Part shown: one piece after another, positions 1-64,000 of the stretch
Layout of the letters: every line of letters starts with the position of its first letter
Numbering within the stretch: the first letter of the stretch is position 1
From: a virus
DNA length: 64,000 nt
Virus record (IMG/VR): IMGVR_UViG_3300029258_004380
Span: 1 to 64,000 of that record
Strand: one strand, 5' to 3'
Program-made: the position numbers and the translations under genes
The notes under the pieces: model-generated
What the model was told of the DNA's origin: nothing
The model's database searches: none
The model's input: the letters and a program-made list of their open reading frames with translations, nothing else

Positions 1-64
1 ATTCTGCCCAAGGGACGGGGCCGGATCGTCACCCGCTGAACAGGATTGAACAGGAGCAACCGCC

Positions 65-490
65 ATGTTGGTCTACATCTATGCCGCTGACATCTACTGC
101 CAGCAGTGTGGGGAGGCAATCCGCGAGCGGATTACACGCGAGGGATTCGCGCCAGACAGCCCGGATGACGAACGGAGCTACGATTCCGACGAATTCCCGA
201 AAGGCCCCTATCCGGACGGAGGCGGGGAAGCCGACTGCCCGCAACATTGTGGGGCGGGGCCGGAGTGTCACAACGCCATTGAGTTTCCGGACGGCTGCAA
301 GGTTGGTGCATGGCTGGAAAACAAACTGACCACCGATGGCGTCGAGTATGTCCGCGAAGCGATTCGCGAGGGCGGGAAAGTGGCCACATTGTGGGCCGAA
401 CACCTACCATTACTGGCCGCGCCGCTACCATCCCAATGGCGATCTGCTTGGCCGCACAGGCAGGAGGAGATACGTGAACAATTACGCTGA
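65..490 (+). CDS. Small Cys-containing hypothetical protein
   Basis: The 141-residue product is not recognised. It has a CQQC pair near residue 13 and further Cys/His around residues 58-68, which suggests metal binding. An AGGAG sits upstream of the ATG at 65. Its last 17 bases overlap the next gene. Real coding is supported by the start site, the acidic composition typical of its neighbours and the tight coupling. Confidence 0.6.
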   Translation: MLVYIYAADIYCQQCGEAIRERITREGFAPDSPDDERSYDSDEFPKGPYPDGGGEADCPQHCGAGPECHNAIEFPDGCKVGAWLENKLTTDGVEYVREAIREGGKVATLWAEHLPLLAAPLPSQWRSAWPHRQEEIREQLR

Positions 491-992
491 ATTGCGTGCC
501 GAGGTCGTCGCCCGCTTCGCGGGGCACGACTACGATCCGCGCGGGCCTATCGTGTTTGCGTGGCACGTACATCATGACAGATTGCTGGAGCCGCTGGTAG
601 AGCCGATTGACAATCGACTCGACTGGATTTTCAGGATAAAGCGTGCATGCGAAATCGAAACCCGGCTGCAGTGGCTGCGGCTGGTCGTGGGCCCGCTGCC
701 CAAGGCGGTCGTTGCTGCAGGGGAGGAGTACGCTGCCGCCTGGGAGGAGTGCGGTGCCGCCTGGGAGAAGCTCGTCGCCGCCGGAAAGAAGTGCGTCACA
801 TGGGAGAAGTACGACGCCGCCGAGGAGAAGTACGACGCCGCCGAGGAGAAGTACGACGCCGCCGGGGAGAAGTACGACGCCGTCGTAGCGGCACACCGCG
901 ACGAGATCGAGGCCCTGCACGCGGTCGAGTGCCCAGGGTGTCCCTGGGACGGGAAGAGACTGGTGCTTCCCGCAGAAGCCGAACCGGAGTAG
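474..992 (+). CDS. Heptad-repeat protein (YDAAEEK-type repeats)
   Basis: A GTG start at 474 sits directly after AGGAGGAGA, the best ribosome site nearby; an earlier in-frame ATG at 336 lacks one. The 172-residue product has an alpha/beta-looking N-terminal half, then about 60 residues of short repeats of the form EEKYDAA, predicted to be a long helix or coiled coil. It ends in a CPGCPW zinc-like motif. Similar AWEKYDAA-type repeats are known in phage and planctomycete hypothetical proteins; the function is unknown. Confidence 0.65.
   Translation: MNNYAELRAEVVARFAGHDYDPRGPIVFAWHVHHDRLLEPLVEPIDNRLDWIFRIKRACEIETRLQWLRLVVGPLPKAVVAAGEEYAAAWEECGAAWEKLVAAGKKCVTWEKYDAAEEKYDAAEEKYDAAGEKYDAVVAAHRDEIEALHAVECPGCPWDGKRLVLPAEAEPE
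804..887 (+). repeat. Four 21-bp tandem repeats inside a gene
   Basis: Four near-identical 21-base units starting GAGAAGTACGACGCC encode the EKYDAAE heptads of the overlapping gene. The unit length keeps the frame, so copy number can change without breaking the gene. Confidence 0.85.
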
Positions 993-1027
993 GGCGGCTG
1001 GTAGGCGGGAAAACAAGGAGAAATTTG

Positions 1028-1435
1028 ATGCTCTACGAGAAACACTACATCTGCACAGAGTGCGGTACGGAGTGGAACGACATCTGGGATTGTCTCTGCG
1101 ACGACTGCTGCCCCAACTGCGACGCTTCGATGCAGGTCGCCGAACACCGAATCGTCGAGGCAGAAATTACTGAAGTTTTTGACTGCCCAGACTGCAGAGG
1201 CCATCGTTTGGAGGAGGTCATGGACGGCGTGGTGGTCTCCTCCCGAGTGGAAAAGATCGACGAGGCGGGAAACTTTCAGTATGGCCCACAGACCAACGAG
1301 GGCGGGGTAGTCATCTGTTATCAGTGTGTCGGCTGCGGCCTTCGTCTCGCAGACACCGACGGTTCGAGAATCGAAAGTCCCGAGGGACTTTGGGACTTTC
1401 TTTGTCGTGAAAACGCCGAGGGGGCAGAAAAGTGA
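1028..1435 (+). CDS. Multi-zinc-ribbon protein
   Basis: The start at 1028 follows AAGGAGAAATTTG; a longer upstream reading in this frame is a shadow. The 135-residue product carries CTEC (residues 8-11), a CDDCCPNC cluster, CPDC and CYQCVGC, enough ligands for at least two zinc sites. The last residues are read through a GTGA overlap into the next gene. Role unknown, possibly nucleic-acid or protein binding. Confidence 0.7.
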   Translation: MLYEKHYICTECGTEWNDIWDCLCDDCCPNCDASMQVAEHRIVEAEITEVFDCPDCRGHRLEEVMDGVVVSSRVEKIDEAGNFQYGPQTNEGGVVICYQCVGCGLRLADTDGSRIESPEGLWDFLCRENAEGAEK

Positions 1436-1626
1436 AAACCTCAGAGGCCGTAGTTCTGCACGATCTGGGAATCTTGGGCGTGAGTGTCCCGATCCTCAGG
1501 CAGGGTGAGACCGTCCTTGTGGAGTGTTTGGAGGGCGGAAACTATCTAGTTGCCTCGGGCCACGCAAAGGGACTCGTCTGCTCCGACGAGGACTTAACTT
1601 TTGACTTGTCCTGGGCAATGGACTGA
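1432..1626 (+). CDS. Small hypothetical protein, coupled
   Basis: A 64-residue protein starting at GTG 1432, overlapping the previous stop (GTGA). Alternating hydrophobic and polar residues (LVECLEGGNYLVASG) suggest a small beta-barrel fold. It is not recognised. Translational coupling is the main support. Confidence 0.55.
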   Translation: MKTSEAVVLHDLGILGVSVPILRQGETVLVECLEGGNYLVASGHAKGLVCSDEDLTFDLSWAMD

Positions 1627-1650
1627 TTGAAAAACTGGGGAGAAGTGCCC

Positions 1651-1917
1651 ATGAGTGAGATGAAACTGGCGGGGCTTACCTGCGAGGAGGTGCGGCTGGT
1701 GATGGACCGCGAGGCGATCCGCTCGCGGATCGTCGAGGCCCTGCAGGAGGCGGTCGACTGGGTACAGCAGACCGAGGGCAAAAAGCCTGACAACAAGATG
1801 AACTACTGGAACCCCCGGCGGCGCGGCGATCTGCTGCGATTGGTCAACTCGGCCCTGGCCGAGGTTCGGGGCGGCCCGCTGGTAGATTTTCTTTTCGAGG
1901 AGGGCTACGTCGAGTAG
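1651..1917 (+). CDS. Hypothetical protein, paralogue of the 5772 gene
   Basis: ATG 1651 is preceded by GGGGAGAAG. The 88-residue product aligns along its length with the protein at 5772-6032: both have a V(R/Q)L segment, an A-V-D helix in the middle, a YW/LWN turn, a LVN/LCNSA helix and a DFLFE/NFVFE end. The pair is a duplicated phage family of unknown function, likely mainly helical. Confidence 0.65.
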   Translation: MSEMKLAGLTCEEVRLVMDREAIRSRIVEALQEAVDWVQQTEGKKPDNKMNYWNPRRRGDLLRLVNSALAEVRGGPLVDFLFEEGYVE

Positions 1918-1938
1918 CCGTCTGTGGAGGAGATTTTT

Positions 1939-2850
1939 ATGAGCAAGGAGTGTTACGTCCCGAAGAACTTCTCCGCCCGCTCGGTGGAGAGAATCAACCG
2001 GGCCAACGCGATCATTGCCGAATACGCCGCCGAGGGATTTGCACTCACCCTGCGGCAACTCTACTACCAGTTTGTTGCTCGGGGCCTGCTCGCCAACACG
2101 GTCCAGTCCTACAAGACGCTGGGCTTTCTGGTCAACGACGCGAGGCTGGCCGGGCTGATCGACTGGAGCGCTGTTGAGGACCGCACCCGCAACGTGCGAA
2201 TCAATTCCCACTGGGAGAGTCCGCAGAGTATTGTCCGGGCCTGCGCTTCTCAGTACCAGATCGACAAGTGGGCCGATCAGCCCGAATACGTCGAGGTGTG
2301 GATAGAGAAAGACGCCCTGATTGGAGTGATCGAGGGCATCTGCGAGGAACTTGACGTACCCTACTTTTCCTGTCGGGGGTACACCAGCCAGAGCGAGATG
2401 CGGGCAGCAGCCTCGCAACGTCTGGTCGAGAGAGAGGAACTCGGCAAACTCACGACCATCATCCACTTGGGAGATCACGACCCCAGCGGAATAGACATGA
2501 CCAGGGACATTCAAGCGCGGCTGAGGATATTTGGCAGCAGTGTCCGCGTTGATCGCCTGGCGCTGAACATGGACCAGGTGGACCAGTACGGTCTGCCCCC
2601 CAATCCGGCCAAGGTGACCGATTCTCGCTACCTCAGTTACGTTGCCAAGCACGGCGAGGAAAGTTGGGAGCTGGACGCGATCGATCCTCCGGCAATGGTC
2701 TCGCTGACCCAAGAGGCCGTCGAAAACCTGCGGGACGACACGCTTTGGCAGGAGGCGGTGGAGCGAGAGAACGAGGCCCGTCGGCAACTGCGGCGGATTT
2801 CCCGAAACTGGGAGAGAATCGTCGGAAACCATGAGACGGACGACGACTAG
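1939..2850 (+). CDS. Spo11/topoisomerase VI-A-like Toprim protein
   Basis: The 303-residue product has the hallmarks of the Spo11/topo VI A-subunit superfamily. A winged-helix part carries an LRQLYYQF motif near residues 38-45, resembling the R-x-x-Y-Y catalytic-tyrosine motif. A Toprim part carries WIEKDAL (121-127, metal-binding Glu) and GDHDPSG (178-184, the DxD-type motif). Full topo VI works with a GHKL B subunit, which is not seen here. Similar stand-alone proteins occur in phages and mobile elements. A role in DNA cleavage or relaxation is inferred. ATG 1939 follows GGAGGAGA. Confidence 0.75.
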   Translation: MSKECYVPKNFSARSVERINRANAIIAEYAAEGFALTLRQLYYQFVARGLLANTVQSYKTLGFLVNDARLAGLIDWSAVEDRTRNVRINSHWESPQSIVRACASQYQIDKWADQPEYVEVWIEKDALIGVIEGICEELDVPYFSCRGYTSQSEMRAAASQRLVEREELGKLTTIIHLGDHDPSGIDMTRDIQARLRIFGSSVRVDRLALNMDQVDQYGLPPNPAKVTDSRYLSYVAKHGEESWELDAIDPPAMVSLTQEAVENLRDDTLWQEAVERENEARRQLRRISRNWERIVGNHETDDD

Positions 2851-3325
2851 AAATTTTGAGGGAAGAAGATATGAAAACACAAGCGATCGAAATTTTCCGC
2901 ACAAATATGACGAACGTGCTATGTCTGTCTTGCGCAGCATTGCAAACGTGTTGCGCGAGCATGGCTGGGAAACCTGGTCGCCAACGCAGATGTTTGATGA
3001 CCACTATCGCTGGGCGATGCTAGTAGTCGTTGATGGGGACGGCGAAAAACTTGGCGATCACGACATCGACATCACCCTGGAAATGTGTGAGAGCGAGCAG
3101 CACGGCGACGATCCTGGTGGGGTAACTTTCCGCCTGGATATTGTCGAGGTTGGGGGACGCATTCTCGGTGGGTGTTCGCCATACAACTACACCGAAAAGT
3201 GCTGGGGGGCGAGAAACGACCCCGGCGCAGTCGAGGTCCGTTTTTCCATCCTTGAACAACTGGAGTTCGAGGAAATTGTGCGTCTGATCGAGCAGCGTAC
3301 ACAAAGAATGACGGCCAAAAACTAG
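2831..3325 (+). CDS. Hypothetical protein, start uncertain
   Basis: The open frame gives 164 residues, not recognised; the body (GWETWSPTQM, then acidic beta-like segments) looks coding. The ATG at 2831 overlaps the previous gene and has a poor ribosome site. A far better site (GAGGGAAGAAG before ATG 2871) lies in the +1 frame and would start MKTQAIEIF. Either the true start is near 2921 or the gene carries a frameshift around 2900. Confidence 0.55.
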   Translation: MRRTTTRNFEGRRYENTSDRNFPHKYDERAMSVLRSIANVLREHGWETWSPTQMFDDHYRWAMLVVVDGDGEKLGDHDIDITLEMCESEQHGDDPGGVTFRLDIVEVGGRILGGCSPYNYTEKCWGARNDPGAVEVRFSILEQLEFEEIVRLIEQRTQRMTAKN

Positions 3326-3334
3326 GAGAACCAC

Positions 3335-3823
3335 ATGAAAACGCTAAGAGACTTTCGAGACTTACGTGAGTACGGCATCGACTGCCTCACTGGCGAGGCG
3401 TGCAACATCTCGACCAGAATTCTCTGCGACCTGTCCGAGATGGGGTGCAAGAGAATACGGGAGTTTTTCGGGTTGCCATACGACGCCAAGTTGGCTGGGA
3501 GCTGGAACTCAGGGATGGGAAATCCTACCGGCGAGTCGGTGGGTAGCGTGATGCTGCCTTACGGCTGTTTCCAGGAGCTGGCGGCATTTCTGCTGCTCTC
3601 CGGCCACTACGTAAAAGCCGTGGCAACCAAGAACGGTCTGGTGATCGGAATTTCCCACCAAGACATCGAGGAGCATGACGACGAGGATGATGCGCTGGAT
3701 GGCCTGAACGTCATTCTGGACCGCATTGACCATTTCTACGGCATTTCCCGCCGCTACTCGCCGCTAAACGTACCGCATCAGGGACTTTCCAACGTCCACC
3801 AGATGTCGGGACGCACGGCGTAG
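3335..3823 (+). CDS. Hypothetical protein
   Basis: A 162-residue soluble protein with TAGGAGAACC before its ATG. It has a glycine-rich middle (GNPTGESVGS), an acidic EEHDDEDD stretch near residue 113 and no recognised domain. It lies in a run of co-directional small genes with short spacers. Confidence 0.6.
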   Translation: MKTLRDFRDLREYGIDCLTGEACNISTRILCDLSEMGCKRIREFFGLPYDAKLAGSWNSGMGNPTGESVGSVMLPYGCFQELAAFLLLSGHYVKAVATKNGLVIGISHQDIEEHDDEDDALDGLNVILDRIDHFYGISRRYSPLNVPHQGLSNVHQMSGRTA

Positions 3824-3832
3824 GAGAAAAAC

Positions 3833-4123
3833 ATGACGAAAGAACCCAGAATATCCGCGGCTACAGAGGATCTGCTGATGGCTGAAGTCGAGAACGAGGC
3901 CGCCGGCGGCGCTTCTCCGGCAACCTTGGAGAGCGCGCTGGATTCTCTGGACCAGGGGTACGTCCCTTGGATCTGCAACGCCGACGACTACCCGGTCGAT
4001 GACGTGCGGGAGGAATTGTCCGCTCTTGCTGCCCGGTTCGGTAATTGCACTCCTGTAGAAAGTGTGCTTGACAGATCAGCCTGGCAGCGGCGCGCCAGCC
4101 GCGGTCGCAGGAGAAAAACGTGA
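3833..4123 (+). CDS. Small hypothetical protein
   Basis: A 96-residue protein whose ATG follows TAGGAGAAAAAC, the consensus-like ribosome site of this block. The N-terminal half is acidic and helical; the C-terminus is very basic (RRASRGRRRK). It overlaps the next gene by four bases. Function unknown. Confidence 0.6.
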   Translation: MTKEPRISAATEDLLMAEVENEAAGGASPATLESALDSLDQGYVPWICNADDYPVDDVREELSALAARFGNCTPVESVLDRSAWQRRASRGRRRKT

Positions 4124-4629
4124 AAGTATTTCAACTCACCCTGCTCGGCTGGCAGGCGGAAAACTGCACCGACGCCAGCGAGGAGTGCGTTAAGTTGGTT
4201 CGCTGCGAGAACTACGAGGTTCTCAACGATTGGCTGGAGAAAACCGGCCTGATCGAGCTTGTACGAGAGATCGACGACAATCCCCCCGATCATTGGAAAT
4301 TCGAGGACGGCGTGGACGTAAGGATCGAGGGCCAGGACGTGTTCTGGTCCGAGTCTTACGGTGTCGCGCCTAAGGACGAATGGAGAGCAACCGTAACTGC
4401 CGCCACCAACGAAATTGGGCCTCGCGGGTGGGTGTTTATCGGAGACGAGTACCCCGATCTTAACGAGGAGATCGGCTTTGCCCCGGCGGAGGAATACCCG
4501 GCTGCCGACCACGCTGTGCGGAAATTCGGAAACGAATACGGCGACGGCGATTTCGGCGTCTACTTTCGCGACTCCCACGGCAAACTGCATTCGTGCGGCG
4601 CCGAAAGCACCCCCGAAGATTTCGACTAG
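4120..4629 (+). CDS. Acidic hypothetical protein
   Basis: A GTG start at 4120 overlaps the preceding stop and follows AGGAGAAAAAC. The 169-residue product is acidic and rich in W and Y, with no recognised motif. Acidic small proteins of this kind are common in phage accessory blocks. Confidence 0.6.
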   Translation: MKVFQLTLLGWQAENCTDASEECVKLVRCENYEVLNDWLEKTGLIELVREIDDNPPDHWKFEDGVDVRIEGQDVFWSESYGVAPKDEWRATVTAATNEIGPRGWVFIGDEYPDLNEEIGFAPAEEYPAADHAVRKFGNEYGDGDFGVYFRDSHGKLHSCGAESTPEDFD

Positions 4630-4637
4630 GAAAACCC

Positions 4638-4958
4638 ATGCCTACTGTTGACGAGATAGCAGCGACAATTCGGGAGCTTGCTGCGAGGTGGGGTAGTTCC
4701 CCGCAAGAGATTAACAATGGCCAGTGCGAAGATTTTGCCATTGCTGTAGCAAACCACTTGGGGCTTAATGCCTGGAAATTGCTAATGGCAAATCCCGTAG
4801 AGGAGTTGCTTGGGCATATCTGGCTGACAATCAACGGGAGACACTACGACGCAGAGATGCCCGAGGGCGAGGATAGTTGGTGGGACCTCCCAATTTACCG
4901 GCGAATCAAAGATCACCCGTATTATCGGCAATTTTTTGCCGACGGAGAAAAACCGTGA
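4638..4958 (+). CDS. Small Cys-His-Asp protein, possibly transglutaminase-like
   Basis: A 106-residue protein starting after TAGGAAAACCC. It carries NNGQCEDFA (Cys near residue 31), then GHIWLTINGRHYDAEMPEG with His, Asp and Glu. Cys at the start of a helix followed by His and Asp on strands recalls the core of papain/transglutaminase-like enzymes, though it is very short. Activity is inference; catalysis is not established. Confidence 0.55.
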   Translation: MPTVDEIAATIRELAARWGSSPQEINNGQCEDFAIAVANHLGLNAWKLLMANPVEELLGHIWLTINGRHYDAEMPEGEDSWWDLPIYRRIKDHPYYRQFFADGEKP

Positions 4959-5758
4959 CAACTGAAACCAAACAACGCCGCGTCCGCATTGTGCAGGACT
5001 TTGATCCTCAAAGTCCCCGCGAGTGGGACAATTTTGGGCGGATGGTCTGCTGGCATTGTTGCTACACCCTGGGCGACGAGCAGCCGAAGGAAAGCAGCGA
5101 CGAGTGGCTGGCAAGTTTAGCAAGTGAGGCGAGCCCCCGCCTGGAGGAATTGCTGGGAAAGTGGCAAAACGAGTCGTGGTGTTGGTTGTCCGATCTGCTT
5201 GACGCCAGGTCGGGAAAGTCTCCCGCGTTTGAGGAAAAGCTCAAGATCGTGGCCGCACATACGGATCAGCTCGTTGCCGCCGTGTTGAAAAAGCACTACG
5301 TGATCCTACCGCTGTACTTGTACGATCACAGCGGGATCACCATGAACACCGCGGGTTTCTCTTGTCCGTGGGACAGCGGACAGGTTGGCTGGATATACTG
5401 TTCGCTCGACGAGGCCAGGAAAAACTGGTTGCTGTCAGAGACGGCCGACTGGGATACCCCCGTCGAATGGAAAGTCCCCGGCCGCGAGGAAACCATTTCG
5501 CTCAGGGAGGCGACCGAGAAAAACCTCCGCTGCGAGGTCGAGACGTACGACCAGTATCTCACCGGAGATGTTTACGGTTTCGTCGTTGAGGAGTACGACG
5601 GCTGTGAGGCTTGTGGCCGGGGAGACTGGGAGCACGTTGATAGCTGCTGGGGATTTTTCAGCAGCAACGTGGAGGAAAACGGCATGTTTGACCACATCAC
5701 CGATCCCGAGCTGCGAGAAATGGCAAAGCAGGCCGAGATCGAGTACCCGAGATATTGA
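4955..5758 (+). CDS. Conserved phage/plasmid protein (YDQYLTGDVYGF family)
   Basis: GTG 4955 follows GGAGAAAAACC and overlaps the previous stop. The 267-residue product has the block YLYDHSGITM, the segment FSCPWDSGQVGWIY and YDQYLTGDVYGF, then a CEACG zinc-like site and DSCWGFF. I recognise this set from a widespread uncharacterised family in phages and plasmids of several phyla. Biochemical role unknown. Confidence 0.8.
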   Translation: MTTETKQRRVRIVQDFDPQSPREWDNFGRMVCWHCCYTLGDEQPKESSDEWLASLASEASPRLEELLGKWQNESWCWLSDLLDARSGKSPAFEEKLKIVAAHTDQLVAAVLKKHYVILPLYLYDHSGITMNTAGFSCPWDSGQVGWIYCSLDEARKNWLLSETADWDTPVEWKVPGREETISLREATEKNLRCEVETYDQYLTGDVYGFVVEEYDGCEACGRGDWEHVDSCWGFFSSNVEENGMFDHITDPELREMAKQAEIEYPRY

Positions 5759-5771
5759 GGGAGAAACCCCA

Positions 5772-6032
5772 ATGACAGTTACCGACGCCTTTCTGGGCCT
5801 TGCGCCCGACGAGGTACAGCTTTTTCTCGCCAAGGACGCGGTCCGTGACAAGCTGATGGCTGGTTTTCAGGCCGCGGTCGACCACATTCTCGGCGTAGAC
5901 ACCAGCCATGCGCACGCACGGCTGGGACTGTGGAACGACGAAAAGCGGGAGGAATTTGTGCGGCTGTGCAATTCGGCGATGGCCGACGTGGTGTGCGCGC
6001 CGCTTTACAATTTTGTGTTTGAGAAAGAATGA
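5772..6032 (+). CDS. Hypothetical protein, paralogue of the 1651 gene
   Basis: ATG 5772 follows GGGAGAAACCCC; 86 residues. It shares with the 1651-1917 product the same order of helices, a conserved central A-V-D, a LWN turn and the NFVFE end. Function unknown; together the two genes show an internal duplication within the block. Confidence 0.65.
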   Translation: MTVTDAFLGLAPDEVQLFLAKDAVRDKLMAGFQAAVDHILGVDTSHAHARLGLWNDEKREEFVRLCNSAMADVVCAPLYNFVFEKE

Positions 6033-6054
6033 CTGTTCACTTCAGGAGCAAACT

Positions 6055-6492
6055 ATGGGCCAGTATTACTATGTTGTAAATCTCGACAAGCGCGAGTATC
6101 TGTACCCGCACAAGTTCGGCGACGGACTCAAGCTGTGTGAATTTGGCGCCAGCGGTTGCGGTACAATGCTCGGCCTGGCGGTGCTGCTGTCGAACGGCAA
6201 CGGGGGCGGTGGTGGGGACATCGACAGCGACGACGAGATTATCGGTTCGTGGGCCGGCGATCGAATTGTCCTTGCTGGTGACTACGGTGATTGTGGTCGG
6301 TTCATCCCCAACGACGTTTCTTTGGAGACTCTCCGGAGGATTGCTAGAAAGTCGTTCTCGGAGGGTTACCAACAACCTGAGCGTGTGAATTTACATCATC
6401 TTGCGCAGGTCGAGTGGACCGACATTTCGGACAGGGTTCTCGCCGCCCTCAAGCAGGACGAGTATCTCGCAGAAAATTTGCGCACACCGTAG
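6055..6492 (+). CDS. Conserved protein of the GQYYxVVNLDKxEY family
   Basis: A 145-residue protein after CAGGAGCAAACT. It begins MGQYYYVVNLDKREYLYPHK, then KFGDGLKLCEFG, a Gly-rich GGGGGD loop and GSWAGDRIVLAGDY. This pattern is a conserved uncharacterised family seen in phages, plasmids and bacterial mobile regions. No catalytic residues can be named. Confidence 0.8.
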   Translation: MGQYYYVVNLDKREYLYPHKFGDGLKLCEFGASGCGTMLGLAVLLSNGNGGGGGDIDSDDEIIGSWAGDRIVLAGDYGDCGRFIPNDVSLETLRRIARKSFSEGYQQPERVNLHHLAQVEWTDISDRVLAALKQDEYLAENLRTP

Positions 6493-6495
6493 GGT

Positions 6496-7029
6496 GTGTC
6501 GCGATTGGAAAAAAATGTGCCCGAACAACTACCCTTGGCCAATCACGGACCACCAATCCCGGCAGAGCCAGACTATCTGTACTCGGTGATCTATTCGTTT
6601 GACTGCCCTAAAACTCAGTGGGTGAGGAATTTTAACCCACCCACAAAGCAGCGAAAGCTGTGGCAGTTGACCGAACAAGACGACGCATCCGACGAATACG
6701 AGGACCTATGCAACTGTAACCCCGACGAACCTTGCTTGTGCGGGTTTCGCCGTGTATACTACCGAAAATGGTGCGCAATGCTCACGCAGGAGCAATTCGA
6801 CGAGTTCGTGAATCTTGTCGGTCTGTGCGCTGAGGATATCGAGACAATGGGATCTATTGGCGCTCCCGGTTTTGGTTTTGGATGCGCCCCAGCAATTTCG
6901 TTTACGTTACACGCCGATCTATACGCTGGCGCCTATGTCACCTCCTGTCCCAAAGAGGGTGACGAATTCTGGCCCACCGAGGATGCCTGGAAAAAGGTGC
7001 GCCGGCAAGTGATCGAGCACTACCAGTGA
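6496..7029 (+). CDS. Conserved phage protein with the GSIGAPGFGFG motif
   Basis: A 177-residue protein, likely from the GTG at 6496. It has a Cys-rich insert (CNCNPDEPCLCG), then MGSIGAPGFGFGCAPAISF followed by AYVTSCP, a signature I associate with a widespread phage/plasmid family of unknown role. It lies directly after two other members of the same travelling set (4955 and 6055). Confidence 0.75.
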   Translation: MSRLEKNVPEQLPLANHGPPIPAEPDYLYSVIYSFDCPKTQWVRNFNPPTKQRKLWQLTEQDDASDEYEDLCNCNPDEPCLCGFRRVYYRKWCAMLTQEQFDEFVNLVGLCAEDIETMGSIGAPGFGFGCAPAISFTLHADLYAGAYVTSCPKEGDEFWPTEDAWKKVRRQVIEHYQ

Positions 7030-7039
7030 GGAGAAAAAC

Positions 7040-7252
7040 ATGACAAACGAATGTCTGCTCGTTGACCTGATCTACCAGGGTTTGCGTCGTCTGGGCATGG
7101 GCAACCCAGCCATCAACGATGTTTCGTTCGATGGCGACCACAAGAGCTGTGAAGTTATCATCACCCTGGACGACGGCCAGCAGCTACGGGACTACGTAAT
7201 TTCTAGTAAAGCTGTCCACGAAAGCTACAGAGACTACGACGAAAGCCAGTGA
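7040..7252 (+). CDS. Small hypothetical protein
   Basis: A 70-residue protein after GAGGAGAAAAAC. N-terminal helix, then a beta hairpin (KSCEVIITLDDGQQL). Not recognised; supported by its start site and position. Confidence 0.6.
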   Translation: MTNECLLVDLIYQGLRRLGMGNPAINDVSFDGDHKSCEVIITLDDGQQLRDYVISSKAVHESYRDYDESQ

Positions 7253-7268
7253 GCTGAGGAGAAAAACT

Positions 7269-7520
7269 GTGGGAATGGGAGCAATACCCTGTCACGCGTC
7301 TGTGATCGAGTGGGAAAACATCAAGAAACTGGTGCCTAAAGAGGCGGCGGAATTCGAGCGCCTGGTGGACGAGCACGGCCTGACATTGGCCGCTGCCGCG
7401 ATTTCCCGGCCCACTGCCGATGTGAAATCGGGCCCGGGCGGGCCGACGAGCCCGGAACCATCACACGAAAGGGAGAAACGATGCCAGCGACACACATTGC
7501 GGAAATCACCGACAGAATGA
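7269..7520 (+). CDS. Small hypothetical protein
   Basis: An 83-residue protein from GTG 7269, preceded by GAGGAGAAAAACT. The first 50 residues look folded and helical; the last 30 are basic and disordered and overlap the next gene by 40 bases. Function unknown. Confidence 0.5.
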   Translation: MGMGAIPCHASVIEWENIKKLVPKEAAEFERLVDEHGLTLAAAAISRPTADVKSGPGGPTSPEPSHEREKRCQRHTLRKSPTE

Positions 7521-7768
7521 TCCTCGACCGATTGTGCCAGGTCCGCGGCGTGCATGTCTGTTGGACCGGCCGAATGCCACGAGAGGTCGAGCGATGGACT
7601 GACGCGGCAAACGAGATTCTGCCGACTTTGACGCCGGCCATCGTGTGCCGGCAGTTGGAGCACCACTTGATGGGCGACGATGCCCAGCACGAGATCGACA
7701 TGGCGATCAGCATGGCCTGCGAGCCGGACGACCTGCCCGACGGGGCGATGGTTGAACTGATGTTCTGA
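7481..7768 (+). CDS. Small acidic hypothetical protein
   Basis: A 95-residue protein after GAAAGGGAGAAACG. It is acidic, mostly helical and has several His, Met and Cys residues. Not recognised. Confidence 0.55.
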   Translation: MPATHIAEITDRMILDRLCQVRGVHVCWTGRMPREVERWTDAANEILPTLTPAIVCRQLEHHLMGDDAQHEIDMAISMACEPDDLPDGAMVELMF

Positions 7769-7829
7769 GCGGGCCGACTGAGCCCGATACACAACGCCGC
7801 CGAGGCGGCACAGAAAGGGAGATGAAACA

Positions 7830-8006
7830 ATGACCCCATATGAAAGAGCACGCGCAATACAGGCATTGGTCGCTATCAACAGCCAGAATGCAGAATTACT
7901 TGACGACGCAATCCGCGGCATGCAAAGCACGGACGACCCCGCGTTGTGCGCGCTGCATGATGCTCTGGTAGAACAGAGGGCAGAACTGACAAGCGCAAAA
8001 AACTAG
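7830..8006 (+). CDS. Short helical protein (58 aa)
   Basis: ATG 7830 follows GGGAGATGAAACA. The product is predicted as two helices (AIQALVAINSQNAELL and ALHDALVEQRAEL). It is too short for family assignment; the start site and composition support coding. Confidence 0.5.
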   Translation: MTPYERARAIQALVAINSQNAELLDDAIRGMQSTDDPALCALHDALVEQRAELTSAKN

Positions 8007-8032
8007 CCCCCGGCAAGGCGTAAGGGGTTACG

Positions 8033-8066
8033 CTGGTCGGCGCATTGTCTTACCCTCGCCGACCAG
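8033..8066. terminator. 10-bp perfect hairpin after the 7830 gene
   Basis: CTGGTCGGCG at 8033-8042 pairs perfectly with CGCCGACCAG at 8057-8066 across a 14-base loop. It lies 27 bases after a stop codon and before the next ribosome site. There is no T tract, so it may be a Rho-independent-like pause, an mRNA-stabilising hairpin or an operator. Confidence 0.5.
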
Positions 8067-8098
8067 TTGGGGTGGGAACACAATTGTAGGGGAAAACC

Positions 8099-8263
8099 AT
8101 GCCGGGTATGTCTGAGAAGTATTTAGTGTACAGAATCTTCCGTTTCGAGGACAAGACGGACGTGGAGCACGACTTTGCGGTGATCTCCGCCGGTCCGGAG
8201 GAGGAAGTCAGAGAGTCGCGGAAGTACGGCAACTTTGTCTGCGTCGAGGTCCGAGAACTGTAG
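8099..8263 (+). CDS. Short hypothetical protein (54 aa)
   Basis: ATG 8099 follows TAGGGGAAAACC. The product alternates beta-like and charged segments (YLVYRIFRFEDKTD). Not recognised. The reverse-strand reading here is a shadow. Confidence 0.55.
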   Translation: MPGMSEKYLVYRIFRFEDKTDVEHDFAVISAGPEEEVRESRKYGNFVCVEVREL

Positions 8264-8431
8264 GGAAATTTTGGCTTCTTTCCCTGTGATGTACAGAATC
8301 CTCCAGAGGCTCACCGGGGCTCCGTTCTGCGCAGAGGGGCAGGATGTCTCCCGCTGTGCAGAACGAGATTCTGGCGCAAGCTGGCGCAAATTCGGGCTGG
8401 TTCTGGGAAATTCTCCCCGGAGTGGACGACC
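8264..8431 (+). other. Ambiguous interval with repeated TGTACAGAAT
   Basis: No convincing start is seen. TGTACAGAAT occurs at about 8129, 8291 and 8433. One frame here stays open into the 8432 gene and has coding-like stretches (FWRKLAQIRAGSGKF) without a start codon. It may hold a decayed 5' part of that gene. Confidence 0.35.
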
Positions 8432-8560
8432 ATGTACAGAATTGTTACCGCCAAAAACTGAGGGGGTATTACACCATGGTTCTGGATCAAAATTTTGGGG
8501 CTGCTGGTGAGTTTTCTGGCCGAGCAGTACCACGAGAAACTGGCTGAGGGCGGCCGATGA
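8432..8560 (+). pseudogene. Small membrane-like gene with in-frame TGA
   Basis: From ATG 8432 (CCGGAG upstream) the frame reads MYRIVTAKN, then TGA at 8459-8461, then GGITPWFWIKILGLLVSF and a charged tail to a second TGA at 8558-8560. The second part looks like a membrane helix but has no start codon of its own. Tryptophan at the stop would give a natural protein of 42 residues. It may be a nonsense mutation, readthrough or an error. Confidence 0.4.
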
Positions 8561-8590
8561 CCGGCCAGTCGTTATCAAACTCAGCACTAG

Positions 8591-8609
8591 CTCCGGGTTT
8601 AACCCGGAG
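8591..8609. promoter_or_regulatory. 19-base palindrome, candidate operator
   Basis: CTCCGGGTT-T-AACCCGGAG is a perfect inverted repeat with a single central base. It lies about 55 bases upstream of the strong promoter at 8664-8691, between transcription units. A repressor or activator site is plausible; a hairpin is possible but the loop is too tight for full pairing. Confidence 0.45.
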
Positions 8610-8663
8610 AGTTACTTTACGAGGGATTGCGCGAGAAATTCCGTAATTTACCTCACAATTCGC

Positions 8664-8691
8664 TTGACCTGTAGCAACGCAACTGTATAAT
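8664..8691 (+). promoter_or_regulatory. Sigma-70-type promoter (TTGACC-16-TATAAT)
   Basis: TTGACC (8664-8669) and a perfect TATAAT (8686-8691) with a 16-base spacer, in an A/T-rich patch of an otherwise GC-rich block. Transcription would start near 8698 and run into the DUF1257 gene after a leader of about 125 bases. The leader holds a short inverted repeat (TCACCG near 8790, CGGTGA near 8810). Confidence 0.75.
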
Positions 8692-8823
8692 GAGGGCAGA
8701 CAGGAGCCCGTGCGCCTCTGGCCATGTACGGGCCGACAGGGCAAACCCGCATGTCCGCGCCTCTCCCCTTAGCAACAACGTCACCGCTACTATTCTGCGC
8801 GCGGTGACCGGAAAGGGCATTCT

Positions 8824-9189
8824 TTGAGCCACGTGGTAACCATTAAGCCGATGCTCTACGACCCATCGGCAATCCGGGCTGCCTGCGCGCGGCTGGGGCT
8901 GGAGCCCCCGCAACACGGTGAGGGTAAGATTTTCACCAACCGGCGAACCGGTCAGATCGTCAAGCTGCCCGGTTGGAAATACCCGCTAGTCTGCGATACC
9001 AGAACGGGCGAGGTTCACTACGACAACTACAAGGGCCGGTGGAGGGAGCAGAAGCAACTCGATCGGTTTTTGCAAGCCTACTCGGTGGAAAAGGCCAAGA
9101 TCGAGGCCCGCAAGCAGGGGCACTCAGTTGCCGAGCAGTCGCTTAAAGATGGTTCGGTAAAGCTGACCATTCAGGTCCGGGGAGGATGA
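8824..9189 (+). CDS. DUF1257 (Ycf35-like) protein
   Basis: The 121-residue product opens MSHVVTIKPM and contains VKLPGWKYPLVCD, GEVHYDNYKGRW, a LDRFLQAYSVEKA helix and KLTIQVRGG, the known DUF1257 pattern. DUF1257 occurs in cyanobacteria/plastids (Ycf35) and planctomycetes, often beside DUF2997, as here. The start is best placed at TTG 8824, eight bases after GGAAAGGG. Function unknown. It is the first gene after the 8664 promoter. Confidence 0.85.
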   Translation: MSHVVTIKPMLYDPSAIRAACARLGLEPPQHGEGKIFTNRRTGQIVKLPGWKYPLVCDTRTGEVHYDNYKGRWREQKQLDRFLQAYSVEKAKIEARKQGHSVAEQSLKDGSVKLTIQVRGG

Positions 9190-9194
9190 GGGCA

Positions 9195-9345
9195 ATGGAA
9201 CTAAAGATCTTCTGCCCGGTCACGGCGGAAATCCCCAACGAAGTTCTCCCCCAACAAAACCTTTGAGATCTCTTGCAACTACTTTGAGCCCGGCACGCTC
9301 GCGTGGTCAAAAGCGGAGAACTTGCCGCAGGCCAGTCCCGGCTGA
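9195..9345 (+). pseudogene. Possible frameshifted small gene
   Basis: From ATG 9195 (GGAGGATGAGGGCA upstream) the frame reads MELKIFCPVTAEIPN and soon stops. One base shifted, near 9238, the reading continues KFSPNKTFEISCNYF to TGA 9343-9345. The two halves look like one protein with a one-base shift. The open part before the DUF2997 gene is otherwise empty. Confidence 0.35.
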
Positions 9346-9382
9346 AACGCCCCAACTTCTGGTGCGAGGAGGAAAACCAAGC

Positions 9383-9574
9383 ATGAAAACCATCGAGATT
9401 ATTGTCGCCCCCGACGGCAAGACAAGCGTCGAGACCAGGGGCTTTCAGGGCGACGGCTGCCGATCGGCCTCGGGTGCGCTGGAGCGGGCCTTGGGATTGA
9501 AAAAGTCGGATGCGCCCACTGCCGAGTATTTTCAGCAGTCGCACAGCGACCATGTACAGGAGGGTCTTGGATGA
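9383..9574 (+). CDS. DUF2997 protein
   Basis: A 63-residue protein beginning MKTIEIIVAPDGKTSVETRG, with CRSASGALERALG following; this is the DUF2997 signature (short beta hairpin plus helix). ATG 9383 follows GAGGAGGAAAACC. DUF2997 commonly partners DUF1257, seen 200 bases upstream, so the two probably act together. Unknown biochemistry. CATGTACAG lies in its 3' end. Confidence 0.8.
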   Translation: MKTIEIIVAPDGKTSVETRGFQGDGCRSASGALERALGLKKSDAPTAEYFQQSHSDHVQEGLG

Positions 9575-9765
9575 GCAGACTCAGAAAAGGCTGTGGACGG
9601 GGGCGGAGGGCGCGGCGTGAGGATGCAGAAAAGCGACAGCAAGAGCGACGCCGTCGGACGGCATCGCAGCAGCTTGGCCGCCTCGACCGGCTGCTGGGTA
9701 AGAACCTTGGTGTCCGCAAAGAGCGCGGCCGATTGCTGGCAGAAGTCTCCCGAGGGGCCGTCTAG
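9571..9765 (+). CDS. Arg-rich small protein
   Basis: A 64-residue, strongly basic protein (GRGRRARREDAEKRQQERRR), helical, starting at an ATGA overlap with the DUF2997 stop. It could bind nucleic acid. Not recognised. Confidence 0.55.
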   Translation: MSRLRKGCGRGRRARREDAEKRQQERRRRTASQQLGRLDRLLGKNLGVRKERGRLLAEVSRGAV

Positions 9766-9959
9766 TGGTTATCATTAACCGCATCGGCGGAAAGTGGAGA
9801 ATCGTCTTTGGTCTTAGCAGTGATCGCCGCTCTTGGGTTCGTAGGCGCCCGGTGGAGGCTCACGATCTGGCCGAAGTATTTGCCGTTTTAGGCCATTACT
9901 ACGGCCACTACCACGCCGAAGAAATCTGTCCCTTGTGCAAGCGAGGAGAAAAACCGTGA
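9765..9959 (+). CDS. Small protein with a C-terminal CPLC motif
   Basis: A GTG start at 9765 overlaps the previous TAG. The 64 residues include a beta strand pair, several His/Tyr (LGHYYGHYHAEEICPLC) that could bind zinc, and a basic end. Not recognised. Confidence 0.5.
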   Translation: MVIINRIGGKWRIVFGLSSDRRSWVRRRPVEAHDLAEVFAVLGHYYGHYHAEEICPLCKRGEKP

Positions 9960-10402
9960 CGCAGACACAGACCAAGCTGCAGCAGGACTTGCTGGATTAT
10001 GTCAACGCCAGAGAATGTCAAAAGCGGGACGCTCGCTTTGAGGAGGCAATACGGATGACCGAGGAGGCGTTTCTCAGCGAACTGGGGCAGCTGGTGGGCA
10101 ACCTCCGCGGGCGGCTTGCCGGCGATCAGGACGGCAGGCCCAAAGTCTTCCGCGATACTACGGTGACCAACCTGGCCAAGTTTTTCGGACGCTTTAAGTC
10201 GCTGAACGTCAACTCCAGCGAGCAGCTGAACCAGTTGGTGGAGGAGGCCCAGCAGCTAATCGGCGGAGTTCAGCCACAGATGCTGCGGGAAGACCTCAAC
10301 CTGAGGCAGCGGATCGGCGAGAGTCTGGGCAGCCTGCAGGAGTCTCTGGACGAACTGCTGGTAGATCGGCCGCGGAGAAACATCGTACGGAGGCCCAAGT
10401 AA
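9956..10402 (+). CDS. Helical protein of the DUF1257 neighbourhood
   Basis: GTG 9956 follows GAGGAGAAAAACC and overlaps the previous stop. The 148 residues are nearly all helical, with FFGRFKSLNVNSSEQL and a basic end DRPRRNIVRR. I believe similar proteins sit near DUF1257/DUF2997 in planctomycete genomes, but no function is known. Confidence 0.6.
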   Translation: MTQTQTKLQQDLLDYVNARECQKRDARFEEAIRMTEEAFLSELGQLVGNLRGRLAGDQDGRPKVFRDTTVTNLAKFFGRFKSLNVNSSEQLNQLVEEAQQLIGGVQPQMLREDLNLRQRIGESLGSLQESLDELLVDRPRRNIVRRPK

Positions 10403-10411
10403 GGAGAAACC

Positions 10412-10810
10412 ATGAAAGGACTACTGACTATCTCCCATTTTTCTGGGAGCAGCGAGGGCGTGAGCATCGAGGTTACCGACAAACTCAGCGGGATACCATT
10501 CTTGGAACTGGAAATCAGCCACGAGCAGTTTGGCCGTGCGCTTGGGTCGCAGGCATGCCGCCCGTGTGAATTCGAGTTGCGAGATACCGAGCGGGTTGGC
10601 AAACGGATGGAGGTCAAGACCGTGATGCTGCCCAGATATCTCGGCCAAGACCGGGAGGTGGCCCTCGCGAAATCTCTTGAGGATGCCCAGCCCTACGAGG
10701 TGGACGGCTGGGTGGCCGAGATTGAGCAGGCGTACCGGACTCAACAGCACGGCCACTACCTGGTGGTAGTCTTTCGCCGCTACGTCAACGTGGGGGAGAA
10801 CGGCAAGTAA
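10412..10810 (+). CDS. Hypothetical protein
   Basis: A 132-residue protein after AAGGAGAAACC. Alternating beta strands in the first half (EGVSIEVTDKLSGIPFLELEI), then helix and a final strand HYLVVVFRRYV. Not recognised. It shares a base with the next start. Confidence 0.6.
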   Translation: MKGLLTISHFSGSSEGVSIEVTDKLSGIPFLELEISHEQFGRALGSQACRPCEFELRDTERVGKRMEVKTVMLPRYLGQDREVALAKSLEDAQPYEVDGWVAEIEQAYRTQQHGHYLVVVFRRYVNVGENGK

Positions 10811-11160
10811 TGGACTTGGTAGTAGAAAAGACCGGCGCGGTCCGCTGTGTCTACGGCGAGGAGATCGACCTGAAAACCCTGGGCGCCCCCTCCACGCGAC
10901 GGGCCTCACACGTGGAGCCTGGCGACGGTGGCAACTGGTGGGCCGATCTTTCTCCAGTGGGTGGGCCGCTACTGGGACCTTTCGATCTGGGTACGCCAAA
11001 CAGGTCCGGCGCGCAGTCGTTGCGAACCTCGTCCACGAGGAAAGCCTGTCGCTGCTGCGCACCAGGTTGTGGCAGAACATTTTGTCTGCCCCTGTCAACG
11101 GGTAGCTTTAGAACGCGAACTGCGGCGCAGTGGCTACTACGTCCCGCCAAAACCATTTGA
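10810..11160 (+). pseudogene. Conserved small protein, probably frameshifted
   Basis: The N-terminal 60 residues (YGEEIDLKTLG, RRASHVEP, WWADLSPVGGPLLGPF) match a short planctomycete family that normally ends soon after GPF with a helix. Here the same frame continues into Cys/Arg-rich sequence that looks non-coding, while another frame reads YAKQVRRAVVANLVHEESL and a third reads LERELRRSGYYVPPKPFDY up to 11242. One or two frameshifts after about 10988 are likely. Confidence 0.5.
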
Positions 11161-11262
11161 TTATATCAGTTTCCCTCGCAGTTGGTGGTCGAGTGGACTG
11201 CTCTATTGTCTTCGTTGGCTGGCAGCTGCCGCGTACGAGTAGAAAATCTAGGAGAAAGTTTC

Positions 11263-11484
11263 ATGGAAAAGACACTCAAAGATCCTGCCGGTGGTGACTT
11301 TGTTTGGACCCAGGCCGACATTGACGGGGTGATGGGTGAACTGGGCCGACGGATGGCGCAAGGCAAGTTCGACCCCAAAACCTGGGAGGGAGAGGAATTC
11401 GAGTTCACCTTCGCCGACGGCACGGTCCACTGCGTGCTGCCAAAATACTTTGCCTACGTTTACAAGCAGTGGAAAGAGATGTAG
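11263..11484 (+). CDS. Small hypothetical protein
   Basis: A 73-residue protein after CTAGGAGAAAGTTTC. Helix, then an FEFTFADGTVHCVLP hairpin, then a final amphipathic helix. Not recognised. Confidence 0.6.
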   Translation: MEKTLKDPAGGDFVWTQADIDGVMGELGRRMAQGKFDPKTWEGEEFEFTFADGTVHCVLPKYFAYVYKQWKEM

Positions 11485-11657
11485 GAGAAAACTCCACGAG
11501 TCCTGAAATTATTGTCTGCCCGCACTGTCGAGGTAAGTGCCTCGTCGCGGATAGGGAGGAGCCCCAGGGGGCAGGAGACGGCGAGATGCCCTGCCCGGAG
11601 TGTGCGGGCGACGGGGTTATCTGCGCGCCGATGAAACTGTCGGGGGAGAGCGGATGA
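11469..11657 (+). CDS. DnaJ-like zinc-finger small protein
   Basis: A 62-residue protein with CPHCRGKC and CPECAGDG, i.e. two CxxCxGxx half-sites like the central zinc finger of DnaJ. The start is uncertain (GTG 11469 overlaps the previous gene). Small stand-alone DnaJ-type fingers are common in phages; partner unknown. Confidence 0.55.
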   Translation: MERDVGENSTSPEIIVCPHCRGKCLVADREEPQGAGDGEMPCPECAGDGVICAPMKLSGESG

Positions 11658-12223
11658 AAGTCGTCAACGAGACCCACTGGCGGACCGACCACCTGCGGCG
11701 GTTTCTCTACGCCGTGGGGCGAGAGGAATTGGAGCCGGAAGACCTCAGGCGGCTGCACGTGCGAGTGATCTACGGCCGAGGGAGGCACTACAGGTACGGC
11801 AGCACCGGCGGGTATGCTTGGTACAACAGCACCCAGATGGTGTTGAAAATGCCCCAGGAAATCGTAATTTCCTATACCCGCCGCAGCTTGGCGATGACCA
11901 TCGCGCACGAGATGGCCCACTGCCGCGGGATGCAACACCGCGACATGCGAGACAGCCCCCGGTACAGTTTCGTCGACGGTTGGTGGGAGCGATACGCCTG
12001 GGCCAACGATCTGCCGCTGGAGAAGAAGGCACCCAAGAAGAAAAAGCCCCGGCTTACTGGCGAGGCCCTGGCCGCGGAGCGGGCGGAGCATTTTCGGGGG
12101 CTGCTTGCGCAGTGGGAGACCAGGGCCAAGCGCGCCGCCACAGCAATCAAGAAATACCGCGCCAAGATCCGCTACTACGAGCGGAGAGTGGCGGCGTGTG
12201 CCAAGAGGGAAATCGATGACTGA
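11654..12223 (+). CDS. Zincin-type metalloprotease
   Basis: A 189-residue protein with TIAHEMAHCRGMQH near residues 80-93, a HExxHxxxxxH zinc signature in which the third His fits a metzincin-like or SprT-like pattern. The C-terminal third is a basic helical tail (KKAPKKKKPRL, then a long Arg/Lys/Ala helix) that could bind DNA or protein. No signal peptide, so it would act in the cytoplasm. ATG 11654 overlaps the previous stop. Confidence 0.7.
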   Translation: MKVVNETHWRTDHLRRFLYAVGREELEPEDLRRLHVRVIYGRGRHYRYGSTGGYAWYNSTQMVLKMPQEIVISYTRRSLAMTIAHEMAHCRGMQHRDMRDSPRYSFVDGWWERYAWANDLPLEKKAPKKKKPRLTGEALAAERAEHFRGLLAQWETRAKRAATAIKKYRAKIRYYERRVAACAKREIDD

Positions 12224-12698
12224 GCAGAACCAGCTTGCCGAAGTTCGCTGCCAATGCTGTGGAGAGGCTGGACACATGATCTGCGGTGACGCGAACACCT
12301 TGTGGTGTTTCAACTGCCGCAGCTGCCAGCCTGCCGGCACAGGCACTACAAGACAGGAAATCCACCAACAGCTGGACGCATTTCTGTTAGATCGCCGGAA
12401 GAGTGATGGCGGATACGCCAAAATCACCCAGAAGGACATCACAGATCTCGGTGAACTCCTACGCAAAATCATCGAAGAGAAATGCGAGCCTGATCCCGAA
12501 GGCAACCGGCCCATTGAGTTCAAGCTGATCGACCGCACACGGTTCGAGCCGATGCACTTTGTGCCAGTAGCGTACGAGCACAAGGCCGAAAACCAAGGGG
12601 ACCTTGACGAGATTCTTGACGACCACCTGCTGAATCTCTCGATTGCAATGAACCGCGTAGAAACCGAACTGCAGGTGACCAGACTGAGGAAACGATGA
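12216..12698 (+). CDS. Zinc-finger hypothetical protein
   Basis: A 160-residue protein overlapping the previous gene by eight bases. The N-terminus holds CQCCG then CFNCRSC (residues 12-37), a four-Cys zinc site. The rest is acidic and helical. Not recognised. Confidence 0.6.
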   Translation: MTEQNQLAEVRCQCCGEAGHMICGDANTLWCFNCRSCQPAGTGTTRQEIHQQLDAFLLDRRKSDGGYAKITQKDITDLGELLRKIIEEKCEPDPEGNRPIEFKLIDRTRFEPMHFVPVAYEHKAENQGDLDEILDDHLLNLSIAMNRVETELQVTRLRKR

Positions 12699-12982
12699 TC
12701 CGCAAACTTGATCTCACAGCACAACTGGTATTCCCCGACTGCCGCAAGTTCGAGGACCTCTTCTCGGCCTGGCAACCCTGGACCTGGGAACCCGCCTCAG
12801 GGCTGCCGCTGCCGTTAGGAGTGGTCTGGAAGTTTACCGAGTGGTCGGCCGAAACGCGGAGGTTTCGCAAGCGAATCCTGTACATCGGACCGCACTGCGA
12901 GGTGCGGAGCCCGCAGGGGAGCTATACCTACCTGGAGGCTGTACCCTCACAGCAGCTGCGGGCGTTTTTCCGCTGGCACTGA
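12695..12982 (+). CDS. Small Trp-rich hypothetical protein
   Basis: A 95-residue protein starting at an ATGA overlap. It has a FSAWQPWTWEPASG segment and a KFTEW/RILYIGP beta region. Not recognised. Confidence 0.55.
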   Translation: MIRKLDLTAQLVFPDCRKFEDLFSAWQPWTWEPASGLPLPLGVVWKFTEWSAETRRFRKRILYIGPHCEVRSPQGSYTYLEAVPSQQLRAFFRWH

Positions 12983-13022
12983 TCGACAGCAACACCGTCC
13001 CCAAGATCGAGGAGGAACCGCA

Positions 13023-13322
13023 GTGAACGTAAAGAAGTATGTGTCTCGCGTGACTTACTACTACAGCCCCGCCCGCGAAGAGGACCTCAGGAGCATGGTC
13101 CGCGCTAGCGGACGGTTTATCGGCCGCGACGGCGAGGAGGGGATCTCCTACTGGGTACTGGACGGCAAGGTCTACCCGATCTACAACGGTAGCAGTAGAA
13201 TGACTGAGCCGGTGGAGTATTTCGAGTTCTGCCGCAAGATCCGCAACCGGCAGCTGCCGAATTTCTGTGGTGCGGACGACTTTCACCTGGGGCATCCGGA
13301 AACTGGAGAGGCGGACAGATGA
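13023..13322 (+). CDS. Hypothetical protein
   Basis: A GTG start at 13023 after GAGGAGGAACCGCA. The 99 residues contain a VTYYYSP strand and an ISYWVLDGKVYPIY hairpin. Not recognised. It overlaps the next frame by ATGA. Confidence 0.55.
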   Translation: MNVKKYVSRVTYYYSPAREEDLRSMVRASGRFIGRDGEEGISYWVLDGKVYPIYNGSSRMTEPVEYFEFCRKIRNRQLPNFCGADDFHLGHPETGEADR

Positions 13323-13513
13323 CGTTACAGGAAGATTACTCCAGTCTGTCGCTGTCGGAGCTACTCGGTAGAGCAGCGTGACTGGAGAAAGTTCTTGTCG
13401 GGTACGCTGCCAGAACGGGCGTGCGACACAACGATTACCAGAAAATAAACGACCTGGAGTCATTGCCTGTGCGGCAAGACGACCTAGCAATTTACGAGAT
13501 TCTCGTTGAGTAA
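13319..13513 (+). pseudogene. Small gene with in-frame TGA
   Basis: The frame starts at an ATGA overlap (13319), reads MTLQEDYSSLSLSELLGRAA, meets TGA at 13379-13381, and continues in the same frame LEKVLVGYAARTGVRHND to TAA 13511-13513, just before the next ribosome site. The downstream part has no start codon. A Trp codon in place of TGA would give one natural 64-residue protein, so it is a nonsense mutation, a readthrough gene or an error. Confidence 0.55.
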
Positions 13514-13525
13514 GAGAAAACTGCC

Positions 13526-13927
13526 ATGCAATCAGAACTTGTGCGCTACGTCTGGGGGCACACCCAGATCGACGAGGATATTATCGGCGCGGTGGACTTG
13601 GTAATCTGCCACGTGGCCCCAACGGGGATGCCCATCGCCGAGAAACTCCGCGAACATGTACAGGCCCACCCGCCGAGGTTTTTCAAGTTCGACCCGCTCG
13701 ACGGCCAGTGGCACGGCTGGCTAAAACTGGCCTCCTGGCTGGGCGACGAGGAGGACTGGTTTGGCAGCGCCCTGCGCCTGGTGGGGCTGGGCGAGCTAAT
13801 GGGGCTGTGGGAGGTCAAGACTCCCAAGGACAACCCCTGGCTACCACTTTTCTTGCAGCAAAACTTGGCCAACAGCGGGATGATAGAAATTCGGGCGATG
13901 GTGCCCCGAAAGGAACCGAAATGCTGA
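13526..13927 (+). CDS. Hypothetical protein
   Basis: A 133-residue protein after GAGAAAACTGCC. Trp-rich middle (GQWHGWLKLASWLGDEEDWF). Overlaps the next start. CATGTACAG occurs at 13655. Not recognised. Confidence 0.6.
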   Translation: MQSELVRYVWGHTQIDEDIIGAVDLVICHVAPTGMPIAEKLREHVQAHPPRFFKFDPLDGQWHGWLKLASWLGDEEDWFGSALRLVGLGELMGLWEVKTPKDNPWLPLFLQQNLANSGMIEIRAMVPRKEPKC

Positions 13928-14187
13928 AAATGGAGGAGGCGGTACTCGACCTGGAGAGCCAGTGGCCGAAGACAGGTCATCTAATCTGGGAAACGGCCAA
14001 CCAGGAGTTGCTGGCAACACTGCGAACGCTGGCCCGGGAAATTGACGAACTCTCCGAACGCCTCGATATGCTAGAACACACTGTTAACAAGCGAGACCAT
14101 CGCGACAGGACCCAGGACTTGCCGAGAAGATTTCGCAAACTCGAAAACCGGGTGATGGTAGTGGAGTCAGAAATCCGTAGGAGGTAA
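13921..14187 (+). CDS. Small coiled-coil protein
   Basis: An 88-residue protein, almost entirely helical with heptad spacing (LATLRTLAREIDELSERLDM), ending RRR. Probably an oligomerising helical protein. Function unknown. Confidence 0.55.
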   Translation: MLKMEEAVLDLESQWPKTGHLIWETANQELLATLRTLAREIDELSERLDMLEHTVNKRDHRDRTQDLPRRFRKLENRVMVVESEIRRR

Positions 14188-14189
14188 AA

Positions 14190-14419
14190 ATGAAATCTAC
14201 ACGCGCAGACGGCCGCGGACACTGGCCGGCGGGAAGGCGGCGGCATGCAGACGCAGGTAACTGGAGCCGGGTGCGGCTGTCGCTGACGAGATTTCTGGAC
14301 GAGAACCACTCGCCAGGAGAAATCTCCATACGGGCACTCGCCGAGACGAGGAAGCGCAGGAGGCGATCACAGAGTGGCTCAGGCAGTGGCGTGAGAAACT
14401 CAAGCGGAGGGCGAAATGA
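14190..14419 (+). pseudogene. Small gene with probable frameshift
   Basis: ATG 14190 has a strong AGGAGGTAAAA. The frame reads naturally to LTRFLDENHSPGEISI, then becomes Arg/Ser/Gly-rich and looks non-coding. A shifted frame carries DEEAQEAITEWLRQWREKL and ends RRAK with a TGA that overlaps the next gene as ATGA (14416). One frameshift near 14335 would join them into a protein of about 76 residues. Confidence 0.5.
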
Positions 14420-14826
14420 AACACCTCTTTCGATTTACACTGATGGCCGTGGTCCTCGGCTGCGCGGGAAATCCCCCGGCGCCTGAGACGGTGCCAGACC
14501 CCGAGTGGCAGGAGCAGCAGCGGCTGGACGAGATCGAGGCGTGGTATCTGGGAGAACTCAGAAAGCTGGTCTGGTGGCTGTGCACCGACGGCGAGTTTTT
14601 GGAGTCGGCTACCGCCGAGGAAATCCGCCTTAACCGGCGGTTCGACGAGTGCCCCGAGGAGGCCCGGCCAGTGCTTTGTGCTACGGTCTTTGAGTATTTT
14701 CATCGTCAGGACCCGCAGATGAAAAGCATCCCCGTCTACGACGAGGACTGGCACCAGATCGGCAAGTGGAACCTTGTGGGGAAATTTACCAAAGACGGCT
14801 TTGTGCCATTGGAGGAGTCTAAATGA
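14416..14826 (+). CDS. Small lipoprotein
   Basis: A 136-residue protein starting after GGAGGGCGAA. The N-terminus MKHLFRFTLMAVVLGCAGNP is a basic n-region, a hydrophobic core and a LGC lipobox, so the mature protein would begin at Cys16 and be membrane anchored. The mature part is acidic with WWLC and DECPEEARPVLC. Rz1-like or superinfection-exclusion lipoproteins occur in phages; the role here is unknown. Confidence 0.65.
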   Translation: MKHLFRFTLMAVVLGCAGNPPAPETVPDPEWQEQQRLDEIEAWYLGELRKLVWWLCTDGEFLESATAEEIRLNRRFDECPEEARPVLCATVFEYFHRQDPQMKSIPVYDEDWHQIGKWNLVGKFTKDGFVPLEESK

Positions 14827-15062
14827 CGGAGATTACACACGAGGCAAGTGTGGTGTACCAAGGCGTTCTCGACATGCAGGTGTGCGTACCTGCCAAATGG
14901 GACGACGAGCATGTGCGATTGTTTGCCGCCGCCGCCGCCCCCTGCGGAACCTCACACGGCTGGCAGATCCGCCGTCGGGGCGACGAGGCCCTGGGTGGCG
15001 ATCCTGAGCGCAACCCCTGTGCGCAGCGAGAAGGTTTTGTGCACATTATGTTGGACGCCTGA
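14823..15062 (+). CDS. Conserved small protein (GFVHIMLDA family)
   Basis: A 79-residue protein at an ATGA overlap. It has the pattern CGTSHGWQIRRRGDEAL, GDPERNPC and GFVHIMLDA, which I recognise as a short conserved family of phages and bacteria with no known function. It lies directly upstream of the tRNA. Confidence 0.7.
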   Translation: MTEITHEASVVYQGVLDMQVCVPAKWDDEHVRLFAAAAAPCGTSHGWQIRRRGDEALGGDPERNPCAQREGFVHIMLDA

Positions 15063-15069
15063 AACTTAG

Positions 15070-15141
15070 AGGTCGCAATGTTTCCGGTTGGCGATGAGGT
15101 CTCCAAAACCTCGTGGCGGGGTTCGACTCCCCGGCGACCTG
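15070..15141 (+). tRNA. tRNA-Trp (anticodon CCA)
   Basis: Acceptor AGGTCGC (15070-15076) pairs with GCGACCT (15134-15140). Anticodon stem GAGGT/ACCTC encloses CTCCAAA, anticodon CCA at 15103-15105. T arm CGGGG-TTCGACT-CCCCG is perfect, variable loop is four bases. G15141 would be the discriminator; CCA is not encoded. The D arm (15079-15094) does not form a normal 3-4 bp stem in any register I tried, which is odd for a tRNA otherwise so well formed. Confidence 0.85.
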
Positions 15142-15183
15142 TTGCCAAAATTTTACGTCGGTGCGCGGCCTGGAGGCGTTTAA

Positions 15184-15211
15184 GCACCCCAAAAAGTTTC
15201 GCCAACGAAAC
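15184..15211 (+). repeat. Hairpin repeat, copy 1
   Basis: GCACCCCAAAAAGTTTC, then GCCAAC, then GAAAC. The GTTTC/GAAAC arms form a 5-bp hairpin. It recurs at 15373-15398, each time just before a serine-recombinase-like start. Confidence 0.6.
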
Positions 15212-15215
15212 AACC

Positions 15216-15413
15216 ATGAGCGTATACATGGAAAGACAAGCGGTGGCGTATTTACGAGTAACCCCCGACGACCCTGAATTTTCGGCCTCCAACCAGCAGA
15301 CGGCGGTAGGCGTGTACGCCGATCGGCGGGGCATGGTCCTCCGACCTCGCACGTGGTCTACTATACGCCTGCGCACCCCCAAAAGTTTCAGTAGAAACAC
15401 CACAGAAAACTAG
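15216..15413 (+). pseudogene. Truncated serine-recombinase-like fragment
   Basis: A 65-residue reading (ATG 15216) whose AVAYLRVTPDD then SNQQTAVGVYADRRG parallels the N-terminus of the next gene and of serine resolvases (Y-x-R-V-S...Q). The catalytic Ser position is Thr, and after about 50 residues the homology stops. Probably a remnant of a duplicated recombinase gene. Confidence 0.5.
15373..15398 (+). repeat. Hairpin repeat, copy 2
   Basis: GCACCCCCAAAAGTTTC, then AGTA, then GAAAC: the same motif as at 15184 with a shorter loop, 16 bases before the 15414 start. Supports duplication of the recombinase-like unit together with its upstream region. Confidence 0.6.
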
Positions 15414-15911
15414 ATGACAAAACTAGCAGTAGCCTATTGTCGTACGGCCACCCCGCAACCGGAGCAGATCCGCAACCAGCAGACGGCGGCGGGGTGTTAT
15501 GCGACCAACCAACTGCTGACGCTGCGGCCTGCCTGCATTGACCTGGGAGTTTCGGGCAACACACCGCTGAATGACCGCACGGGGATCGCCCAACTGCTGG
15601 CTGAACTGGCCAACGGGGCAGAGGTAGTGCTGGTGAGCAGCGCCGAACGGATCTCCCGGCAGTTTGAACTGGCGGACGAGTTCCTCAAACTCGCCGAAAC
15701 CTTTGGCGCCAAGGTGATCGAAACCGAGAACGACCGTATACTGGTTCCCGGGGAGTGGTTTGAGGGTCGTCTGCCGGTAGCCAAAAACCTCAGCATGCTG
15801 TCGTTCGCCGAGTTATCTCGGCGGATCGAGTGGCTACAGGAGAGGGTCGCGAGGCAGGACGTGATCATCCAAAACCTCCAGCAGCAACTGGCGTCAGATG
15901 CCCATGCCTGA
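15414..15911 (+). CDS. Degenerate serine-recombinase N-terminal domain protein
   Basis: A 165-residue protein with the resolvase-fold pattern: AVAYCRTATPQ, a conserved Q, DLGVSGNTPLNDR, LLAELANGAEVVLVSSAERISRQ. In active enzymes the first motif is YxRVS; here Ser is Ala12. The Arg of the second motif (ERISR) is kept. The usual DNA-binding domain is replaced by a coiled coil (RIEWLQERVARQDVIIQNLQ). It is probably inactive in strand exchange and may be a regulatory or structural derivative. Confidence 0.65.
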   Translation: MTKLAVAYCRTATPQPEQIRNQQTAAGCYATNQLLTLRPACIDLGVSGNTPLNDRTGIAQLLAELANGAEVVLVSSAERISRQFELADEFLKLAETFGAKVIETENDRILVPGEWFEGRLPVAKNLSMLSFAELSRRIEWLQERVARQDVIIQNLQQQLASDAHA

Positions 15912-16500
15912 AAAAGAGCCTCGCGTCAGCCGCCGGGTTCCCAGGACGATCCGACTGAATCTCTTGGATCACAAGTTCGGGGAACTCACCGTAGTGGGCT
16001 ACGGCGGCAAGCGAAAGGGCAACGTCCTCTGGGTCTGCCGCTGCAGCTGCGGTCAGATTGGCAAGTATTTTGCCGGTAACCTCCGCAGCGGGGCCTCTCG
16101 CCGCTGCGTGGCCTGCGGTCATAAAGTGCCACGTACCGAGCCGGCAGCTAGCGGTAAGGTCCACACCCCCGAGTACCAAGCGTGGTACTTGGCCAAGAGC
16201 AACCGGGCGCTGTGTGGGGAATGGGCAGCAAGTTTCGCGCGGTTTATGAAAGACCTGGGGCCGCGGCCTTCGGGCGCGCGGCTGTGGCGAAAAGACCACA
16301 GCAAGAGACACGGGCCCGAAAATTCCCGTTGGCGGCTGCCGGAGGACGCCGTCGAGGACTGCGTGGAGAAGATCCTCGCTGCTGGCGTGGTGGTTCCTGA
16401 CCCAGAGGCACTCAGAGAACATCTAAAAAGTATCAGCCGACAGGCTCGCCACCAGATGGTCGAGCGGGCAAAACAACTGCGGCAGATCGAGGAAATCTAG
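15898..16500 (+). CDS. Zinc-finger protein, paralogue of the next gene
   Basis: A 200-residue protein. After a basic start it has LLDHKFGELTVVGY, WVCRCSCGQIGKYF, NLRSGASRRCVACG: the G-x-x-F-G-x-L-T-V plus C-x-C-x-C / C-x-x-C zinc module common in phage HNH/AP2-type proteins, but no HNH or AP2 domain follows. Instead comes a Trp-rich DNA-binding-like part. It shares layout with the next protein, so they are tandem duplicates. Confidence 0.65.
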   Translation: MPMPEKEPRVSRRVPRTIRLNLLDHKFGELTVVGYGGKRKGNVLWVCRCSCGQIGKYFAGNLRSGASRRCVACGHKVPRTEPAASGKVHTPEYQAWYLAKSNRALCGEWAASFARFMKDLGPRPSGARLWRKDHSKRHGPENSRWRLPEDAVEDCVEKILAAGVVVPDPEALREHLKSISRQARHQMVERAKQLRQIEEI

Positions 16501-17277
16501 ATGTCAAGGATCGTAGATCTTACGGGGAAAAGATTCGGAACACTGACAGTTATTGGAAAACGCAAACGCGAAAACGGGGCAACCAAGTGGTGGTGTCGCT
16601 GCGATTGCGGGGACGAGAGGTATTACTATCACGGCAATCTGCAGCAAGGCTTGTCTACGCAGTGTGTCAAATGCGCAGGCCGGGCGTTCGGCCGGCGGAT
16701 GCGGACGCACGGGGAGACAGCAGGCGGCAGGACTACGCCCACCTACGGGGCGTGGCGGGTCACCCGGGGCGACCGCGTGCCGGAGTGGGACCGCTACTCG
16801 CAATTCCTTGCGGACATGGGAGAAAAGCCGGTCAACACCCGGATCAGGCGACCGGATCGCAAGCAGCCCTGGGGTCCAGGAAACTGCGCCTGGTGGACCG
16901 TCGAGGATGCCCTAGCAGCGGACGTTGAGCAAACCGTCAAGATAATGGTTTCGGCCGGACAGGGCGAGGACACGCCCCAGTTGAGGAGGCGGCTGGTGGG
17001 GGTGTCCCGCGCTCGGCGGGACCAGCTGCGCACACAGGCGATCTCCCGGATCGCCCGGCGGTTGACTGCCGCCAACGGGCGGCGGCTGGTTGACGCCGTC
17101 AGGGCGGAGGCCCGGCGTCAGGGCTGGACACCGCCGTCGCTCTCCCGGGCTACAGGGGCGAGCCGCGTCGCTGCGAACAATTTTCTCGTCGGCCGAAACG
17201 TGAGGCTGGAAACCTTTGCCCGTCTGGCCAGCTTTCTGGGCTTTGAAATGGTGCTGGGGGGAAACGGAGATGCCTAA
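16501..17277 (+). CDS. Zinc-finger protein fused to a Cro/C1-type HTH
   Basis: A 258-residue protein. Residues 8-60 repeat the zinc module (LTGKRFGTLTVIGK, WWCRCDCGDER, TQCVKCAG). The middle resembles the upstream paralogue. The last 50 residues (SLSRATGASRVAANNFLVG, then a LETFARLASFLGFEM helix) look like a Xre/Cro helix-turn-helix. The fusion suggests a transcription regulator or a domesticated endonuclease-like protein. It starts directly after the previous stop. Confidence 0.7.
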   Translation: MSRIVDLTGKRFGTLTVIGKRKRENGATKWWCRCDCGDERYYYHGNLQQGLSTQCVKCAGRAFGRRMRTHGETAGGRTTPTYGAWRVTRGDRVPEWDRYSQFLADMGEKPVNTRIRRPDRKQPWGPGNCAWWTVEDALAADVEQTVKIMVSAGQGEDTPQLRRRLVGVSRARRDQLRTQAISRIARRLTAANGRRLVDAVRAEARRQGWTPPSLSRATGASRVAANNFLVGRNVRLETFARLASFLGFEMVLGGNGDA

Positions 17278-17539
17278 GGTGACCTACAAGACCACCGAGG
17301 TGGTCTGGCTGGAGATCGTCGGGGAGCAAGATAAGAGACCAGCAAAACTGCCTCGAATTCGTCAAGACGGGGGTCTGATCCCCGACTTGTTAGGGTGGAT
17401 GTGCCAAAACGGCATCTGGTTTGCCGTGAGTGGTTGGTCCACTGGAGGCGGCGCGATGCGGGGCGGGTTTTGTCCTCACGACGCTGAGCAGATCGTCCGC
17501 TGGTTGCGACGGCGAGGCGTCGTCCCCAACTTTTCTTAA
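17270..17539 (+). CDS. Small hypothetical protein
   Basis: An 89-residue protein overlapping the previous gene by eight bases (GGAGATG). Trp-rich with a GWSTGGGAMRGGF loop. Not recognised. Confidence 0.5.
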   Translation: MPKVTYKTTEVVWLEIVGEQDKRPAKLPRIRQDGGLIPDLLGWMCQNGIWFAVSGWSTGGGAMRGGFCPHDAEQIVRWLRRRGVVPNFS

Positions 17540-17574
17540 CAAAACGCCCAGAAATTCTGCTGTAGGTTGTACAA

Positions 17575-17588
17575 ATCATTGTATAATA
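17575..17588 (+). promoter_or_regulatory. Candidate promoter -10 element
   Basis: ATCATTGTATAATA contains a perfect TATAAT (17582-17587). The identical 14-mer occurs on the minus strand at 36937-36950, also at a gene start. No clear -35 box lies 16-18 bases upstream. It would transcribe the 17617 gene and the methyltransferase. Confidence 0.55.
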
Positions 17589-17616
17589 CTACGCAGAGAG
17601 TATGTAGGTACCACCT

Positions 17617-17859
17617 GTGATTGCCTTTCCCAGACCCAAATTCAAAAAAGTCCGCCCTCTGCCGCTGAGCAACGGCTGGATCGCTCTGGTAGATACCGAG
17701 GACTACGAATACCTGGCTGCGATGTCACCCTGGCACGTCGACGAGAACGAGCAGGTGTACACCGTCCAGCCGACCCCCAGTGGGCCCCCACAGCGGCTCT
17801 ATCTGGCCCACGTGACGTTTGTGCTACACCGCTGCTCGATCATCGAAAAAGAAGAGTAA
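17617..17859 (+). pseudogene. Truncated HNH/AP2 homing-endonuclease N-terminus
   Basis: An 80-residue reading from GTG 17617. PLSNGWIALVDTEDYEYLAAM then W-H and a YTVQ strand match the N-terminal domain that precedes HNH or AP2 domains in many phage homing endonucleases. The sequence ends after LAHVTFVLHRC with no HNH residues. Probably a truncated mobile gene beside the methyltransferase. Confidence 0.5.
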
Positions 17860-17915
17860 AAAGTGTCCTATCTGCCAAAGTGTCCCGTACAACTCTCTGG
17901 AGAATACACTGCCCA

Positions 17916-18779
17916 ATGATAGATGTGCGCCCCAACGAGACTGCCGCTGCCGAGGAGTCCCCTGCCGAATTTTCCGTTGACGGGGTAATTCAGGGGGACT
18001 GCGTAGAAAAACTCAAGAAAATCCCGCCGGGGGTTATCAACCTGACGATCGCCGACCCTCCGTTTAATATCGACCACAACTACGGGCATTACCGGGACCG
18101 GCTGTCGGACGACGAGTATCTGTTCTGGTCCGAGTGTTGGCTGCGAGAGGTACACCGGGTGTCCCACAAACACGGCAGTTTCTGGCTATGCATCGGAGAT
18201 AAGTACGTCAGCGAACTGGACGTGCTAGCAAAACGGCTGGGGTGGTACAAGCGGAGTCACGTGGTCTGGTACTTTACCTTCGGGAACAACTGCAAAAAGA
18301 ATTTCACGCCATCACACACCCACCTGCTTTACTATGTGAAAAATCCCAAGAAGTTCACTTTTAACGCTAAGCAGGTGCGGGTGCCCTCGGCCCGGCAGAC
18401 GGTCTACAATGACAGCCGGGGGAGCCCCGACGGCAGGCTGCCCGACAATACCTGGATCTTGCGTCCCCAGGAGGTGCCTGGAGGTTTCGAGACGATGGAA
18501 AACACCTGGCACCACCCGCGAGTCTGCGGGACCTACAAGGAGCGGGTGCCGGGGGCCACCAACCAGATGCCAGAAATGCTGCTGGCGAGGATCATCCGCG
18601 CCAGCAGCCACCTTGGCGGCGTCGTGCTGGACCCCTTTGCGGGCACGGCCAGCACCGCCGTAGTGTCCAAGAAGCTGGGGCGGGTCTACCTGACCTACGA
18701 GATCTCTTTGCAGTGGGCGGCGAAAGGCACACAGCGATTGCGGGCGACCACTGCCGGAGAGCCAATCTGCGGAGAGTAA
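17916..18779 (+). CDS. DNA methyltransferase, beta-class N6/N4 type
   Basis: A 287-residue protein from ATG 17916 (CTGGAGA upstream). Motif IV DPPFNID lies near residue 46 and the AdoMet-binding motif I VLDPFAGTAST near residue 250, the beta-class order. DPPF suggests N6-adenine, but N4-cytosine is possible. No restriction enzyme is adjacent, so an orphan phage methylase protecting DNA or altering regulation is likely. Confidence 0.85.
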   Translation: MIDVRPNETAAAEESPAEFSVDGVIQGDCVEKLKKIPPGVINLTIADPPFNIDHNYGHYRDRLSDDEYLFWSECWLREVHRVSHKHGSFWLCIGDKYVSELDVLAKRLGWYKRSHVVWYFTFGNNCKKNFTPSHTHLLYYVKNPKKFTFNAKQVRVPSARQTVYNDSRGSPDGRLPDNTWILRPQEVPGGFETMENTWHHPRVCGTYKERVPGATNQMPEMLLARIIRASSHLGGVVLDPFAGTASTAVVSKKLGRVYLTYEISLQWAAKGTQRLRATTAGEPICGE

Positions 18780-19199
18780 TCCTCACCGACGGCCGAAATT
18801 TTAACACTTCATTTTTTGCCAGGATGCTGCAAGAATTTTGAAAGCAGTGCTTTGACTTACCCCAAGTTAATGCACCTCACCGCTTCTACGGTCAACACGC
18901 ATCTGCGCAGAACAAGGGAAAGCTGGGACTGTCGGGTCGCCCGCAGTCGCCACCTTTTCCGCTACCTATCGCAATCTGCGCACGCTGGACAATCTGTCAT
19001 TTACTAGCAGCTGATCGGCACGAGACGTCAGAATAACTTTGGTGTGTCGCGATACAAGATTCTGTTTGACTCAGATAATGTTGGTGCGTAGGCTTAACTA
19101 CTCCGGAGAAGTACCCGCAATGTGCGGAGTAGCGTACTATTCCCTCTCCGCTCCGCCTCCCACCGGGGGTGAGCAAACTCACAACCTAAGGAGTTCGCA
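18780..19199 (+). other. 420-base intergenic region
   Basis: No convincing gene. One 63-codon frame at 18816 lacks a ribosome site and has non-natural composition. It is more A/T-rich than its surroundings and includes a weak promoter-like pair (TTGACT near 19060, 17 bases, TAGGCT) and the inverted repeat listed next. It may be a regulatory leader for the 19200 gene cluster. Confidence 0.5.
19098..19132. promoter_or_regulatory. 8-bp inverted repeat upstream of the 19200 gene
   Basis: CTACTCCG (19098-19105) and CGGAGTAG (19125-19132) are perfect complements around a 19-base loop; CTCCGGAG inside is itself palindromic. It lies just after the promoter-like TTGACT/TAGGCT pair. It could be an operator or an mRNA hairpin; no T tract follows. 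Confidence 0.4.
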
Positions 19200-19349
19200 A
19201 TGGACGGAACTCAACGGATTGTCTTTGAGCGACTAATGACCGTAGCCCAGGACGTGGCCACGGGGAAGTATGACACGGACGACGATTTCGAGATCACCCA
19301 TTTTGACCTAGACATGGAGGAATTCTTACGAGAGTTGCATAAGACATGA
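19200..19349 (+). CDS. Short acidic protein (49 aa)
   Basis: ATG 19200 follows a good CTAAGGAG. Acidic and helical (TDDDFEITHFDLDMEEFL). Its stop overlaps the next start (ATGA). Not recognised. Confidence 0.5.
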   Translation: MDGTQRIVFERLMTVAQDVATGKYDTDDDFEITHFDLDMEEFLRELHKT

Positions 19350-19594
19350 AGAGAACGAGGTTGCCCGAGAATAACCCGGACAACTGCTCGGAGTGTGTCG
19401 CAGTCTGGAACCAGTTTACGGGAAATCCCGTAGACCCCAAAAAAGTCGAGAGACTGTCGGACATGTGATGGACAAGAGTCAATTGTTTTTGGAACCTACA
19501 CCACGGCGACCACATATCTATCGGCGGTGAAAAATGGGTCCGGTTCGTGAGAAACCGGGCCATCCGCTCGTTCAGCGAGAGAGGAGTAGACTGA
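19346..19594 (+). pseudogene. Small gene with in-frame TGA
   Basis: Starts at an ATGA overlap, reads 40 residues (CSECVAVWNQFTGNPVD), meets TGA at 19466-19468, then continues in frame WTRVNCFWNLHHGDHISIGG and KWVRFVRNRA to TGA 19592-19594, which overlaps the DUF4326 start. The second half has no own start but fits the operon overlaps on both sides, so the 83-codon frame was once a single gene. Tryptophan at the stop would fit. Confidence 0.55.
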
Positions 19595-20097
19595 TGACGA
19601 CGAAAGAAAAAGCAGCGACACCCGCCGGCCTGATGAGCATCAGCAAGACTCGGGTAGTCAATCTCAAGCACGAGCTCTACGACGTGTACATTGGGCGGGG
19701 CACAGTCTGGGGCAATCCCTTTCACGTCGGACGAGATGGCACCCGCCGCGAGGTGATTGAAAAGTTTCGCGAGTACGCGCCCAAAAACCGCGAACTGATG
19801 CGGAGGTTGCCCGAACTGAAAGACCAGCGGCTGGGGTGCTACTGCAAGCCGCTGCCCTGCCACGGCGATGTGCTGGTGGAACTGCTTCACGAGCGGCTGC
19901 TCTGGAACGAGTTGGTGACGATCTTTGGCAAGGACGACACCGGCTGCCGCAAGCGGCTGCGAATGCTGCTGAAACATCTGCTGCGGGAGAACTACCACAC
20001 GGCCATAAAACTCGTGCAACTCTGGGCGGCCTCAGGACAACTCGCCAAGGACCTCGCCCGGCAAGCCGTAACGCGGATCGAAAACCTCTCGAAATAA
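19594..20097 (+). CDS. DUF4326 protein
   Basis: A 167-residue protein. RVVNLKHELYDVYIGRGTVWGNPF, split here as VVNLKHE then YIGRGTVWGNPF, with LGCYCKPLPCHGDVLVELL are the DUF4326 signature: a small fold with Cys/His residues (CYC, PCHGD) likely binding metal. A helical C-terminal extension of about 70 residues follows. Function unknown. ATG 19594 has GAGGAG upstream. Confidence 0.8.
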   Translation: MTTKEKAATPAGLMSISKTRVVNLKHELYDVYIGRGTVWGNPFHVGRDGTRREVIEKFREYAPKNRELMRRLPELKDQRLGCYCKPLPCHGDVLVELLHERLLWNELVTIFGKDDTGCRKRLRMLLKHLLRENYHTAIKLVQLWAASGQLAKDLARQAVTRIENLSK

Positions 20098-20178
20098 AAA
20101 ACGCCCGCTTGTCTGCAGGCGGAGCGCGCTTGCCGTCTTCGTCTGGGGAGCTGCCCGCAAAATTCTCAATCGGCCAGT

Positions 20179-20396
20179 GTGCCTCAGCACGGACTGTCCA
20201 CTGAGAAAAAGAGATGCGCAGAGTGTTATGTGCTAGTTTTCCACGAGGATTCCGGAAGTTTTCTGCTCCGTGATGGCGATGAGTACGCCTTTGGGAATGG
20301 AAAGGCAACTGTGGAAACTACGGGAGTAACCTAGAAGAACTCATCGACATGTTTTGGCGGTATATCACCACCTCAAATAGGGACAGCCAGCGTTAG
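20179..20396 (+). pseudogene. Small gene with probable frameshift
   Basis: One frame reads CAECYVLVFHEDSGSFLLRD then GDEYAFGNGKATVETTG to TAG 20332-20334. A shifted frame continues NLEELIDMFWRYITTS to TAG 20394-20396. Both look coding and would join with a one-base change near 20325. The start is uncertain (GTG 20179). The rest of 20098-20426 holds nothing else I can support. Confidence 0.45.
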
Positions 20397-20426
20397 GCAC
20401 TCGCCTGGTTGACTTTAGGAGAACTT

Positions 20427-21158
20427 ATGCTAGAATCGAGAACGACCGCACGTTTGCCAACACCCGCCTATGGCTACCCGCGGGTAAGCAGCAAGCGGCA
20501 GACCCGCGGCCACGGAATCAAGCGGCAGAGAGAGATCATCGGTGAGTTCGCCGAGAAGAATGGCTACACCATTGTTGGCTGGTACGATGAAGCATACACC
20601 GGCACCGAGTCTGAGCGCCCTGAGTTCGTGCGGATGCTCGACGACATGCTGGCCAATGGCGTGCGGACGATCATCGTCGAGTCGCTGGACCGGTTTTCGC
20701 GCGCCCTGATGGTGCAAAACACTCTGTTGGCAAAACTCGCCAGTGAAGAGATTACGCTGATCGCCGCCAACACCGGCGAGGATGTCACCGAGGCGATGTC
20801 CGACGACCCCATGCGGTGGGCGATGGTACAGATGCAGGGGATCTTTGCTGAGCTGGACAAGCGGCAGGTCGTCCGCAAACTGCGGCTGGCCCGAGAGGCA
20901 AAGCGGAAGGCGAGGCAAAAGTGCGAGGGACAACACCGATACGGGCAACACCCCGACAAACCGGAGGAAGCAAAATGTCTGCGGCGAATGCGAGAATTGG
21001 CATTGCAGACCGACTCTCCCACAGAGATTTCCAGAATCCTAAACGGAGAGGGATTTCGCCCTCGTAGAGGACGGCGATGGTACCCCAGCACCGTCCGGAG
21101 GATACTAGACCGAGACGCTGCACCGGATGTGGCGGCTCCTCGCTTAGTACAAAAATAG
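20427..21158 (+). CDS. Serine recombinase (resolvase/invertase type)
   Basis: A 243-residue protein after TTTAGGAGAACTT. Catalytic domain: YGYPRVSSKRQ with likely nucleophile Ser21, YTGTESERPEF, and IIVESLDRFSRAL with the active-site arginines. A long helix and a short C-terminal HTH-like domain (SPTEISRILNGEGF then RGRRWYPSTVRRIL) follow, as in small recombinase-family proteins. Its job may be integration, inversion or multimer resolution. No att-site pair was identified. It is the only intact one of three related genes in this block. Confidence 0.85.
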   Translation: MLESRTTARLPTPAYGYPRVSSKRQTRGHGIKRQREIIGEFAEKNGYTIVGWYDEAYTGTESERPEFVRMLDDMLANGVRTIIVESLDRFSRALMVQNTLLAKLASEEITLIAANTGEDVTEAMSDDPMRWAMVQMQGIFAELDKRQVVRKLRLAREAKRKARQKCEGQHRYGQHPDKPEEAKCLRRMRELALQTDSPTEISRILNGEGFRPRRGRRWYPSTVRRILDRDAAPDVAAPRLVQK

Positions 21159-21170
21159 AGGAGTAGTGTT

Positions 21171-21527
21171 ATGGCACGTCCGAAGAATGAGAACCGTCGC
21201 ACTCCGCCCATTTTCTCTACTCGGGCGGAGGCAGCAAAGGCAGGTGAGGAGGGCAAGCCCTATCGCGTCACCTTTCCGCCGTGTAGCTGCACCCCGCAGG
21301 GGACTACCCTGTACACGGTCGCCCGCAGCAACATGGCCGCCACCTACCAAATCTTTCAGCATCTGGGAGGGATTTGCCGCAGCATAAAGAAGGACATCAC
21401 CGATCCGGCTGCAGCAATCGCTGCATTGCAGGATCTGAACGCCAAGGATCGCGGCTACTATCTGGAGGAACTGCTGCGGGGGATGAGCGCTGCGGAGCGG
21501 CGGCGGCTGATTGCCAAACTCAGCTAG
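21171..21527 (+). CDS. Basic hypothetical protein
   Basis: A 118-residue protein after GAGGAGTAGTGTT. Basic N-terminus, then a helical C-terminal half (NAKDRGYYLEELLRGMSAAE). Not recognised. Its TAG (21525-21527) directly abuts the opposing stop codon of the minus block. Confidence 0.55.
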   Translation: MARPKNENRRTPPIFSTRAEAAKAGEEGKPYRVTFPPCSCTPQGTTLYTVARSNMAATYQIFQHLGGICRSIKKDITDPAAAIAALQDLNAKDRGYYLEELLRGMSAAERRRLIAKLS

Positions 21528-22064
21528 TCACTCGACCCGCGGACAGACCGTAGGTGGCACGACCCTGAAAAAATCCCTCAGATCGAGGATCACAAAAGGG
21601 TCGTGGCCGGGCAGATTGACGTGCAGTCGTGGCAGAGACTGCACGTTCTCGTGGGCGTCGATCTCCCACAAAAATCCCTGGTTGATGCAGAGCCGAATCC
21701 GGCCGTAGTCTCTTTTCCAACAAAGCATCGGCTCCACGCGATCTAGCTCCAACTCTCGTCGGCACCTCTCGGCATCGGGCACCGTCTGTGCGTACCACCA
21801 CTCGGCGATCTGGCTGGTCACCGGATTTTTCACCTTGTGGTTACCCAGCAGGTCCTCGATTCTGACCTCCTTGTAGTGTTTGCACTCAATCACCAGCCTG
21901 AGGTCTCGGGGTGGCACAATGTCGCCATAGGTCCAGAAGGCCCCACCCCATCGCAATCCTCCCGATCTGGGCACCTGCTTAAAGGTCTTCCCCGTCCACT
22001 CGGAGAAGAGTTTGGCCACCTCAGCCTGGTTGGCGTACGACTTCTTCTTGCTCTTGCTGCCCAT
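21528..22064 (-). CDS. PD-(D/E)XK nuclease, putative Holliday junction resolvase
   Basis: The start is the ATG at 22064, after GAGGGGAGACATTG; 178 residues. After a basic KSKKKS start comes a helix with a conserved Glu (QAEVAKLF), then VPRSGGLRWGG, TYGDIVPP and LVIECKHYKE. GD plus ECK is the metal-binding core of the PD-(D/E)XK fold as in archaeal Hjc-type and phage resolvases. It would process recombination intermediates made with RecA and SbcCD. Last gene of the minus block. Confidence 0.7.
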   Translation of the reverse strand: MGSKSKKKSYANQAEVAKLFSEWTGKTFKQVPRSGGLRWGGAFWTYGDIVPPRDLRLVIECKHYKEVRIEDLLGNHKVKNPVTSQIAEWWYAQTVPDAERCRRELELDRVEPMLCWKRDYGRIRLCINQGFLWEIDAHENVQSLPRLHVNLPGHDPFVILDLRDFFRVVPPTVCPRVE

Positions 22065-22065
22065 G

Positions 22066-23583
22066 TCAATGTCTCCCCTCGTTGACCTTGCCAAACGACG
22101 CCAGCTCGGCAAAGTTGCCCATCTCCTCCATCAATTCCTTGTACTCCCTGAGGCAGTCGCCTACGTCCTTGAGATTCTCCGCTGCTAAGTGCGGGTTGGC
22201 GATCTCCCGCAAGTAGGTCTCGGTCTCGGGCGTAACCTCCAGCGGCCTGAGGATGTCGCCCTCCAACCCGGCCGGCGAGACGTAGACGATCCAGCCCATC
22301 GGCCGCTGGTTGTCGCCCAGGCGAATGCGGGTGTTGCGCTGTGCGCCGCCGGTGGTGTCGAAATAGAACCCGCAGATCCGCTCCATCCCTACCGAAAGCC
22401 AGTGAGTGTGCCCGGATAGCACGCGGCGGTACTGCTGCTCAGGCGGCATCCCCCGGTGCTTTACCAACAGTTCGTCCTTGATCGCCTCGATAAAAGCCGG
22501 CGAGTTGGGAGAGTGTTTCGAGTAGCCGAAACCGTGGCGGATCAACACGTTGTAGTACCCGCTGGCGGCCAAGTTCACCGTGCAGTTGTCGAAAGTGTAC
22601 ACCAGGTCTACGTCGGGGATGTCCTGAATGAGCCCGAAACATCTCCAGTAGAGCGACTCGGCCATGCTCACCCCGTGGGCGTACTCGTGGTTGCCCCGCA
22701 TGAAGATGCAGCGGATCGGGGCGCTGCTCACCGAACGGATCGCCTGCAGGTAATGGCGGGTCTTGATCGCGCCCACGGCGATCTGCTCGGGCACGTCGTT
22801 GGTGGCCATGTCCAAGTCCTGATTCTTGTAGATTCCACTGCCCGCGATCCAGTCGTCCCACCCCACCAACTGAATTCTTTCCGGCTCGTACTGCTCGATC
22901 AGCACCAGCAGTTTCTGCGTCATCGACTCCACACAGCTAAGCAGGTGATTTTTGTCGCCGTGGTGGTCGTCGCTGCGGCGGATCGTCAGTAGTCCCCCCG
23001 TCCGCCCGGCGCTCTTAGCGTGCTGCGCCCAGGTCAGCTGCTGCTCCAGCCGGGCGACCTTGGCCTCCAGTTCCCTGATCGTGGCCCGGTCGTCCGTCTC
23101 TGCCGGTGGATTGAGGGCGTCGCGGCGCATCTGCTGGCGGGCTTCCCGCCGACGGGCGGCAACCTCCTTGGCCGTGGGCTGCTGAGCGTCCTCATGTACA
23201 GTTTCTTCTTTCTCGGGCGAGACCCCATGTACAGTTTCTGCGGGTTCCAGCGACGGACCATGTACAGTGAGGTCTGCGCGCGTTTCGGCGCCCGGCAGCG
23301 GCTTGTGGATCTCACCGGGGAGGCTAGCCACGCGAGGCGGCTCCTCGGCGGGTGGCGTTTCATGTACAGGCTGTTGCCCAAAGGTCAACCGCTGGTCGCC
23401 GTAGAGCACGGCGCTGTCGGTAATCCGCAGGTGCCCGGAACGAAAGTGCGAGGCCCAGCCAGCGACGGTCCGCCGGGGCACGTTCAGCTGCCGGGCGACC
23501 TCGCGGGGGCTGAGGTTGGCTTCCTCCAGCAGGCGGATGGCTTCGGTAATCACTTCCGGCGCGTGGGGGGTATTTCTGTTCAT
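22066..23583 (-). CDS. HTH-metallophosphoesterase fusion
   Basis: A 505-residue protein. Residues 10-45 form a helix-turn-helix (ANLSPREVARQLNVPRRTV) like transposase or small-terminase HTHs. Residues 70-140 are a disordered linker with 11-residue TVHGxSxE repeats. A coiled coil follows, then a calcineurin-like phosphoesterase: DDHHGDKN, GWDDW, MRGNHEYAHG, SGHTHW carry the metal ligands. DNA-guided nuclease or phosphatase activity is inferred. Four CATGTACAG copies lie in the linker. The stop of the ClpP-like gene overlaps the start. Confidence 0.75.
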   Translation of the reverse strand: MNRNTPHAPEVITEAIRLLEEANLSPREVARQLNVPRRTVAGWASHFRSGHLRITDSAVLYGDQRLTFGQQPVHETPPAEEPPRVASLPGEIHKPLPGAETRADLTVHGPSLEPAETVHGVSPEKEETVHEDAQQPTAKEVAARRREARQQMRRDALNPPAETDDRATIRELEAKVARLEQQLTWAQHAKSAGRTGGLLTIRRSDDHHGDKNHLLSCVESMTQKLLVLIEQYEPERIQLVGWDDWIAGSGIYKNQDLDMATNDVPEQIAVGAIKTRHYLQAIRSVSSAPIRCIFMRGNHEYAHGVSMAESLYWRCFGLIQDIPDVDLVYTFDNCTVNLAASGYYNVLIRHGFGYSKHSPNSPAFIEAIKDELLVKHRGMPPEQQYRRVLSGHTHWLSVGMERICGFYFDTTGGAQRNTRIRLGDNQRPMGWIVYVSPAGLEGDILRPLEVTPETETYLREIANPHLAAENLKDVGDCLREYKELMEEMGNFAELASFGKVNEGRH

Positions 23584-24293
23584 TTAGTTGCCAGCAGACC
23601 CTCGATAGACTCGTGGCCGGGGTCTCCCAGCACGGCGTCCATCAGGCCGTGGTCTACTGCCTCTTTGGCGCTTAGGTAAAACTCTTGTTTCTCCTCCACA
23701 CGGCGGCGAATCCACTCTTTGATTCGCTCGCGAGACCATTTTTTCCGCTTAAAGATGGGGCCCCGTACGCAGCGATCGGCGTAGATCGCCAGCATCCGGT
23801 CGGTGAGGATCTTCTCCCACTCGGCCTCGGAGATCACCGAAGCGAGGTTGCCCGCCAGATCGGAGGTGCCTAGATGGATCAAGAAATCGGCGTGGGGCAT
23901 AATCACCCGCTTGCTGGCAGCCTGTGGGATGATCGAGGACATCGAGCGAGCGTGGGCGTGGGCCAGCAGAATGACCGGGGCCCGGCTGCTGGCGAGGGCA
24001 TCGTAGATCGCCATGCCGAAATTCCAGTCTCCTCCGTTGCTGATCTGGTGCAAAAGAATGGGGGCGCTGGAGATCTGGTTGAGGATGCGGATATTCTTGA
24101 TGACGTTGGCAGCTACAAAGCCGTCGATCATTAGCTCCGGCGAATATCCGTGCCAGTGGAGAAAGACCTCCCGATGGTCGATGTTGATGCCGAACTCGTG
24201 GACATCGTAGACCAGTTCGCTGCGCTGCGAGATGGATCGCTGTGGGGGGCGAGAGGCGGCGCTCCCACGGCGCTTTCCGCCACAATTAGGCAC
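23580..24293 (-). CDS. ClpP-like serine protease
   Basis: A 237-residue protein from GTG 24293 (CCCGGAGG upstream). The crotonase-like ClpP fold is seen in ILNQISSAPILLHQISNGG, AHAHARSMSSIIPQAA (catalytic Ser) and MPHADFLIHLG (catalytic His), with an Asp-containing helix after. ClpP-family proteases in phages often mature proheads; a regulated housekeeping protease is also possible. No ATPase partner is adjacent. Confidence 0.7.
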   Translation of the reverse strand: MPNCGGKRRGSAASRPPQRSISQRSELVYDVHEFGINIDHREVFLHWHGYSPELMIDGFVAANVIKNIRILNQISSAPILLHQISNGGDWNFGMAIYDALASSRAPVILLAHAHARSMSSIIPQAASKRVIMPHADFLIHLGTSDLAGNLASVISEAEWEKILTDRMLAIYADRCVRGPIFKRKKWSRERIKEWIRRRVEEKQEFYLSAKEAVDHGLMDAVLGDPGHESIEGLLATK

Positions 24294-24340
24294 AGTCAGC
24301 CTCCGGGTTTCGGTAACTGCTGGTTAGGGCCGTCGGTCAG

Positions 24341-25156
24341 CTAGGGCAGCATGTCGGGCGTAGCCCCGCAGTCGACCAGGGCGTTGAGCAGGTTCTCCCT
24401 GCCCCAGCGGCCGTCAATGTTGGCGATTCCTGCCTCTTCAACCACGTCGCCGATGGCCTTGAGTTGGTCGGTAGTGAGGGCGTCTAGCGCAGCGTGCTGG
24501 GCAGCGGCGTCGCCCTCCTCAGAAACCTCCTCACCGACTGGCTCAGGGGCGTCGGGGGCCTCAGGGACCTCGACCACCGTCTCGGGCGCCGGGGGCGCCG
24601 GTGGGGCGGGTGGGGTGACAACCGAAAGTTCCTCGGCAACAGGTTCCTCGGCAACAGATTTACCGGGATCGCCGGCCACGCCGGTCGGGCCGGAATCGTC
24701 CACGACCTCAGGCGGTGCGGCGGGCACCTCACCGACGAGGTCGTCGGGCTGTGAGAGCACAACCTCTGCAGCCTCATCCGCCTCTTTCGCCAGGGGCGAC
24801 AGGACCTCGGGGGCCGGCACCGGATCTTCCGGCACCTGCACCAGATCGGCAGGCGTCTTGCCGGCAGCAACCAAGGTCTTGATCAGTTCCGCCCGCCCGG
24901 CGTCCACCACCGGCGGGTCGAGCCGCTGGCCCAACACGTTCAAATCGTCGTCAGGCAAGGTCTCCAGGGCGGCGTACTCGGGGGACATCTCCTCAGGCAG
25001 CGACTCCTCGACCGCCGGCTCCTTGACCGCCTCGGCGGCAGGTGCGGGGGTCCCGGCAGGCGCTTCCAGCTTGGCGGGGGTCTCCCCCCTGGCGGCCATC
25101 TGTTCCCTTACTCTTGCCTGAGTGATCTCAGGTGCAGATCCAAAATTCATCGGCAT
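24341..25156 (-). CDS. Acidic Pro/Ala-rich protein with two SAP-like motifs
   Basis: A 271-residue protein of low complexity (runs of P, A, E, V) with two short folded segments, LETLPDDDLNVLGQRL near residue 65 and LDALTTDQLKAIGDVV near the end, each followed by LI/LLxxLVxxGxTP; these resemble SAP, HeH or Rho-N helix-extension-helix motifs that bind DNA or RNA. The N-terminus GSAPEITQARVRE is shared with the protein at 57959-58801. A scaffold or DNA-organising role beside the protease is possible. Confidence 0.6.
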   Translation of the reverse strand: MPMNFGSAPEITQARVREQMAARGETPAKLEAPAGTPAPAAEAVKEPAVEESLPEEMSPEYAALETLPDDDLNVLGQRLDPPVVDAGRAELIKTLVAAGKTPADLVQVPEDPVPAPEVLSPLAKEADEAAEVVLSQPDDLVGEVPAAPPEVVDDSGPTGVAGDPGKSVAEEPVAEELSVVTPPAPPAPPAPETVVEVPEAPDAPEPVGEEVSEEGDAAAQHAALDALTTDQLKAIGDVVEEAGIANIDGRWGRENLLNALVDCGATPDMLP

Positions 25157-25162
25157 CTTTGT

Positions 25163-25366
25163 CTACCCTTTCGTATCAGGTGTGCGGTGTGGTTCCAACT
25201 GTCGTTTCCAGACTGCCTTGGCAGTTGCTAGAGGCACCAAAACTTTCTCACTCTCGCCGGGGATGGTGCTTACTTCGCCCAGTTCGTCGTCGAGCAGTAG
25301 ACTGCGGAGCACCACCACTTGGTCAGGCAAGGGAAACTCTCCGGCCAAGTACTGCTGCGGTCCCAT
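25163..25366 (-). CDS. Small hypothetical protein
   Basis: A 67-residue protein, ATG at 25366. Beta strand and helix pattern (PDQVVVLRSLLLDDE, VLVPLATAKAVW). Directly upstream of the acidic protein, seven bases away, so likely co-transcribed. Not recognised. Confidence 0.5.
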   Translation of the reverse strand: MGPQQYLAGEFPLPDQVVVLRSLLLDDELGEVSTIPGESEKVLVPLATAKAVWKRQLEPHRTPDTKG

Positions 25367-25413
25367 CGTGGGCTACTGGGTTGAAACACCAAAACCGTGT
25401 ACAGAAAAACTCA

Positions 25414-27543
25414 TTATGTGGCAATTTGTGAAATGCCTCCAATCTTTTCGACCCTCACCCGGCGGGAGAACATCGCCTTGAGGTCTTCGTCGTGGCTGAT
25501 CACCAGCAGCGTGCCCACCCGTGGGGCCACCACCCGGTTAAGCAGGTCCACTACCCGCTCCTTACCCTCCGCGTCCAAGCCGTCAAAGGGCTCGTCCAGC
25601 AGGCGGATGCCCACCGGGGCCATTGCCCGCGAGGCGGCTAGGTCACCCAGGGCCAGCATGATGGGAATGTCGGCCCGGCGGAGTTCCCCGCCGGAGATCC
25701 CCTTTCGGCTTTTAGCCCCCTGTTGGTAGGATACAGCGACCTGGAACTTTTCCCGCAGCGAGCCGTCTTTGAGCCGGGTCTGGGTGCCAAACTCGACCCG
25801 GGCCCCATCGCCAACCAGCACCTCCAGGTACTCGCCCGCCCGCTTGTTCAAGAACGGCACGCAGGTGTCCAGCAGCAGGCTCTTAACCCCCGCGTTCCCG
25901 AAACCAGTTACCCAGTACTCCTGGTATGGAATTGCGCGCTCGAACAGGCTCAGGTAGCCGTGCCGTCGCTCAAAACGCCCCTGTAGCTGGGTTAGACGGT
26001 CCCTTTCGGTAGCAATTAGGGCAGTGTACGGTGAGGTCTGTTTCGTAACCCGTTGCAGAGACTCCTCTGCAATCGCCAGATCACGCCCATACGCCGCCTG
26101 TGCGTCCCGCTGGGCGTCTCGGCGCTGGCTGAGGTCTCTCAACGCCTCCTGGGCCTGGAGCGCCTCAGAGACGATCTGACGGGCTCTGGCGAGGACATCC
26201 TCCAGCTTGGCGATCTCTGCCTCTATCCCAGTCTGCTGCTGCTTGAGTTCTGAGATCGAATTGTCAATATCACTATTATGTTTGTGGTCCTCCTGCCAGT
26301 TCTCGTACTGCACCGCCTCGTCACAGCACCGCTGGGTAGACTCCAAGGCCCCGCGATGCTTGGTGAGCAGGTCCTGAGCGAGTTCGATCTCCCCCTCGGC
26401 GGTTTCGAGTTCGTCGGCGTGGGAGCCAAAGAGGTGCTCCTTGGCCTCCTCGGAGAGTTTTTGGCCGCAGTAGCGGCAGTCGGTGGTCTCATTCCGCAGC
26501 TGGATCTGGCGGATAGCCTTGTCGGCAACCTGCCGTTGCTCGGTAACCTTGGTCTCGGCCCGCAGCACGTCCTTCTCGATGGCGCTGATCTGCTGGGCAT
26601 AGTGCTCGGAGGGAAACTCCGGTTCGGGAGGCGGCTGGTCGGTGATCTTGCACCGCTGCTGGCCGAGTGACTGGACCCGCCCCTGGATTTCTCCCCACCG
26701 TTTGCGACAGTTGGAGACCGCCGTCTCGGCCTGGGTAGAAACCAAGTGGGCCTTCTTGATCTTTTTCGTCTCCTCGGAGAGGGCCTCGATCTGCTCGTCG
26801 AGCGTCTCGTCGACCACCGGCGGGTTTTCTTTCAGCCTTGAAATCTCGGCAGTAGCCCTCGAAATTTCAATGCGTTTGGTCTCCTCGAACTCGTGCTGCT
26901 GCTGCTTGAGTCGCTCCAAAGACTGGCGACCATTGCCGACCTGCTGCTGCAGGTGGGCGATGTTGTCGCGGGCTCGCTGGGCGTCCCTCTCCAGCTGGGC
27001 AAGGCGGGCCTTTTTTCTCGCCTGAGCCTCGGCAAACCGCCCGGCGCTCAAGAGGCGTTCGAGGATCGCCTTCTGGGCCGCGTCGGTGTTGGAAGCAAAG
27101 CCAGAAAAATCCTGACCGAACAGCACACAATTGGAGAAGGTAGGAAAGTCCAGCCGGAGGATCTCCTCGATCTTCTGTTGGGTGTCGCGGTTGCTAGATC
27201 CAGTGATGTCGTGGCCGTTGACCTTGAGAATGCACCTGTCTTTGTGCTGGTGATGTTTGCGGTAGCGAGCAACCACCACCCGGTCGCCGTCGTTGTCCAA
27301 GACGACCTCAGCAAAGGTGTTTCCCGCGATCGGCTTGTCGGTCTGGTGGTCGCAGCGGATTACTTCGTCGGCCCGCTGATCACTCAGCGGGTTGTCGAAT
27401 AGACACCAGCTGAGCGACTTGAGAATGCTGCTCTTGCCCGCCCCGTTGGAACCCTCCAGCAAACACAGCCCCAGGTCGTCCAGCCGGATGTCCAGCGACT
27501 GGTAGGAAAACAGATCGGCGGTTTGCAGGCGGAGAGGTTTCAT
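25414..27543 (-). CDS. SbcC/Rad50-like recombination ATPase (gp46-like)
   Basis: A 709-residue protein. Walker A EGSNGAGKSS near residue 32, long coiled coils interrupted by the zinc hook CRYCGQ near residue 350, ABC signature SGGELRR and Walker B LLDEPFDGLD near residue 660, then a ISHDED H-loop. With the SbcD/gp47 homologue at 29254 it would form a nuclease complex that resects DNA ends for recombination-dependent replication. Three other genes and a sigma factor separate the two. Length fits phage gp46 proteins. Confidence 0.9.
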   Translation of the reverse strand: MKPLRLQTADLFSYQSLDIRLDDLGLCLLEGSNGAGKSSILKSLSWCLFDNPLSDQRADEVIRCDHQTDKPIAGNTFAEVVLDNDGDRVVVARYRKHHQHKDRCILKVNGHDITGSSNRDTQQKIEEILRLDFPTFSNCVLFGQDFSGFASNTDAAQKAILERLLSAGRFAEAQARKKARLAQLERDAQRARDNIAHLQQQVGNGRQSLERLKQQQHEFEETKRIEISRATAEISRLKENPPVVDETLDEQIEALSEETKKIKKAHLVSTQAETAVSNCRKRWGEIQGRVQSLGQQRCKITDQPPPEPEFPSEHYAQQISAIEKDVLRAETKVTEQRQVADKAIRQIQLRNETTDCRYCGQKLSEEAKEHLFGSHADELETAEGEIELAQDLLTKHRGALESTQRCCDEAVQYENWQEDHKHNSDIDNSISELKQQQTGIEAEIAKLEDVLARARQIVSEALQAQEALRDLSQRRDAQRDAQAAYGRDLAIAEESLQRVTKQTSPYTALIATERDRLTQLQGRFERRHGYLSLFERAIPYQEYWVTGFGNAGVKSLLLDTCVPFLNKRAGEYLEVLVGDGARVEFGTQTRLKDGSLREKFQVAVSYQQGAKSRKGISGGELRRADIPIMLALGDLAASRAMAPVGIRLLDEPFDGLDAEGKERVVDLLNRVVAPRVGTLLVISHDEDLKAMFSRRVRVEKIGGISQIAT

Positions 27544-27544
27544 G

Positions 27545-27640
27545 CTAGTCCAGCCGTCTCTTGACCCGCCTTAGGGTGTCGAAAGTCTCGTTTAGGACCC
27601 GAAGAAACTCCGGGGCGTAGTCTTCGAGTTGGTTTTCCAC
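27545..27640 (-). CDS. Very small helical protein (31 aa)
   Basis: GTG at 27640 is preceded by AAAGGAGGTGTTT, one of the strongest ribosome sites in the window. The product (MENQLEDYAPEFLRVL plus a basic end) is an amphipathic helix. It ends two bases before the SbcC start, so it may be a coupling leader or a micro-protein. Confidence 0.45.
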   Translation of the reverse strand: MENQLEDYAPEFLRVLNETFDTLRRVKRRLD

Positions 27641-27654
27641 AAACACCTCCTTTG

Positions 27655-28185
27655 TTACGGTTCCCAGACCTGTCCACGGGCCAGCGACTTGCAGCCGCCG
27701 ATCTGGTCCTCAAAACACTCGTGGCGAACCCCCGCCTCTTTGAGCATCGCTAGGCCCTTGTCCACCTCACTGTCCCAGTGGTCGGAGAGTTCTTTGTATT
27801 TTTGGTGCATCGCGGCATGGGAGATCACCCGCGAGATCCCCGCGTCGATGATCGCCTGAGCGCACCCCCGGCAGCAGGCCCAGGTCGCCAGCAGCGTCTT
27901 GCCCTGGGTGCGGATGCCCCGGCGGGCGGCGCGGTAGATCACCGCCCGTTCGGCATGGATGATGTTGTGATACTTCTCCGGGCGGGTGAGATTCTCCTCG
28001 GTCCCCCGGATGCCCAGCGGCAGACGGTTGGCCTCGGCCAGCAGCATCGCCTGCAGTCCCCCGACCTGGTCCCAGCCGACGTCCAAAAGCAGCGAGGCCG
28101 TCTTAGTATCGCGGTCGTCGGACCAGGCCCAAGCGATCATGTAGGCCCGCCTGAGGTAGTCACGTATCTTTTCGTATTCAATCAC
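27655..28185 (-). CDS. dCMP deaminase-like protein
   Basis: A 176-residue protein from a GTGA overlap at 28185; a longer upstream frame is a shadow. HAERAVIY (zinc His and catalytic Glu) and WACCRGCAQAII (two zinc Cys, replacing the usual PCxxC Pro) mark the cytidine/dCMP deaminase fold. It would make dUMP for the ThyX thymidylate synthase found at 51653. An N-terminal helical extension of about 70 residues contains a RHYM-like ATP/dCTP-site region not clearly assigned. Confidence 0.75.
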   Translation of the reverse strand: MIEYEKIRDYLRRAYMIAWAWSDDRDTKTASLLLDVGWDQVGGLQAMLLAEANRLPLGIRGTEENLTRPEKYHNIIHAERAVIYRAARRGIRTQGKTLLATWACCRGCAQAIIDAGISRVISHAAMHQKYKELSDHWDSEVDKGLAMLKEAGVRHECFEDQIGGCKSLARGQVWEP

Positions 28186-28520
28186 TCGGTCATCTCCCCG
28201 TAAAGTTCGTGAAAGATCTGCTGTGCTCTCGACGATCGCAAGTCGTCGATTCCCTCCCGACCACAACAAACCCGCCAAAGGGCAACCATCTCGTCGGTGA
28301 TATTTCCGAGAACTGCGTTGTAGGTGGTATTGAACGAGAGTCCGGTAATCTGCAACTGGATCAGCGCCTCCTGGATGATGGCCAGCCCCTTGGGCGTGAC
28401 CACGTAGGTCACCTGCTCGTCCTCCTTGGGGCAGGTTTGCCGATTTGGGTTGTGGACGCAGTAGGTGTCGTGCGGCTGGTAGGCCAAGTCGGCACCGCAG
28501 CAAGGACACAAAGACGGCAT
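28182..28520 (-). CDS. Zinc-binding hypothetical protein
   Basis: A 112-residue protein, ATG at 28520 after GGAGGAGGAGTGAG. N-terminal MPSLCPCCG and later CVH/C residues form a probable zinc site. The rest is helical (GLAIIQEALIQLQITG). Not recognised. It starts two bases after the sigma-factor stop. Confidence 0.6.
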   Translation of the reverse strand: MPSLCPCCGADLAYQPHDTYCVHNPNRQTCPKEDEQVTYVVTPKGLAIIQEALIQLQITGLSFNTTYNAVLGNITDEMVALWRVCCGREGIDDLRSSRAQQIFHELYGEMTE

Positions 28521-28521
28521 C

Positions 28522-29253
28522 TCACTCCTCCTCCAAGGGCACTTGCTCAAAATATCTCTGCTGCAGCTTGGCGTAGCCCGCGTCGAGGATCTGCCGGGCC
28601 CGCTCGGGGCTGATCCCAAATCGGTCACCAATCTCCCGCAGGGTCTGCAGTCTCAGGCGGCGAATAATCACCGCCCGGGTCCGCCAGGATAGGCCGCGAA
28701 GGGCGGTTCGCAGCCATTTGGACTGGGCGCGGGAGATGGGCCGCGACGGCAGCGGGTCGCGATCCGCCGCCACTAGAGTGTCCCTCCAGAGCTGCGAGCC
28801 GTCCGGGCCGGTCGTGTCCAGCGAGAACACCGGACGCATCGCCTGCCGGGCGTACGGGGCGAACTTGTGTGGGGGCTTGCCGTTTCCCAGCTGCTTCTGC
28901 ACGTAGCTGGGAACGCGGACAATCGAGTTGGTCTTTGTCAGGGCGCTCCAGATCGCCTGTCTGATCCACCACGACGCGTAGGTGCTCAGCCGGGTACCAC
29001 GGTCGGGATTGAACCGGTCCACCGCACGGATCAGACCCACATTACCCCAGCCGATGGCGTCGTCGAGTTCGTGGGGTCGCTTGGCCGTCAGACGGGTGGC
29101 CATGCGAATCACCCAGGGCAGGTGGCTGCGGATCAGCTGTTCGCGGGCCTCGGCGTCGCCAGCCTCTTTGCGAACGGCCAGTTTGTGCTCCTCCTCGCGG
29201 GAGAGGGGGCCCTTGTAGCCGATCTGCTCCCAGTAAACAGCAAAGGTGTCCAT
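28522..29253 (-). CDS. Sigma-70 family RNA polymerase sigma factor
   Basis: A 243-residue protein with region 2 (LPWVIRMATRLTAK, GNVGLIRAVDRFNPDRG, STYASWWIRQAI; the last is the -10 recognition/melting helix) and region 4 (LREIGDRFGISPERARQILD HTH for -35 binding). It lacks a long region 1, like alternative sigma factors. It would direct host polymerase to phage promoters. Sits inside the SbcC/SbcD gene order. Confidence 0.88.
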   Translation of the reverse strand: MDTFAVYWEQIGYKGPLSREEEHKLAVRKEAGDAEAREQLIRSHLPWVIRMATRLTAKRPHELDDAIGWGNVGLIRAVDRFNPDRGTRLSTYASWWIRQAIWSALTKTNSIVRVPSYVQKQLGNGKPPHKFAPYARQAMRPVFSLDTTGPDGSQLWRDTLVAADRDPLPSRPISRAQSKWLRTALRGLSWRTRAVIIRRLRLQTLREIGDRFGISPERARQILDAGYAKLQQRYFEQVPLEEE

Positions 29254-30324
29254 CTACTGCTGGTCTCCTGCCAGTTCTGCCAACCCCTCCTCCAACAAGC
29301 GGTCGGGATCGAGGTCGCCGTGGGGGTTTGTCTCTATCCACGCCTGCAGCAACGCCCTGTCATTGCCCACGACCTCCTCGGAGACCCGCTGCAACTGGGC
29401 GGGCCCCTCGCGGATCTGCTCGATCATCAACCGGGGGTACGTCTCTTTCATCCCCAATGCGGCCTTCTCCCAGTAGGCGTCGTAGCGGAGCTTGACAAAA
29501 TCACGAGAGAGGTCCGCGCCACTGGGTTCGAGCATCCCATTGCTGGGGTCGGGGTCGTTCTCGGCGGCAGTGAACAGGTAAAACTTGGGAGCGACGGTCT
29601 CGACGGTCTCAATCTCCAACGTCTCGGTGTCGAGGATCGAAAACGCCTTGGCCTCGTCCCGCTCGCCAAAATTCAGCTGCAGCGGCGAGCCCACGTAGTG
29701 AAACCGGCCTCCGGCCAAATCCTGCCGCTTGTGGATGTCGCCGGAGATCACCTTGCGGACGTGCTGCCAAGCGATGTCGTCAACGCTCAGCTTGGGCTTG
29801 CTAGGGCTGTCGGCCGGTCCGGGGATGGCCTCGACCACCGGCTGGTGGAGAAAGACCACGTCGGTAGTCGCGTGAATCCTCGAAAGGTGCCCCCGCAGAG
29901 TCTCATCGTCGGCGGTAAAGGGAAAGAGTTTGATCCGCAGTCCTCTCTCCCAGGAGTTCTCCTCGCACCACGGCTGGTCGACGACGGTAGCGAACTGCCT
30001 AAAGGGCTCCAGCGAGTGCAGATCTCCAACCCGCGAGCACTGATCGTGGTTGCCAACAACCAAGTAGAGCTTGTCCAGTTCTGCCGCCAGCGCGTAAAAC
30101 GCCTTGTAGGTCTCGGAGAAGACCTCGATGTCAATCTTGGTACGGCTGTGAAACAGGTCTCCCAGAAACACGCAGACCTTGATCTGCCGCTGTTGGCAGA
30201 ACCCCTTGGCCTGCTCGACAATGTTTAGCGAATCGACCAGCCGCGAGTTGAGCCCGTTGGCCAGCCGAGTGGAGAACTGGGCGTGGTTGTGGGCGTGCAA
30301 ATCTGCGAAACAGAGGATTTTCAT
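29254..30324 (-). CDS. SbcD/Mre11-like nuclease (gp47-like)
   Basis: A 356-residue protein, ATG at 30324 after GGGAGAAGAATAAACAC. Calcineurin-type motifs in order: FADLHAH, FLGDLFHSRT, GNHDQ, FLHQP, SGDIHK. These bind the two metals of the exonuclease/endonuclease. A C-terminal capping domain follows. Partner of the SbcC/gp46 homologue at 25414. The ribosome site lies inside the preceding gene's end. Confidence 0.88.
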   Translation of the reverse strand: MKILCFADLHAHNHAQFSTRLANGLNSRLVDSLNIVEQAKGFCQQRQIKVCVFLGDLFHSRTKIDIEVFSETYKAFYALAAELDKLYLVVGNHDQCSRVGDLHSLEPFRQFATVVDQPWCEENSWERGLRIKLFPFTADDETLRGHLSRIHATTDVVFLHQPVVEAIPGPADSPSKPKLSVDDIAWQHVRKVISGDIHKRQDLAGGRFHYVGSPLQLNFGERDEAKAFSILDTETLEIETVETVAPKFYLFTAAENDPDPSNGMLEPSGADLSRDFVKLRYDAYWEKAALGMKETYPRLMIEQIREGPAQLQRVSEEVVGNDRALLQAWIETNPHGDLDPDRLLEEGLAELAGDQQ

Positions 30325-30328
30325 GTGT

Positions 30329-31132
30329 TTATTCTTCTCCCATCGCCAGTTTCGAGAGTTCCAACAAGCATCGCTCCTCCTCCTCCTGTTGGAGAGCAAA
30401 CTCCTCCTCCTCACGGTATTCGAGTCCGCAGTCGTAGAGCACCGGGAGCACATCCTGAGAGGCAGCGAGGTCGCAGACCCGTTCGGCCCAGGCCAGGTCG
30501 GCAGGTTGGCGGACCTGCAGACAGCGGCCTGGCGGGAGCGCACAGAGACCGACCTTACCGCAGTCGATCCGCCGGTACTTCCAAAAATTCTCCACCCAAG
30601 TCACCTCAGCCACGTGGGCGTAGACGTAATAGGTGTTGCGCCAGTCCCAGGTCATGTCGGCGGAGAGGTCGGCGGCTAGGCCGCCGTGGCTCCGCCAGAG
30701 CCTCGCTCGCTGCGGGTAGACACCAACCACCGAGTCAACCAGCCCAGGACTCCGCAAGAGGGTGTCCAGCACATTGCGGTAGTCGTCGGCAACGGCCAGC
30801 GTCGCCTGCCAGTGGACTCGCAGCACCAGGTCAAAAAACTCCTCCTCGGCATCCTCCAGTGCGCGGAGGGTCTCGCGGTAGACCAGCGCCTGGCTGGGTT
30901 GCTTTTTGGAGGCAGCGACCACCATCGCCCCTGCCTTTTTCAGTCCCCGGCGGACCCAGGCGTCGTCGCAGTAAACGGCCGTAGCAGCAATCTCTGTCAT
31001 TTCCTCTAGCAAGCCCAAGCGGTCCTCCACCAAGGGAATTGCCGCCGCCCGCCATGATTGCGGCGAGTCAGTGTCGTTGGGGGTGGTGATCGAGAGGATA
31101 GCTAGAATGCGATGCATGCGTTTGTTAAACAT
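30329..31132 (-). CDS. Divergent CMP-sugar (NeuA-like) cytidylyltransferase
   Basis: A 267-residue protein. Residues 45-150 follow the NeuA/KdsB pattern: TAVYCDDAWVRRGLKKAG, a variable S-Q-A segment, FFDLVLRVHWQATLAVADDY (compare LQPTSPLR in NeuA) and DSVVGVYP. The end has LPPGRCLQVRQPADLAWAE, like the ID-x-x-x-D-x-x-x-AE close of NeuA. The N-terminal nucleotide loop (RxGSK) is not recognisable, so activity is uncertain. With NeuB and NeuC elsewhere in the block it would complete CMP-nonulosonate synthesis. C-terminal acidic EEEE tail. Confidence 0.5.
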   Translation of the reverse strand: MFNKRMHRILAILSITTPNDTDSPQSWRAAAIPLVEDRLGLLEEMTEIAATAVYCDDAWVRRGLKKAGAMVVAASKKQPSQALVYRETLRALEDAEEEFFDLVLRVHWQATLAVADDYRNVLDTLLRSPGLVDSVVGVYPQRARLWRSHGGLAADLSADMTWDWRNTYYVYAHVAEVTWVENFWKYRRIDCGKVGLCALPPGRCLQVRQPADLAWAERVCDLAASQDVLPVLYDCGLEYREEEEFALQQEEEERCLLELSKLAMGEE

Positions 31133-31180
31133 TGAATGCCAAACAAGGAATGCTGAAGTACGAAAGAGGTCCAGCCAAGT

Positions 31181-31807
31181 TCATTCGGCATCCTTAAAAA
31201 CCCGAAAGTGTATTTCGATGTTCTGTAAAGGCATATCTGTGTCCATATAAGAACCAAACACGGGCTTGCCGTCCGGCCCCTTATTCCAATACGAACCGCC
31301 CCACCAACCGTTTAGTGACTTGCGGTGAATCGTAAATCGGCTTCGGGCTATCTGGGCACCGTCCCAGGCCCAATCAAGATCCACCATGTCACCACCAAAC
31401 CCAGCATTGAGTCTGACGGGTTCTTCACCGGGTTTGCTCAGCAGACAATTGGTCTTATGCACCTCTTGGGCCAAAACCTCCCAGCCGTCCTCCAGTTCGA
31501 TCTCCCAGGTGGTCCCTTTCCTATCCTTGTAACCCTTTACCCAGCCATGTTCGTCCCGAAGGGTCCCCTTGTTACTGGCTATGTGACGCAAGGTATCCTT
31601 TGCCGCAATCCTGACAATGATCTTCCATCCATAACCCCCAGGTTTTTCATCCACAGGATTCCAAAACTGGTATTTGGTGACCCCAAGAGTTTTTGACTCG
31701 CAGCCGTAGTCGGCGAGTGGTTTGAGAGCGAAGGCAGGTGGATTGTCTGCCAATGCCGCCTGCGACCCGAGTAAGAGAACAAACAGTAATGTTGTCGTTT
31801 TAACCAT
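31181..31807 (-). CDS. Secreted protein of unknown function
   Basis: A 208-residue protein. MVKTTTLLFVLLLGSQAALA is a signal peptide with an ALA-DN cleavage site near residue 21. The mature part is Trp-rich and beta-like, with a GGYGWKIIVRIAAKD and a RVFKD strand pattern; two Cys could form a disulfide. Not recognised. Unusually for a phage replication region, it would be exported. Base composition is a little more A/T-rich than neighbours. Confidence 0.65.
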   Translation of the reverse strand: MVKTTTLLFVLLLGSQAALADNPPAFALKPLADYGCESKTLGVTKYQFWNPVDEKPGGYGWKIIVRIAAKDTLRHIASNKGTLRDEHGWVKGYKDRKGTTWEIELEDGWEVLAQEVHKTNCLLSKPGEEPVRLNAGFGGDMVDLDWAWDGAQIARSRFTIHRKSLNGWWGGSYWNKGPDGKPVFGSYMDTDMPLQNIEIHFRVFKDAE

Positions 31808-31850
31808 TACTCTTCTCCTGTTGGAAATCAGTTCAAGATTCAGCGGCCGG

Positions 31851-32186
31851 TCAAGCCCTGAGTAATCTTTCTGCCATGTCGATCATCGCTGCTGCCAGCG
31901 GATGCGGTTTGCTCGTCGGGGCCGTGCCTGAGCGGACCACCTCGCCGTCGTCGCGCTCCAGCTGCACCCGCCAAAACTCGCCCCGATCACCGTAGAGGTA
32001 CTCGTTGGTGATCTTGGTGTCGATCAAGTCCATCGCCGCCAAGAGGCGAATCGGCGTGGGGGCATCTTTGCACTCCTCCATCGCCCGGTGGACCGCGTAG
32101 TGGGCCACAGCCTCGGCGTTAAAGGGTTCGCCGGTGAGGATCTGGTAATCCTCAAGCCACCCTATCAGGGTCGATTTCGAGATCAT
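31851..32186 (-). CDS. Hypothetical protein, coupled to RecA
   Basis: A 111-residue protein from ATG 32186, overlapping the RecA 3' end by 35 bases. Helical N-terminal half, then a RVQLERDDGEVV hairpin. The longer frame upstream is a shadow of RecA. Not recognised. Confidence 0.6.
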   Translation of the reverse strand: MISKSTLIGWLEDYQILTGEPFNAEAVAHYAVHRAMEECKDAPTPIRLLAAMDLIDTKITNEYLYGDRGEFWRVQLERDDGEVVRSGTAPTSKPHPLAAAMIDMAERLLRA

Positions 32187-33252
32187 CGTAAAGCAGGGTT
32201 TTGAGTTTGGGGAACTGCTCAAGTTTCTTGGGCCAGTCGCCTGCGTGGAACTTGGTCTGCGACTTGTCGATACTGGGGTGCAGCAGGAACCAGCCGCCCT
32301 TGTCCCCCGCCGAGACCACCACGCGTTCACACTTGTCGTTGACGAAGAACCGGCCGATCTGGTAGTAGCTAAACAGGGTCTGATCGGTGTCGATCCCCAA
32401 CTGCGTCTTGCGGCCCTTGTAAACCGGATGCGGCAGTCCGGTGGCCGTATAGATCGGCAGGCGAAAGCGGGCAAAGGGCGTGGCCAGTTTGTTCTTGGAC
32501 ACGTAGCCCACCACCCAGCGGCCGAGCTCGAAATCGTTAGAGTCGGTAATGATGCTGGTTTTGGTTCCGCCATCAAATTTCAGTTCCAGACGCTGGCTGG
32601 CGTGAAACTTCCACGCCTTGCCTCCGGGAGTGGTGGGCTCGGAGTCCTTGGTCTTGTAGTTCTCGCGGGTCTGGTTGGTGGCAATCACGCAGATCCCGGC
32701 CTTGTGGATCTTGTTAGTCACCAGCTTGCAGCCCTGGGAGACCATCTTGGGGTGGGACATGTCTACCACGTCCATGCCCTTCTCCTCCAAGTGGTCGGTG
32801 CCGGTAGCGGCGATACCATCCCAACCCACGCAGACCGGCCTGCTGCCGCCCAGTTTGCTGACTTTCAGACAGATCTGCTCGATGAGTTTGAACACCCGCT
32901 CGACGGTGGATGTCTCGTCGTCGGCGAACACCAGCAGTTTGCTCGGGTCGCCGCCGAGAGTCGCGAAAAAGTCGTCGTCGAAAGCGCCCTCCGATTCGAT
33001 CAGGATCGAATCCCCACCGAAGCGCTGGTTGTTGGCCAGGGCATAGTACAGCAGCATGGTCTTGCCACTGGACCAATTGCCGTAGAGTTCGATGGTGCGG
33101 CCGTAGCCAAACCCGCCGCCCAGTCCGTGGTCCACTGCAGCGATCCCAGTGGGCAAGACGTTGGTGTTCCAGACCTTGTCGGTGCCTAAGTGTCCACGTC
33201 CTGAAAATCCGTCGAACAAGTGCTCGGACTTTTTTGCGCGTTTCTTCGCCAC
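32152..33252 (-). CDS. RecA/UvsX-like recombinase
   Basis: A 366-residue protein. Walker A LYGNWSSGKTML near residue 58, ILIESEGAFDDDFF (catalytic Glu region), VCVGWDGIAATG (Walker B) and ICVIATNQTREN (loop L2 area with GGKAWKFHASQRLEL after) are the RecA core. The C-terminal 100 residues differ from bacterial RecA, as in UvsX-type phage proteins. It would drive strand exchange with the SSB at 34605 and SbcCD. Confidence 0.88.
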   Translation of the reverse strand: MAKKRAKKSEHLFDGFSGRGHLGTDKVWNTNVLPTGIAAVDHGLGGGFGYGRTIELYGNWSSGKTMLLYYALANNQRFGGDSILIESEGAFDDDFFATLGGDPSKLLVFADDETSTVERVFKLIEQICLKVSKLGGSRPVCVGWDGIAATGTDHLEEKGMDVVDMSHPKMVSQGCKLVTNKIHKAGICVIATNQTRENYKTKDSEPTTPGGKAWKFHASQRLELKFDGGTKTSIITDSNDFELGRWVVGYVSKNKLATPFARFRLPIYTATGLPHPVYKGRKTQLGIDTDQTLFSYYQIGRFFVNDKCERVVVSAGDKGGWFLLHPSIDKSQTKFHAGDWPKKLEQFPKLKTLLYDDLEIDPDRVA

Positions 33253-33578
33253 TCTTCTGCTTCTTTCAGGAGAAATCCAAGGTATTCATCAACAGAGATT
33301 TTGCCGCTGACAACATCGAAATCCCACACCTCGTAGACCCAGTCTCGGAGGTAGCTGTAGACCGGCCAGCCGTCCCAGCTAGGCTCGTACTGCGCGTCTT
33401 CGTCCTCGATAGTGTCGGGAACGCCGACAAGATCGGCGACCAATGTCAGCAGGTCTAGATTGGGAAAATCAAATTTGAGTTCTCTCGGGAGGCGGGCTCG
33501 AAAAGACTCCCACCAAGCGTCCACTCTCAGTTGCTGCTCAAGAATCTTTTTGGCCACAGCGGGGTTAAGTTCTTGCAT
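33186..33578 (-). CDS. Hypothetical protein overlapping RecA
   Basis: A 130-residue protein, ATG at 33578 after TAGGAGAACAATCA. Acidic, helical, Trp-rich (VYSYLRDWVYEVWDFD). Its last 67 bases overlap the RecA start. Not recognised. Confidence 0.6.
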   Translation of the reverse strand: MQELNPAVAKKILEQQLRVDAWWESFRARLPRELKFDFPNLDLLTLVADLVGVPDTIEDEDAQYEPSWDGWPVYSYLRDWVYEVWDFDVVSGKISVDEYLGFLLKEAEEWRRNAQKSPSTCSTDFQDVDT

Positions 33579-33679
33579 TGATTGTTCTCCTACTTGTCGA
33601 CTCTACTCTCAGCCGCAGCTTCTCCCCCACCACCAACATCTGAATCTGGGACCGCAGCAGAACTCAACGCAGTGAGAAC

Positions 33680-33835
33680 CTACTCCCAAGAGTATCGATA
33701 TGTTCTGTCAGAAATACGAATTCTTGGAATTCTCCCCGCCGCAACCGCGCGATGCAGAGTATCCCTGCAAACGTGCAATTTTGCAGCCAGTTCATTCGCA
33801 GTAAGTAGGTCCTGCATCGGTTTCTTCTTGGGCAT
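33680..33835 (-). CDS. Excisionase-type HTH protein (51 aa)
   Basis: The reading MPKKKPMQDLLTANELAAKL, then HVCRDTLHRAVAAGRIP and RISDRTYRY, matches the HTH-17/excisionase (MerR-like) family: L-T-x-x-E-x-A-x-x-L-x-V-x-x-x-T-L-x-R-x-x-x-x-G-x-I-P. The ATG follows the preceding TAA directly (TAAATG). Small HTH proteins of this type act as excisionases or repressors. Confidence 0.75.
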   Translation of the reverse strand: MPKKKPMQDLLTANELAAKLHVCRDTLHRAVAAGRIPRIRISDRTYRYSWE

Positions 33836-34145
33836 TTATTCCCAGTCTTTCTCGACCTCGTGAATGATCTTCTCGGAATCGACCCAGCGCCTTAGCCACT
33901 AGCCGCACAATCCGCGAGACAATGTACTGGGAGTTTAACAGGCGACCGATACCAACCCGACAACGGTGGCGACCCGGCAAGACGGACGTTACGCCTGGAA
34001 TCTCCAGAATGGCTCTGGCAGTGTCAGTAGCAAAACCCTTGTCATTTTCTCCAAACCCCTGCGCGCCCTCCTGCAGGCAACCCAGCAGGTTGACATCGAA
34101 ATGGATCACGCACGCCTCGGCGAATTTGTCTACGCAGTAACGCAT
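33836..34145 (-). pseudogene. Conserved small protein with probable frameshift
   Basis: ATG 34145 has CAATAGGAGAAACC. The frame reads naturally to GRLLNSQYIVSRIVRL. A shifted frame then gives WLRRWVDSEKIIHEVEKDWE and ends TAA immediately before the excisionase-like ATG. One extra base near 33899 separates them. The unshifted frame runs on to 33792 through the next gene and looks unnatural. I class it as frameshifted, about 102 residues if restored. Confidence 0.55.
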
Positions 34146-34153
34146 GGTTTCTC

Positions 34154-34531
34154 CTATTGATCGAGTTTCACTTCCGCATACTGCTGAACCAGTTTCCGCA
34201 TGTCGGCCAAGTGCGCCTGCACGGCGGTCATCTGTCCGGCCGAGCCCTCGCCCTCAGTGGGGCGGATGCCAGCCTGCCATAGCCGATCCATGAGTTCCTG
34301 GACCTCGGAGTTCTCCAAGACCAGCGAGGGCGGGGGCATCGCGCCCTCCTCGATCTCCTCCCAGACCACGTCGGCCAGGGCGAACACCCTACGGTCCGGA
34401 GACTTGGCGAGCGAGAGCGGCAAACGAACGAGAGCCAGCCGTACGCCTCCCCTGCCGCAATAATTCGGTTCAGCAAAAAACCGAAACTCGGAGACTTTGC
34501 CCGTAGACTTGACGCCGAGAAAATGTCCCAT
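34154..34531 (-). CDS. Conserved phage protein
   Basis: A 125-residue protein with PPPSLVLENSEVQELMDRLW, RPTEGEGSAGQMTAVQAHL and DMRKLV, a block I recognise from many tailed phages of different hosts with no assigned function. It sits between the SSB terminator and the RecA cluster. Confidence 0.7.
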   Translation of the reverse strand: MGHFLGVKSTGKVSEFRFFAEPNYCGRGGVRLALVRLPLSLAKSPDRRVFALADVVWEEIEEGAMPPPSLVLENSEVQELMDRLWQAGIRPTEGEGSAGQMTAVQAHLADMRKLVQQYAEVKLDQ

Positions 34532-34551
34532 CGGTGCCTCGCGAGAAAACG

Positions 34552-34589
34552 GGGCCGGCAGGAAAAAGGCGTAGAAAGCCTGCCGGCCC
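34552..34589 (-). terminator. Intrinsic terminator after the SSB gene
   Basis: GGGCCGGCAGG (34552-34562) and CCTGCCGGCCC (34579-34589) form a perfect 11-bp G/C stem with a 16-base loop. Read on the minus strand, TTTT follows within a few bases (34545-34548). It lies 16 bases after the SSB stop codon and would limit or attenuate transcription from SSB into the RecA group. Confidence 0.8.
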
Positions 34590-34604
34590 TGGGACCAAGA
34601 ACCC

Positions 34605-35786
34605 CTATTTCAGCTGCCGCTCCAAATCCTCGGCCGTGCTCGGCAGGGCCGACTGCTGCTGGTTGACCAGCCCGGCGACCTGCTGCTCCAGACCCTCCGT
34701 CTGAGAGGGAGGCAACGGATGCTGCGAGGGTGCGGGCGCCGCAGGAGGCGCAGCTGGTGCGGCCGGAGCAGCGGGCGCCGCCGGAGCCGGTGGTGGCGTC
34801 GGCTGCTGAACCTTAAACCCACGAGCCGAGGCGGTCGTCCAGCCGCCCGAATGGTCGTGGTTCATGATTTGGGGATCACCGCCCTCCGAGACCTCGGCGG
34901 CGATCACAGCAGCGTCGCAGCTTACCACGCCTTTGGGCCCGTTGTACCAGAAGGAGGTGTTCTCCTGGACGCCCTCGGGGTAGACCACGGTGGCAGAACT
35001 GCTCGGCGCTGCGGGCGCGCTGCCACGGAAGGAGTCGTCATCGTGATCAGGCTCGAAACCCTCGCCCTCGCGGCGGTCCTCGATCCACTGCTCCACCGTC
35101 CCGTCCAGCACGGCCTGAATATAGTCGGCCTCAGATGGCATTGTCAGCCGCTGCCAGAGGTCCTCGCCACACCACTGCTGGATCTGCTCCTCGGTTCCCA
35201 GCAGGGTCTGCTCCAGCGAGGGTCCGATCTTGTACTTGGCGACCTTATTCTTGGTCTTGCTACCCGGCGTAAAGATGATTTTCAAGTCCCTCGCGCCGCG
35301 GCCGTCGGCGTCGGGGCGGACTAGTTCCACGTCGCCCACCTCGGCGTCCTGGCAAACCGACAACACCATCTCCAGGTTGTTGGTGGTGGTCTCCCAATAC
35401 TGCGGCCCGAGTTCCTCAGCGTCGCGGTCGATCAACCACATCCCTGCGTTGTTTTTGGGCGAGAGTTTGTTCATCTGTTTGCGGGCCACCTCGTTGCCGC
35501 CGGTGGCCGCCGCAGTCAACTCGGCGTACTTCTTTTCCCAAGGACAATCGTCGTGGCCGAACTGGCTGCGGGGGATGATCTTCCAGTGTTCCTTCCAGAC
35601 CGTCTTGTACTCGCGAAAGAACCAGGTCTCAGGGTTATCGCGGTCGTAGGGCACCGGCGCGCCGGGTGTGGTGGCGTTAAAGGGGGAGATGATCCGCACG
35701 CGGTTCAGACCCTCCTTGGGTTTCCACCACTGCACCTTTTTGCCGGAGTTCTTCAGCTGGTTGATCTTCTGGTCATACTTTCCCAT
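34605..35786 (-). CDS. Single-stranded DNA-binding protein, gp32-like
   Basis: A 393-residue protein. The N-terminal 230 residues (basic QKINQLKNSGKK start, WWKPKEGLNRVRIISPF strand, DDCPWEKKY, MWLIDRD, LKIIFTPGSKTKNKVAKY) follow the gp32-type OB-fold layout seen in many myovirus-like phages. Then an acidic DDDD segment, a small domain and a Pro/Ala linker with an acidic-hydrophobic tail, typical for SSB protein docking. Next to RecA and a UvsY-sized gene this fits T4-like recombination. Confidence 0.7.
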   Translation of the reverse strand: MGKYDQKINQLKNSGKKVQWWKPKEGLNRVRIISPFNATTPGAPVPYDRDNPETWFFREYKTVWKEHWKIIPRSQFGHDDCPWEKKYAELTAAATGGNEVARKQMNKLSPKNNAGMWLIDRDAEELGPQYWETTTNNLEMVLSVCQDAEVGDVELVRPDADGRGARDLKIIFTPGSKTKNKVAKYKIGPSLEQTLLGTEEQIQQWCGEDLWQRLTMPSEADYIQAVLDGTVEQWIEDRREGEGFEPDHDDDSFRGSAPAAPSSSATVVYPEGVQENTSFWYNGPKGVVSCDAAVIAAEVSEGGDPQIMNHDHSGGWTTASARGFKVQQPTPPPAPAAPAAPAAPAAPPAAPAPSQHPLPPSQTEGLEQQVAGLVNQQQSALPSTAEDLERQLK

Positions 35787-35805
35787 CGTCTTCTCCTCAC
35801 GCTAA

Positions 35806-36339
35806 CTAGGTTTGGTGTCGGTTGTGATATCCTGCGCGCACGGCGTCCGAGTCGTGGCGCTGCTGCAGGGCCTGGTCGCCCTGAAAATCTGAGAGTGCCA
35901 GTTCACGGCACTGGCGAGAGTTGATCGACTGCAGGGCGCTTAGGCGATTGTCTACCGCCCGGGCAATCGCCAAGAGGCGTTTCCAGAAGGTGTAGCGGCG
36001 GTCCTGCTCACGGCGGGCCAGCTGGCAGACGGCCATCAGCTGGGCGGCCTCGTCCAGCGTCTTGTCGGTACACTTGGCGCCTGCAGCCAAGAGATCGTGA
36101 CGGGCCTTACGGCGGCAGTCAGCCTCTACGTTGTCGGCGGTGCGGACGAACTCCTTGTAGACCCCCTCAGCGTAGCCGGCCAGCTGCGCCCACTGCCAGT
36201 AGTTGTGGGCGTGGTGCCTGAGATCCTCCAGCACGTCGTCGTCATGATGGACGACATCGTCCCGAGACTCGGCCTCCATCTCCTGCGGGTTATCTAAATA
36301 TTGCTCGTAAAGTTGAGCGATCGTCTTCTGCCGCCTCAC
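35806..36339 (-). CDS. Helical protein, possibly recombination mediator
   Basis: A 177-residue, nearly all-helical protein with charged heptads, between the SSB and RecA clusters. Its size, helical content and place recall UvsY-type mediators that load RecA on SSB-coated DNA, but I see no diagnostic motif, so this is inference from position. Its start overlaps the preceding gene. Confidence 0.5.
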   Translation of the reverse strand: MRRQKTIAQLYEQYLDNPQEMEAESRDDVVHHDDDVLEDLRHHAHNYWQWAQLAGYAEGVYKEFVRTADNVEADCRRKARHDLLAAGAKCTDKTLDEAAQLMAVCQLARREQDRRYTFWKRLLAIARAVDNRLSALQSINSRQCRELALSDFQGDQALQQRHDSDAVRAGYHNRHQT

Positions 36340-36650
36340 TGGTCAAACTCGTTCTCGGCCTCATCCCAAAGTTCCTCCTCCCCAGCAAAATCATCCAGAT
36401 CGTCCTCCTCATCCAAGTCCTCCTCGTATGCCAGCTCCTCGTCCTCGTCAGCCTCCTCGCCCTCGGCGTCGTAGAGCGTCAACAGGTCCTCGGCCATCTC
36501 CGCCCACCGGTCGGCGAACGCCTGCAAAAACGCCTCCTTGTCCTCGACGCGGATCACGATGGCGTGTCCCTCACCCCCCTGATCGAACTCGGTATAGTAG
36601 TAGCCCTCGGCGTAGAGAGCATCGAGATCGAGTCTGAGGTGACTGCTCAT
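36336..36650 (-). CDS. Small protein with polyacidic tail
   Basis: A 104-residue protein. A short beta/alpha N-terminal part (GHAIVIRVEDKEAFLQAF) is followed by about 45 residues, mostly Asp and Glu. DNA-mimic or chaperone-like behaviour is possible. Not recognised. Coupled by overlaps on both sides. Confidence 0.55.
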   Translation of the reverse strand: MSSHLRLDLDALYAEGYYYTEFDQGGEGHAIVIRVEDKEAFLQAFADRWAEMAEDLLTLYDAEGEEADEDEELAYEEDLDEEDDLDDFAGEEELWDEAENEFDQ

Positions 36651-36931
36651 CGTGACACTAGGTGGGGAACCACTTCCAGTAATTCAGCGAGGACCTCCGG
36701 CCCTAAGGAAAATTCCCCGTAGGGCGACCCCATCACTACCTGCGGACAGGTCCCGGCCGCCTCAGGGCTCTGACTGATCTCCAGCACGTAGCGCAGTACG
36801 GCATTGCGGAAGGGCTGGGGGAGTTCCCCCCAGAGAGCGCGGGCGGCGTGCTGCCGACGCTGCCGGTAGAGCGCAATCGCCTCTTTGAGCAGTTGCCAGC
36901 TGGTCGGCGGGCGGGTTTGTCCTTGGGCCAT
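36647..36931 (-). CDS. Hypothetical protein, possibly leaderless mRNA
   Basis: A 94-residue helical protein from ATG 36931. Only six bases separate this ATG from a perfect TATAAT, so transcription would begin at or next to the A of ATG and no ribosome site exists. An earlier in-frame start at 37015 would overlap the polymerase end and cross the promoter. Function unknown. Confidence 0.55.
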   Translation of the reverse strand: MAQGQTRPPTSWQLLKEAIALYRQRRQHAARALWGELPQPFRNAVLRYVLEISQSPEAAGTCPQVVMGSPYGEFSLGPEVLAELLEVVPHLVSR

Positions 36932-36936
36932 GATGA

Positions 36937-36968
36937 TATTATACAATGATCTCAGAAACCATCTGCAA
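36937..36968 (-). promoter_or_regulatory. Promoter for the 36647-36931 gene
   Basis: On the minus strand, TATAAT (36943-36938) lies inside ATCATTGTATAATA, identical to the plus-strand element at 17575-17588. TTGCAG (36968-36963) could be the -35 box but the spacer is 19 bases. It sits in the 76-base gap after the polymerase gene. Confidence 0.6.
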
Positions 36969-37007
36969 AATTCTTTACTTAATGGCGCCCATAAGTCCCC
37001 ACAGCAC

Positions 37008-39500
37008 TCAGCCAATGCTCCGAGTCTTTAGATCAACATCTTTCAGCGCCCCCCAAGTAAGCCCCGCCTTGAGGTCCACCACAAGGGGAACCGTCAGCCA
37101 GTCAAACGCCAGCCCCTCCATCACCACCTTGACCGCCTCGGCTGCATCCCAAAAGCGGTCCTTAGGCATCGAGGAGATGATCGAGTCGTAGACGGTCAGC
37201 ACGGGGCGGGCAGAGATCTGCAGTCTCTTAAACACGTAGACCACTCTAGGCAGCGAGAGCAGAGTGAAATCGCTGGCAGTGCTCTGAATGGGAAAGTTGT
37301 AGCCCTGGCGGATGGCCTCGGCGGTGATCTCGGCGTACCGTCGTCGCATGCCGAAATGGGTCTCCTGAAACCCCCGGGTCCGCAAGATCCGCTCCTGCTC
37401 GGCTATCCACGCCCACATATCGGGAAAAGTCTTCCGGTGGTTGGCGTAAAACCCCAGAGCCTCCTCCTCGGTGTTGCCGGCAGCGATGAACCGCTTGATG
37501 AGCGTGTTCTCGCCCATCCCATAGATCACGCCAAAATTGATCGCCTTGGCATTGCGACGCTGAACGGGTGTGACCTCGGCAAGAGGTACACCACAGGCAG
37601 CGGCAGCAGTGGCGGCGTGCATGTCCTCGCCAACGCGAAAGATCCGCAGCATCTCCTTATCGCCAGAGAGACAGGCCAGCACCCGCAGTTCGATCTGCGA
37701 GTAGTCGGCCTCCAGCAGTACGTGTCCATCCTCGGCCGTAAACAGCCCCTTAATCTGGGCGCCGTCCTCCAACACCTTGCCCGCCTTCTCCGGCGAGGTG
37801 ATGTTGTTGAGGTTGAGGCTCTCGCTGGTAGGGCGGCCGGTGACCGTGCCGTGGAGCTTATAGGAGGTGTGTGCCCGACCGTCGGCCTCAGAGGCGGCGA
37901 TCAAACCACGCACCTCTTTGCTAGCAAGCTTTTGCAGGGCGCGGAGAGTGACAATCTCCGAGACGCAGGGCTCGTCGCTGTAAGTATCCATCACCTCTGC
38001 GTCCACCGAATACTCCCCGCCAGCAGTGGTTTTCAGCCTCGGTAGCTTGAGCACATGCTCCATCAGATTGCGGACCTGCGGATCGCTCAGCGGGTTGAAC
38101 TCCTTGCCCTGAGCCAACGACCATGCCTTTACGGCGTCAAAGGTCCCCAACTGCCTGCGGATCTTCTCTATCCTCTCGGTCAAGTACGTTTCGAGCCGCT
38201 TGAGGTTCTCGCGGTGGATGGGCACGCCCCGATACTCCATGTCCATCAGCACGTTGCCCGCCGGCAGTAGCAGTTCCCGCAAGCGCCACCACTGCAGTTC
38301 GTTCAACTGCCCCTCAAACACCTCACGCAATCGCCAAGTGGCGTCCACGTCGCGACAGAGGTACTCGCACAGACGATTGGTGTCGGGAATGCAGAAGGTT
38401 GACTTCCAAGGGGCCATCGTGGTGAACAACAGCGCCAGCTGCTCCAGATCGTGGGTTCCCTTCTCCTCGTCCAAGAGGTAGTGAGCCAACATCGTATCAA
38501 ACGTGATCCGGCAGTAGTCTACGTCGAACTGGTGGCGAACCCACTTTTGGTCGAAAGCCACAAAGTTGTGACCAAAGACCTCCTTGGTTCTCAAGAGTTC
38601 GGCAATGCGGGGGACGAGATTGTCTTCCACAAACCTGTCGGGCCAGTAGTGCAGAGTGTTGAGCCCGCGAGCAAAGAGGGGGATCGCCCGGCCGATGCCG
38701 GGGCCAAAACTAAACCCGACGGCGATCACCCGACAGTCGTCGTAGGGAAACAGGCGAGGCCGAAAATTGGTATCGCCGGTCTCCAAGTCGCAAGCCAGGT
38801 AGTCGTGCTGGGCAAACTCAGCAAAGAAGCGGTCGCAGTCAGCCTCGGTGCGGGCCACTTGGTAGTTGGTGGGGATGTCGCCGCCTCGCTGGATGGTGCC
38901 CGCCTCGACCTGCCCGCGTATCCAGCGGAGGTCCTCGACCATCGACTGGTAGAGTGTCTGGTGCCCGGCCCGGTCCTCAGTGTGAAAGAGCATCGCAGGC
39001 TGACGGATGGGAAACACTAGCACCGAGTAGCCCACATCCAGAGCGCAGGGCAACCCCCGGCGGCGGAGCTTTTTCAGCCCTGTCTGCCCAGTCAACCAAG
39101 TCAGGGCCTCAGCCCCGGCGGCAAGGATTACCTTGGGGCGACGATGGCGAATCTCCTCGACCAGATAGTCCTGACACTGCTGCACGTGTCGCTTGAGGAC
39201 ATTCTTGCCGTGTGGGCAACACTTGATCACGTTGGTTACATAGCAGCTGCGAACGTCGACCCCGGCCGTCTGCAGCAATTCCCGCAACAGTCGGCCGTTG
39301 CCTCCGGCCATCGGGTACCCCCGGCGGTCGTCCTCCACTCCTGGGTGCTTTCCCACGATCATGTATGTCGGCGTGCTGTTGCCGGTGCCACCCATACGGT
39401 TGGTCTTTAGTTCCGGTGAGGAGCAGAGATCGCAGGCGGCGCACCGCAGATCGGTGCGGACCTTTCCGTCGACGACGTGTAGCAGGGATAGTTGAGGCAT
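37008..39500 (-). CDS. Family A DNA polymerase with N-terminal UDG-like domain
   Basis: An 830-residue protein. Residues 1-200 resemble family-4 Fe-S uracil-DNA glycosylase: CAACDLC, MIVGKHPGVEDDRRG, NVIKCCPHGKN, QQCQDYL keep the cluster cysteines, but GEAPG is GKHPG and the HP motif is RQPA, so glycosylase activity is doubtful. Residues 215-400 are a DEDDy exonuclease (CDLETGD, FVAFDQKW, YLCRDVDAT). The rest is PolA: EADYSQIELR (motif A), RRNAKAINFGVIYGMG (motif B, Phe keeps dideoxy discrimination), VYDSIISS (motif C, with Tyr and Ser replacing His and Glu of HDE). SPO1-like polymerases have the same fusion. Confidence 0.92.
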   Translation of the reverse strand: MPQLSLLHVVDGKVRTDLRCAACDLCSSPELKTNRMGGTGNSTPTYMIVGKHPGVEDDRRGYPMAGGNGRLLRELLQTAGVDVRSCYVTNVIKCCPHGKNVLKRHVQQCQDYLVEEIRHRRPKVILAAGAEALTWLTGQTGLKKLRRRGLPCALDVGYSVLVFPIRQPAMLFHTEDRAGHQTLYQSMVEDLRWIRGQVEAGTIQRGGDIPTNYQVARTEADCDRFFAEFAQHDYLACDLETGDTNFRPRLFPYDDCRVIAVGFSFGPGIGRAIPLFARGLNTLHYWPDRFVEDNLVPRIAELLRTKEVFGHNFVAFDQKWVRHQFDVDYCRITFDTMLAHYLLDEEKGTHDLEQLALLFTTMAPWKSTFCIPDTNRLCEYLCRDVDATWRLREVFEGQLNELQWWRLRELLLPAGNVLMDMEYRGVPIHRENLKRLETYLTERIEKIRRQLGTFDAVKAWSLAQGKEFNPLSDPQVRNLMEHVLKLPRLKTTAGGEYSVDAEVMDTYSDEPCVSEIVTLRALQKLASKEVRGLIAASEADGRAHTSYKLHGTVTGRPTSESLNLNNITSPEKAGKVLEDGAQIKGLFTAEDGHVLLEADYSQIELRVLACLSGDKEMLRIFRVGEDMHAATAAAACGVPLAEVTPVQRRNAKAINFGVIYGMGENTLIKRFIAAGNTEEEALGFYANHRKTFPDMWAWIAEQERILRTRGFQETHFGMRRRYAEITAEAIRQGYNFPIQSTASDFTLLSLPRVVYVFKRLQISARPVLTVYDSIISSMPKDRFWDAAEAVKVVMEGLAFDWLTVPLVVDLKAGLTWGALKDVDLKTRSIG

Positions 39501-39506
39501 TTTTTG

Positions 39507-40163
39507 TTACCCCGCAGAGAGTTCCCCCGCAAGATAGGCACGACCTATCGCCATCCGCGACAGCTTGTTGGCTTCCTCGTAGTGGGCGCAATCAGTGTGG
39601 TTGGAAATGGCGTGGATAAATCTCTCTGCTACCACGTCCCAAAGTAGGGATTTTGGGTACTTGACCGAGAACACGGAGGCAATGTGGAACAACAGCAAGC
39701 AGTCGTCTCCCAGACAACCGATGTTCTTACGTTCGTTAACCGCAGGTATGTAGGTGCCGTTCTGCTGAACAAAGCATCCATTCCTAAGGTTGTAGATCCC
39801 GTCGTGAACGTGACAAGTCACCGCCTCGACATACTGCGAGCACACGCGGAGTTTGACCGGACCGGTTAACCAGTAGTGCCAGAGCGGGTCCTCGTGCAAA
39901 ACTTTCTGGTAGAGGTGACTGAGCAGAATTGCGTAGTCCTCATGCCCGGCTCCCTCTGAAGATATCAGCAGTTCAACCAGAGGCGGTGCTTCTCCCTGTA
40001 GCAGATGCTCCCGCCTATCGGCCACCTTTCGAGGCTGGTCCGAGTTGGCATTCTCCTGAGCCTACGAGTCAAAGGAACTCTGGTACATTTCGGGGTGGTC
40101 TACCACGTCTACGTTGGGCAGACCGTCGGCCGTTTCGTTGTTCTCGTTCATTTCGTTCTCCAT
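39507..40163 (-). pseudogene. Hypothetical gene with in-frame TAG near the N-terminus
   Basis: The main open part (39507-40025, GTG start, 172 residues) is not recognised and has no ribosome site at a proper distance. In the same frame upstream, ATG 40163 opens MENEMNENNETADGLPNVDV and runs to TAG (40064-40062), then 12 sense codons lead into the main part. The upstream start is tightly coupled to the previous gene. Either there are two genes, or one 218-residue gene carries an amber codon. Confidence 0.5.
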
Positions 40164-40164
40164 G

Positions 40165-40380
40165 TTAGTGGGGTTCCCGCCAGAGCAGCATGCAGTAGCG
40201 GCACTGTCTAAGTTCCTCGCCGCCGTGGGGGTAGTTGTCGTGGGTCACTCTCTTGCTGCGCGAGCGGCGAGATCCGCAGCGAGGGCATTTCGGACGGGTA
40301 TGGTGGTAACACACCAACACCGCGCAGCCGACCAGCAAGACGGCCATCACCGGTGAGTAAAAGACAAAGTAGTAGTACAT
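40165..40380 (-). CDS. Membrane-anchored zinc-ribbon protein
   Basis: A 71-residue protein. One N-terminal membrane helix (YFVFYSPVMAVLLVGCAVLV) is followed by CPRCGSRRSRSK and CRYCMLLW, a four-Cys zinc ribbon facing the cytoplasm if the short N-terminus is outside. Role unknown. Ribosome site GGAGAACGCC. Confidence 0.65.
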   Translation of the reverse strand: MYYYFVFYSPVMAVLLVGCAVLVCYHHTRPKCPRCGSRRSRSKRVTHDNYPHGGEELRQCRYCMLLWREPH

Positions 40381-42066
40381 TATCCGGGCGTTCTCCTTTT
40401 GGGCGGTAGTTCTCGTAGAATCTCCTCAACCAGCGTAATTCGCCGTCCGATCCATTGCAGCACAGGCACAGCAATGCTGTTACCCAACGCCTTGTATCGC
40501 GGACCGTCTGGGCACTTCTCGCGGGGTTTGTTTCGCCAGGGGATCAGGGTGTAACCGTCGGGAAAACCCATCAACCTCTCGCATTCGCACACCGACAAAC
40601 GTCTTACCTCTGCGCCAGCGACAATACCCTCCTGGCGGCGACTACCCTTGTTGGCGTCGATGGTGGCGTGAACGTCCAACTCTCGCACGCCGCTCTGTGA
40701 TTCCTTCTGGCCCCAGAGTCGCCCGTAGCTGGCGGACACCGGCGCGGACACCGGCGCGGTGTGCTGTACCAGAAAGGTCTCGGTCTCGAAGTCTATCCGG
40801 CCGCTGCCGCCCTTGGCACTCAGGGCACCGGCAGTGTCGATAGGCCCGGAGGTGTTGTTGTGACCGTAGGCCACTGCGGTAACTGGGTCTCCGTGGGTAT
40901 ACCCGCCGCGAATCTTGTGACAGGCGGAACAGGGAAAGTTTAGTGTGCCCACAAACGAATGGCCGCAGTCACACGTCATCTGCCAAAGTTCCAAGAACTG
41001 TGTCGCCTTAGGGTAGGCCACCAAATTGGTGTCGTCTTCGCACCGCCGTCCTGCGTAGCCACCCCTCCCGGCAGACTCTGCACCGCGAGTGAGTGTCGCG
41101 GCTGTAGCCGGACAAATCACTAGATTGTCGCTACCGTCGCCTCGTGGACTCGAATGGCCGTGGTGTCCAGCACTGGCAGCAACAGTGTTGGTGGTATTGT
41201 CGCACACCACCAGTGTCTGTGTGCAGTCGCTGTCGGGGCTACCCTTTGCATCGCGACTGAGAACCGTTGTAGCCACTAAGTGCTCGCCGGGTTCGGTCCT
41301 GAATCCCCCTTCGTTGCCACCGCTGTTAAGGCACGCCGCAGCCGCTCGGGGATCTCCCAGCCCCGTTTCTCGGCTCGGCGGAGAATCCCCCGACAGGCTC
41401 TGGGGCTCAAAAAGTACCGCTGCGGCAGATCTCCAGTCTCCAAAATATCCGACAAGAAAGACACGACGGCGTCGCTGTGGAACTCCAAAGTGTTGAGCAT
41501 CAAGAACCCGGTAGGCGAACCCATACCCGAGTTCTGCCAGTGCCCCGAGCAAGGTGCCAAAATCCCGTCCTTTCGGCTTGCCGGAGGACAACACACCGGG
41601 GACGTTCTCCCAGACCAACCATCGGGGGCGTGTGTAGCCAGCAAGCTGACAGAATCTGAGGGCCAAGTTACCACGCGGATCATCCAAGCCTTTTCTGAGT
41701 CCGGCGACTGAGAACGATTGGCAGGGGGTCCCCCCCAACAAGCAGGTCGATTCTTCCTCTGGCATCTAGCATATCTCCAGTGATCCTCGTTATGTCGCCC
41801 AGATTGGGCACTTGCGGATAATGGTACCCCAGAACCTCGCTGGGAAACCTCTCGATCTCCGAGTACCACGCCGCCCGCCACCCCAGCGGTCCCCAGGCCG
41901 CACTCGCCGCCGAGATCCCCGAGCAGGCGCTGCCGAAAACCAGACCGCGCATCCGCATGATGTCCAGTTCTCGTTGGTGTTCCTCGCGCTGGTGCTGTAC
42001 CGACAGCCGGGCGAGAATCTCAGCGTAGTGTCCCCTACGGTCGTCCTTTTTTCGTCGTCGTGCCAT
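40380..42066 (-). pseudogene. 5-methylcytosine DNA methyltransferase split at a G7 tract
   Basis: Two frames make one enzyme. From ATG 42066: motif I FGSACSGISAASAAWG, then LLVGG. Beyond the G7 run (41736-41730) the frame stops soon, while the shifted frame has GGTPCQSFSVAG (motif IV, catalytic Cys), WENVPGVLSS (VI), QRRRRVFLVG (VIII), a long target-recognition region, ECERLMGFPDGY (IX) and YKALGNSIAVPV (X). With six G instead of seven the gene reads through as about 560 residues. This could be slippage-based phase variation or a sequencing error. It starts at an ATGA overlap with the clamp. Confidence 0.85.
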
Positions 42067-43094
42067 CAAACCCTCAGCGCCAATATGTGTGCAAACCCGT
42101 CTTCACCAAACCAGAGCGAGCGAGGATTCTCGGTCATCACGTCGGCGAGATTTCCGGCGGGAGTCTGCTTCAGCGCGGCAACCAGCCACCCGGCGTCCAC
42201 CTGAATGTCGAACTCTCCGGCAAAATCCCACGGCAGCGTCTCTTCGGACTGGCCGATCTCCTTCTTGACACAAGAGACAGTGAGTTGCCCAGCCCGTTGC
42301 GACAGCCGCACCGCCCGCTGTTGCGCAGCGGACGGCGTCACACTGTGCACACGCTGCACGACCACCGCCAGTTCATCCGGCCACCTGCAGTTCCACTGCA
42401 GGTCGCGGCGGGCCTCGAACAGTCCGGCCAGGGCGGCAGAGGGAAACTCTGCCGCCTGCAACGCGCAGACCACCGCCGTGCCCGTCTGGGGATACATCGC
42501 CACCAGCACCGCGCCGTTGGTAAGCACCTTGCTGGGGCTACCCAGCGCCACCAGTTGCGAAACCGCTTGGCGGGGGACTGCCACCTCGCCGTCGGCCGGG
42601 CGCTGCAGGCGGACGCGAACAAAGCGATTGCCGTCGGTCGCGTAGACCCACTCGCCGCAGACCCCCACCCCGTGTAGGACCGGTTGTCCGGGGGCCTCGG
42701 CGGTCAGCTGCGCGGCGGTCTTCATCGCTGGGACCAGATCGGGTGACTCGCACAGCAGCCAGGTGTTCTCAGGCAGAAAACGGGGAAAGGCCGCCGGGTC
42801 GGTGGTGTTCAGGCGGGTGGTGTTGCCGCCGCTTTTCAGCCGCAGCAGGTTGCCCTCCACAGCGATCTCGATCGGCCCGCCCATCTGTGAGACCACCCGG
42901 TAAAGCGGCCCAGCAGGCACGCAGAAATCGCAGTCGATCCCGCAGCTAGTGGCCACGCCCAATAGCTGGTTGTAGCCCAACAGCAGCCCGTCGCGCTGGC
43001 AGAGATTCCGCAACATCGCCACCGGATGGTTCTTGTCCACCACACGGCGGACGCGGGAGATAGCCGTCAGAAAATCCTGTTGCAAAACCTGCAT
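42066..43094 (-). CDS. Sliding clamp, DnaN-like
   Basis: A 342-residue protein from ATG 43094; a longer frame upstream is a shadow. The opening MQVLQQDFLTAISRVRRVVD and NHPVAMLRNLC, the LLLGYNQLLGVATSC strand and the three-fold pattern of about 115 residues with DGNRFVRVRL match the DNA polymerase III beta clamp. Length is near the bacterial 366. It would tether the PolA-type polymerase. The protein ends GFAHILALRV, where the usual PMR tail is not seen. Confidence 0.75.
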   Translation of the reverse strand: MQVLQQDFLTAISRVRRVVDKNHPVAMLRNLCQRDGLLLGYNQLLGVATSCGIDCDFCVPAGPLYRVVSQMGGPIEIAVEGNLLRLKSGGNTTRLNTTDPAAFPRFLPENTWLLCESPDLVPAMKTAAQLTAEAPGQPVLHGVGVCGEWVYATDGNRFVRVRLQRPADGEVAVPRQAVSQLVALGSPSKVLTNGAVLVAMYPQTGTAVVCALQAAEFPSAALAGLFEARRDLQWNCRWPDELAVVVQRVHSVTPSAAQQRAVRLSQRAGQLTVSCVKKEIGQSEETLPWDFAGEFDIQVDAGWLVAALKQTPAGNLADVMTENPRSLWFGEDGFAHILALRV

Positions 43095-43096
43095 GC

Positions 43097-43432
43097 TCAC
43101 CACTCGATCCCCAAACGGTCCAGGGCATCTTTGACCTCGCTCACGGTGGCCATGTCTGGGGCACCGTAGTAGGTAACCCTCGTAGGTCCGGCCAGAACCA
43201 CATCGCGGATTAGCCGCAGCCCGGAGTTCTTGCAAATCTTGCGGCTGCGAGATGAAATCTGCAGTCGGTCCACCGGCAATGCCAGCAGGTCTTCCGAGGG
43301 GCGCACGAAGGCGTGCTCTCCACAAGTGTCCTCGCGGAACTTTTCCTCCTCGCGGGGAAAGCGGCGGCAGATTCCGGCAGGCTCGTCAAAGTCCCGAAAA
43401 TGTCGGCAGTTGCGGCAAAAACGGTTAGCCAT
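43097..43432 (-). CDS. Zinc-binding small protein
   Basis: A 111-residue protein, ATG at 43432. FCRNCRHFRD and CRRFPREEEKF with DTCGEHAF give a Cys/His zinc site in the first 50 residues. C-terminal half is an alpha/beta segment. Not recognised. Overlaps the sigma-like gene end by eight bases. Confidence 0.6.
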   Translation of the reverse strand: MANRFCRNCRHFRDFDEPAGICRRFPREEEKFREDTCGEHAFVRPSEDLLALPVDRLQISSRSRKICKNSGLRLIRDVVLAGPTRVTYYGAPDMATVSEVKDALDRLGIEW

Positions 43433-44069
43433 CGACCAAGGCCCCCACCTCACGGCAGAAATCGCGGAGTTGTTCGGAAGTAATCGTCTTGGCAACCCGT
43501 CGGTAGTATTGCGTCCGAATCATCCGTCGCACTTGATAAAGCAGAAGGCTGCGCCGCGGCAAGCGGACGAAATTCTCCAACGTCCGCCGAGCTTGCGGAG
43601 AAAGCCGGCAGAGAATTTCGTCAGCCCAGCAGCGGTCGGGTGCCGTCGTCTTCCGCACCAGGAGGTGCTGCTCCCCGAGAGCATCCTCCAGAGACCTGCC
43701 GGCAGATTTGGGCCGACCACCATCCGACCGACACAGACGACTGAAGTGCGTCACTTTCTGCGGCGCGGGACACCGCCTGCTCGACCACCGGAACTTCACC
43801 TCTCTGAGCGAGCAGATTTCCAGATGTCGGTAGAGAAAAGTGAAGAAACCCACACCCTTCCCGGCGTCGAACCGCTTTGCCGCCTCAAGAGCACACAAGC
43901 GTAAGTCGGCAAAGAGGTCCTCCTGCTGGTCCTGCAGCGAGAGCCCATATTTGGGCAGTCTCGGCAAGACACGTTTTACACAACGCCAAATGTAGTCGTC
44001 GTACTTTCCTTCAGCAATTTCCTGCCTCGCCTGCTCCTCACTCCACTCAGTCTCTACTGTCGTGGCCAT
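43425..44069 (-). CDS. Sigma-70 region-2-like transcription factor
   Basis: A 214-residue protein; ATG 44069 lies eight bases after GAGGAG (a TTG further upstream is less well placed). DLFADLRLCALEAAKRFDAG, KGVGFFTFLYRHLEI resembles sigma region 2 (AxxRFDxxKGxxFxTYxxxxI). The C-terminal 60 residues (LSPQARRTLENFVRLP and a final helix pair) may be a divergent region 4. With the sigma at 28522 the phage would carry two factors for different gene classes. Confidence 0.6.
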   Translation of the reverse strand: MATTVETEWSEEQARQEIAEGKYDDYIWRCVKRVLPRLPKYGLSLQDQQEDLFADLRLCALEAAKRFDAGKGVGFFTFLYRHLEICSLREVKFRWSSRRCPAPQKVTHFSRLCRSDGGRPKSAGRSLEDALGEQHLLVRKTTAPDRCWADEILCRLSPQARRTLENFVRLPRRSLLLYQVRRMIRTQYYRRVAKTITSEQLRDFCREVGALVDG

Positions 44070-44097
44070 AAGCAATGCTCCTCGCCTCGTTTCTGGG

Positions 44098-44346
44098 CTA
44101 ATCGAGATAGCCGTACGTCTCCAAAATCATCGTCACCCCACTGCGGATTACCGCCGCGCGGGAGGGAAAGTCACCAGAATGCTCGGTGATCAAGCGGTCC
44201 AGCAGATCAAGCATCTTGGGGGTCAGCCCCACCGAGAGCCGCTGCTGCTTTTGGCCGTCCAGCGGCGGGCGACCGGCGCGTTTGGAGGGCAGTGGAAAAG
44301 GCGGAGGCGGCGGATCAGTTGGAAAACTCAACTTGGGGACAGCCAT
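44098..44346 (-). CDS. Ribbon-helix-helix DNA-binding protein
   Basis: An 82-residue protein. Pro-rich N-terminus (FPTDPPPPPFPLPSKRAGR), then QRLSVGLTPKMLDLLDRL and SRAAVIRSGVTMILE, the beta strand plus two helices of the RHH/CopG fold. Likely a small transcription regulator. Its start overlaps the 5' nuclease stop. Confidence 0.65.
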   Translation of the reverse strand: MAVPKLSFPTDPPPPPFPLPSKRAGRPPLDGQKQQRLSVGLTPKMLDLLDRLITEHSGDFPSRAAVIRSGVTMILETYGYLD

Positions 44347-45233
44347 CAGAACCTCATCTCCTCCAACAAGCTCTGCAGTTCCCACTCGCGGCAGAAGGCC
44401 ACAAACGCCCTCAGGTCCCGGCGCCGGGAGTGGCGGCTCTGCTGGACAAACTCATAACACTCCGCGCCGTCGTAGGGCGTCTGGCCGAGATCGCGGGGCA
44501 GACGCATCAGTTCGAGGTTTCTCAGCACCAGATCGTGCTGCTTGGAAACCACCTCGCCCCAGTGGTCGGCCTGCTTGATCGCCTTCTGGTCGCTGAGATT
44601 GGCAGGTCCGTTGACCACCAGCCGCGCCCGCTTGATCCCCACACTGCGCACGCCAGCGATGGCGTCGGCGGAATCGCCGACGATCGCTCGCAGGCGAAGA
44701 ATCTTATCGGCCGAGTCCACCTCCCACTGCGATAGCACGTCGGTGTGTGAGAGCCAGCCGCGGCGGGAGTCGTAAATGGAGATCCGCGGCGAGACCAGCT
44801 GATGAAAGTCCTTGTCGCCGGAAAAGATCACCACCGGCCGAGGCGTGCTGTGGGCCAACACCGAGATCCAGTCGTCGGCCTCAGTGCCGCGAATGCGGAT
44901 GCTGCGACAGCCCAGCGTGGCCAAGCCCCAACGCAGCGCGCGGATCTGGTTGACGTAGGCCAGCTGCTCGGCCCGCTGCTGGTCGCTGGGATTCTCAGGC
45001 ACCCGGCCCGACTTGTACTCGGGGAAGAGTTCCAGACGCCGGCGAGCCTTGCCGCCGTCCCAAACCACGGTGGTCTGCGAAGCGCTCGCGCGCAATTCGC
45101 CGGCCGTAAAGGCAAGCCCCTTTAAGAAGCCATAGACGACGCCCGAGGGACGGCCGTCGGAGGTGCACAGATCGGCAACCTTGGAGTACCGGCAGCGGGC
45201 AGCGAGATGATTGCCGTCGACGAGGAGTTCCAT
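44346..45233 (-). CDS. 5'-3' exonuclease / flap endonuclease
   Basis: A 295-residue protein. VDGNHLAARCRY, VVWDGGKARRRLELFPEYK, GTEADDWISVLA, VIFSGDKDFHQL and IVGDSADAIAGVRSVGIKRA give the acidic metal-binding residues and the helix-hairpin-helix of the PolI-5'-nuclease/T5 D15/T4 RNase H family. It would remove Okazaki primers, which the phage PolA lacks a domain for. The first gene behind the 45300 promoter. Confidence 0.88.
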   Translation of the reverse strand: MELLVDGNHLAARCRYSKVADLCTSDGRPSGVVYGFLKGLAFTAGELRASASQTTVVWDGGKARRRLELFPEYKSGRVPENPSDQQRAEQLAYVNQIRALRWGLATLGCRSIRIRGTEADDWISVLAHSTPRPVVIFSGDKDFHQLVSPRISIYDSRRGWLSHTDVLSQWEVDSADKILRLRAIVGDSADAIAGVRSVGIKRARLVVNGPANLSDQKAIKQADHWGEVVSKQHDLVLRNLELMRLPRDLGQTPYDGAECYEFVQQSRHSRRRDLRAFVAFCREWELQSLLEEMRF

Positions 45234-45299
45234 CTGCTAAGCGGGTTCCCGTCGGTCCTGAGGTGGTTAATCCATTAGTAAACTCACCGTGCAAGTCCT

Positions 45300-45328
45300 A
45301 GCATAATGTATTGTGAAATGGATTGCAA
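45300..45328 (-). promoter_or_regulatory. Sigma-70-type promoter (TTGCAA-17-TATGCT)
   Basis: On the minus strand TTGCAA (45328-45323), a 17-base A/T-rich spacer and TATGCT (45305-45300), in the 101-base gap between the primase and the 5' nuclease gene. Transcription would start near 45293 and read nuclease, RHH, sigma-like factor and clamp. Confidence 0.7.
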
Positions 45329-45334
45329 GCGCAA

Positions 45335-46300
45335 TTACTGCCCAATTCGCAAAAAATCCGAAATTCCCCCCACCGGAACCGCGTGAGCGACCAGATCCCA
45401 ACACTTCTGGTAACCTAGCGAGTTTGGGTCGTCCCCGGAGGGGATCTCAGCGACGTAGTTGGTGAACATCGTGCCGGTCATCTGCAGTGCGGCCCGCCGC
45501 TGCTTGGCGGCAGCGTCGGGGTCGAGCATCCAAACCAGCCGCCTGACGCCCCGCCGCTTTCTGAGTTCCAGCAGCTGGACGAGCTGGCCGGGGTGGAGCA
45601 CGCTGCCAAAGATTCCCGCCGCGTTGGTCCGCAAAGTTTCGGCGTCAAAGATCGATTCGGTGATCACCACAAAGTCCTGAGAGAGGTCCCAGGCAGGTGT
45701 GCAGTAGATCGTCACACCAGTGGGAAACATCGACAGTGACTTGGTGGGATGTTTTAGAAAACTCTTAGCCTCAAAACCGACCAGCTGGTCGTCGAGATCG
45801 CGGACCGGCAATATCCAGCGGTCGGCGTACTTGCCCTCCACGCAAAGGTAGATCCGCCCCTGCATATGCTCCAGCCCGCGTCGGCGGAGAACCTCGCGAG
45901 AGGGATGCTCGTCGTACGCCTCGTCAAGTGGGATCGCCTCCTGCGGGATAGAAATCTGTTTCTGTTTGGGCAACCTCTCCGACGAGATCCCATCGGGGTA
46001 GTCGGCCAACTCCAGCACCCGCTCGATGGCCTCCCGATGGGAGATCCCTTCAACTAGAGAGATCAGGTCCAGCAGCCCCCCGCGCCCCGACCACGTCTGT
46101 CCCCCGTGATCGCCGTGGTCGCAGCGGTAGCAGCGGCAGTTGCGGAACTGTTGGTTAATCTCCAAGGTGTCACGACCACCGCAATGGGGACAGTCTGCGC
46201 GAACCTTCTCGCGGGAGAGATCGCCGGTCTTCAGCCCCGACTCTACCAGCCAGCGACGAATGGGAAATTCTTTGATCGCCTGTTTGAAATCAGTGGGCAT
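45335..46300 (-). CDS. DnaG-like primase
   Basis: A 321-residue protein. CPHCGG...CRCYRC (residues 37-60) is a CHC2-type zinc ribbon for template binding. The Toprim part has FVVITESIFDAETL (catalytic Glu) and LVWMLDPDAA (DxD). It is about half the length of bacterial DnaG, with no C-terminal helicase-binding domain evident. It would prime for the DnaB-like helicase at 52827. Confidence 0.85.
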   Translation of the reverse strand: MPTDFKQAIKEFPIRRWLVESGLKTGDLSREKVRADCPHCGGRDTLEINQQFRNCRCYRCDHGDHGGQTWSGRGGLLDLISLVEGISHREAIERVLELADYPDGISSERLPKQKQISIPQEAIPLDEAYDEHPSREVLRRRGLEHMQGRIYLCVEGKYADRWILPVRDLDDQLVGFEAKSFLKHPTKSLSMFPTGVTIYCTPAWDLSQDFVVITESIFDAETLRTNAAGIFGSVLHPGQLVQLLELRKRRGVRRLVWMLDPDAAAKQRRAALQMTGTMFTNYVAEIPSGDDPNSLGYQKCWDLVAHAVPVGGISDFLRIGQ

Positions 46301-46306
46301 TGGACG

Positions 46307-46563
46307 TCACCGCGGCGGGTTGACCACCACCAGTATCTTGTTGGACCTCACCGGCCTAAGATCGACCCCTCCACGTAGAGGCTGTTTTCGGGCATCTCGT
46401 TGCTATCACACGCGTTGACCACATTGGGGTGGAAGATCAGCCGATCGTAGGTCCAGCCCAAGAGCCTCGCAGCCGCGTTGGCATGCCCGCCGATCTCGGC
46501 GCCGATGCCGGCAGGCACGATCATCACCACGTTGAAATTAGTATCTGTCGATACACACGTCAT
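46307..46563 (-). pseudogene. Short DUF3326-like gene with frameshift in a G run
   Basis: ATG 46563 follows GGGGGAGAG. NVVMIVPAGIGAEIGGHA, FHPNVVNACDS and NSLYVEG are the N-terminal signature of DUF3326, a family I know from planctomycetes and cyanobacteria. At GGGG (46369-46366) the frame shifts: with five G it would read VEGVDLRPVRSNKILVVVN and end at 46307, about 85 residues. The cellular family is several-fold longer, so the phage form is a short version. Confidence 0.6.
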
Positions 46564-46930
46564 TGACGATCTCTCCCCCAAACCACGAAACCACGAACTG
46601 GCGGACCGCCTGCGGATCGAAATCTTTGCAGATAAATACGTTCAGACGCACCGCCTCTTGAAATTCTAGGGTGTGGATGGTGATGTTCGAGGTGTGGGTA
46701 AACTGCACGGCAGCGGTGCCTTTCAGGTGCGGCTCGGTCTCCCACTGCCACGGCAGAGCCAGAAAGTCGTCCCGCCAGTAGAGCGGACCACGAACCATAT
46801 CAATCCGCTCGCAGAGTTCCCGCATAAACCGCTTGATGCTACGGTAGGTAAAGGTCTTGGGATCACAGCCGTGCAGGTCGAGGATGAGTTCTTTGCCGTA
46901 GGTCGGCAGTGTTGTTTCTTGTTGAGTCAT
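46538..46930 (-). CDS. AdoMet decarboxylase (SpeD)-like protein
   Basis: A 130-residue protein. ILDLHGCDP, a helix IKRFMRELCERID, VQFTHTSNITIHTLE and LNVFICKDFDPQAV follow bacterial SpeD (DLYGCD, ESHITIHTWPE, vFTCG). The autoprocessing Ser and the Cys are kept, but the Glu before Ser is Thr and the His after it is Asn, so maturation or activity may differ. Such SpeD-like genes occur in phages; a polyamine or AdoMet-degrading role is possible. Confidence 0.65.
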   Translation of the reverse strand: MTQQETTLPTYGKELILDLHGCDPKTFTYRSIKRFMRELCERIDMVRGPLYWRDDFLALPWQWETEPHLKGTAAVQFTHTSNITIHTLEFQEAVRLNVFICKDFDPQAVRQFVVSWFGGEIVNDVCIDRY

Positions 46931-46942
46931 TACGTACCCCTG

Positions 46943-47155
46943 TCAGTGTGGGGAGTCCCGTTCGCCGCGTTTCCAGGCAACAAAATCGCGGTAGCCCTCC
47001 TTTAACTCCTTGCGGTGCAAACGGCAAAACGCAGCCAGTTCGTCGTAAGTGATCTGATCGTCCTGGGGAAACCCGACGACGGCCAGAACAATCGGTTTTC
47101 AGGGAAACCGGCAGTCATCGTCGGCCCAGTTGTCGACCTCTTTCCAGTCAGTCAT
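46943..47155 (-). pseudogene. Small gene with in-frame TGA
   Basis: From an ATGA overlap at 47155 the frame reads MTDWKEVDNWADDDCRFP, meets TGA at 47101-47099, then continues KPIVLAVVGFPQDDQITYDE and LAAFCRLHRKELKEGYRDF to TGA 46945-46943, 13 bases before the SpeD-like ATG. The downstream part has no start codon. Trp at the stop gives one natural 70-residue protein. Confidence 0.55.
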
Positions 47156-47369
47156 CGTGTGTCTCCTCCTCTGCTGCCTTTCGCCGATTGAGAGAAATCT
47201 GCCAAAACGACAACCCTACAACAGCCAGCGATAGCCCCATCGCGGCCAGCAGAATTGCCCCGCCAGACTCTCCGAGAATGGTAAACACGCCATACGCCAC
47301 ACAGCCAGCCAGTATGCCTAAAGCCAGCAAGCAGCGGGCGCCAGTTTCGTCGCTCATCTGAGATTTCAT
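47148..47369 (-). CDS. Two-helix membrane protein
   Basis: A 73-residue protein from ATG 47369, nine bases after GGAGGG. Two membrane helices (CLLALGILAGCVAYGVFTIL and AILLAAMGLSLAVVGLSFW) with a short turn and a charged cytoplasmic tail. Holin-like topology is possible but nothing nearby is lytic. Function unknown. Confidence 0.6.
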   Translation of the reverse strand: MKSQMSDETGARCLLALGILAGCVAYGVFTILGESGGAILLAAMGLSLAVVGLSFWQISLNRRKAAEEETHDD

Positions 47370-47854
47370 ACAAAGAGTCCCTCCGGTTGCAATCTCGTCG
47401 GCACAGTCTCCAGATCCGGTAGCAAGAAAATGCCGGAGAACCAGAGAATGACGTGGACTGAAAGACCACAAACCTGTCGCTCGCAGCCTTTAGCCAGGAA
47501 TATGCTGGTGTTAAAAGAGTGAGGCCCGGCGCGGAGTGGTTCGTCTTTGAGGTGGGCAAAGTTCTCCGGGCCCAGTACCGCGTGTTTTGCCTCGCCCGAG
47601 TAGATCAGTTCGATGTTCTGCTGGCTTTGAAGGAGCACCTCGCGGACGGAGTCGTGAGAGATCGTCGCCCGGCGGTAGAACTCCTCCACCGGGTAGTGCT
47701 CCACGGAGAGCGCCCGCCACAAGCAGCGGAGAGACATCGCCCACAGCCACCTCAGCAGGTCCATCCAGCCGCTATCCAGACAGTCCTTGACGTACTCCCA
47801 CTCCTTGCCAAAAATCTCCGGGACGCAGAGGGGGATACTTTCCTGTGAGACCAT
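47366..47854 (-). CDS. Chimera: LegC-type aminotransferase N-terminus plus unrelated protein
   Basis: A 162-residue protein at an ATGA overlap. Residues 7-31 (IPLCVPEIFGKEWEYVKDCL, then DSGW) match the start of DegT/LegC aminotransferases (IPLSVPExxGNEWKYVKECLDTGW). Directly after, the sequence changes to MDLLRWLWAMSLRCLWRAL and a protein with no PLP-enzyme motifs (no catalytic Lys). A deletion seems to have fused an aminotransferase start to another gene. Confidence 0.6.
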   Translation of the reverse strand: MVSQESIPLCVPEIFGKEWEYVKDCLDSGWMDLLRWLWAMSLRCLWRALSVEHYPVEEFYRRATISHDSVREVLLQSQQNIELIYSGEAKHAVLGPENFAHLKDEPLRAGPHSFNTSIFLAKGCERQVCGLSVHVILWFSGIFLLPDLETVPTRLQPEGLFV

Positions 47855-48789
47855 CAAACAACCCCCTTGTCGGTTAGTTCGTGCAGTTCGCGGATGCCCC
47901 CAGCAACGGTGTGAACAGTGGTGTAGCCGAGCTTCTCGTTGATCTTACGGAAAGAGACCCGGTAGTCGCGGGGGTCCTCGTCGCGGTGGATAAAGTCGAC
48001 GCGGACGCCGGGGGTCAGCGGGCGGATCATCTCGACGATCCCCCGCTTGCGGAAATTCTCCTCGGTGGCCCCCACGCCAAATACCTGACGCAAGACCGTC
48101 ACCGGAGGCGATTGCAATACCTTGACGATTGCCCGGCCCACATCCACCACATGCACGTAGGGCCGCCAGAACTGCTGACCAAAGACATCCAGCTTGCCGG
48201 TGCAAACCATCTCACGGACGAACTGATTGACCGTCAGGTCCCATCGCATCCTCGGCGAGGTGCCGTAAACGGTAGCCAGCCTAAGACTGGTGCAGCAGAT
48301 GTTGTCGGAGCGGGTGTGTAGGAGGATCTTTTCAGACAGCACCTTGGTCTTGGCGTACAGCGACACCGGGTGCAGCGGCGAATTCTCGTCAACATAGCCA
48401 TCGGAGTTCTCCATCTTGCCGTAATTGCTGCAAGTGGAGGCAAAGACAAACCTTGAGATGCCGCGCGCCTTGGCTGCCGTCAACAACGCCGAAACGGCGT
48501 TGAGGTTCGTGGCCACGGCCAGTTCTGGCCGGCTGGCGCATGCCGGATCGCCCACGATCGCCGCCAGGTGCACCACTGCCTCGCAGCCGGAGACGGCCTC
48601 GTCCACGCACTCTCGGTTGCAGATGTCTCCGTGGACAAACTGGAAATCCCTGTGGGGCCAAACGCCCAGCAGCCCCTGCCCGCCGAAGGTGAGGTTATCC
48701 AGCACCCTCACAGCATGCCCAGCCGCAAGCAACTGCGGCACCAGCGCAGAGCCGATATACCCAGCCCCTCCGGTCACCAAAACTCTCAT
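47854..48789 (-). CDS. NAD-dependent nucleotide-sugar epimerase/dehydratase
   Basis: A 311-residue protein: TGGAGYIGS (NAD-binding), VHLAAIVGDP, FASTCSNYG (catalytic Ser/Thr), SLYAKTK (YxxxK) and RPYVHVVDVG are the extended SDR family. It resembles UDP-hexose 4-epimerase/GDP-sugar type enzymes more than the LegB/PseB dehydratases. It follows the nucleotidyltransferase and likely modifies its NDP-sugar product. Confidence 0.82.
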   Translation of the reverse strand: MRVLVTGGAGYIGSALVPQLLAAGHAVRVLDNLTFGGQGLLGVWPHRDFQFVHGDICNRECVDEAVSGCEAVVHLAAIVGDPACASRPELAVATNLNAVSALLTAAKARGISRFVFASTCSNYGKMENSDGYVDENSPLHPVSLYAKTKVLSEKILLHTRSDNICCTSLRLATVYGTSPRMRWDLTVNQFVREMVCTGKLDVFGQQFWRPYVHVVDVGRAIVKVLQSPPVTVLRQVFGVGATEENFRKRGIVEMIRPLTPGVRVDFIHRDEDPRDYRVSFRKINEKLGYTTVHTVAGGIRELHELTDKGVV

Positions 48790-48791
48790 AA

Positions 48792-49859
48792 CTACTCGCC
48801 TTTCTCCGCGTCTCGTTGCGCGTTCCGGTAGTCCTCCACAGTCCCTACATCCATCCAGTATTCGATAATTGGAAAGCTGCAGATCGTCATTCCGCTACCC
48901 AGCAGCCGCAAAATCAGGTCCGGCATATCAATCTGCTCACCCGCCGCGATGTGCTCGTAGACCACCGGCTCCAGCAGGTAGATCCCGGCGCTCACCGAGA
49001 GCGTCAGCGAGGGTTTTTCCGATATCCCCGTCACCAGCCCGTTCTCGATCTCCACCACACCATAGGGCACCCGAAAATCAAACTGACGAACGCCCAGAGT
49101 GAGATCCGCCTGCTGCTCGCGGTGGTAAGCAAACAGGGCCTCGAAGCTCAGATTGGTATGGATGTCGCCGTTTACCACCAGCGTGGTACAAGCGGGCGGC
49201 GGGTTGAGCGTACCCAAAGAGCCGGCGGTACCCAGCGGCAAACCCTCGGTGGTGTATTGAATCTCCAGACCAAAGTCTCGGCCGTCGCCAAAATGTTCGG
49301 TGATCTGCTCGGCCAGGTATCCGGTGCTAATCGTCATCCGCCGCACACCGGCGTTCTGCAACTTGCGGACCAGATGCTCAATCAGCGGGCGGTCGCCCAC
49401 CGGAAGCATTGGTTTTGGCGTGTCCTCGGTTAGTGGACGCAGCCTAGAGCCCCGCCCCCCGGCCATCACCACTGCGTGCACTGGAGGAGGTTCGTCCGGC
49501 AGCAGTTCGTCCAGACGGACAACCCCCACGACCACCCCAGCATCATTCACTAACGGCAGGTGCTTTAGTTGGGCAGCGTGCATGATCCGCGAGAGCATGG
49601 CCTTCGGAGCGTCGGCAGGGGCGGTCACCGTAGGTGCGGGAATCTTGCCCGCCCGGCGCAACAGCAACGCACCGACTGGGCTGTCCAGCCCCATACCCTC
49701 CAGCACAGCCCGGCGGATGTCCCCGTCGGTCGCCGTCCCCACCAGAGCTCCGCCTGCGACCACCAGGGCGATCCCTTTGGCTCCCCGGTCGATCACCTCC
49801 AGCACCTCGTAGAGGGTCTGCTCGGGGGCAACAAAGAATTCATCGCAGGCAGCGTTCAT
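48792..49859 (-). CDS. CBS-domain sugar nucleotidyltransferase (PtmE-like)
   Basis: A 355-residue protein from ATG 49859; the frame further upstream is a shadow. Residues 1-115 hold two CBS motifs (VGTATDGDIRRAV, LPLVNDAGVVVGVV). Residues 120-355 are a nucleotidyltransferase: AVVMAGGRGSRLRPLTEDTPKP, VVNGDIHT, DVGTVEDY. This architecture matches PtmE, the glucosamine-1-phosphate guanylyltransferase of the legionaminic acid pathway. Substrate is inferred. Followed by the epimerase with a two-base gap. Confidence 0.8.
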   Translation of the reverse strand: MNAACDEFFVAPEQTLYEVLEVIDRGAKGIALVVAGGALVGTATDGDIRRAVLEGMGLDSPVGALLLRRAGKIPAPTVTAPADAPKAMLSRIMHAAQLKHLPLVNDAGVVVGVVRLDELLPDEPPPVHAVVMAGGRGSRLRPLTEDTPKPMLPVGDRPLIEHLVRKLQNAGVRRMTISTGYLAEQITEHFGDGRDFGLEIQYTTEGLPLGTAGSLGTLNPPPACTTLVVNGDIHTNLSFEALFAYHREQQADLTLGVRQFDFRVPYGVVEIENGLVTGISEKPSLTLSVSAGIYLLEPVVYEHIAAGEQIDMPDLILRLLGSGMTICSFPIIEYWMDVGTVEDYRNAQRDAEKGE

Positions 49860-49863
49860 GCAG

Positions 49864-50532
49864 CTAGCTCCTGTGAAAGTCTCGGGCGGGAAACTGGCGA
49901 CCCTTGGCACCCACCGCCACCGTGTTGTCAGGAACATCGCGGTAGACGGCCATCCCCGCGCCGATAATCGCGCCGCTGCCGATCGAGACCCCCGGCCGTA
50001 CGCTAACCCCGGCGCCGATCGCCGCGCAGGCGCCCACCACCACACCGCCCGCCATGCTCACACCGGTGGCCACAGTAGCAAAATCACCCAGCACGCAGTC
50101 GTGCTCAACGATCGCCCCAGTATTGACAACCACGCCCTGGCCGAGCTTGGCCCGCGAGTGGACCACTGAGTAGGGCATACACTGGCAGCCAAGCCCGCAG
50201 TCGGCCGAGGACGACACCACCGCCGTAGGGTGTCTTACGGTGACCGGGTGGAGCTGTTGGCCACAGGCCAGCTCAAAGAGTTCTCTCCGCAGCAGAGAAT
50301 TGCCCGCCGCAGCGATAAAGCTGTCCACCCCCTCGGCCACGAGTCCCGGCAAGAGTTTGTCGGTGCCTCGGATGGGCACGCCCAGCAACCGATCACCGAC
50401 ACGGTCAGCGTCATCACAGAGGATCGCCCGCAGCAGATCGCTGCCAGGGGCCTGGGCCCGCAAACATTCGATCAACACGGCGGCGTGGCCGCCTGCGCCG
50501 AACATCACGCAGTATTTCTTACCACAGAACAT
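49864..50532 (-). CDS. NeuD/PglD/LegH-type sugar acetyltransferase
   Basis: A 222-residue protein. N-terminal GAGGHAAVLIECL binds the nucleotide sugar; the C-terminal half is a left-handed beta helix of hexapeptide repeats (VVNTGAIVEHDCVLGDFATV) with the catalytic His in VEHDC. Members acetylate sialic acid or amino sugars (LegH, PglD). Follows NeuC and precedes PtmE-like in the gene order. Confidence 0.82.
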   Translation of the reverse strand: MFCGKKYCVMFGAGGHAAVLIECLRAQAPGSDLLRAILCDDADRVGDRLLGVPIRGTDKLLPGLVAEGVDSFIAAAGNSLLRRELFELACGQQLHPVTVRHPTAVVSSSADCGLGCQCMPYSVVHSRAKLGQGVVVNTGAIVEHDCVLGDFATVATGVSMAGGVVVGACAAIGAGVSVRPGVSIGSGAIIGAGMAVYRDVPDNTVAVGAKGRQFPARDFHRS

Positions 50533-50537
50533 CTTGG

Positions 50538-51656
50538 TTATCCGTCTTGGAACTTCTTGACGATCAGTTGCTGATCTAGAGACACCTCGGCCAGCCGGGC
50601 GCAGATGATCTTTGCCGCCCCACCCTTGTCATAGGGGTTTTTAAGGGCCTTCAGCGAGTCGCGAAACTCCTCGCCGGTGGCCCGGCAAATCGCGTCGCGG
50701 ATGGCGACCGAATCAGCCGGCACGCTGATCACGTTCCTGGCCCGTTGACGGCCCGCCTGCCGATTGCCGACGTTGATCACCGGCAGGCCAAACGAGGCTG
50801 CCTCTACGATCCCGCTGGAGGAGTTGCCCACCATCGCCGCAGCGTTACTCATCACGCTGAAATAGACCTGCCAACCAAGGGTTTCGTAAAGTTCCGCGTT
50901 GGGGTGGCTATCGACGTACTCGCGAACCCGCCGGGACACCATGCCACCAAAGGTGTCTGTGTTCGTGCCTGTGAACAACACCGGCCGCTGGGTCATCTCC
51001 AAGGCCGCCAGCAGGTGCTCGACTTGGTATGACACGCTTTCGTATTCCAGCGTTGTGGGGTGAAAGGTGACCAAGAGGGTCTCTTCGGTCACGAAAACCC
51101 CCAGTTCGGCCAGTTCACGGCAGGTGTAAAATGACATCCCCCGACCATTGTCCAGCGAGGGCGCCCCCGAAACGGTAATCCGCCAATCCTCCTCTCCCAT
51201 CTGGGCAATTCTCTGAGCACTCTGCCGAGTGGCCACAAAGTGTAGGTGGGCGAGTTTGGTGATCGAGTGCCGAAGGCTGTCGTCGATGGCCCCCCACGAG
51301 ATCTCCCCGCCGTGAATGTGGGCAGTGGGGATCTTTTGTGGCAGTGCGGCCACTGCCGCCGAGTGCATCTCGTAGCGGTCGCCGCAGACCAGCAGAATGC
51401 TGGGACGGGTCCTCGCCAGGGCGTCGGCAAACCCCAGCGTGTGCAAGCCCATCGAGCGGGCGATCGCCGTAGGGCAGTCGTGCCCAGGCAACATGTCCAC
51501 GACCTCATCGGCCACAAAGCCGTCAGCAAGTTGGTGGTGCCCAGCGGTAAATATCCGCAACTGCAGCGATGGGTTGCCCCGAATCGCCAGCATCACCGGC
51601 CGCAAAATCCCGTAGTCGGCCCGGTTGGTAGTAACAACGCCGATAGTTCTAGTCAT
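50538..51656 (-). CDS. UDP-GlcNAc 2-epimerase, hydrolysing (NeuC/LegG type), copy 1
   Basis: A 372-residue protein from ATG 51656. TTNRADYGILRPVM, LLVCGDRYEM, AHIHGGEISWGAIDDSLRH, ITKLAHLHFVAT, GNSSSGIVEAASFGLP and NVGNRQAGR are the NeuC/LegG motifs. It converts a UDP-HexNAc to free ManNAc-type sugar, the substrate for NeuB/LegI. ThyX sits just upstream with a four-base overlap. Confidence 0.88.
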   Translation of the reverse strand: MTRTIGVVTTNRADYGILRPVMLAIRGNPSLQLRIFTAGHHQLADGFVADEVVDMLPGHDCPTAIARSMGLHTLGFADALARTRPSILLVCGDRYEMHSAAVAALPQKIPTAHIHGGEISWGAIDDSLRHSITKLAHLHFVATRQSAQRIAQMGEEDWRITVSGAPSLDNGRGMSFYTCRELAELGVFVTEETLLVTFHPTTLEYESVSYQVEHLLAALEMTQRPVLFTGTNTDTFGGMVSRRVREYVDSHPNAELYETLGWQVYFSVMSNAAAMVGNSSSGIVEAASFGLPVINVGNRQAGRQRARNVISVPADSVAIRDAICRATGEEFRDSLKALKNPYDKGGAAKIICARLAEVSLDQQLIVKKFQDG

Positions 51657-52381
51657 GTAGTCTTCTCCAGTTTGAGAACCTCCAACTGGTCGCCAAAGAT
51701 CACCGGCAATCGCGAGGCCATCTGCCGCAGCAGAGAGCACATGATCTGGCGGATCTGCCACTGGGCCCGTTTGTTCAGAGCCCGTTCGCGAAACACGTGC
51801 CGCCACTGACGGAGGTTGAACGTGCTAACCACCTCGGTCTTGGTGGCGTTGGGCAGAACGCTGCGGGCGTCCTCGGGCGGGATGCCGTCTTCCCGAAGAT
51901 CCAAATACTCTTTGTACTCTCGCCGTCTGTTATCCAGCCACTTGCATAAACGGTTGCTGTCGAGGTCCGTACCACACCCCTCGTGATCCCAGACCGACAT
52001 ACACCCGAGACCCGCACGATGCTCCCAAGTTCCGGGTGCTAGATATCCAATACTCGGCGGGCAAACAACCTGCAGGCCCTTCTTGCCGTAGTCGCAGTAC
52101 CGCTGCGACTCCTGCGAGTACGCCGCGATCCGGTGACGGACCAGCTGGTGGGACATCGAGCGGTCGCCGATGATCCGTGCTGTATAGACCGCGTGCTCGA
52201 TCACCGACTCGTGGCCGCGATTGATAATCCCGCGAATAAATTTCCCGGCCGAGTCGTCTGTGGCCTTGTCCTCGCTCTTGTAGCAGGTCCTGCCAGCGTC
52301 CTCCAACAGTCGCATGATCTCGGCATCCCAAGACACTGGGGTGATAATTTCCGCCGAGGGTTTAACAATGGTGATTTTCAT
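51653..52381 (-). CDS. thyX: Flavin-dependent thymidylate synthase ThyX
   Basis: A 242-residue protein. SHQLVRHRIAAYSQESQRYC contains the ThyX motif RHRxxSxxxxSxRY with Ala in place of the first Ser, a variation that occurs in the family. ESVIEHAVYTARI holds the flavin-site His, and WRHVFRERALNKRAQWQIR the second FAD/dUMP-binding stretch. It makes dTMP from dUMP with FAD and methylene-THF, served by the deaminase at 27655. Confidence 0.9.
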   Translation of the reverse strand: MKITIVKPSAEIITPVSWDAEIMRLLEDAGRTCYKSEDKATDDSAGKFIRGIINRGHESVIEHAVYTARIIGDRSMSHQLVRHRIAAYSQESQRYCDYGKKGLQVVCPPSIGYLAPGTWEHRAGLGCMSVWDHEGCGTDLDSNRLCKWLDNRRREYKEYLDLREDGIPPEDARSVLPNATKTEVVSTFNLRQWRHVFRERALNKRAQWQIRQIMCSLLRQMASRLPVIFGDQLEVLKLEKTT

Positions 52382-52816
52382 TGACTGCTCCTAACCAACT
52401 GGTAAAATTCCCCCACCGAAACGTAACGCTTCCCATCCCAAACAGACCCGGCCTTGAGCACCACGCCCTCGGGCAGCGAAGTCAGGGAACTGAGGTCCAG
52501 ATATCCGCCCACCTCCAACTTCCGTCCGTCGAACTTCCGCGTCACCCGGCGAAAGACCTCCCGCCTACACTTCTCCGTCATCCACTCCGCCCACCACTCG
52601 GGCTTTTCCGCAACAAAGCGGAAATCCCCCAGCGATGTCCAGCAGGTCCCCGAACCAGGATCATCTCGACGGACGTCTGGTAGCAGTCCAGCAAACCGCC
52701 CCGTCCCTAAGATTGTGCTCGCGCCAAATCTCCTCGTGAGACGAGAAACTTTCCGACATGTAGATGCTGATCTCGCCGTTGGCAAAGACCACGATTGCAC
52801 TCTCAAATTGATACAT
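52378..52816 (-). pseudogene. Hypothetical gene with frameshift(s)
   Basis: ATG 52816 (TAGGAGAAATTCC) opens MYQFESAIVVFANGEISIYM and continues to HNLRDGAV, then soon stops. A second frame gives LLDCYQTSVEMILV, and a third gives LGDFRFVAEKPEWWAEWM and a natural end GEFYQLVRSSQ that overlaps the ThyX start. At least one and perhaps two indels lie between about 52690 and 52640. Not recognised as a family. Confidence 0.5.
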
Positions 52817-52826
52817 GGAATTTCTC

Positions 52827-54116
52827 CTAGTCGTACCCGAGTACAGAAAAACAGAGTTTCTCCCAGTCGGAGTGGACCTGCAGCACGGCCCCACGAATGC
52901 CGTCGCGGTTCTTGATGATCTTCACGTTGGTGACCCCTTGAGCGTCGGAGGCGTCGTCGCGGGAGATCGACAACGCCACGTGGCAGATGTGGATCTTCTT
53001 GACGGCACCACCCACGCGATGCTGCTCAGCGTGCTGCTCTTGGGCCGCTGCCCGCTGCGCTTGGGCCACCGTCCAGCCGGGAATCTTCCAGTCCTTCATC
53101 CATGCCTCAAAAGTCAGAAAGATCTCGTTCTCCGAATCGGAGATACTGGTCCGCAGACTAGGCGTCTCCGGGGCGCACTTGTCCAGATAATCCACCAGCA
53201 CCACATCCGGGCGCCAGTTGCGGGTGGCGTAGCAGGTCTCAGCGTACTGCCGCAGATCGCTGACCCGCGTAGAGCCCGGCGCGAACTCGTAGATGTGCAC
53301 CGATCCCCGTCGCAAATAGCGGCCCACTTGGCGGTGGATCTTGCCCGCATCGGTGAGCTGGTCGCGGCGGAGGGCGGCAAAACACTGGTCCAGCCGGTCC
53401 TCGTAACTCTCGGCGCTCTCCTCTCCGGTGCAGATCAACACGTTTTTGTTCTGAAAAGTAGCCGCGCGGGCAACGTGGCACAAAAAGGTGGTCTTGCCGT
53501 CGCTGGAGAGCCGCGAGAGGAGCAGACCCACCTCGCCCCCTTTCAAGCCCGGCACCCAAGCGTCAATAGGCGGAATGCCCAGCCAGAGCCGCTGCTGGTC
53601 CTCCTCCATCCGCCGGGCAATCCGCCGGGCAGGGTCGGCCGTGTAGTCAATCCCACCACTAAGCAACCGCCGGTCAGTGAGAACCAGCGATTTGAGCAGC
53701 TGCTCGGCACCCTCGCGGTCCCGCTTTTCCACACACTCAGCCAGCGGCAGTAGGGCAGTCTCGATCCGTTTCTGCCAGCAAAAGTCGTCAAAGACACTCT
53801 CCAGATAGCCGCGGTTCTGCAACTCAATGCGAAACAACTCGTCGCAGTAGGTGTTGCAGTTCTGGTGCGGCGACTCGCCCAGACGGCCCTGGTCCCGCAG
53901 GCGGTCGAGTTCCTCGAAGATCAGCGTCTCCGGGGCGGACTTCTCGGCGTCGTAGAACTGCAGAATCAGACGGACGATCCGCCGCAGGGTCTCATCCTCG
54001 AAATACTCCGGTTTGACCCGCTCACGCACCACCGCCAGAAAACTGTGGTCGCGAAGCATAAAGGCCGCAAAACACAGCTGAAAGTGGGCGCCAAATGCGA
54101 GGTCGTCTTTGGACAC
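52827..54116 (-). CDS. DnaB-like replicative helicase
   Basis: A 429-residue protein. N-terminal helical domain (about 130 residues), then the RecA-like core: GLKGGEVGLLLSRLSSDGKTT (Walker A region; the first P-loop Gly is replaced), ICTGEESAESYEDRL (H1a), VVLVDYLDKCAPE (Walker B), TVAQAQRAAAQEQHAEQ (H3, with Q) and KIIKNRDGIRGAVL (H4, arginine finger area). It would unwind DNA at the fork with the primase at 45335. Confidence 0.85.
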   Translation of the reverse strand: MSKDDLAFGAHFQLCFAAFMLRDHSFLAVVRERVKPEYFEDETLRRIVRLILQFYDAEKSAPETLIFEELDRLRDQGRLGESPHQNCNTYCDELFRIELQNRGYLESVFDDFCWQKRIETALLPLAECVEKRDREGAEQLLKSLVLTDRRLLSGGIDYTADPARRIARRMEEDQQRLWLGIPPIDAWVPGLKGGEVGLLLSRLSSDGKTTFLCHVARAATFQNKNVLICTGEESAESYEDRLDQCFAALRRDQLTDAGKIHRQVGRYLRRGSVHIYEFAPGSTRVSDLRQYAETCYATRNWRPDVVLVDYLDKCAPETPSLRTSISDSENEIFLTFEAWMKDWKIPGWTVAQAQRAAAQEQHAEQHRVGGAVKKIHICHVALSISRDDASDAQGVTNVKIIKNRDGIRGAVLQVHSDWEKLCFSVLGYD

Positions 54117-54119
54117 GTA

Positions 54120-54350
54120 CTACCCCCAGTTCTCGTAGGGCCGCGCGCAACTGCGAAACTGGCGGAGCATAACATCAGAGAGGTCGGTCAGCAGTCCCAG
54201 GCAAACGTGCGAATTGCCGACGTGGTGTCGCCGGATGATCGTGTCGCCCGAAGGGCCGCCGTCAACGCAGACCATTCCCAACACAAAGTGGTGGGATCGC
54301 CGCATAAGTTCCTCAACCAACTTGTCTGTCTCAACCAATTCAAGATCCAT
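54120..54350 (-). CDS. Small conserved protein, paralogue of the next gene
   Basis: A 76-residue protein, ATG at 54350 with the ribosome site in its neighbour. DLELVETDKLVEELMRR then a beta region and GLLTDLSDVMLRQF parallels the next protein. A short phage/bacterial family of unknown role, duplicated in tandem. Confidence 0.6.
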   Translation of the reverse strand: MDLELVETDKLVEELMRRSHHFVLGMVCVDGGPSGDTIIRRHHVGNSHVCLGLLTDLSDVMLRQFRSCARPYENWG

Positions 54351-54621
54351 TGTCTTCTCCACAGTCGTATTCAGAGTCTCTCGATCCCGGCCCTCCCTCG
54401 GCCCCCTCCGCGCGGGTCTGGTCAAGGATCTGCTGGGCCACATCTCCCAGCGCCCCGGAGATGGTGTGCCCATCGCCCGACCAATTCCACCACAGCCACG
54501 CCGAACGGCCGTCGGCCCGGTCCCGCCGCAGGATCACCACCCCGTGATCGCAGCGGTCCAAAAGTTCGTCTACCAGGGCCTCGGTTGGCACCAATTCCAG
54601 ATCCAGATCCGGTTCAGCCAT
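54340..54621 (-). CDS. Small conserved protein, paralogue of the previous gene
   Basis: A 93-residue protein, ATG at 54621. DLELVPTEALVDELLDRCDH, a VVILRRDR strand, WSGDGHTISGALGDVAQQIL parallels the adjacent gene, so the two arose by duplication. An acidic 20-residue tail follows. Function unknown. Confidence 0.6.
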   Translation of the reverse strand: MAEPDLDLELVPTEALVDELLDRCDHGVVILRRDRADGRSAWLWWNWSGDGHTISGALGDVAQQILDQTRAEGAEGGPGSRDSEYDCGEDNGS

Positions 54622-55051
54622 CGTCACCTCGCATATCAAAAACCCTCGCGTAGAGATCCCGCAGTTGTTCCGCGTCCCGCTGCACCAGCCCCGGGTCCGC
54701 CTCCGGCAGCTTGCTCATATAGTCACCCAAGAGTTTCTTGTTCTTCAGTTGCCCCGGGTGGGGCACAGTCGGCGACAGCGTCTTGAACACAAACCGCAGG
54801 TACCCCATCCAGTGGTAGTCCATCCAACTGATCCGCCAGCCGCCAGCCTCCAGCCACTTGCGTACCGTCTCGAAAGTCCTGAACAGCCGGTGTCGCTTGA
54901 TCTGAGGGCCGCGGGCGGTGCCAAAGATCACGATCCACTGGTTGGCCAACTCCCGGCGAACCAGCTGGTATCCGGAGGCCAGCACCAGCGTGCGGCGGTC
55001 CTCATCAGAAAAGGTCCGCGCGCACTCCAGCAGTTGTCCGCCGCGTCTCAT
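54614..55051 (-). CDS. Hypothetical protein
   Basis: A 145-residue protein at an ATGA overlap with the helicase stop. Mixed alpha/beta, Trp/Tyr-rich (WRISWMDYHWMGYLRFVF). Not recognised. It lies between the two helicases. Confidence 0.6.
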   Translation of the reverse strand: MRRGGQLLECARTFSDEDRRTLVLASGYQLVRRELANQWIVIFGTARGPQIKRHRLFRTFETVRKWLEAGGWRISWMDYHWMGYLRFVFKTLSPTVPHPGQLKNKKLLGDYMSKLPEADPGLVQRDAEQLRDLYARVFDMRGDDG

Positions 55052-56499
55052 GGCCGGTAGTTCTCCCATTTGTCGATATATTGGTCGTAGCCCTCGGCCC
55101 GCAGCGTCCTCAGCCGGTCCAGACTGGCGTCGGAGAGAAATTCGTGGGTCTTGTCCAGCACGTCGCAGTAGTCAAAATGCGTCTTGCCGGGGTAGCTGCG
55201 GCAGCCACGGCCGATAAACTGGACAGTGTCCCGTCCGGTGTTCTCGATCTGCGTGGCATCACCCCCGCCGCGTCCGCCGGTGGCGTTGACGATGGCCCTA
55301 AGCGGCGGCAAGTCGGTCCCCGCACCCACGATCGAGGCGATCGAGACCACAACCTGCAGGCGCCCGGCGAACAGCGCCTCGAATGTCTGCTCGCGTTCAG
55401 CTTGGGGGACGTCACCAAAGATGAATTTTGTGGCAACTCCTTGCCCCTCCAACAGGGATTTAAGTATCCGGCCGTGCCGCTTACGAGTGACTAGCATCAG
55501 AGCAGACTTCTTGTCAGCCACCAACTGCGTGCAGAAATCGCAGAACAGCTGGTTGCGAGCCTCATTGTCCACAATCAGTTCCTTGTAGACCGTCTGCCAG
55601 GGAGTCTTCTTGGGCAACGTAGGACTGTCCAGAGTGGCAAACCAGAGCCGCGGGGGCACGCTCACGCCCCGGTCAATCAACTCCTGCTGGGAGAGGCGGT
55701 AGATCACGTCCCCGGTCATCGCCAACAGGTTCATCCCCTCCAACTCCAAGTTGGGAGTGGCCGAGAGCCCAAAGCGAAACGGTGCCGGACAGGCGGTAAA
55801 ATTGTCGTACCACTGGTCGGCCTCCATGCGGTGGATCTCGTCGCCAAAGACCAGCTGGCGAGACCGGAGAAACTCGTCGAATTTCCTCCTCGCGCAGGTT
55901 TGGATCATAGCCACCACCACCTCGTCGTCGGCAGCGGCGCGGTGCCCATCGCCTAGCAGGACCACCGGACGCTGCAGGCGGGTCTCCAGCCGGTCGCGGG
56001 TCTGGTACATCAGGTGGCGAGAGTCAGTAAAAAACACTGTGGGCCGGTCGATCGACTTAATCACCGCAGCGGCGATCTCGGTCTTGCCCGCGCCGGTGGC
56101 CGCATGGACGATCCCCCGGCCGTGTGCTAGGCAAGCGTCGACGATCTCGGCCTGGTAATCATACTTACCATCGTCCAGGCAGATCTGCGCGCCGTTGTTG
56201 CCGGCCAGCTGGTAGCAGGCGCCCTCGACTGGCTCGAACGTCTGCCAGTCCTCCAACTGGTAGGCAACCCCCTGCTGGGTGAGAAAGTTGGTCACGCGAG
56301 AGAGAAAGCCGGTAGGAAAGTAATACTGCCCCGTCTTGCGGTGTCGTTTGACGTAGCGGTGTACGCCATCCCAGTGCCCTTTGCGCCAAGCGGGGGAAAA
56401 CCAGCGGCCGGGGACCTTGTAGGAAGTCACCGGATCAAGCAGCCCACGCTGGTAACTGCCCGCAATCCAGGTCCAGACGTTGTAGGCAAGCAGACGCAC
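55048..56499 (-). CDS. SF2 helicase, UvsW-like
   Basis: A 483-residue protein, GTG start at 56499. An N-terminal domain of about 110 residues precedes the helicase core: KYDYQAEIVDACL (Q/Ia), VHAATGAGKTEIAA (Walker A), LVFGDEIHRM (DEIH box), GLSATP (III), VSIASIVGAGTDLP (V) and DTVQFIGRGCR (VI). The layout matches T4 UvsW and related phage helicases that remodel recombination and stalled-fork intermediates. Confidence 0.88.
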   Translation of the reverse strand: MRLLAYNVWTWIAGSYQRGLLDPVTSYKVPGRWFSPAWRKGHWDGVHRYVKRHRKTGQYYFPTGFLSRVTNFLTQQGVAYQLEDWQTFEPVEGACYQLAGNNGAQICLDDGKYDYQAEIVDACLAHGRGIVHAATGAGKTEIAAAVIKSIDRPTVFFTDSRHLMYQTRDRLETRLQRPVVLLGDGHRAAADDEVVVAMIQTCARRKFDEFLRSRQLVFGDEIHRMEADQWYDNFTACPAPFRFGLSATPNLELEGMNLLAMTGDVIYRLSQQELIDRGVSVPPRLWFATLDSPTLPKKTPWQTVYKELIVDNEARNQLFCDFCTQLVADKKSALMLVTRKRHGRILKSLLEGQGVATKFIFGDVPQAEREQTFEALFAGRLQVVVSIASIVGAGTDLPPLRAIVNATGGRGGGDATQIENTGRDTVQFIGRGCRSYPGKTHFDYCDVLDKTHEFLSDASLDRLRTLRAEGYDQYIDKWENYRP

Positions 56500-56502
56500 A
56501 GG

Positions 56503-56865
56503 TTACCTGCAGACTCTCAGGGGCGGGAGGTGGAGCACAAACGGCTGGGAGTTCTTGCCCCGCCGCTGGGGCTCGACCCAGAAAGAGACCTCCCCGTCGC
56601 GGAAGATCTCGACCTCCACTTCAAAGGTGGAGGTGCGCACATGCAAGGAAATCCCGCCGTCGGGCGTAGGGTCGATCTCTCCGGAACAGCCAAACTCATC
56701 CGCCCGCAGACCAGCCTCCTCGGCGCTCCGCTCTAGAATTCGGGCGGCGGTACGTAAAGCGGTCCGAGTAGGGGCCGGAGAGCCGTAGCCGTCCCAGCCG
56801 TCTTCAAGCGCCCTGATCTCGGCGAGCCGAACTTTCCACGCAGGTTGACTTTTTGTCTTGCTCAT
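56503..56865 (-). CDS. Hypothetical protein
   Basis: A 120-residue protein, likely ATG 56865. ALEDGWDGYGSPAPTRTAL then a helix and FEVEVEIFRDGEVSFWV strands: the DGWDGYGSPAP motif recurs in small bacterial and phage proteins of unknown function. Overlaps the GNAT gene end by 62 bases. Confidence 0.6.
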   Translation of the reverse strand: MSKTKSQPAWKVRLAEIRALEDGWDGYGSPAPTRTALRTAARILERSAEEAGLRADEFGCSGEIDPTPDGGISLHVRTSTFEVEVEIFRDGEVSFWVEPQRRGKNSQPFVLHLPPLRVCR

Positions 56866-57385
56866 ACTTACCATCCAGTCGAGAATCTTCGTCGCGGACC
56901 GTGCCGCGACACTCGGCCCCAAGAACCATCAGGTAGGCGTCCTCGGGCGTATCTTCGTAGTATTCGCGAAGAACGGAGACGGCGAGGAAACCGTTTTCGC
57001 GGAAAAACAACTGGGCGGGTAGGTTGGTTTCACGCACTTCGAGCACCAACCGGCTGCGGCGCTGAGACGACAGCTTGCCAATCAGCTTGGCCAGCATCTG
57101 GCTGCCCACACTCTGCCGTCGATAATCGCGGGCGACGGCGAAATTGAGTACGTGGATTCGGGTTTTGTGCAGTTCATAGATCATGAACCCCACCACCCCG
57201 TCTTCGTGTTCGGCGACCATGCCGATGCAGTTACGCTGCCGCAAGCAGCGAATGAAATCCTCGTCCAGCCAGGAAAACTCGAAGCTTTCGTTCTCGATGG
57301 CAAGGACTTCGGATATGTCGCGTCGGATCATCCAGCGGATGTGGACGCGCAGTTGCTCACGAGGCCGGCCACTAACCGCGCACAT
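56804..57385 (-). CDS. RimI-like GNAT acetyltransferase
   Basis: A 193-residue protein. MIRRDISEVLAIENESFEF, CLRQRNCIGMVAEHEDGVVG, FMIYELHKTRIHVLNFAV, RDYRRQSVGSQMLAKLI (acetyl-CoA loop QSVGSQ, where R/Q-x-x-G-x-G/A is usual) and FFRENGFLAVSVLREYY are close to the planctomycete RimI type, which N-acetylates ribosomal protein S18. The last 40 residues are a disordered basic tail. Probably taken from a host; the phage target may differ. Confidence 0.82.
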   Translation of the reverse strand: MCAVSGRPREQLRVHIRWMIRRDISEVLAIENESFEFSWLDEDFIRCLRQRNCIGMVAEHEDGVVGFMIYELHKTRIHVLNFAVARDYRRQSVGSQMLAKLIGKLSSQRRSRLVLEVRETNLPAQLFFRENGFLAVSVLREYYEDTPEDAYLMVLGAECRGTVRDEDSRLDGKYEQDKKSTCVESSARRDQGA

Positions 57386-57962
57386 GGAAACCTCCCTCGA
57401 CTCTCAGTTCGGCGGCCTTGCGGATCAGCCGGATCACGTCCATCGCATCCTCCACAGCCGTGTGCGAGACCTGTTTGTCGTACCCAGCCCGTTTTAGACA
57501 GGTCGCCATGTCGGGTAGCTGCCGATCCTCTCCGCAGCGCCACCAGAGCAGCCCCGGGTCGATCACGCGGTGGTGAAACTGCACGTCGTCGTCGAAATTC
57601 GGCAGGCGGCGCAAAAACTGCAGGTCAAAGCCCGCAAAGTTCTTACCCGCCGCAGTAATCTTGTCGTGATACTGGTGGTGCCAGAGAAACTTGGCAAACA
57701 ACTTCCCCAACTCGCCGGGTTCAACACAGAGCGCGCCCTCCGCGCCCTTCCCCGTAGCCAGAACACGAAAGATCCTTGTGTGCATTGACAAGGCGTACGC
57801 CTGCCCCTGAAACAGCCCGTGGTGGATATAGGCGTGAAACACGGGCAGGTTATCCAGCGGGGCCTGGTTGTCAAGGTCGTCAATCACGGCTGCGAACTCG
57901 ATCACATCGCAGGTGGCGGGGTCAAGGCCGGTGGTCTCCAGATCAATCGATACGTACCTCAT
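57372..57962 (-). CDS. DEDD 3'-5' exonuclease (DnaQ/oligoribonuclease-like)
   Basis: A 196-residue protein, ATG at 57962. MRYVSIDLETTGLDP (DxE), NFAGFDLQFL (exo II Asp) and HTAVEDAMDVIRLI (exo III HxAxxD) give the DEDDh active site. Single-domain size suits a stand-alone proofreading or RNA/DNA-degrading enzyme. Overlaps the genes on both sides. Confidence 0.85.
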   Translation of the reverse strand: MRYVSIDLETTGLDPATCDVIEFAAVIDDLDNQAPLDNLPVFHAYIHHGLFQGQAYALSMHTRIFRVLATGKGAEGALCVEPGELGKLFAKFLWHHQYHDKITAAGKNFAGFDLQFLRRLPNFDDDVQFHHRVIDPGLLWWRCGEDRQLPDMATCLKRAGYDKQVSHTAVEDAMDVIRLIRKAAELRVEGGFHVRG

Positions 57963-58801
57963 GCACAAAAATCCTTTCTCGGCAGCACCAGGTGCGCAGG
58001 CACCACATCGCCGTGTTCAAGGTTGCAATCAATAAGGTCCGCGCCGCAGTTGCGCAGGTTGGAAAACCCGGCCCACTGCCCGCAAGTCACATCCAGATAG
58101 CCCGGCCAAGCGATCCGTCCGTGGTCAATGTCGTAAAAGTACCCCGGCCGAGTAAGATACTGGCAACCAGCCAGCCGGACCTCGGCCCCTGGGTTGAGGA
58201 TGCAGGCCAAGTGCGCGGCGGCGGTGAGCACCGAGGCGTGGTGATACAGCGAGTAGGGCGGCTGCCTCCAGGACATCCCCCGCAAGACCACCGGCAGGCT
58301 GCAGTGGGTGGTAAACCAACTAACCGGTAGCCCACTCTGCTCGACAATCCGGCGGATCTCCGGCAGGGCGGCAGTCTCGGAGACAAACAGCCTCAGCAAC
58401 CGAGACCGCAACAAGGTGTCGCTGCGGATCACATCCAGCTGTCGCCGCAGCAGCGCGCACATCTGGGGCGTGTGTGTATCCAGCAGCATCCAGCAAGTGG
58501 GCCGAAAACCCAGCAGCCGCCAGTGCTCAGGAAAGTGGTTGACACAAAACACCCAGGGGGCGCGGTCTAGATGTTTCCGCTCGGCCAGGGTGAGGTATTT
58601 CAGCTGCCAGGAGTTGCCCAGCACGTAGGACGGCCCCAGCGGATAATTCCACTCGGGGTTCTCGGGGTGCTTGTAGCGGCAAGTGCGGTACTCGCTGGCC
58701 GCAAGTAGGTCGTTCTTGGGTAGCGGCTGCCGCGCAGACAGTCTCTCACGGACGATCTTTTGGGTCACCTCGGGGGCGCCACCCATCGTGGGTGCAGGCA
58801 T
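57959..58801 (-). CDS. Putative glycosyltransferase-like protein
   Basis: A 280-residue protein from ATG 58801 (GGAGAGACTGAG). Residues 1-25 (GGAPEVTQKIVRERLSAR) match the N-terminus of the acidic protein at 24341. Then a basic linker and a domain with WVFCVNHFPEHWRLLGFRP, CWMLLDTHTP, FVSETAALPEIRR, a WFTTHCSLPV and EVRLAGCQYL. The order recalls GT42/DUF115-type Rossmann glycosyltransferases, but no single motif is decisive. The location between NanA-like lyase and other genes of the sugar cluster supports a glycan role. Confidence 0.4.
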   Translation of the reverse strand: MPAPTMGGAPEVTQKIVRERLSARQPLPKNDLLAASEYRTCRYKHPENPEWNYPLGPSYVLGNSWQLKYLTLAERKHLDRAPWVFCVNHFPEHWRLLGFRPTCWMLLDTHTPQMCALLRRQLDVIRSDTLLRSRLLRLFVSETAALPEIRRIVEQSGLPVSWFTTHCSLPVVLRGMSWRQPPYSLYHHASVLTAAAHLACILNPGAEVRLAGCQYLTRPGYFYDIDHGRIAWPGYLDVTCGQWAGFSNLRNCGADLIDCNLEHGDVVPAHLVLPRKDFCA

Positions 58802-58802
58802 C

Positions 58803-59720
58803 TCAGTCTCTCCTCGTGGACAGACGCGGGAGTCTTTCCAGCCAATCCGCAACAAGTTCGAGCCAAGGACCCTCGTCCTCTCTCTCACCAACAAAGCCGA
58901 CGGGATAGCGGCAGACGCCCACATCGATCTCGTACCGCTGCCTGATCGCCTCAGCCACAAAGCGGTACCCGCCACGAAACAGCGCGATCCTGACCATTTT
59001 CTGAAATTCAATCATGAACCGGGCCGCCAGACTCGCGTCACCGCCGAGAAACGCCCTTCGCACCTGCGAGCACTCCGGCCCAAAGACACCGAAGAAGGTG
59101 CCGATAGCTCCCACCGCTCCGGAGAGCGCGGCGTGGCAGAAGACCTCGTCGTGGCCGCTGAACAGCCGCAGCCGGTCTCCTGCATAGCCGTGAATCAGAC
59201 CAAACTGGTTGAGGTCCCCGGTGGTGATTTTCATGCCCGCAATCGTGGGAATCTCCAACAGTTCACCGACGTAGTCGCAAACATCAAGCAAAGACTTCTT
59301 AACTAAGTCGATCTGGTAGATGTACAACGGCAACGAACACGCCTCAGAGATCTGGCGGTAGTGCCCAAAAACGGCACGCATGGGCAGGTCGTAGTAGACC
59401 GGCCCCACCGCAGAGATCGCGTCGGCCCCGATCCGCTCGGCATGTAGCGCCAGCCTAACAGCCTCAGAGGTGGTCATCGCACCCACGTGGACAAACACCG
59501 GCAGCCGGCCGGCTGCGGCGTCGACGACCGTAGCTGCAAACTCCTGCCGCTCCTCGGTGGAGAGCAAAAGACCCTGGCCGGTGCTGCCGAGGATATACAG
59601 CCCACCCAGTTGCTGGTCGCAGTACACGTCCACCAGCTTTCGGGCGGCCGTATGGTTGAGCCTGCCCGAATCTGTCATCGGCGTAACCATTGCGGGCCAG
59701 ACCCCGGCGTCATAAATCAT
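58803..59720 (-). CDS. DHDPS/N-acetylneuraminate lyase family aldolase
   Basis: A 305-residue TIM-barrel protein. YILGSTGQGLLLS (GSTGE-type motif of the NanA group), YYDLPMRAVFGHYR, LYIYQID (catalytic Tyr) and IAGMKITTGD (Schiff-base Lys) mark class-I pyruvate aldolases. In this setting a sialic-acid-type lyase, or a synthase of a related keto acid, is most likely. It overlaps NeuC copy 2 by four bases. Confidence 0.82.
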   Translation of the reverse strand: MIYDAGVWPAMVTPMTDSGRLNHTAARKLVDVYCDQQLGGLYILGSTGQGLLLSTEERQEFAATVVDAAAGRLPVFVHVGAMTTSEAVRLALHAERIGADAISAVGPVYYDLPMRAVFGHYRQISEACSLPLYIYQIDLVKKSLLDVCDYVGELLEIPTIAGMKITTGDLNQFGLIHGYAGDRLRLFSGHDEVFCHAALSGAVGAIGTFFGVFGPECSQVRRAFLGGDASLAARFMIEFQKMVRIALFRGGYRFVAEAIRQRYEIDVGVCRYPVGFVGEREDEGPWLELVADWLERLPRLSTRRD

Positions 59721-60844
59721 CTACGAACCTCCTGAAACTGTTTTTGTGGTATCGCCTGCCAGGAGCACCGCCGCAAGATCGCCACGAATTTCTCTGCGCT
59801 GCCCCCCTCGCCAAACGGGTAGTTTGGCTTGACCGCTTTGGGTAGGGCAGCCATTGCCATCAAGATTTCGTTTTCGTTCTCGTCCACATGGACCACCGCC
59901 GGGCTGTCACCCCGGTTGCGCTGCCGAGTGCCGAGATTGATCGCGGGCACCCCGTAAACGGGCGCCTCGCGAATCCCGCTGCTGGAGTTGCCCAGCACAA
60001 ACTGGGCGTGCTTGAGCAACGAAAGGTAATACTCAAACCGCATCGAGGGATAGATGCGAAACCGCCCCCAACAGTCGGGCATCAGCATCTCGGAGATCGC
60101 CCGGCGGATCACCTCCGCGCCGGGATCGTTGTTAGGCTGAATCACCACATAACTGTGGGTCGACTCCACCATCGCCATCAGAACCTCGCCGATTTTGTCA
60201 GGCAGGTCCGCCAGTTCGTCGGAGACGGAGTGGTAGCAGAAGATGGCATACTGGTCGAACGGGATCGAATACCGCTGCTTAACCTTCTCGATCTCAGGCA
60301 GCGAGCCGAGCATCACGTCCACCTCCGGGGAGCCGATCTGGTGGATCGACCGGGGGTCCTCACCCATCTGCTCGACGCGGTTCTGGGCCTCCCGGTTGGC
60401 CACAAAGTGCATGTGTGAGAGTTTGGTCACTGCGTGGCGGACGACCTCGTCGATGGTGCCGGAGAGTTCTCCGCCCTCAATGTGTGCCACCGGCACGCCG
60501 CAGGCGTTGCCCACAATCGCCCCGGCCAGGGCCTCCATGCGATCGCCGTGAATCACGATCAGCTGCGGGCGGACCTCGCAGACGTATTTCGACAGCCCCG
60601 AGACGGTCTCGGCCAACACCAGTTCGGGCCGGTTCTGCTCGGCCGTCTGGTTAAAGCACAAGAAGAGGTTGCTGAAATCGCACTTGCGGATCTCCAAATA
60701 GGTCTCGCCGTGCGCAGCCAGCAGGTGCATCCCAGTAGCAAAGACATACTCCACCAGCGTGGGGTCGTCGTGGACGGCGCGGATCAGCGGCTTGAGCTTG
60801 CCGAAATCGGCGCGGGTACCGGTGATAAACAGGATCTTGCGCAT
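59717..60844 (-). CDS. UDP-GlcNAc 2-epimerase, hydrolysing (NeuC/LegG type), copy 2
   Basis: A 375-residue protein. ITGTRADFGKLKPLIRAV, LIVIHGDRMEAL, AHIEGGELSGTIDEVVRH, VTKLSHMHFVAN, GNSSSGIREAPVYGVP and NLGTRQRNR are the full NeuC/LegG motif set. It starts right at the NeuB stop (shared base at 60844). It differs enough from copy 1 to suggest a second substrate or separate acquisition. Confidence 0.88.
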   Translation of the reverse strand: MRKILFITGTRADFGKLKPLIRAVHDDPTLVEYVFATGMHLLAAHGETYLEIRKCDFSNLFLCFNQTAEQNRPELVLAETVSGLSKYVCEVRPQLIVIHGDRMEALAGAIVGNACGVPVAHIEGGELSGTIDEVVRHAVTKLSHMHFVANREAQNRVEQMGEDPRSIHQIGSPEVDVMLGSLPEIEKVKQRYSIPFDQYAIFCYHSVSDELADLPDKIGEVLMAMVESTHSYVVIQPNNDPGAEVIRRAISEMLMPDCWGRFRIYPSMRFEYYLSLLKHAQFVLGNSSSGIREAPVYGVPAINLGTRQRNRGDSPAVVHVDENENEILMAMAALPKAVKPNYPFGEGGSAEKFVAILRRCSWQAIPQKQFQEVRR

Positions 60845-61884
60845 CAGGCGATCATGTCCCAGGTGAGTTGCATGTCGGCGGGGATGACGCAGGCGGCTGT
60901 TCGCCCGTAGACCTGATCCAGATCGTCGGCCTGCAGCGGCCCAGTCCCCGGCCGCTTTACCCAGACGTTATGGCGGTCGAGGAGTTCTCCCTCGGCAATC
61001 TCCCGAGTGCTCACCACCGAGGCAAAGGCAAACTCGGCAACGGACTCCTCCTCCGGCAGTACGTTCTTGCCCGAACCAATGGCGGTGTACGCCTGCTGTA
61101 CTCCATCAACCAGATCCCGCATCTGCTGGGGGTTGGCCGAAACGGGGATGTCGGGGCCAGAGAGCCACGACGAGCAGGTAAAATGCTTCTCGATGATGCT
61201 CGCTCCCATCCCCACAGCGGCAAAGGCGGCGTAGTTGTTGGTAGTGTGATCGCTGAGGCCCACCACGGCGTCGGGGAATCTCTTGCGCAGAAACTCCATT
61301 CCCCGCAGGTGGACCTTGTCGACCGGCGTGGGATAGATCGAGGTACACTGCAGCAGCGCAAACGGCACCTTGGCCTCGCGGAGGATCTCCACCGAGCGGG
61401 CCACCGACGGCAGGTTGTTCATCCCCGTAGAGAGGATCACCGGCTTGCCGAAACCGGCGATGTGCCTGACCAGCGGCCGGTTGTTACACTCGCCGCTGCC
61501 GATCTTGAACGCCTCTACGCTCATCCGGGCAAGCCGCAACGCCGCCTCGGCAGAGAAGGGCGTGCTCAGGTAGATCATCCCCTCCCGCTCGACCAGCTGC
61601 TTGAAATGAAAATCCTCAGCTTGGCTAAGCGAGCAGCGGTCAATCAGAGAATAGACATCCTCGCCCGTTCCAGTTATGACTTTCTTGGCGTGCGGGGACA
61701 TCTCCTTATCGGCGATGTGGCACTGAAATTTTACACACTCGCAGCCGCAGCCCTTGGCGGCGCGGACCATGTCAGTGGCGAGATCCAGATGGCCTCGGTG
61801 GTTGATGCCAATCTCGGCGATTACCAAAGGCGAGTAGCCAGAGCCGACGTAACGGCGTCCGAGTCGCAAGAAATTGGCTGTCAT
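60844..61884 (-). CDS. Nonulosonic acid synthase NeuB/LegI-like
   Basis: A 346-residue protein. VIAEIGINHRGHLDLA, CVKFQCHIADK, FKIGSGECNNRPLVRHIA, VILSTGMNN, LLQCTSIYPTP, VGLSDHT, SIIEKHFT are the NeuB TIM-barrel active-site motifs; residues 285-346 are a SAF domain (AEGELLDRHNVWVKRPGTG). It condenses phosphoenolpyruvate with ManNAc or a related sugar to a nonulosonic acid. Which acid is made cannot be told. Confidence 0.9.
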   Translation of the reverse strand: MTANFLRLGRRYVGSGYSPLVIAEIGINHRGHLDLATDMVRAAKGCGCECVKFQCHIADKEMSPHAKKVITGTGEDVYSLIDRCSLSQAEDFHFKQLVEREGMIYLSTPFSAEAALRLARMSVEAFKIGSGECNNRPLVRHIAGFGKPVILSTGMNNLPSVARSVEILREAKVPFALLQCTSIYPTPVDKVHLRGMEFLRKRFPDAVVGLSDHTTNNYAAFAAVGMGASIIEKHFTCSSWLSGPDIPVSANPQQMRDLVDGVQQAYTAIGSGKNVLPEEESVAEFAFASVVSTREIAEGELLDRHNVWVKRPGTGPLQADDLDQVYGRTAACVIPADMQLTWDMIA

Positions 61885-61896
61885 CGGTTCCTCCGT

Positions 61897-62745
61897 TCAA
61901 TTGGGTTTGCTGCCGAGAATGTCGCGCCACGCAGGAGAGGTCCGCGAGATCCAGTTGAGAAGTTTCTGGCAAGCCTCTGCGTCCAGCCCCTCCAGGCTGC
62001 GAAAGGCCGCTGCTGCTGCCGAGATCAACCAGTCCTGCTTGGGTGGGCAGTATTTGACGATTCCCTTGATCTGCCCGGTGTACATCTTGCGGTACCAGTC
62101 CGCATCGCGAGCGGAGGACGGAAAGACTTGGTGCTCGTGGTGCGTCTTCAGCACCCTGGCGTATCGCCCGCCGTGGTTTTCGACCAGAGCCCGAAAGACC
62201 AAGTCCTCGTTGCGGTAGAGGTACCCATCATCCTCGATCTTGTGTAGAAACGGGGCAAAGGCGCTGCGGCGGGCCAGCTGGCTGCCGCTGTAGGGCCTTG
62301 CAGCAGCGTTCTGCGCGGCGGCTACGGTCTTGGCCCCCGTCCGCAGATCGTGCCACACCCGACCACACTCCATAAACTCCGCCAGCGACGAGTGGGCCCA
62401 CATCACGTCGTACCAGCCGCCAACCACCCGCACGTCGGCGTGCAGATAGACGAACCACTCCGAACTGACACACTCGATCAGTTCGGCGATGCAGTAACCC
62501 AGCGACCTGTAACACCGCTGGTCAAGAACCGTCATCCTCGGGTAGGGACGAGAAAGCAGCCAGTAGCTATCGTTGATTTCGCAGTTGCCGATCAGCAGAC
62601 GACGGATGGGGATCTCGGCGTAGTGGAATTTCAGGTTGTTGTGAAACTCCAGCGGCGGCTGCCCTTTCATGGGGATGATCACGTCCACCCCCACGTCGGA
62701 GGTCAGGTAGCGGTCCTTCTCCAGCGGCGAGTTGAGTCTGTTCAT
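61897..62745 (-). CDS. Glycosyltransferase family 2-like protein
   Basis: A 282-residue protein from ATG 62745 at an ATGA overlap with the fusion gene. DVGVDVIIPMKGQPP strand, YCIAELIECVSSEWFVYLHA, DVRVVGGW (HADV replaces DxD), YSGSQLARRSAFAPF and DGYLYRNEDLVFRALVE (acidic base region) fit a GT-A glycosyltransferase. Donor unknown; its coupling to the sialyl/sulfotransferase suggests one glycan. Confidence 0.7.
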   Translation of the reverse strand: MNRLNSPLEKDRYLTSDVGVDVIIPMKGQPPLEFHNNLKFHYAEIPIRRLLIGNCEINDSYWLLSRPYPRMTVLDQRCYRSLGYCIAELIECVSSEWFVYLHADVRVVGGWYDVMWAHSSLAEFMECGRVWHDLRTGAKTVAAAQNAAARPYSGSQLARRSAFAPFLHKIEDDGYLYRNEDLVFRALVENHGGRYARVLKTHHEHQVFPSSARDADWYRKMYTGQIKGIVKYCPPKQDWLISAAAAAFRSLEGLDAEACQKLLNWISRTSPAWRDILGSKPN

Positions 62746-63995
62746 AGAAAAGTCACCTTTCCCTCGGCCACCAGTTCCGAAAAAATCTCGTGCTCGCGGT
62801 GGTAATTCTGCCCAGTGGCAAAAGGCTTGTTGGGAGCGTAGTAGTGGCAAGGACCACGATCATCGGGTTTGCCAAAACCGACCAGCGAGATCACTTGGTT
62901 AGGAAAGCGGTCCATCGCCTTGTAGGTGGCAATCAGACCAGTGGAGGGCCCCTTGACCTTGGCATGCAAACGCCGCTCCACCCTGGCGGGCGTAAGTTCG
63001 ATCTTCCGCTGCGCAGATGGGTCGATGGGACGAAACCACTGTAAAAACTGAAAGAACTCCTCACGGTTCTTGACCGTGCTAAACGGTATCCAGATCGCCT
63101 CCAAGGTGGGAAGAAAGTCGGCGAGATCCACCCCGTACTGTTGGCAAAAATTTCGCAGCTTGAAATTGGCGCCGTTCCAGGTGGAAAGCGCCCAGCAGTC
63201 GGTCCTCCGCCCCACGTCTACCTCAAACCCCTGCGTGATGAACGAGTTGCAGCGAACGACCAGATCGTGGGCGTCGATCTGCTCGCCCAACCCCCGCCCG
63301 AGCAGTTCCGCCGAATTGCCGACGATGATGATTGACCCCTGCGATCTCCCAGAGGCGGGAGCGCCCCGCAACAAGTACCCGTTAGTGATCAGCCACTCTC
63401 GATACGTCTGCTCGATAGCCCCCACAATTTCCTCGGAGAGGGTTTTTTGGTAAGTGCCCGTGCCCCCATCGGTGAAATGGTTGGGGTGGAGCATGGTCAC
63501 CGGGTCGATCACGTCGCCAGGGCGGAGTTCCTCAACCTGCCGATTCACCCGCTCAGCGTCGCACTCCACGCCCAGAACCTTGGCGATCTCGACGATAGCG
63601 AGAGGCTTGTCGCGGATCATCTCCTCGTAGGAGACCAGGAGGTCGGCGCGAGGTGACCAACCGCGAGACTCGTGGCGGATAAGCGTGCGTAAGAACTCGA
63701 TCACCGCCGACATGTCGTGGGCAACCAGCCCCATGCGGACGGCGGAGGCAGCAACGTCCCGCAGGTCCCGGCGGGTGGTGAGGACGTAGTCACCAAGTTC
63801 CTCCCACTGCGGATCGTAGCGGTGGATCTTGAGGATGTGCACAGGAGCCGGATTGGCGGGGTTGTAGTCCCCAGTAGCGAAAGAACAGTAAATGTCGCGG
63901 TTGTCGTTGAGATAGATGAAACGGACCACGTTGTAGAGCCACGTACTCCCAGCACGGTGCATTCCGGCGCAAAGTATCCTCAGTGGTCGCTCCAT
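62742..63995 (-). CDS. Sulfotransferase fused to a GT29-type sialyltransferase
   Basis: A 417-residue protein. Residues 10-200: GMHRAGSTWLYNVV (PAPS 5'-phosphosulfate loop) and YVLTTRRDLRDVAASAVR (3'-phosphate site) mark a sulfotransferase. Residues 220-417: IIIVGNSAELLG, GEQIDAHDLVVRCN with VGRRTDCWAL (sialylmotif L), KGPSTGLIATYKAM (motif S) and QNYHREHEIFSEL (motif VS, His and Glu) mark a GT29 sialyltransferase. No signal peptide or membrane anchor. It would use CMP-nonulosonate from the adjacent pathway. The ATG is five bases from the window end. Confidence 0.82.
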   Translation of the reverse strand: MERPLRILCAGMHRAGSTWLYNVVRFIYLNDNRDIYCSFATGDYNPANPAPVHILKIHRYDPQWEELGDYVLTTRRDLRDVAASAVRMGLVAHDMSAVIEFLRTLIRHESRGWSPRADLLVSYEEMIRDKPLAIVEIAKVLGVECDAERVNRQVEELRPGDVIDPVTMLHPNHFTDGGTGTYQKTLSEEIVGAIEQTYREWLITNGYLLRGAPASGRSQGSIIIVGNSAELLGRGLGEQIDAHDLVVRCNSFITQGFEVDVGRRTDCWALSTWNGANFKLRNFCQQYGVDLADFLPTLEAIWIPFSTVKNREEFFQFLQWFRPIDPSAQRKIELTPARVERRLHAKVKGPSTGLIATYKAMDRFPNQVISLVGFGKPDDRGPCHYYAPNKPFATGQNYHREHEIFSELVAEGKVTFL

Positions 63996-64000
63996 CTACG

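What the first reader, a model, noticed from the sequence alone, without database searches (positions are those of the whole stretch)
62742..63995. Sulfotransferase-GT29 sialyltransferase fusion
GT29 enzymes are best known from animals, where they work in the Golgi; here an L/S/VS motif set sits behind a PAPS-type sulfotransferase in one 417-residue soluble chain next to NeuB/NeuC. One protein could sulfate and sialylate the same glycan. I know of GT29-like genes in some bacteria and phages, but not of this fusion.
Basis: partly seen in the sequence, partly recalled or inferred. Interest (0 to 1): 0.85.

Follow-up and report, generated by a model that had tools for sequence, protein, structure and literature searches.

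The report
Phage sulfotransferase fused to sialyltransferase-fold domain
A bacterial virus carries a gene set for making sialic acid and attaching it to a glycan, and one of its proteins joins a sulfate-adding enzyme to a sialyltransferase-type domain that appears to have lost its key catalytic residue, so it probably sulfates rather than sialylates.

Summary
ORF 62742-63995(-), 417 aa, is one open frame with a PAPS-sulfotransferase domain (1-210) and a GT29 sialyltransferase-family domain (221-412); Pfam, a confident AlphaFold model (pLDDT 87) and Foldseek agree. The record is a phage (67.6 kb). Beyond the window edge a second, stand-alone GT29 gene abuts the fusion, followed by CMP-sialate synthetase (NeuA), a methyltransferase and a tail-fibre gene; downstream lie NeuB, NeuC and a NanA-like gene. 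So the phage encodes UDP-GlcNAc to CMP-sialate plus transferase.

The interpretation needs correcting. Sialylmotif VS (H-x4-E) reads Q396-NYHR-E401 in the fusion: the catalytic base His is Gln. That His is kept in 89/89 other viral and 108/111 bacterial GT29 domains compared, and in the neighbouring stand-alone GT29. Best reading: the neighbour sialylates; the fusion sulfates, with its GT29 half as a docking module.

GT29 genes are common in phages (118 viral stretches), often fused to GT8 or methyltransferases and beside NeuB/NeuA. Four related viral contigs carry GT29 and sulfotransferase as adjacent genes, and stand-alone relatives of the sulfotransferase half exist. The sulfotransferase-GT29 fusion itself was found only here. 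New variant of a known kind; interest 0.6.

The parts
62742..63995 (-). Sulfotransferase-GT29 fusion ORF, 417 aa
63366..63995 (-). PAPS sulfotransferase domain, residues 1-210: GMHRAGSTWL (11-20), KIH (56-58), R76-x7-S84, GTGTYQK (178-184)
   Evidence: Pfam; stand-alone viral relatives; Foldseek SULT hits; motif positions
62742..63335 (-). GT29-family domain, residues 221-417: motif L (225-250), S (350-353), III HYY (384-386); VS degenerate (Q396-NYHR-E401)
   Evidence: Pfam; alignment of 203 domains; PDB profile alignment; Foldseek
62793..62810 (-). Sialylmotif VS with the catalytic His replaced by Gln396 (codon CAG)
63996..64000 (-). 3' end of the stand-alone GT29 gene (record 63996-64655; continues outside the window); VS His present
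61897..62745 (-). 282-aa ORF, unassigned (GT-A-like by eye), overlapping the fusion by 4 bases
60844..61884 (-). NeuB-type N-acetylneuraminate synthase with SAF domain
   Evidence: Pfam; TIGR03569 341 bits, below its cut-off of 400
59717..60844 (-). NeuC-type hydrolysing UDP-GlcNAc 2-epimerase
   Evidence: TIGR03568 361 bits, cut-off 236
58803..59720 (-). DHDPS/N-acetylneuraminate lyase family protein
   Evidence: Pfam; NCBIfam best NanA, below cut-off
57959..58816 (-). 285-aa ORF of unknown family, 40% identical to record 66107-66805 at the other end of the cassette

Best explanation
This is part of a phage-encoded glycan-capping operon next to a tail-fibre gene. NeuC, NeuB and NeuA make CMP-sialate from UDP-GlcNAc, and the stand-alone GT29 transfers it. 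The fusion protein is a soluble PAPS-dependent sulfotransferase whose C-terminal GT29 domain is a diverged paralogue of that transferase. It keeps the CMP-sialate-binding motifs but lacks the catalytic base, so it most likely serves to dock the sulfotransferase on the same glycan (or on the sialylated product), giving a sulfated and sialylated glycan through two proteins rather than one. Shown by computation: domain identities, gene order, loss of the VS His, paralogy, recurrent GT29-sulfotransferase and GT29-NeuB/NeuA neighbourhoods. Inferred: enzymatic activities, docking role, acceptor glycan, and whether it is on the virion or the host surface.
For: Pfam for both halves; AlphaFold mean pLDDT 86.6, sulfotransferase half about 94; Foldseek to ST8SiaIII, ST3Gal1 and ST6GalNAc2, and to SULTs, S4 and Teg12 sulfotransferases. 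Stand-alone homologues of residues 5-208 in viral contigs, e.g. L258 8e-54, ending where the domain ends. Sulfotransferase motifs intact. VS His replaced by Gln while kept in 89/89 viral and 108/111 bacterial comparison domains, the column aligning with the catalytic His of ST3Gal1 2wnb; H316A of human ST3Gal1 is inactive (PMC6884586). Neighbouring GT29 keeps the His; sister in the tree, support 97/81. NeuA, NeuB, NeuC in one tightly packed strand, most junctions abutting or overlapping. GT29 beside a sulfotransferase gene in L019, L103, L102, L066.
Against: His399 lies three residues after Gln396 at the start of the following helix and could in principle substitute. His to Gln is one transversion in a single metagenomic assembly, so an error or rare allele cannot be excluded. 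The rest of the GT29 half is not decayed. The docking role has no direct evidence. The acceptor is unknown.
Confidence: 0.5

Rival explanations
1. True bifunctional enzyme: the GT29 half still transfers a nonulosonic acid, using His399 or an unusual mechanism, and the sulfotransferase half sulfates the same glycan.
For: Motifs L, S and III including H384 are intact; the fold is well predicted; the GT29 domain's branch is shorter than that of its paralogue (1.25 against 2.14), so it is not running down.
Against: The VS His is otherwise nearly invariant and required in ST3Gal1 (PMC6884586); a competent GT29 is encoded next door, so the pathway does not need it.
Confidence: 0.28
2. The GT29 half is a passive remnant of tandem duplication with no role beyond folding; only the sulfotransferase matters.
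For: Catalytic base lost; tandem paralogues; relatives of the sulfotransferase half occur as free-standing proteins.
Against: The other signature residues of the domain are kept; GT29 and sulfotransferase genes are neighbours in other viruses, suggesting the pairing is useful.
Confidence: 0.15
3. Assembly or sequencing artefact: two genes joined, or the Gln396 codon miscalled.
For: Only one record of this fusion; no near-identical record was found; His to Gln is one base.
Against: Open frame across both domains with a normal linker, continuous packed operon, similar GC3 in both halves, and other GT29 fusions in phages.
Confidence: 0.05

Closest known systems
Eukaryotic GT29 sialyltransferases (ST3Gal1, ST8SiaIII, ST6GalNAc2)
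   Same: Fold and sialylmotifs L, S and III; Foldseek E down to 6.5e-10; profile E 8e-29 to 2wnb
   Different: No N-terminal membrane anchor apparent (the model is globular from residue 5), fused to a sulfotransferase, VS His replaced by Gln
Bacterial GT29-like sialyltransferases (PMC5811610)
   Same: Share the sialylmotifs, lack the membrane anchor; often multi-domain in our scan (PF01501, PF04230, PF00534, methyltransferases)
   Different: That paper describes bacterial proteins and mentions no phage; no sulfotransferase partner seen in the N-extended bacterial members examined
Phage GT29 fusions: GT8-GT29 (L036, L048, L055, L083, L129), methyltransferase-GT29 (L054, L110, L128)
   Same: Phage, GT29 as the C-terminal module behind a glycan-modifying enzyme
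   Different: Different N-terminal enzyme; VS His intact
Stand-alone viral sulfotransferases (L258, L259, L260, L256)
   Same: Homologous over residues 5-208 with the same PAPS motifs
   Different: No GT29 domain attached; no NeuB or NeuA found in their stretches
Adjacent GT29 and sulfotransferase genes in viral contigs L019, L066, L102, L103
   Same: Same two functions side by side, with NeuB in the same cluster in L019 and L102
   Different: Two genes; the sulfotransferases are distant relatives; the four contigs are related viruses

Membership tests
GT29 (CAZy/Pfam PF00777 sequence family) | Profile match over the curated cut-off | tested here: met
   68.8 bits, cut-off 23
GT29 (CAZy/Pfam PF00777 sequence family) | GT29 fold | tested here: met
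   Foldseek top hits are GT29 structures
GT29 sialyltransferase (active enzyme) | Sialylmotif L (VGN...IDxHDxVxRxN) | tested here: met
   residues 225-250
GT29 sialyltransferase (active enzyme) | Sialylmotif S (STG) and motif III (HYY) | tested here: met
   351-353 and 384-386
GT29 sialyltransferase (active enzyme) | Sialylmotif VS, H-x4-E with catalytic base His | tested here: not met
   Q396-x4-E401; His in 89/89 viral and 108/111 bacterial domains
GT29 sialyltransferase (active enzyme) | Transfer from CMP-sialate | not testable with these tools
   needs enzyme assay
PAPS sulfotransferase (PF00685) | Profile match over the curated cut-off | tested here: met
   27.6-31.4 bits, cut-off 22
PAPS sulfotransferase (PF00685) | 5'-phosphosulfate loop, 3'-phosphate motif R-x7-S, K-x-H, C-terminal G-rich loop | tested here: met
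   residues 11-20, 76-84, 56-58, 178-184; shared with viral relatives; assignment of motif roles from general knowledge of SULT enzymes
PAPS sulfotransferase (PF00685) | Sulfotransferase fold | tested here: met
   Foldseek 8xjq 8.4e-8, SULT1E1, Teg12
PAPS sulfotransferase (PF00685) | PAPS-dependent activity | not testable with these tools
   needs enzyme assay
CMP-sialate biosynthesis cassette | NeuC, NeuB and NeuA type genes together | tested here: met
   TIGR03568 over cut-off; NeuB and NeuA by Pfam, below the NCBIfam equivalog cut-offs, so the exact nonulosonate is not fixed

The most novel reading that the evidence does not exclude
Phages have turned a GT29 sialyltransferase into a non-catalytic targeting domain that delivers a sulfotransferase to sialylated (or sialic-acid-accepting) glycans made by an adjacent active paralogue: a phage-encoded sulfo-sialyl capping system of virion or host surface.
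Probability: 0.35. Interest if true: 0.78.

Novelty: new variant of a known kind. Interest (0 to 1): 0.6.

Why it matters
It links sialylation and sulfation, two hallmark glycan caps of animal cells, inside a phage, and shows that GT29 genes are widespread in phages together with NeuB and NeuA and in varied domain fusions. If the docking idea holds, it would be a glycosyltransferase fold reused to aim a sulfotransferase, and a source of soluble enzymes for making sulfated sialosides. It also raises a testable question: which glycan, on virion or host, do these phages decorate?

Tried and rejected
A family-wide alignment of 8 phage GT29s was too diverged for the search for related loci; the smaller one found little, so a degenerate L-motif DNA pattern was used instead. 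Single-sequence search for the sulfotransferase half found nothing in viral contigs or phages and weak plasmid hits; a motif pattern succeeded. The first AlphaFold run gave a poor sulfotransferase half for lack of homologues; adding viral relatives fixed it, although four distant sulfotransferases in that alignment were misplaced by MAFFT. The idea that the flanking paralogues (57959-58816 and record 66107-66805) are GT29- or GT42-like got no firm support. Searches for papers on phage GT29 or a sulfotransferase-GT29 fusion gave nothing relevant.

Full report
What is there. The ORF at 62742-63995 on the minus strand is a single open frame of 417 residues starting with ATG. Pfam places a GT29 domain at 221-412 (6.5e-19) and a sulfotransferase domain in the first 210 residues. 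An AlphaFold model built with viral relatives of both halves has mean pLDDT 86.6, with pLDDT below 50 only at 216-218 in the linker and 274-276 in a loop. Foldseek against the PDB matches GT29 enzymes (ST8SiaIII 5bo9 6.5e-10; ST3Gal1 2wnb) and PAPS sulfotransferases (8xjq 8.4e-8, SULT1E1, Teg12).

Context. The window is positions 1-64000 of a 67,557-base virus record with head maturation protease, tail collar fibre, DNA polymerase, DnaB-like helicase, primase and processivity factor genes, so it is a tailed phage. Just past the window edge lies a second, stand-alone GT29 gene (record 63996-64655) with zero spacing to the fusion, then NeuA (CTP_transf_3, 7.8e-20), a methyltransferase, an unassigned ORF and a tail-fibre gene. 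Downstream of the fusion are a 282-aa ORF, NeuB, NeuC and a NanA-like gene. Most junctions overlap or abut, with gaps of 12 and 47 bases at two. By established knowledge of these enzyme families, together they encode UDP-GlcNAc to ManNAc to sialic acid to CMP-sialic acid, and transfer. NeuB and NeuA score below the NCBIfam equivalog cut-offs, so the exact nine-carbon acid is not settled.

The missing residue. Aligning 203 GT29 domains from viruses and bacteria, the fusion keeps motif L (VGNS...IDAHDxVxRxN), motif S (PSTG) and motif III (HYY). At the first residue of motif VS it has Gln396, where 89 of 89 other viral and 108 of 111 bacterial domains have His. A profile alignment to ST3Gal1 (2wnb) puts this column on the His of its HDGDFE motif. 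In human ST3Gal1 this His (H316) is the catalytic base and its Ala mutant is inactive (PMC6884586). The stand-alone neighbour keeps the His (HDYSAE). The two phage GT29 domains are each other's best match in the set and sisters in a tree (support 97/81), consistent with tandem duplication. Hence the claim that one protein does both reactions is not the best reading.

The sulfotransferase half. It has the phosphosulfate loop GMHRAGSTWL, the R-x7-S 3'-phosphate motif, a K-x-H and a C-terminal glycine-rich loop. Stand-alone relatives of 207 aa and more occur in other viral contigs, the best at 8e-54, ending at residue 208 of the fusion. That fixes the domain border and argues against an assembly join of unrelated pieces.

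Is the pairing meaningful? A DNA pattern for motif L returned 118 viral stretches and at least 118 bacterial ones; by my own estimate about one viral match would be expected by chance. Of 82 N-extended proteins scanned (including the fusion), all match GT29 and only this one has a sulfotransferase; other partners are GT8, pyruvyltransferase, GT1, capsule synthesis and methyltransferase domains. In viral contigs L019, L103, L102 and L066 a GT29 gene is directly followed by a sulfotransferase gene (11-24 bases apart), with NeuB in the same cluster in L019 and L102. These four are related viruses, so this is perhaps one or two independent events. NeuB lies near GT29 in about a dozen viral loci, including a 484-kb phage with at least five GT29 genes.

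Mechanism. Shown by computation: domain identity, operon, loss of the VS His, paralogy, recurrent neighbourhoods. Inferred: the neighbour transfers sialic acid; the fusion transfers sulfate from PAPS; its GT29 half binds CMP-sialate or the glycan and positions the sulfotransferase. The acceptor and its location (virion fibre or host surface) are unknown; virion glycosylation is known for other phages (mycobacteriophage, cited in PMC12691614).

Novelty. Bacterial GT29 has been reported (PMC5811610). The literature searches found no paper on phage GT29 or on this fusion, with the limit that subscription papers are mostly not held. I rate it a new variant of a known kind. Limits: one record only, no reads, His to Gln is one base, and activities are untested.

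Noticed in passing
window 47366-51806 (-): A second nonulosonate-like cluster: another NeuC/LegG-type epimerase (TIGR03568 362 bits), a PglD-like acetyltransferase, a CBS plus nucleotidyltransferase (PtmE-like), an NAD epimerase and a short ORF whose start resembles a DegT aminotransferase (by eye). It looks like part of a legionaminic acid pathway.
   Followed up: partly
window 57959-58816 and record 66107-66805: Two paralogues of unknown family (40% identical) flank the cassette; weak profile likeness to GT29 (hhalign probability 12%), no solved relative.
   Followed up: partly
L008 (LR756508.1, 484 kb phage) 8558-13376: Four GT29 genes around a NeuB gene within about 5 kb, at least five GT29 genes in the record.
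   Followed up: partly
L036, L048, L053, L055, L083, L109, L116, L125, L129: GT8-GT29 fusions in viral contigs (L109 with an added GT2 domain); Pfam run one by one on L036, L109 and L129, the others by sequence likeness.
   Followed up: partly
   Followed up: no
stand-alone GT29, record 63996-64655: It keeps the VS His but departs at two other conserved positions (HD to HA in motif L, STG to SHG in motif S).
   Followed up: no
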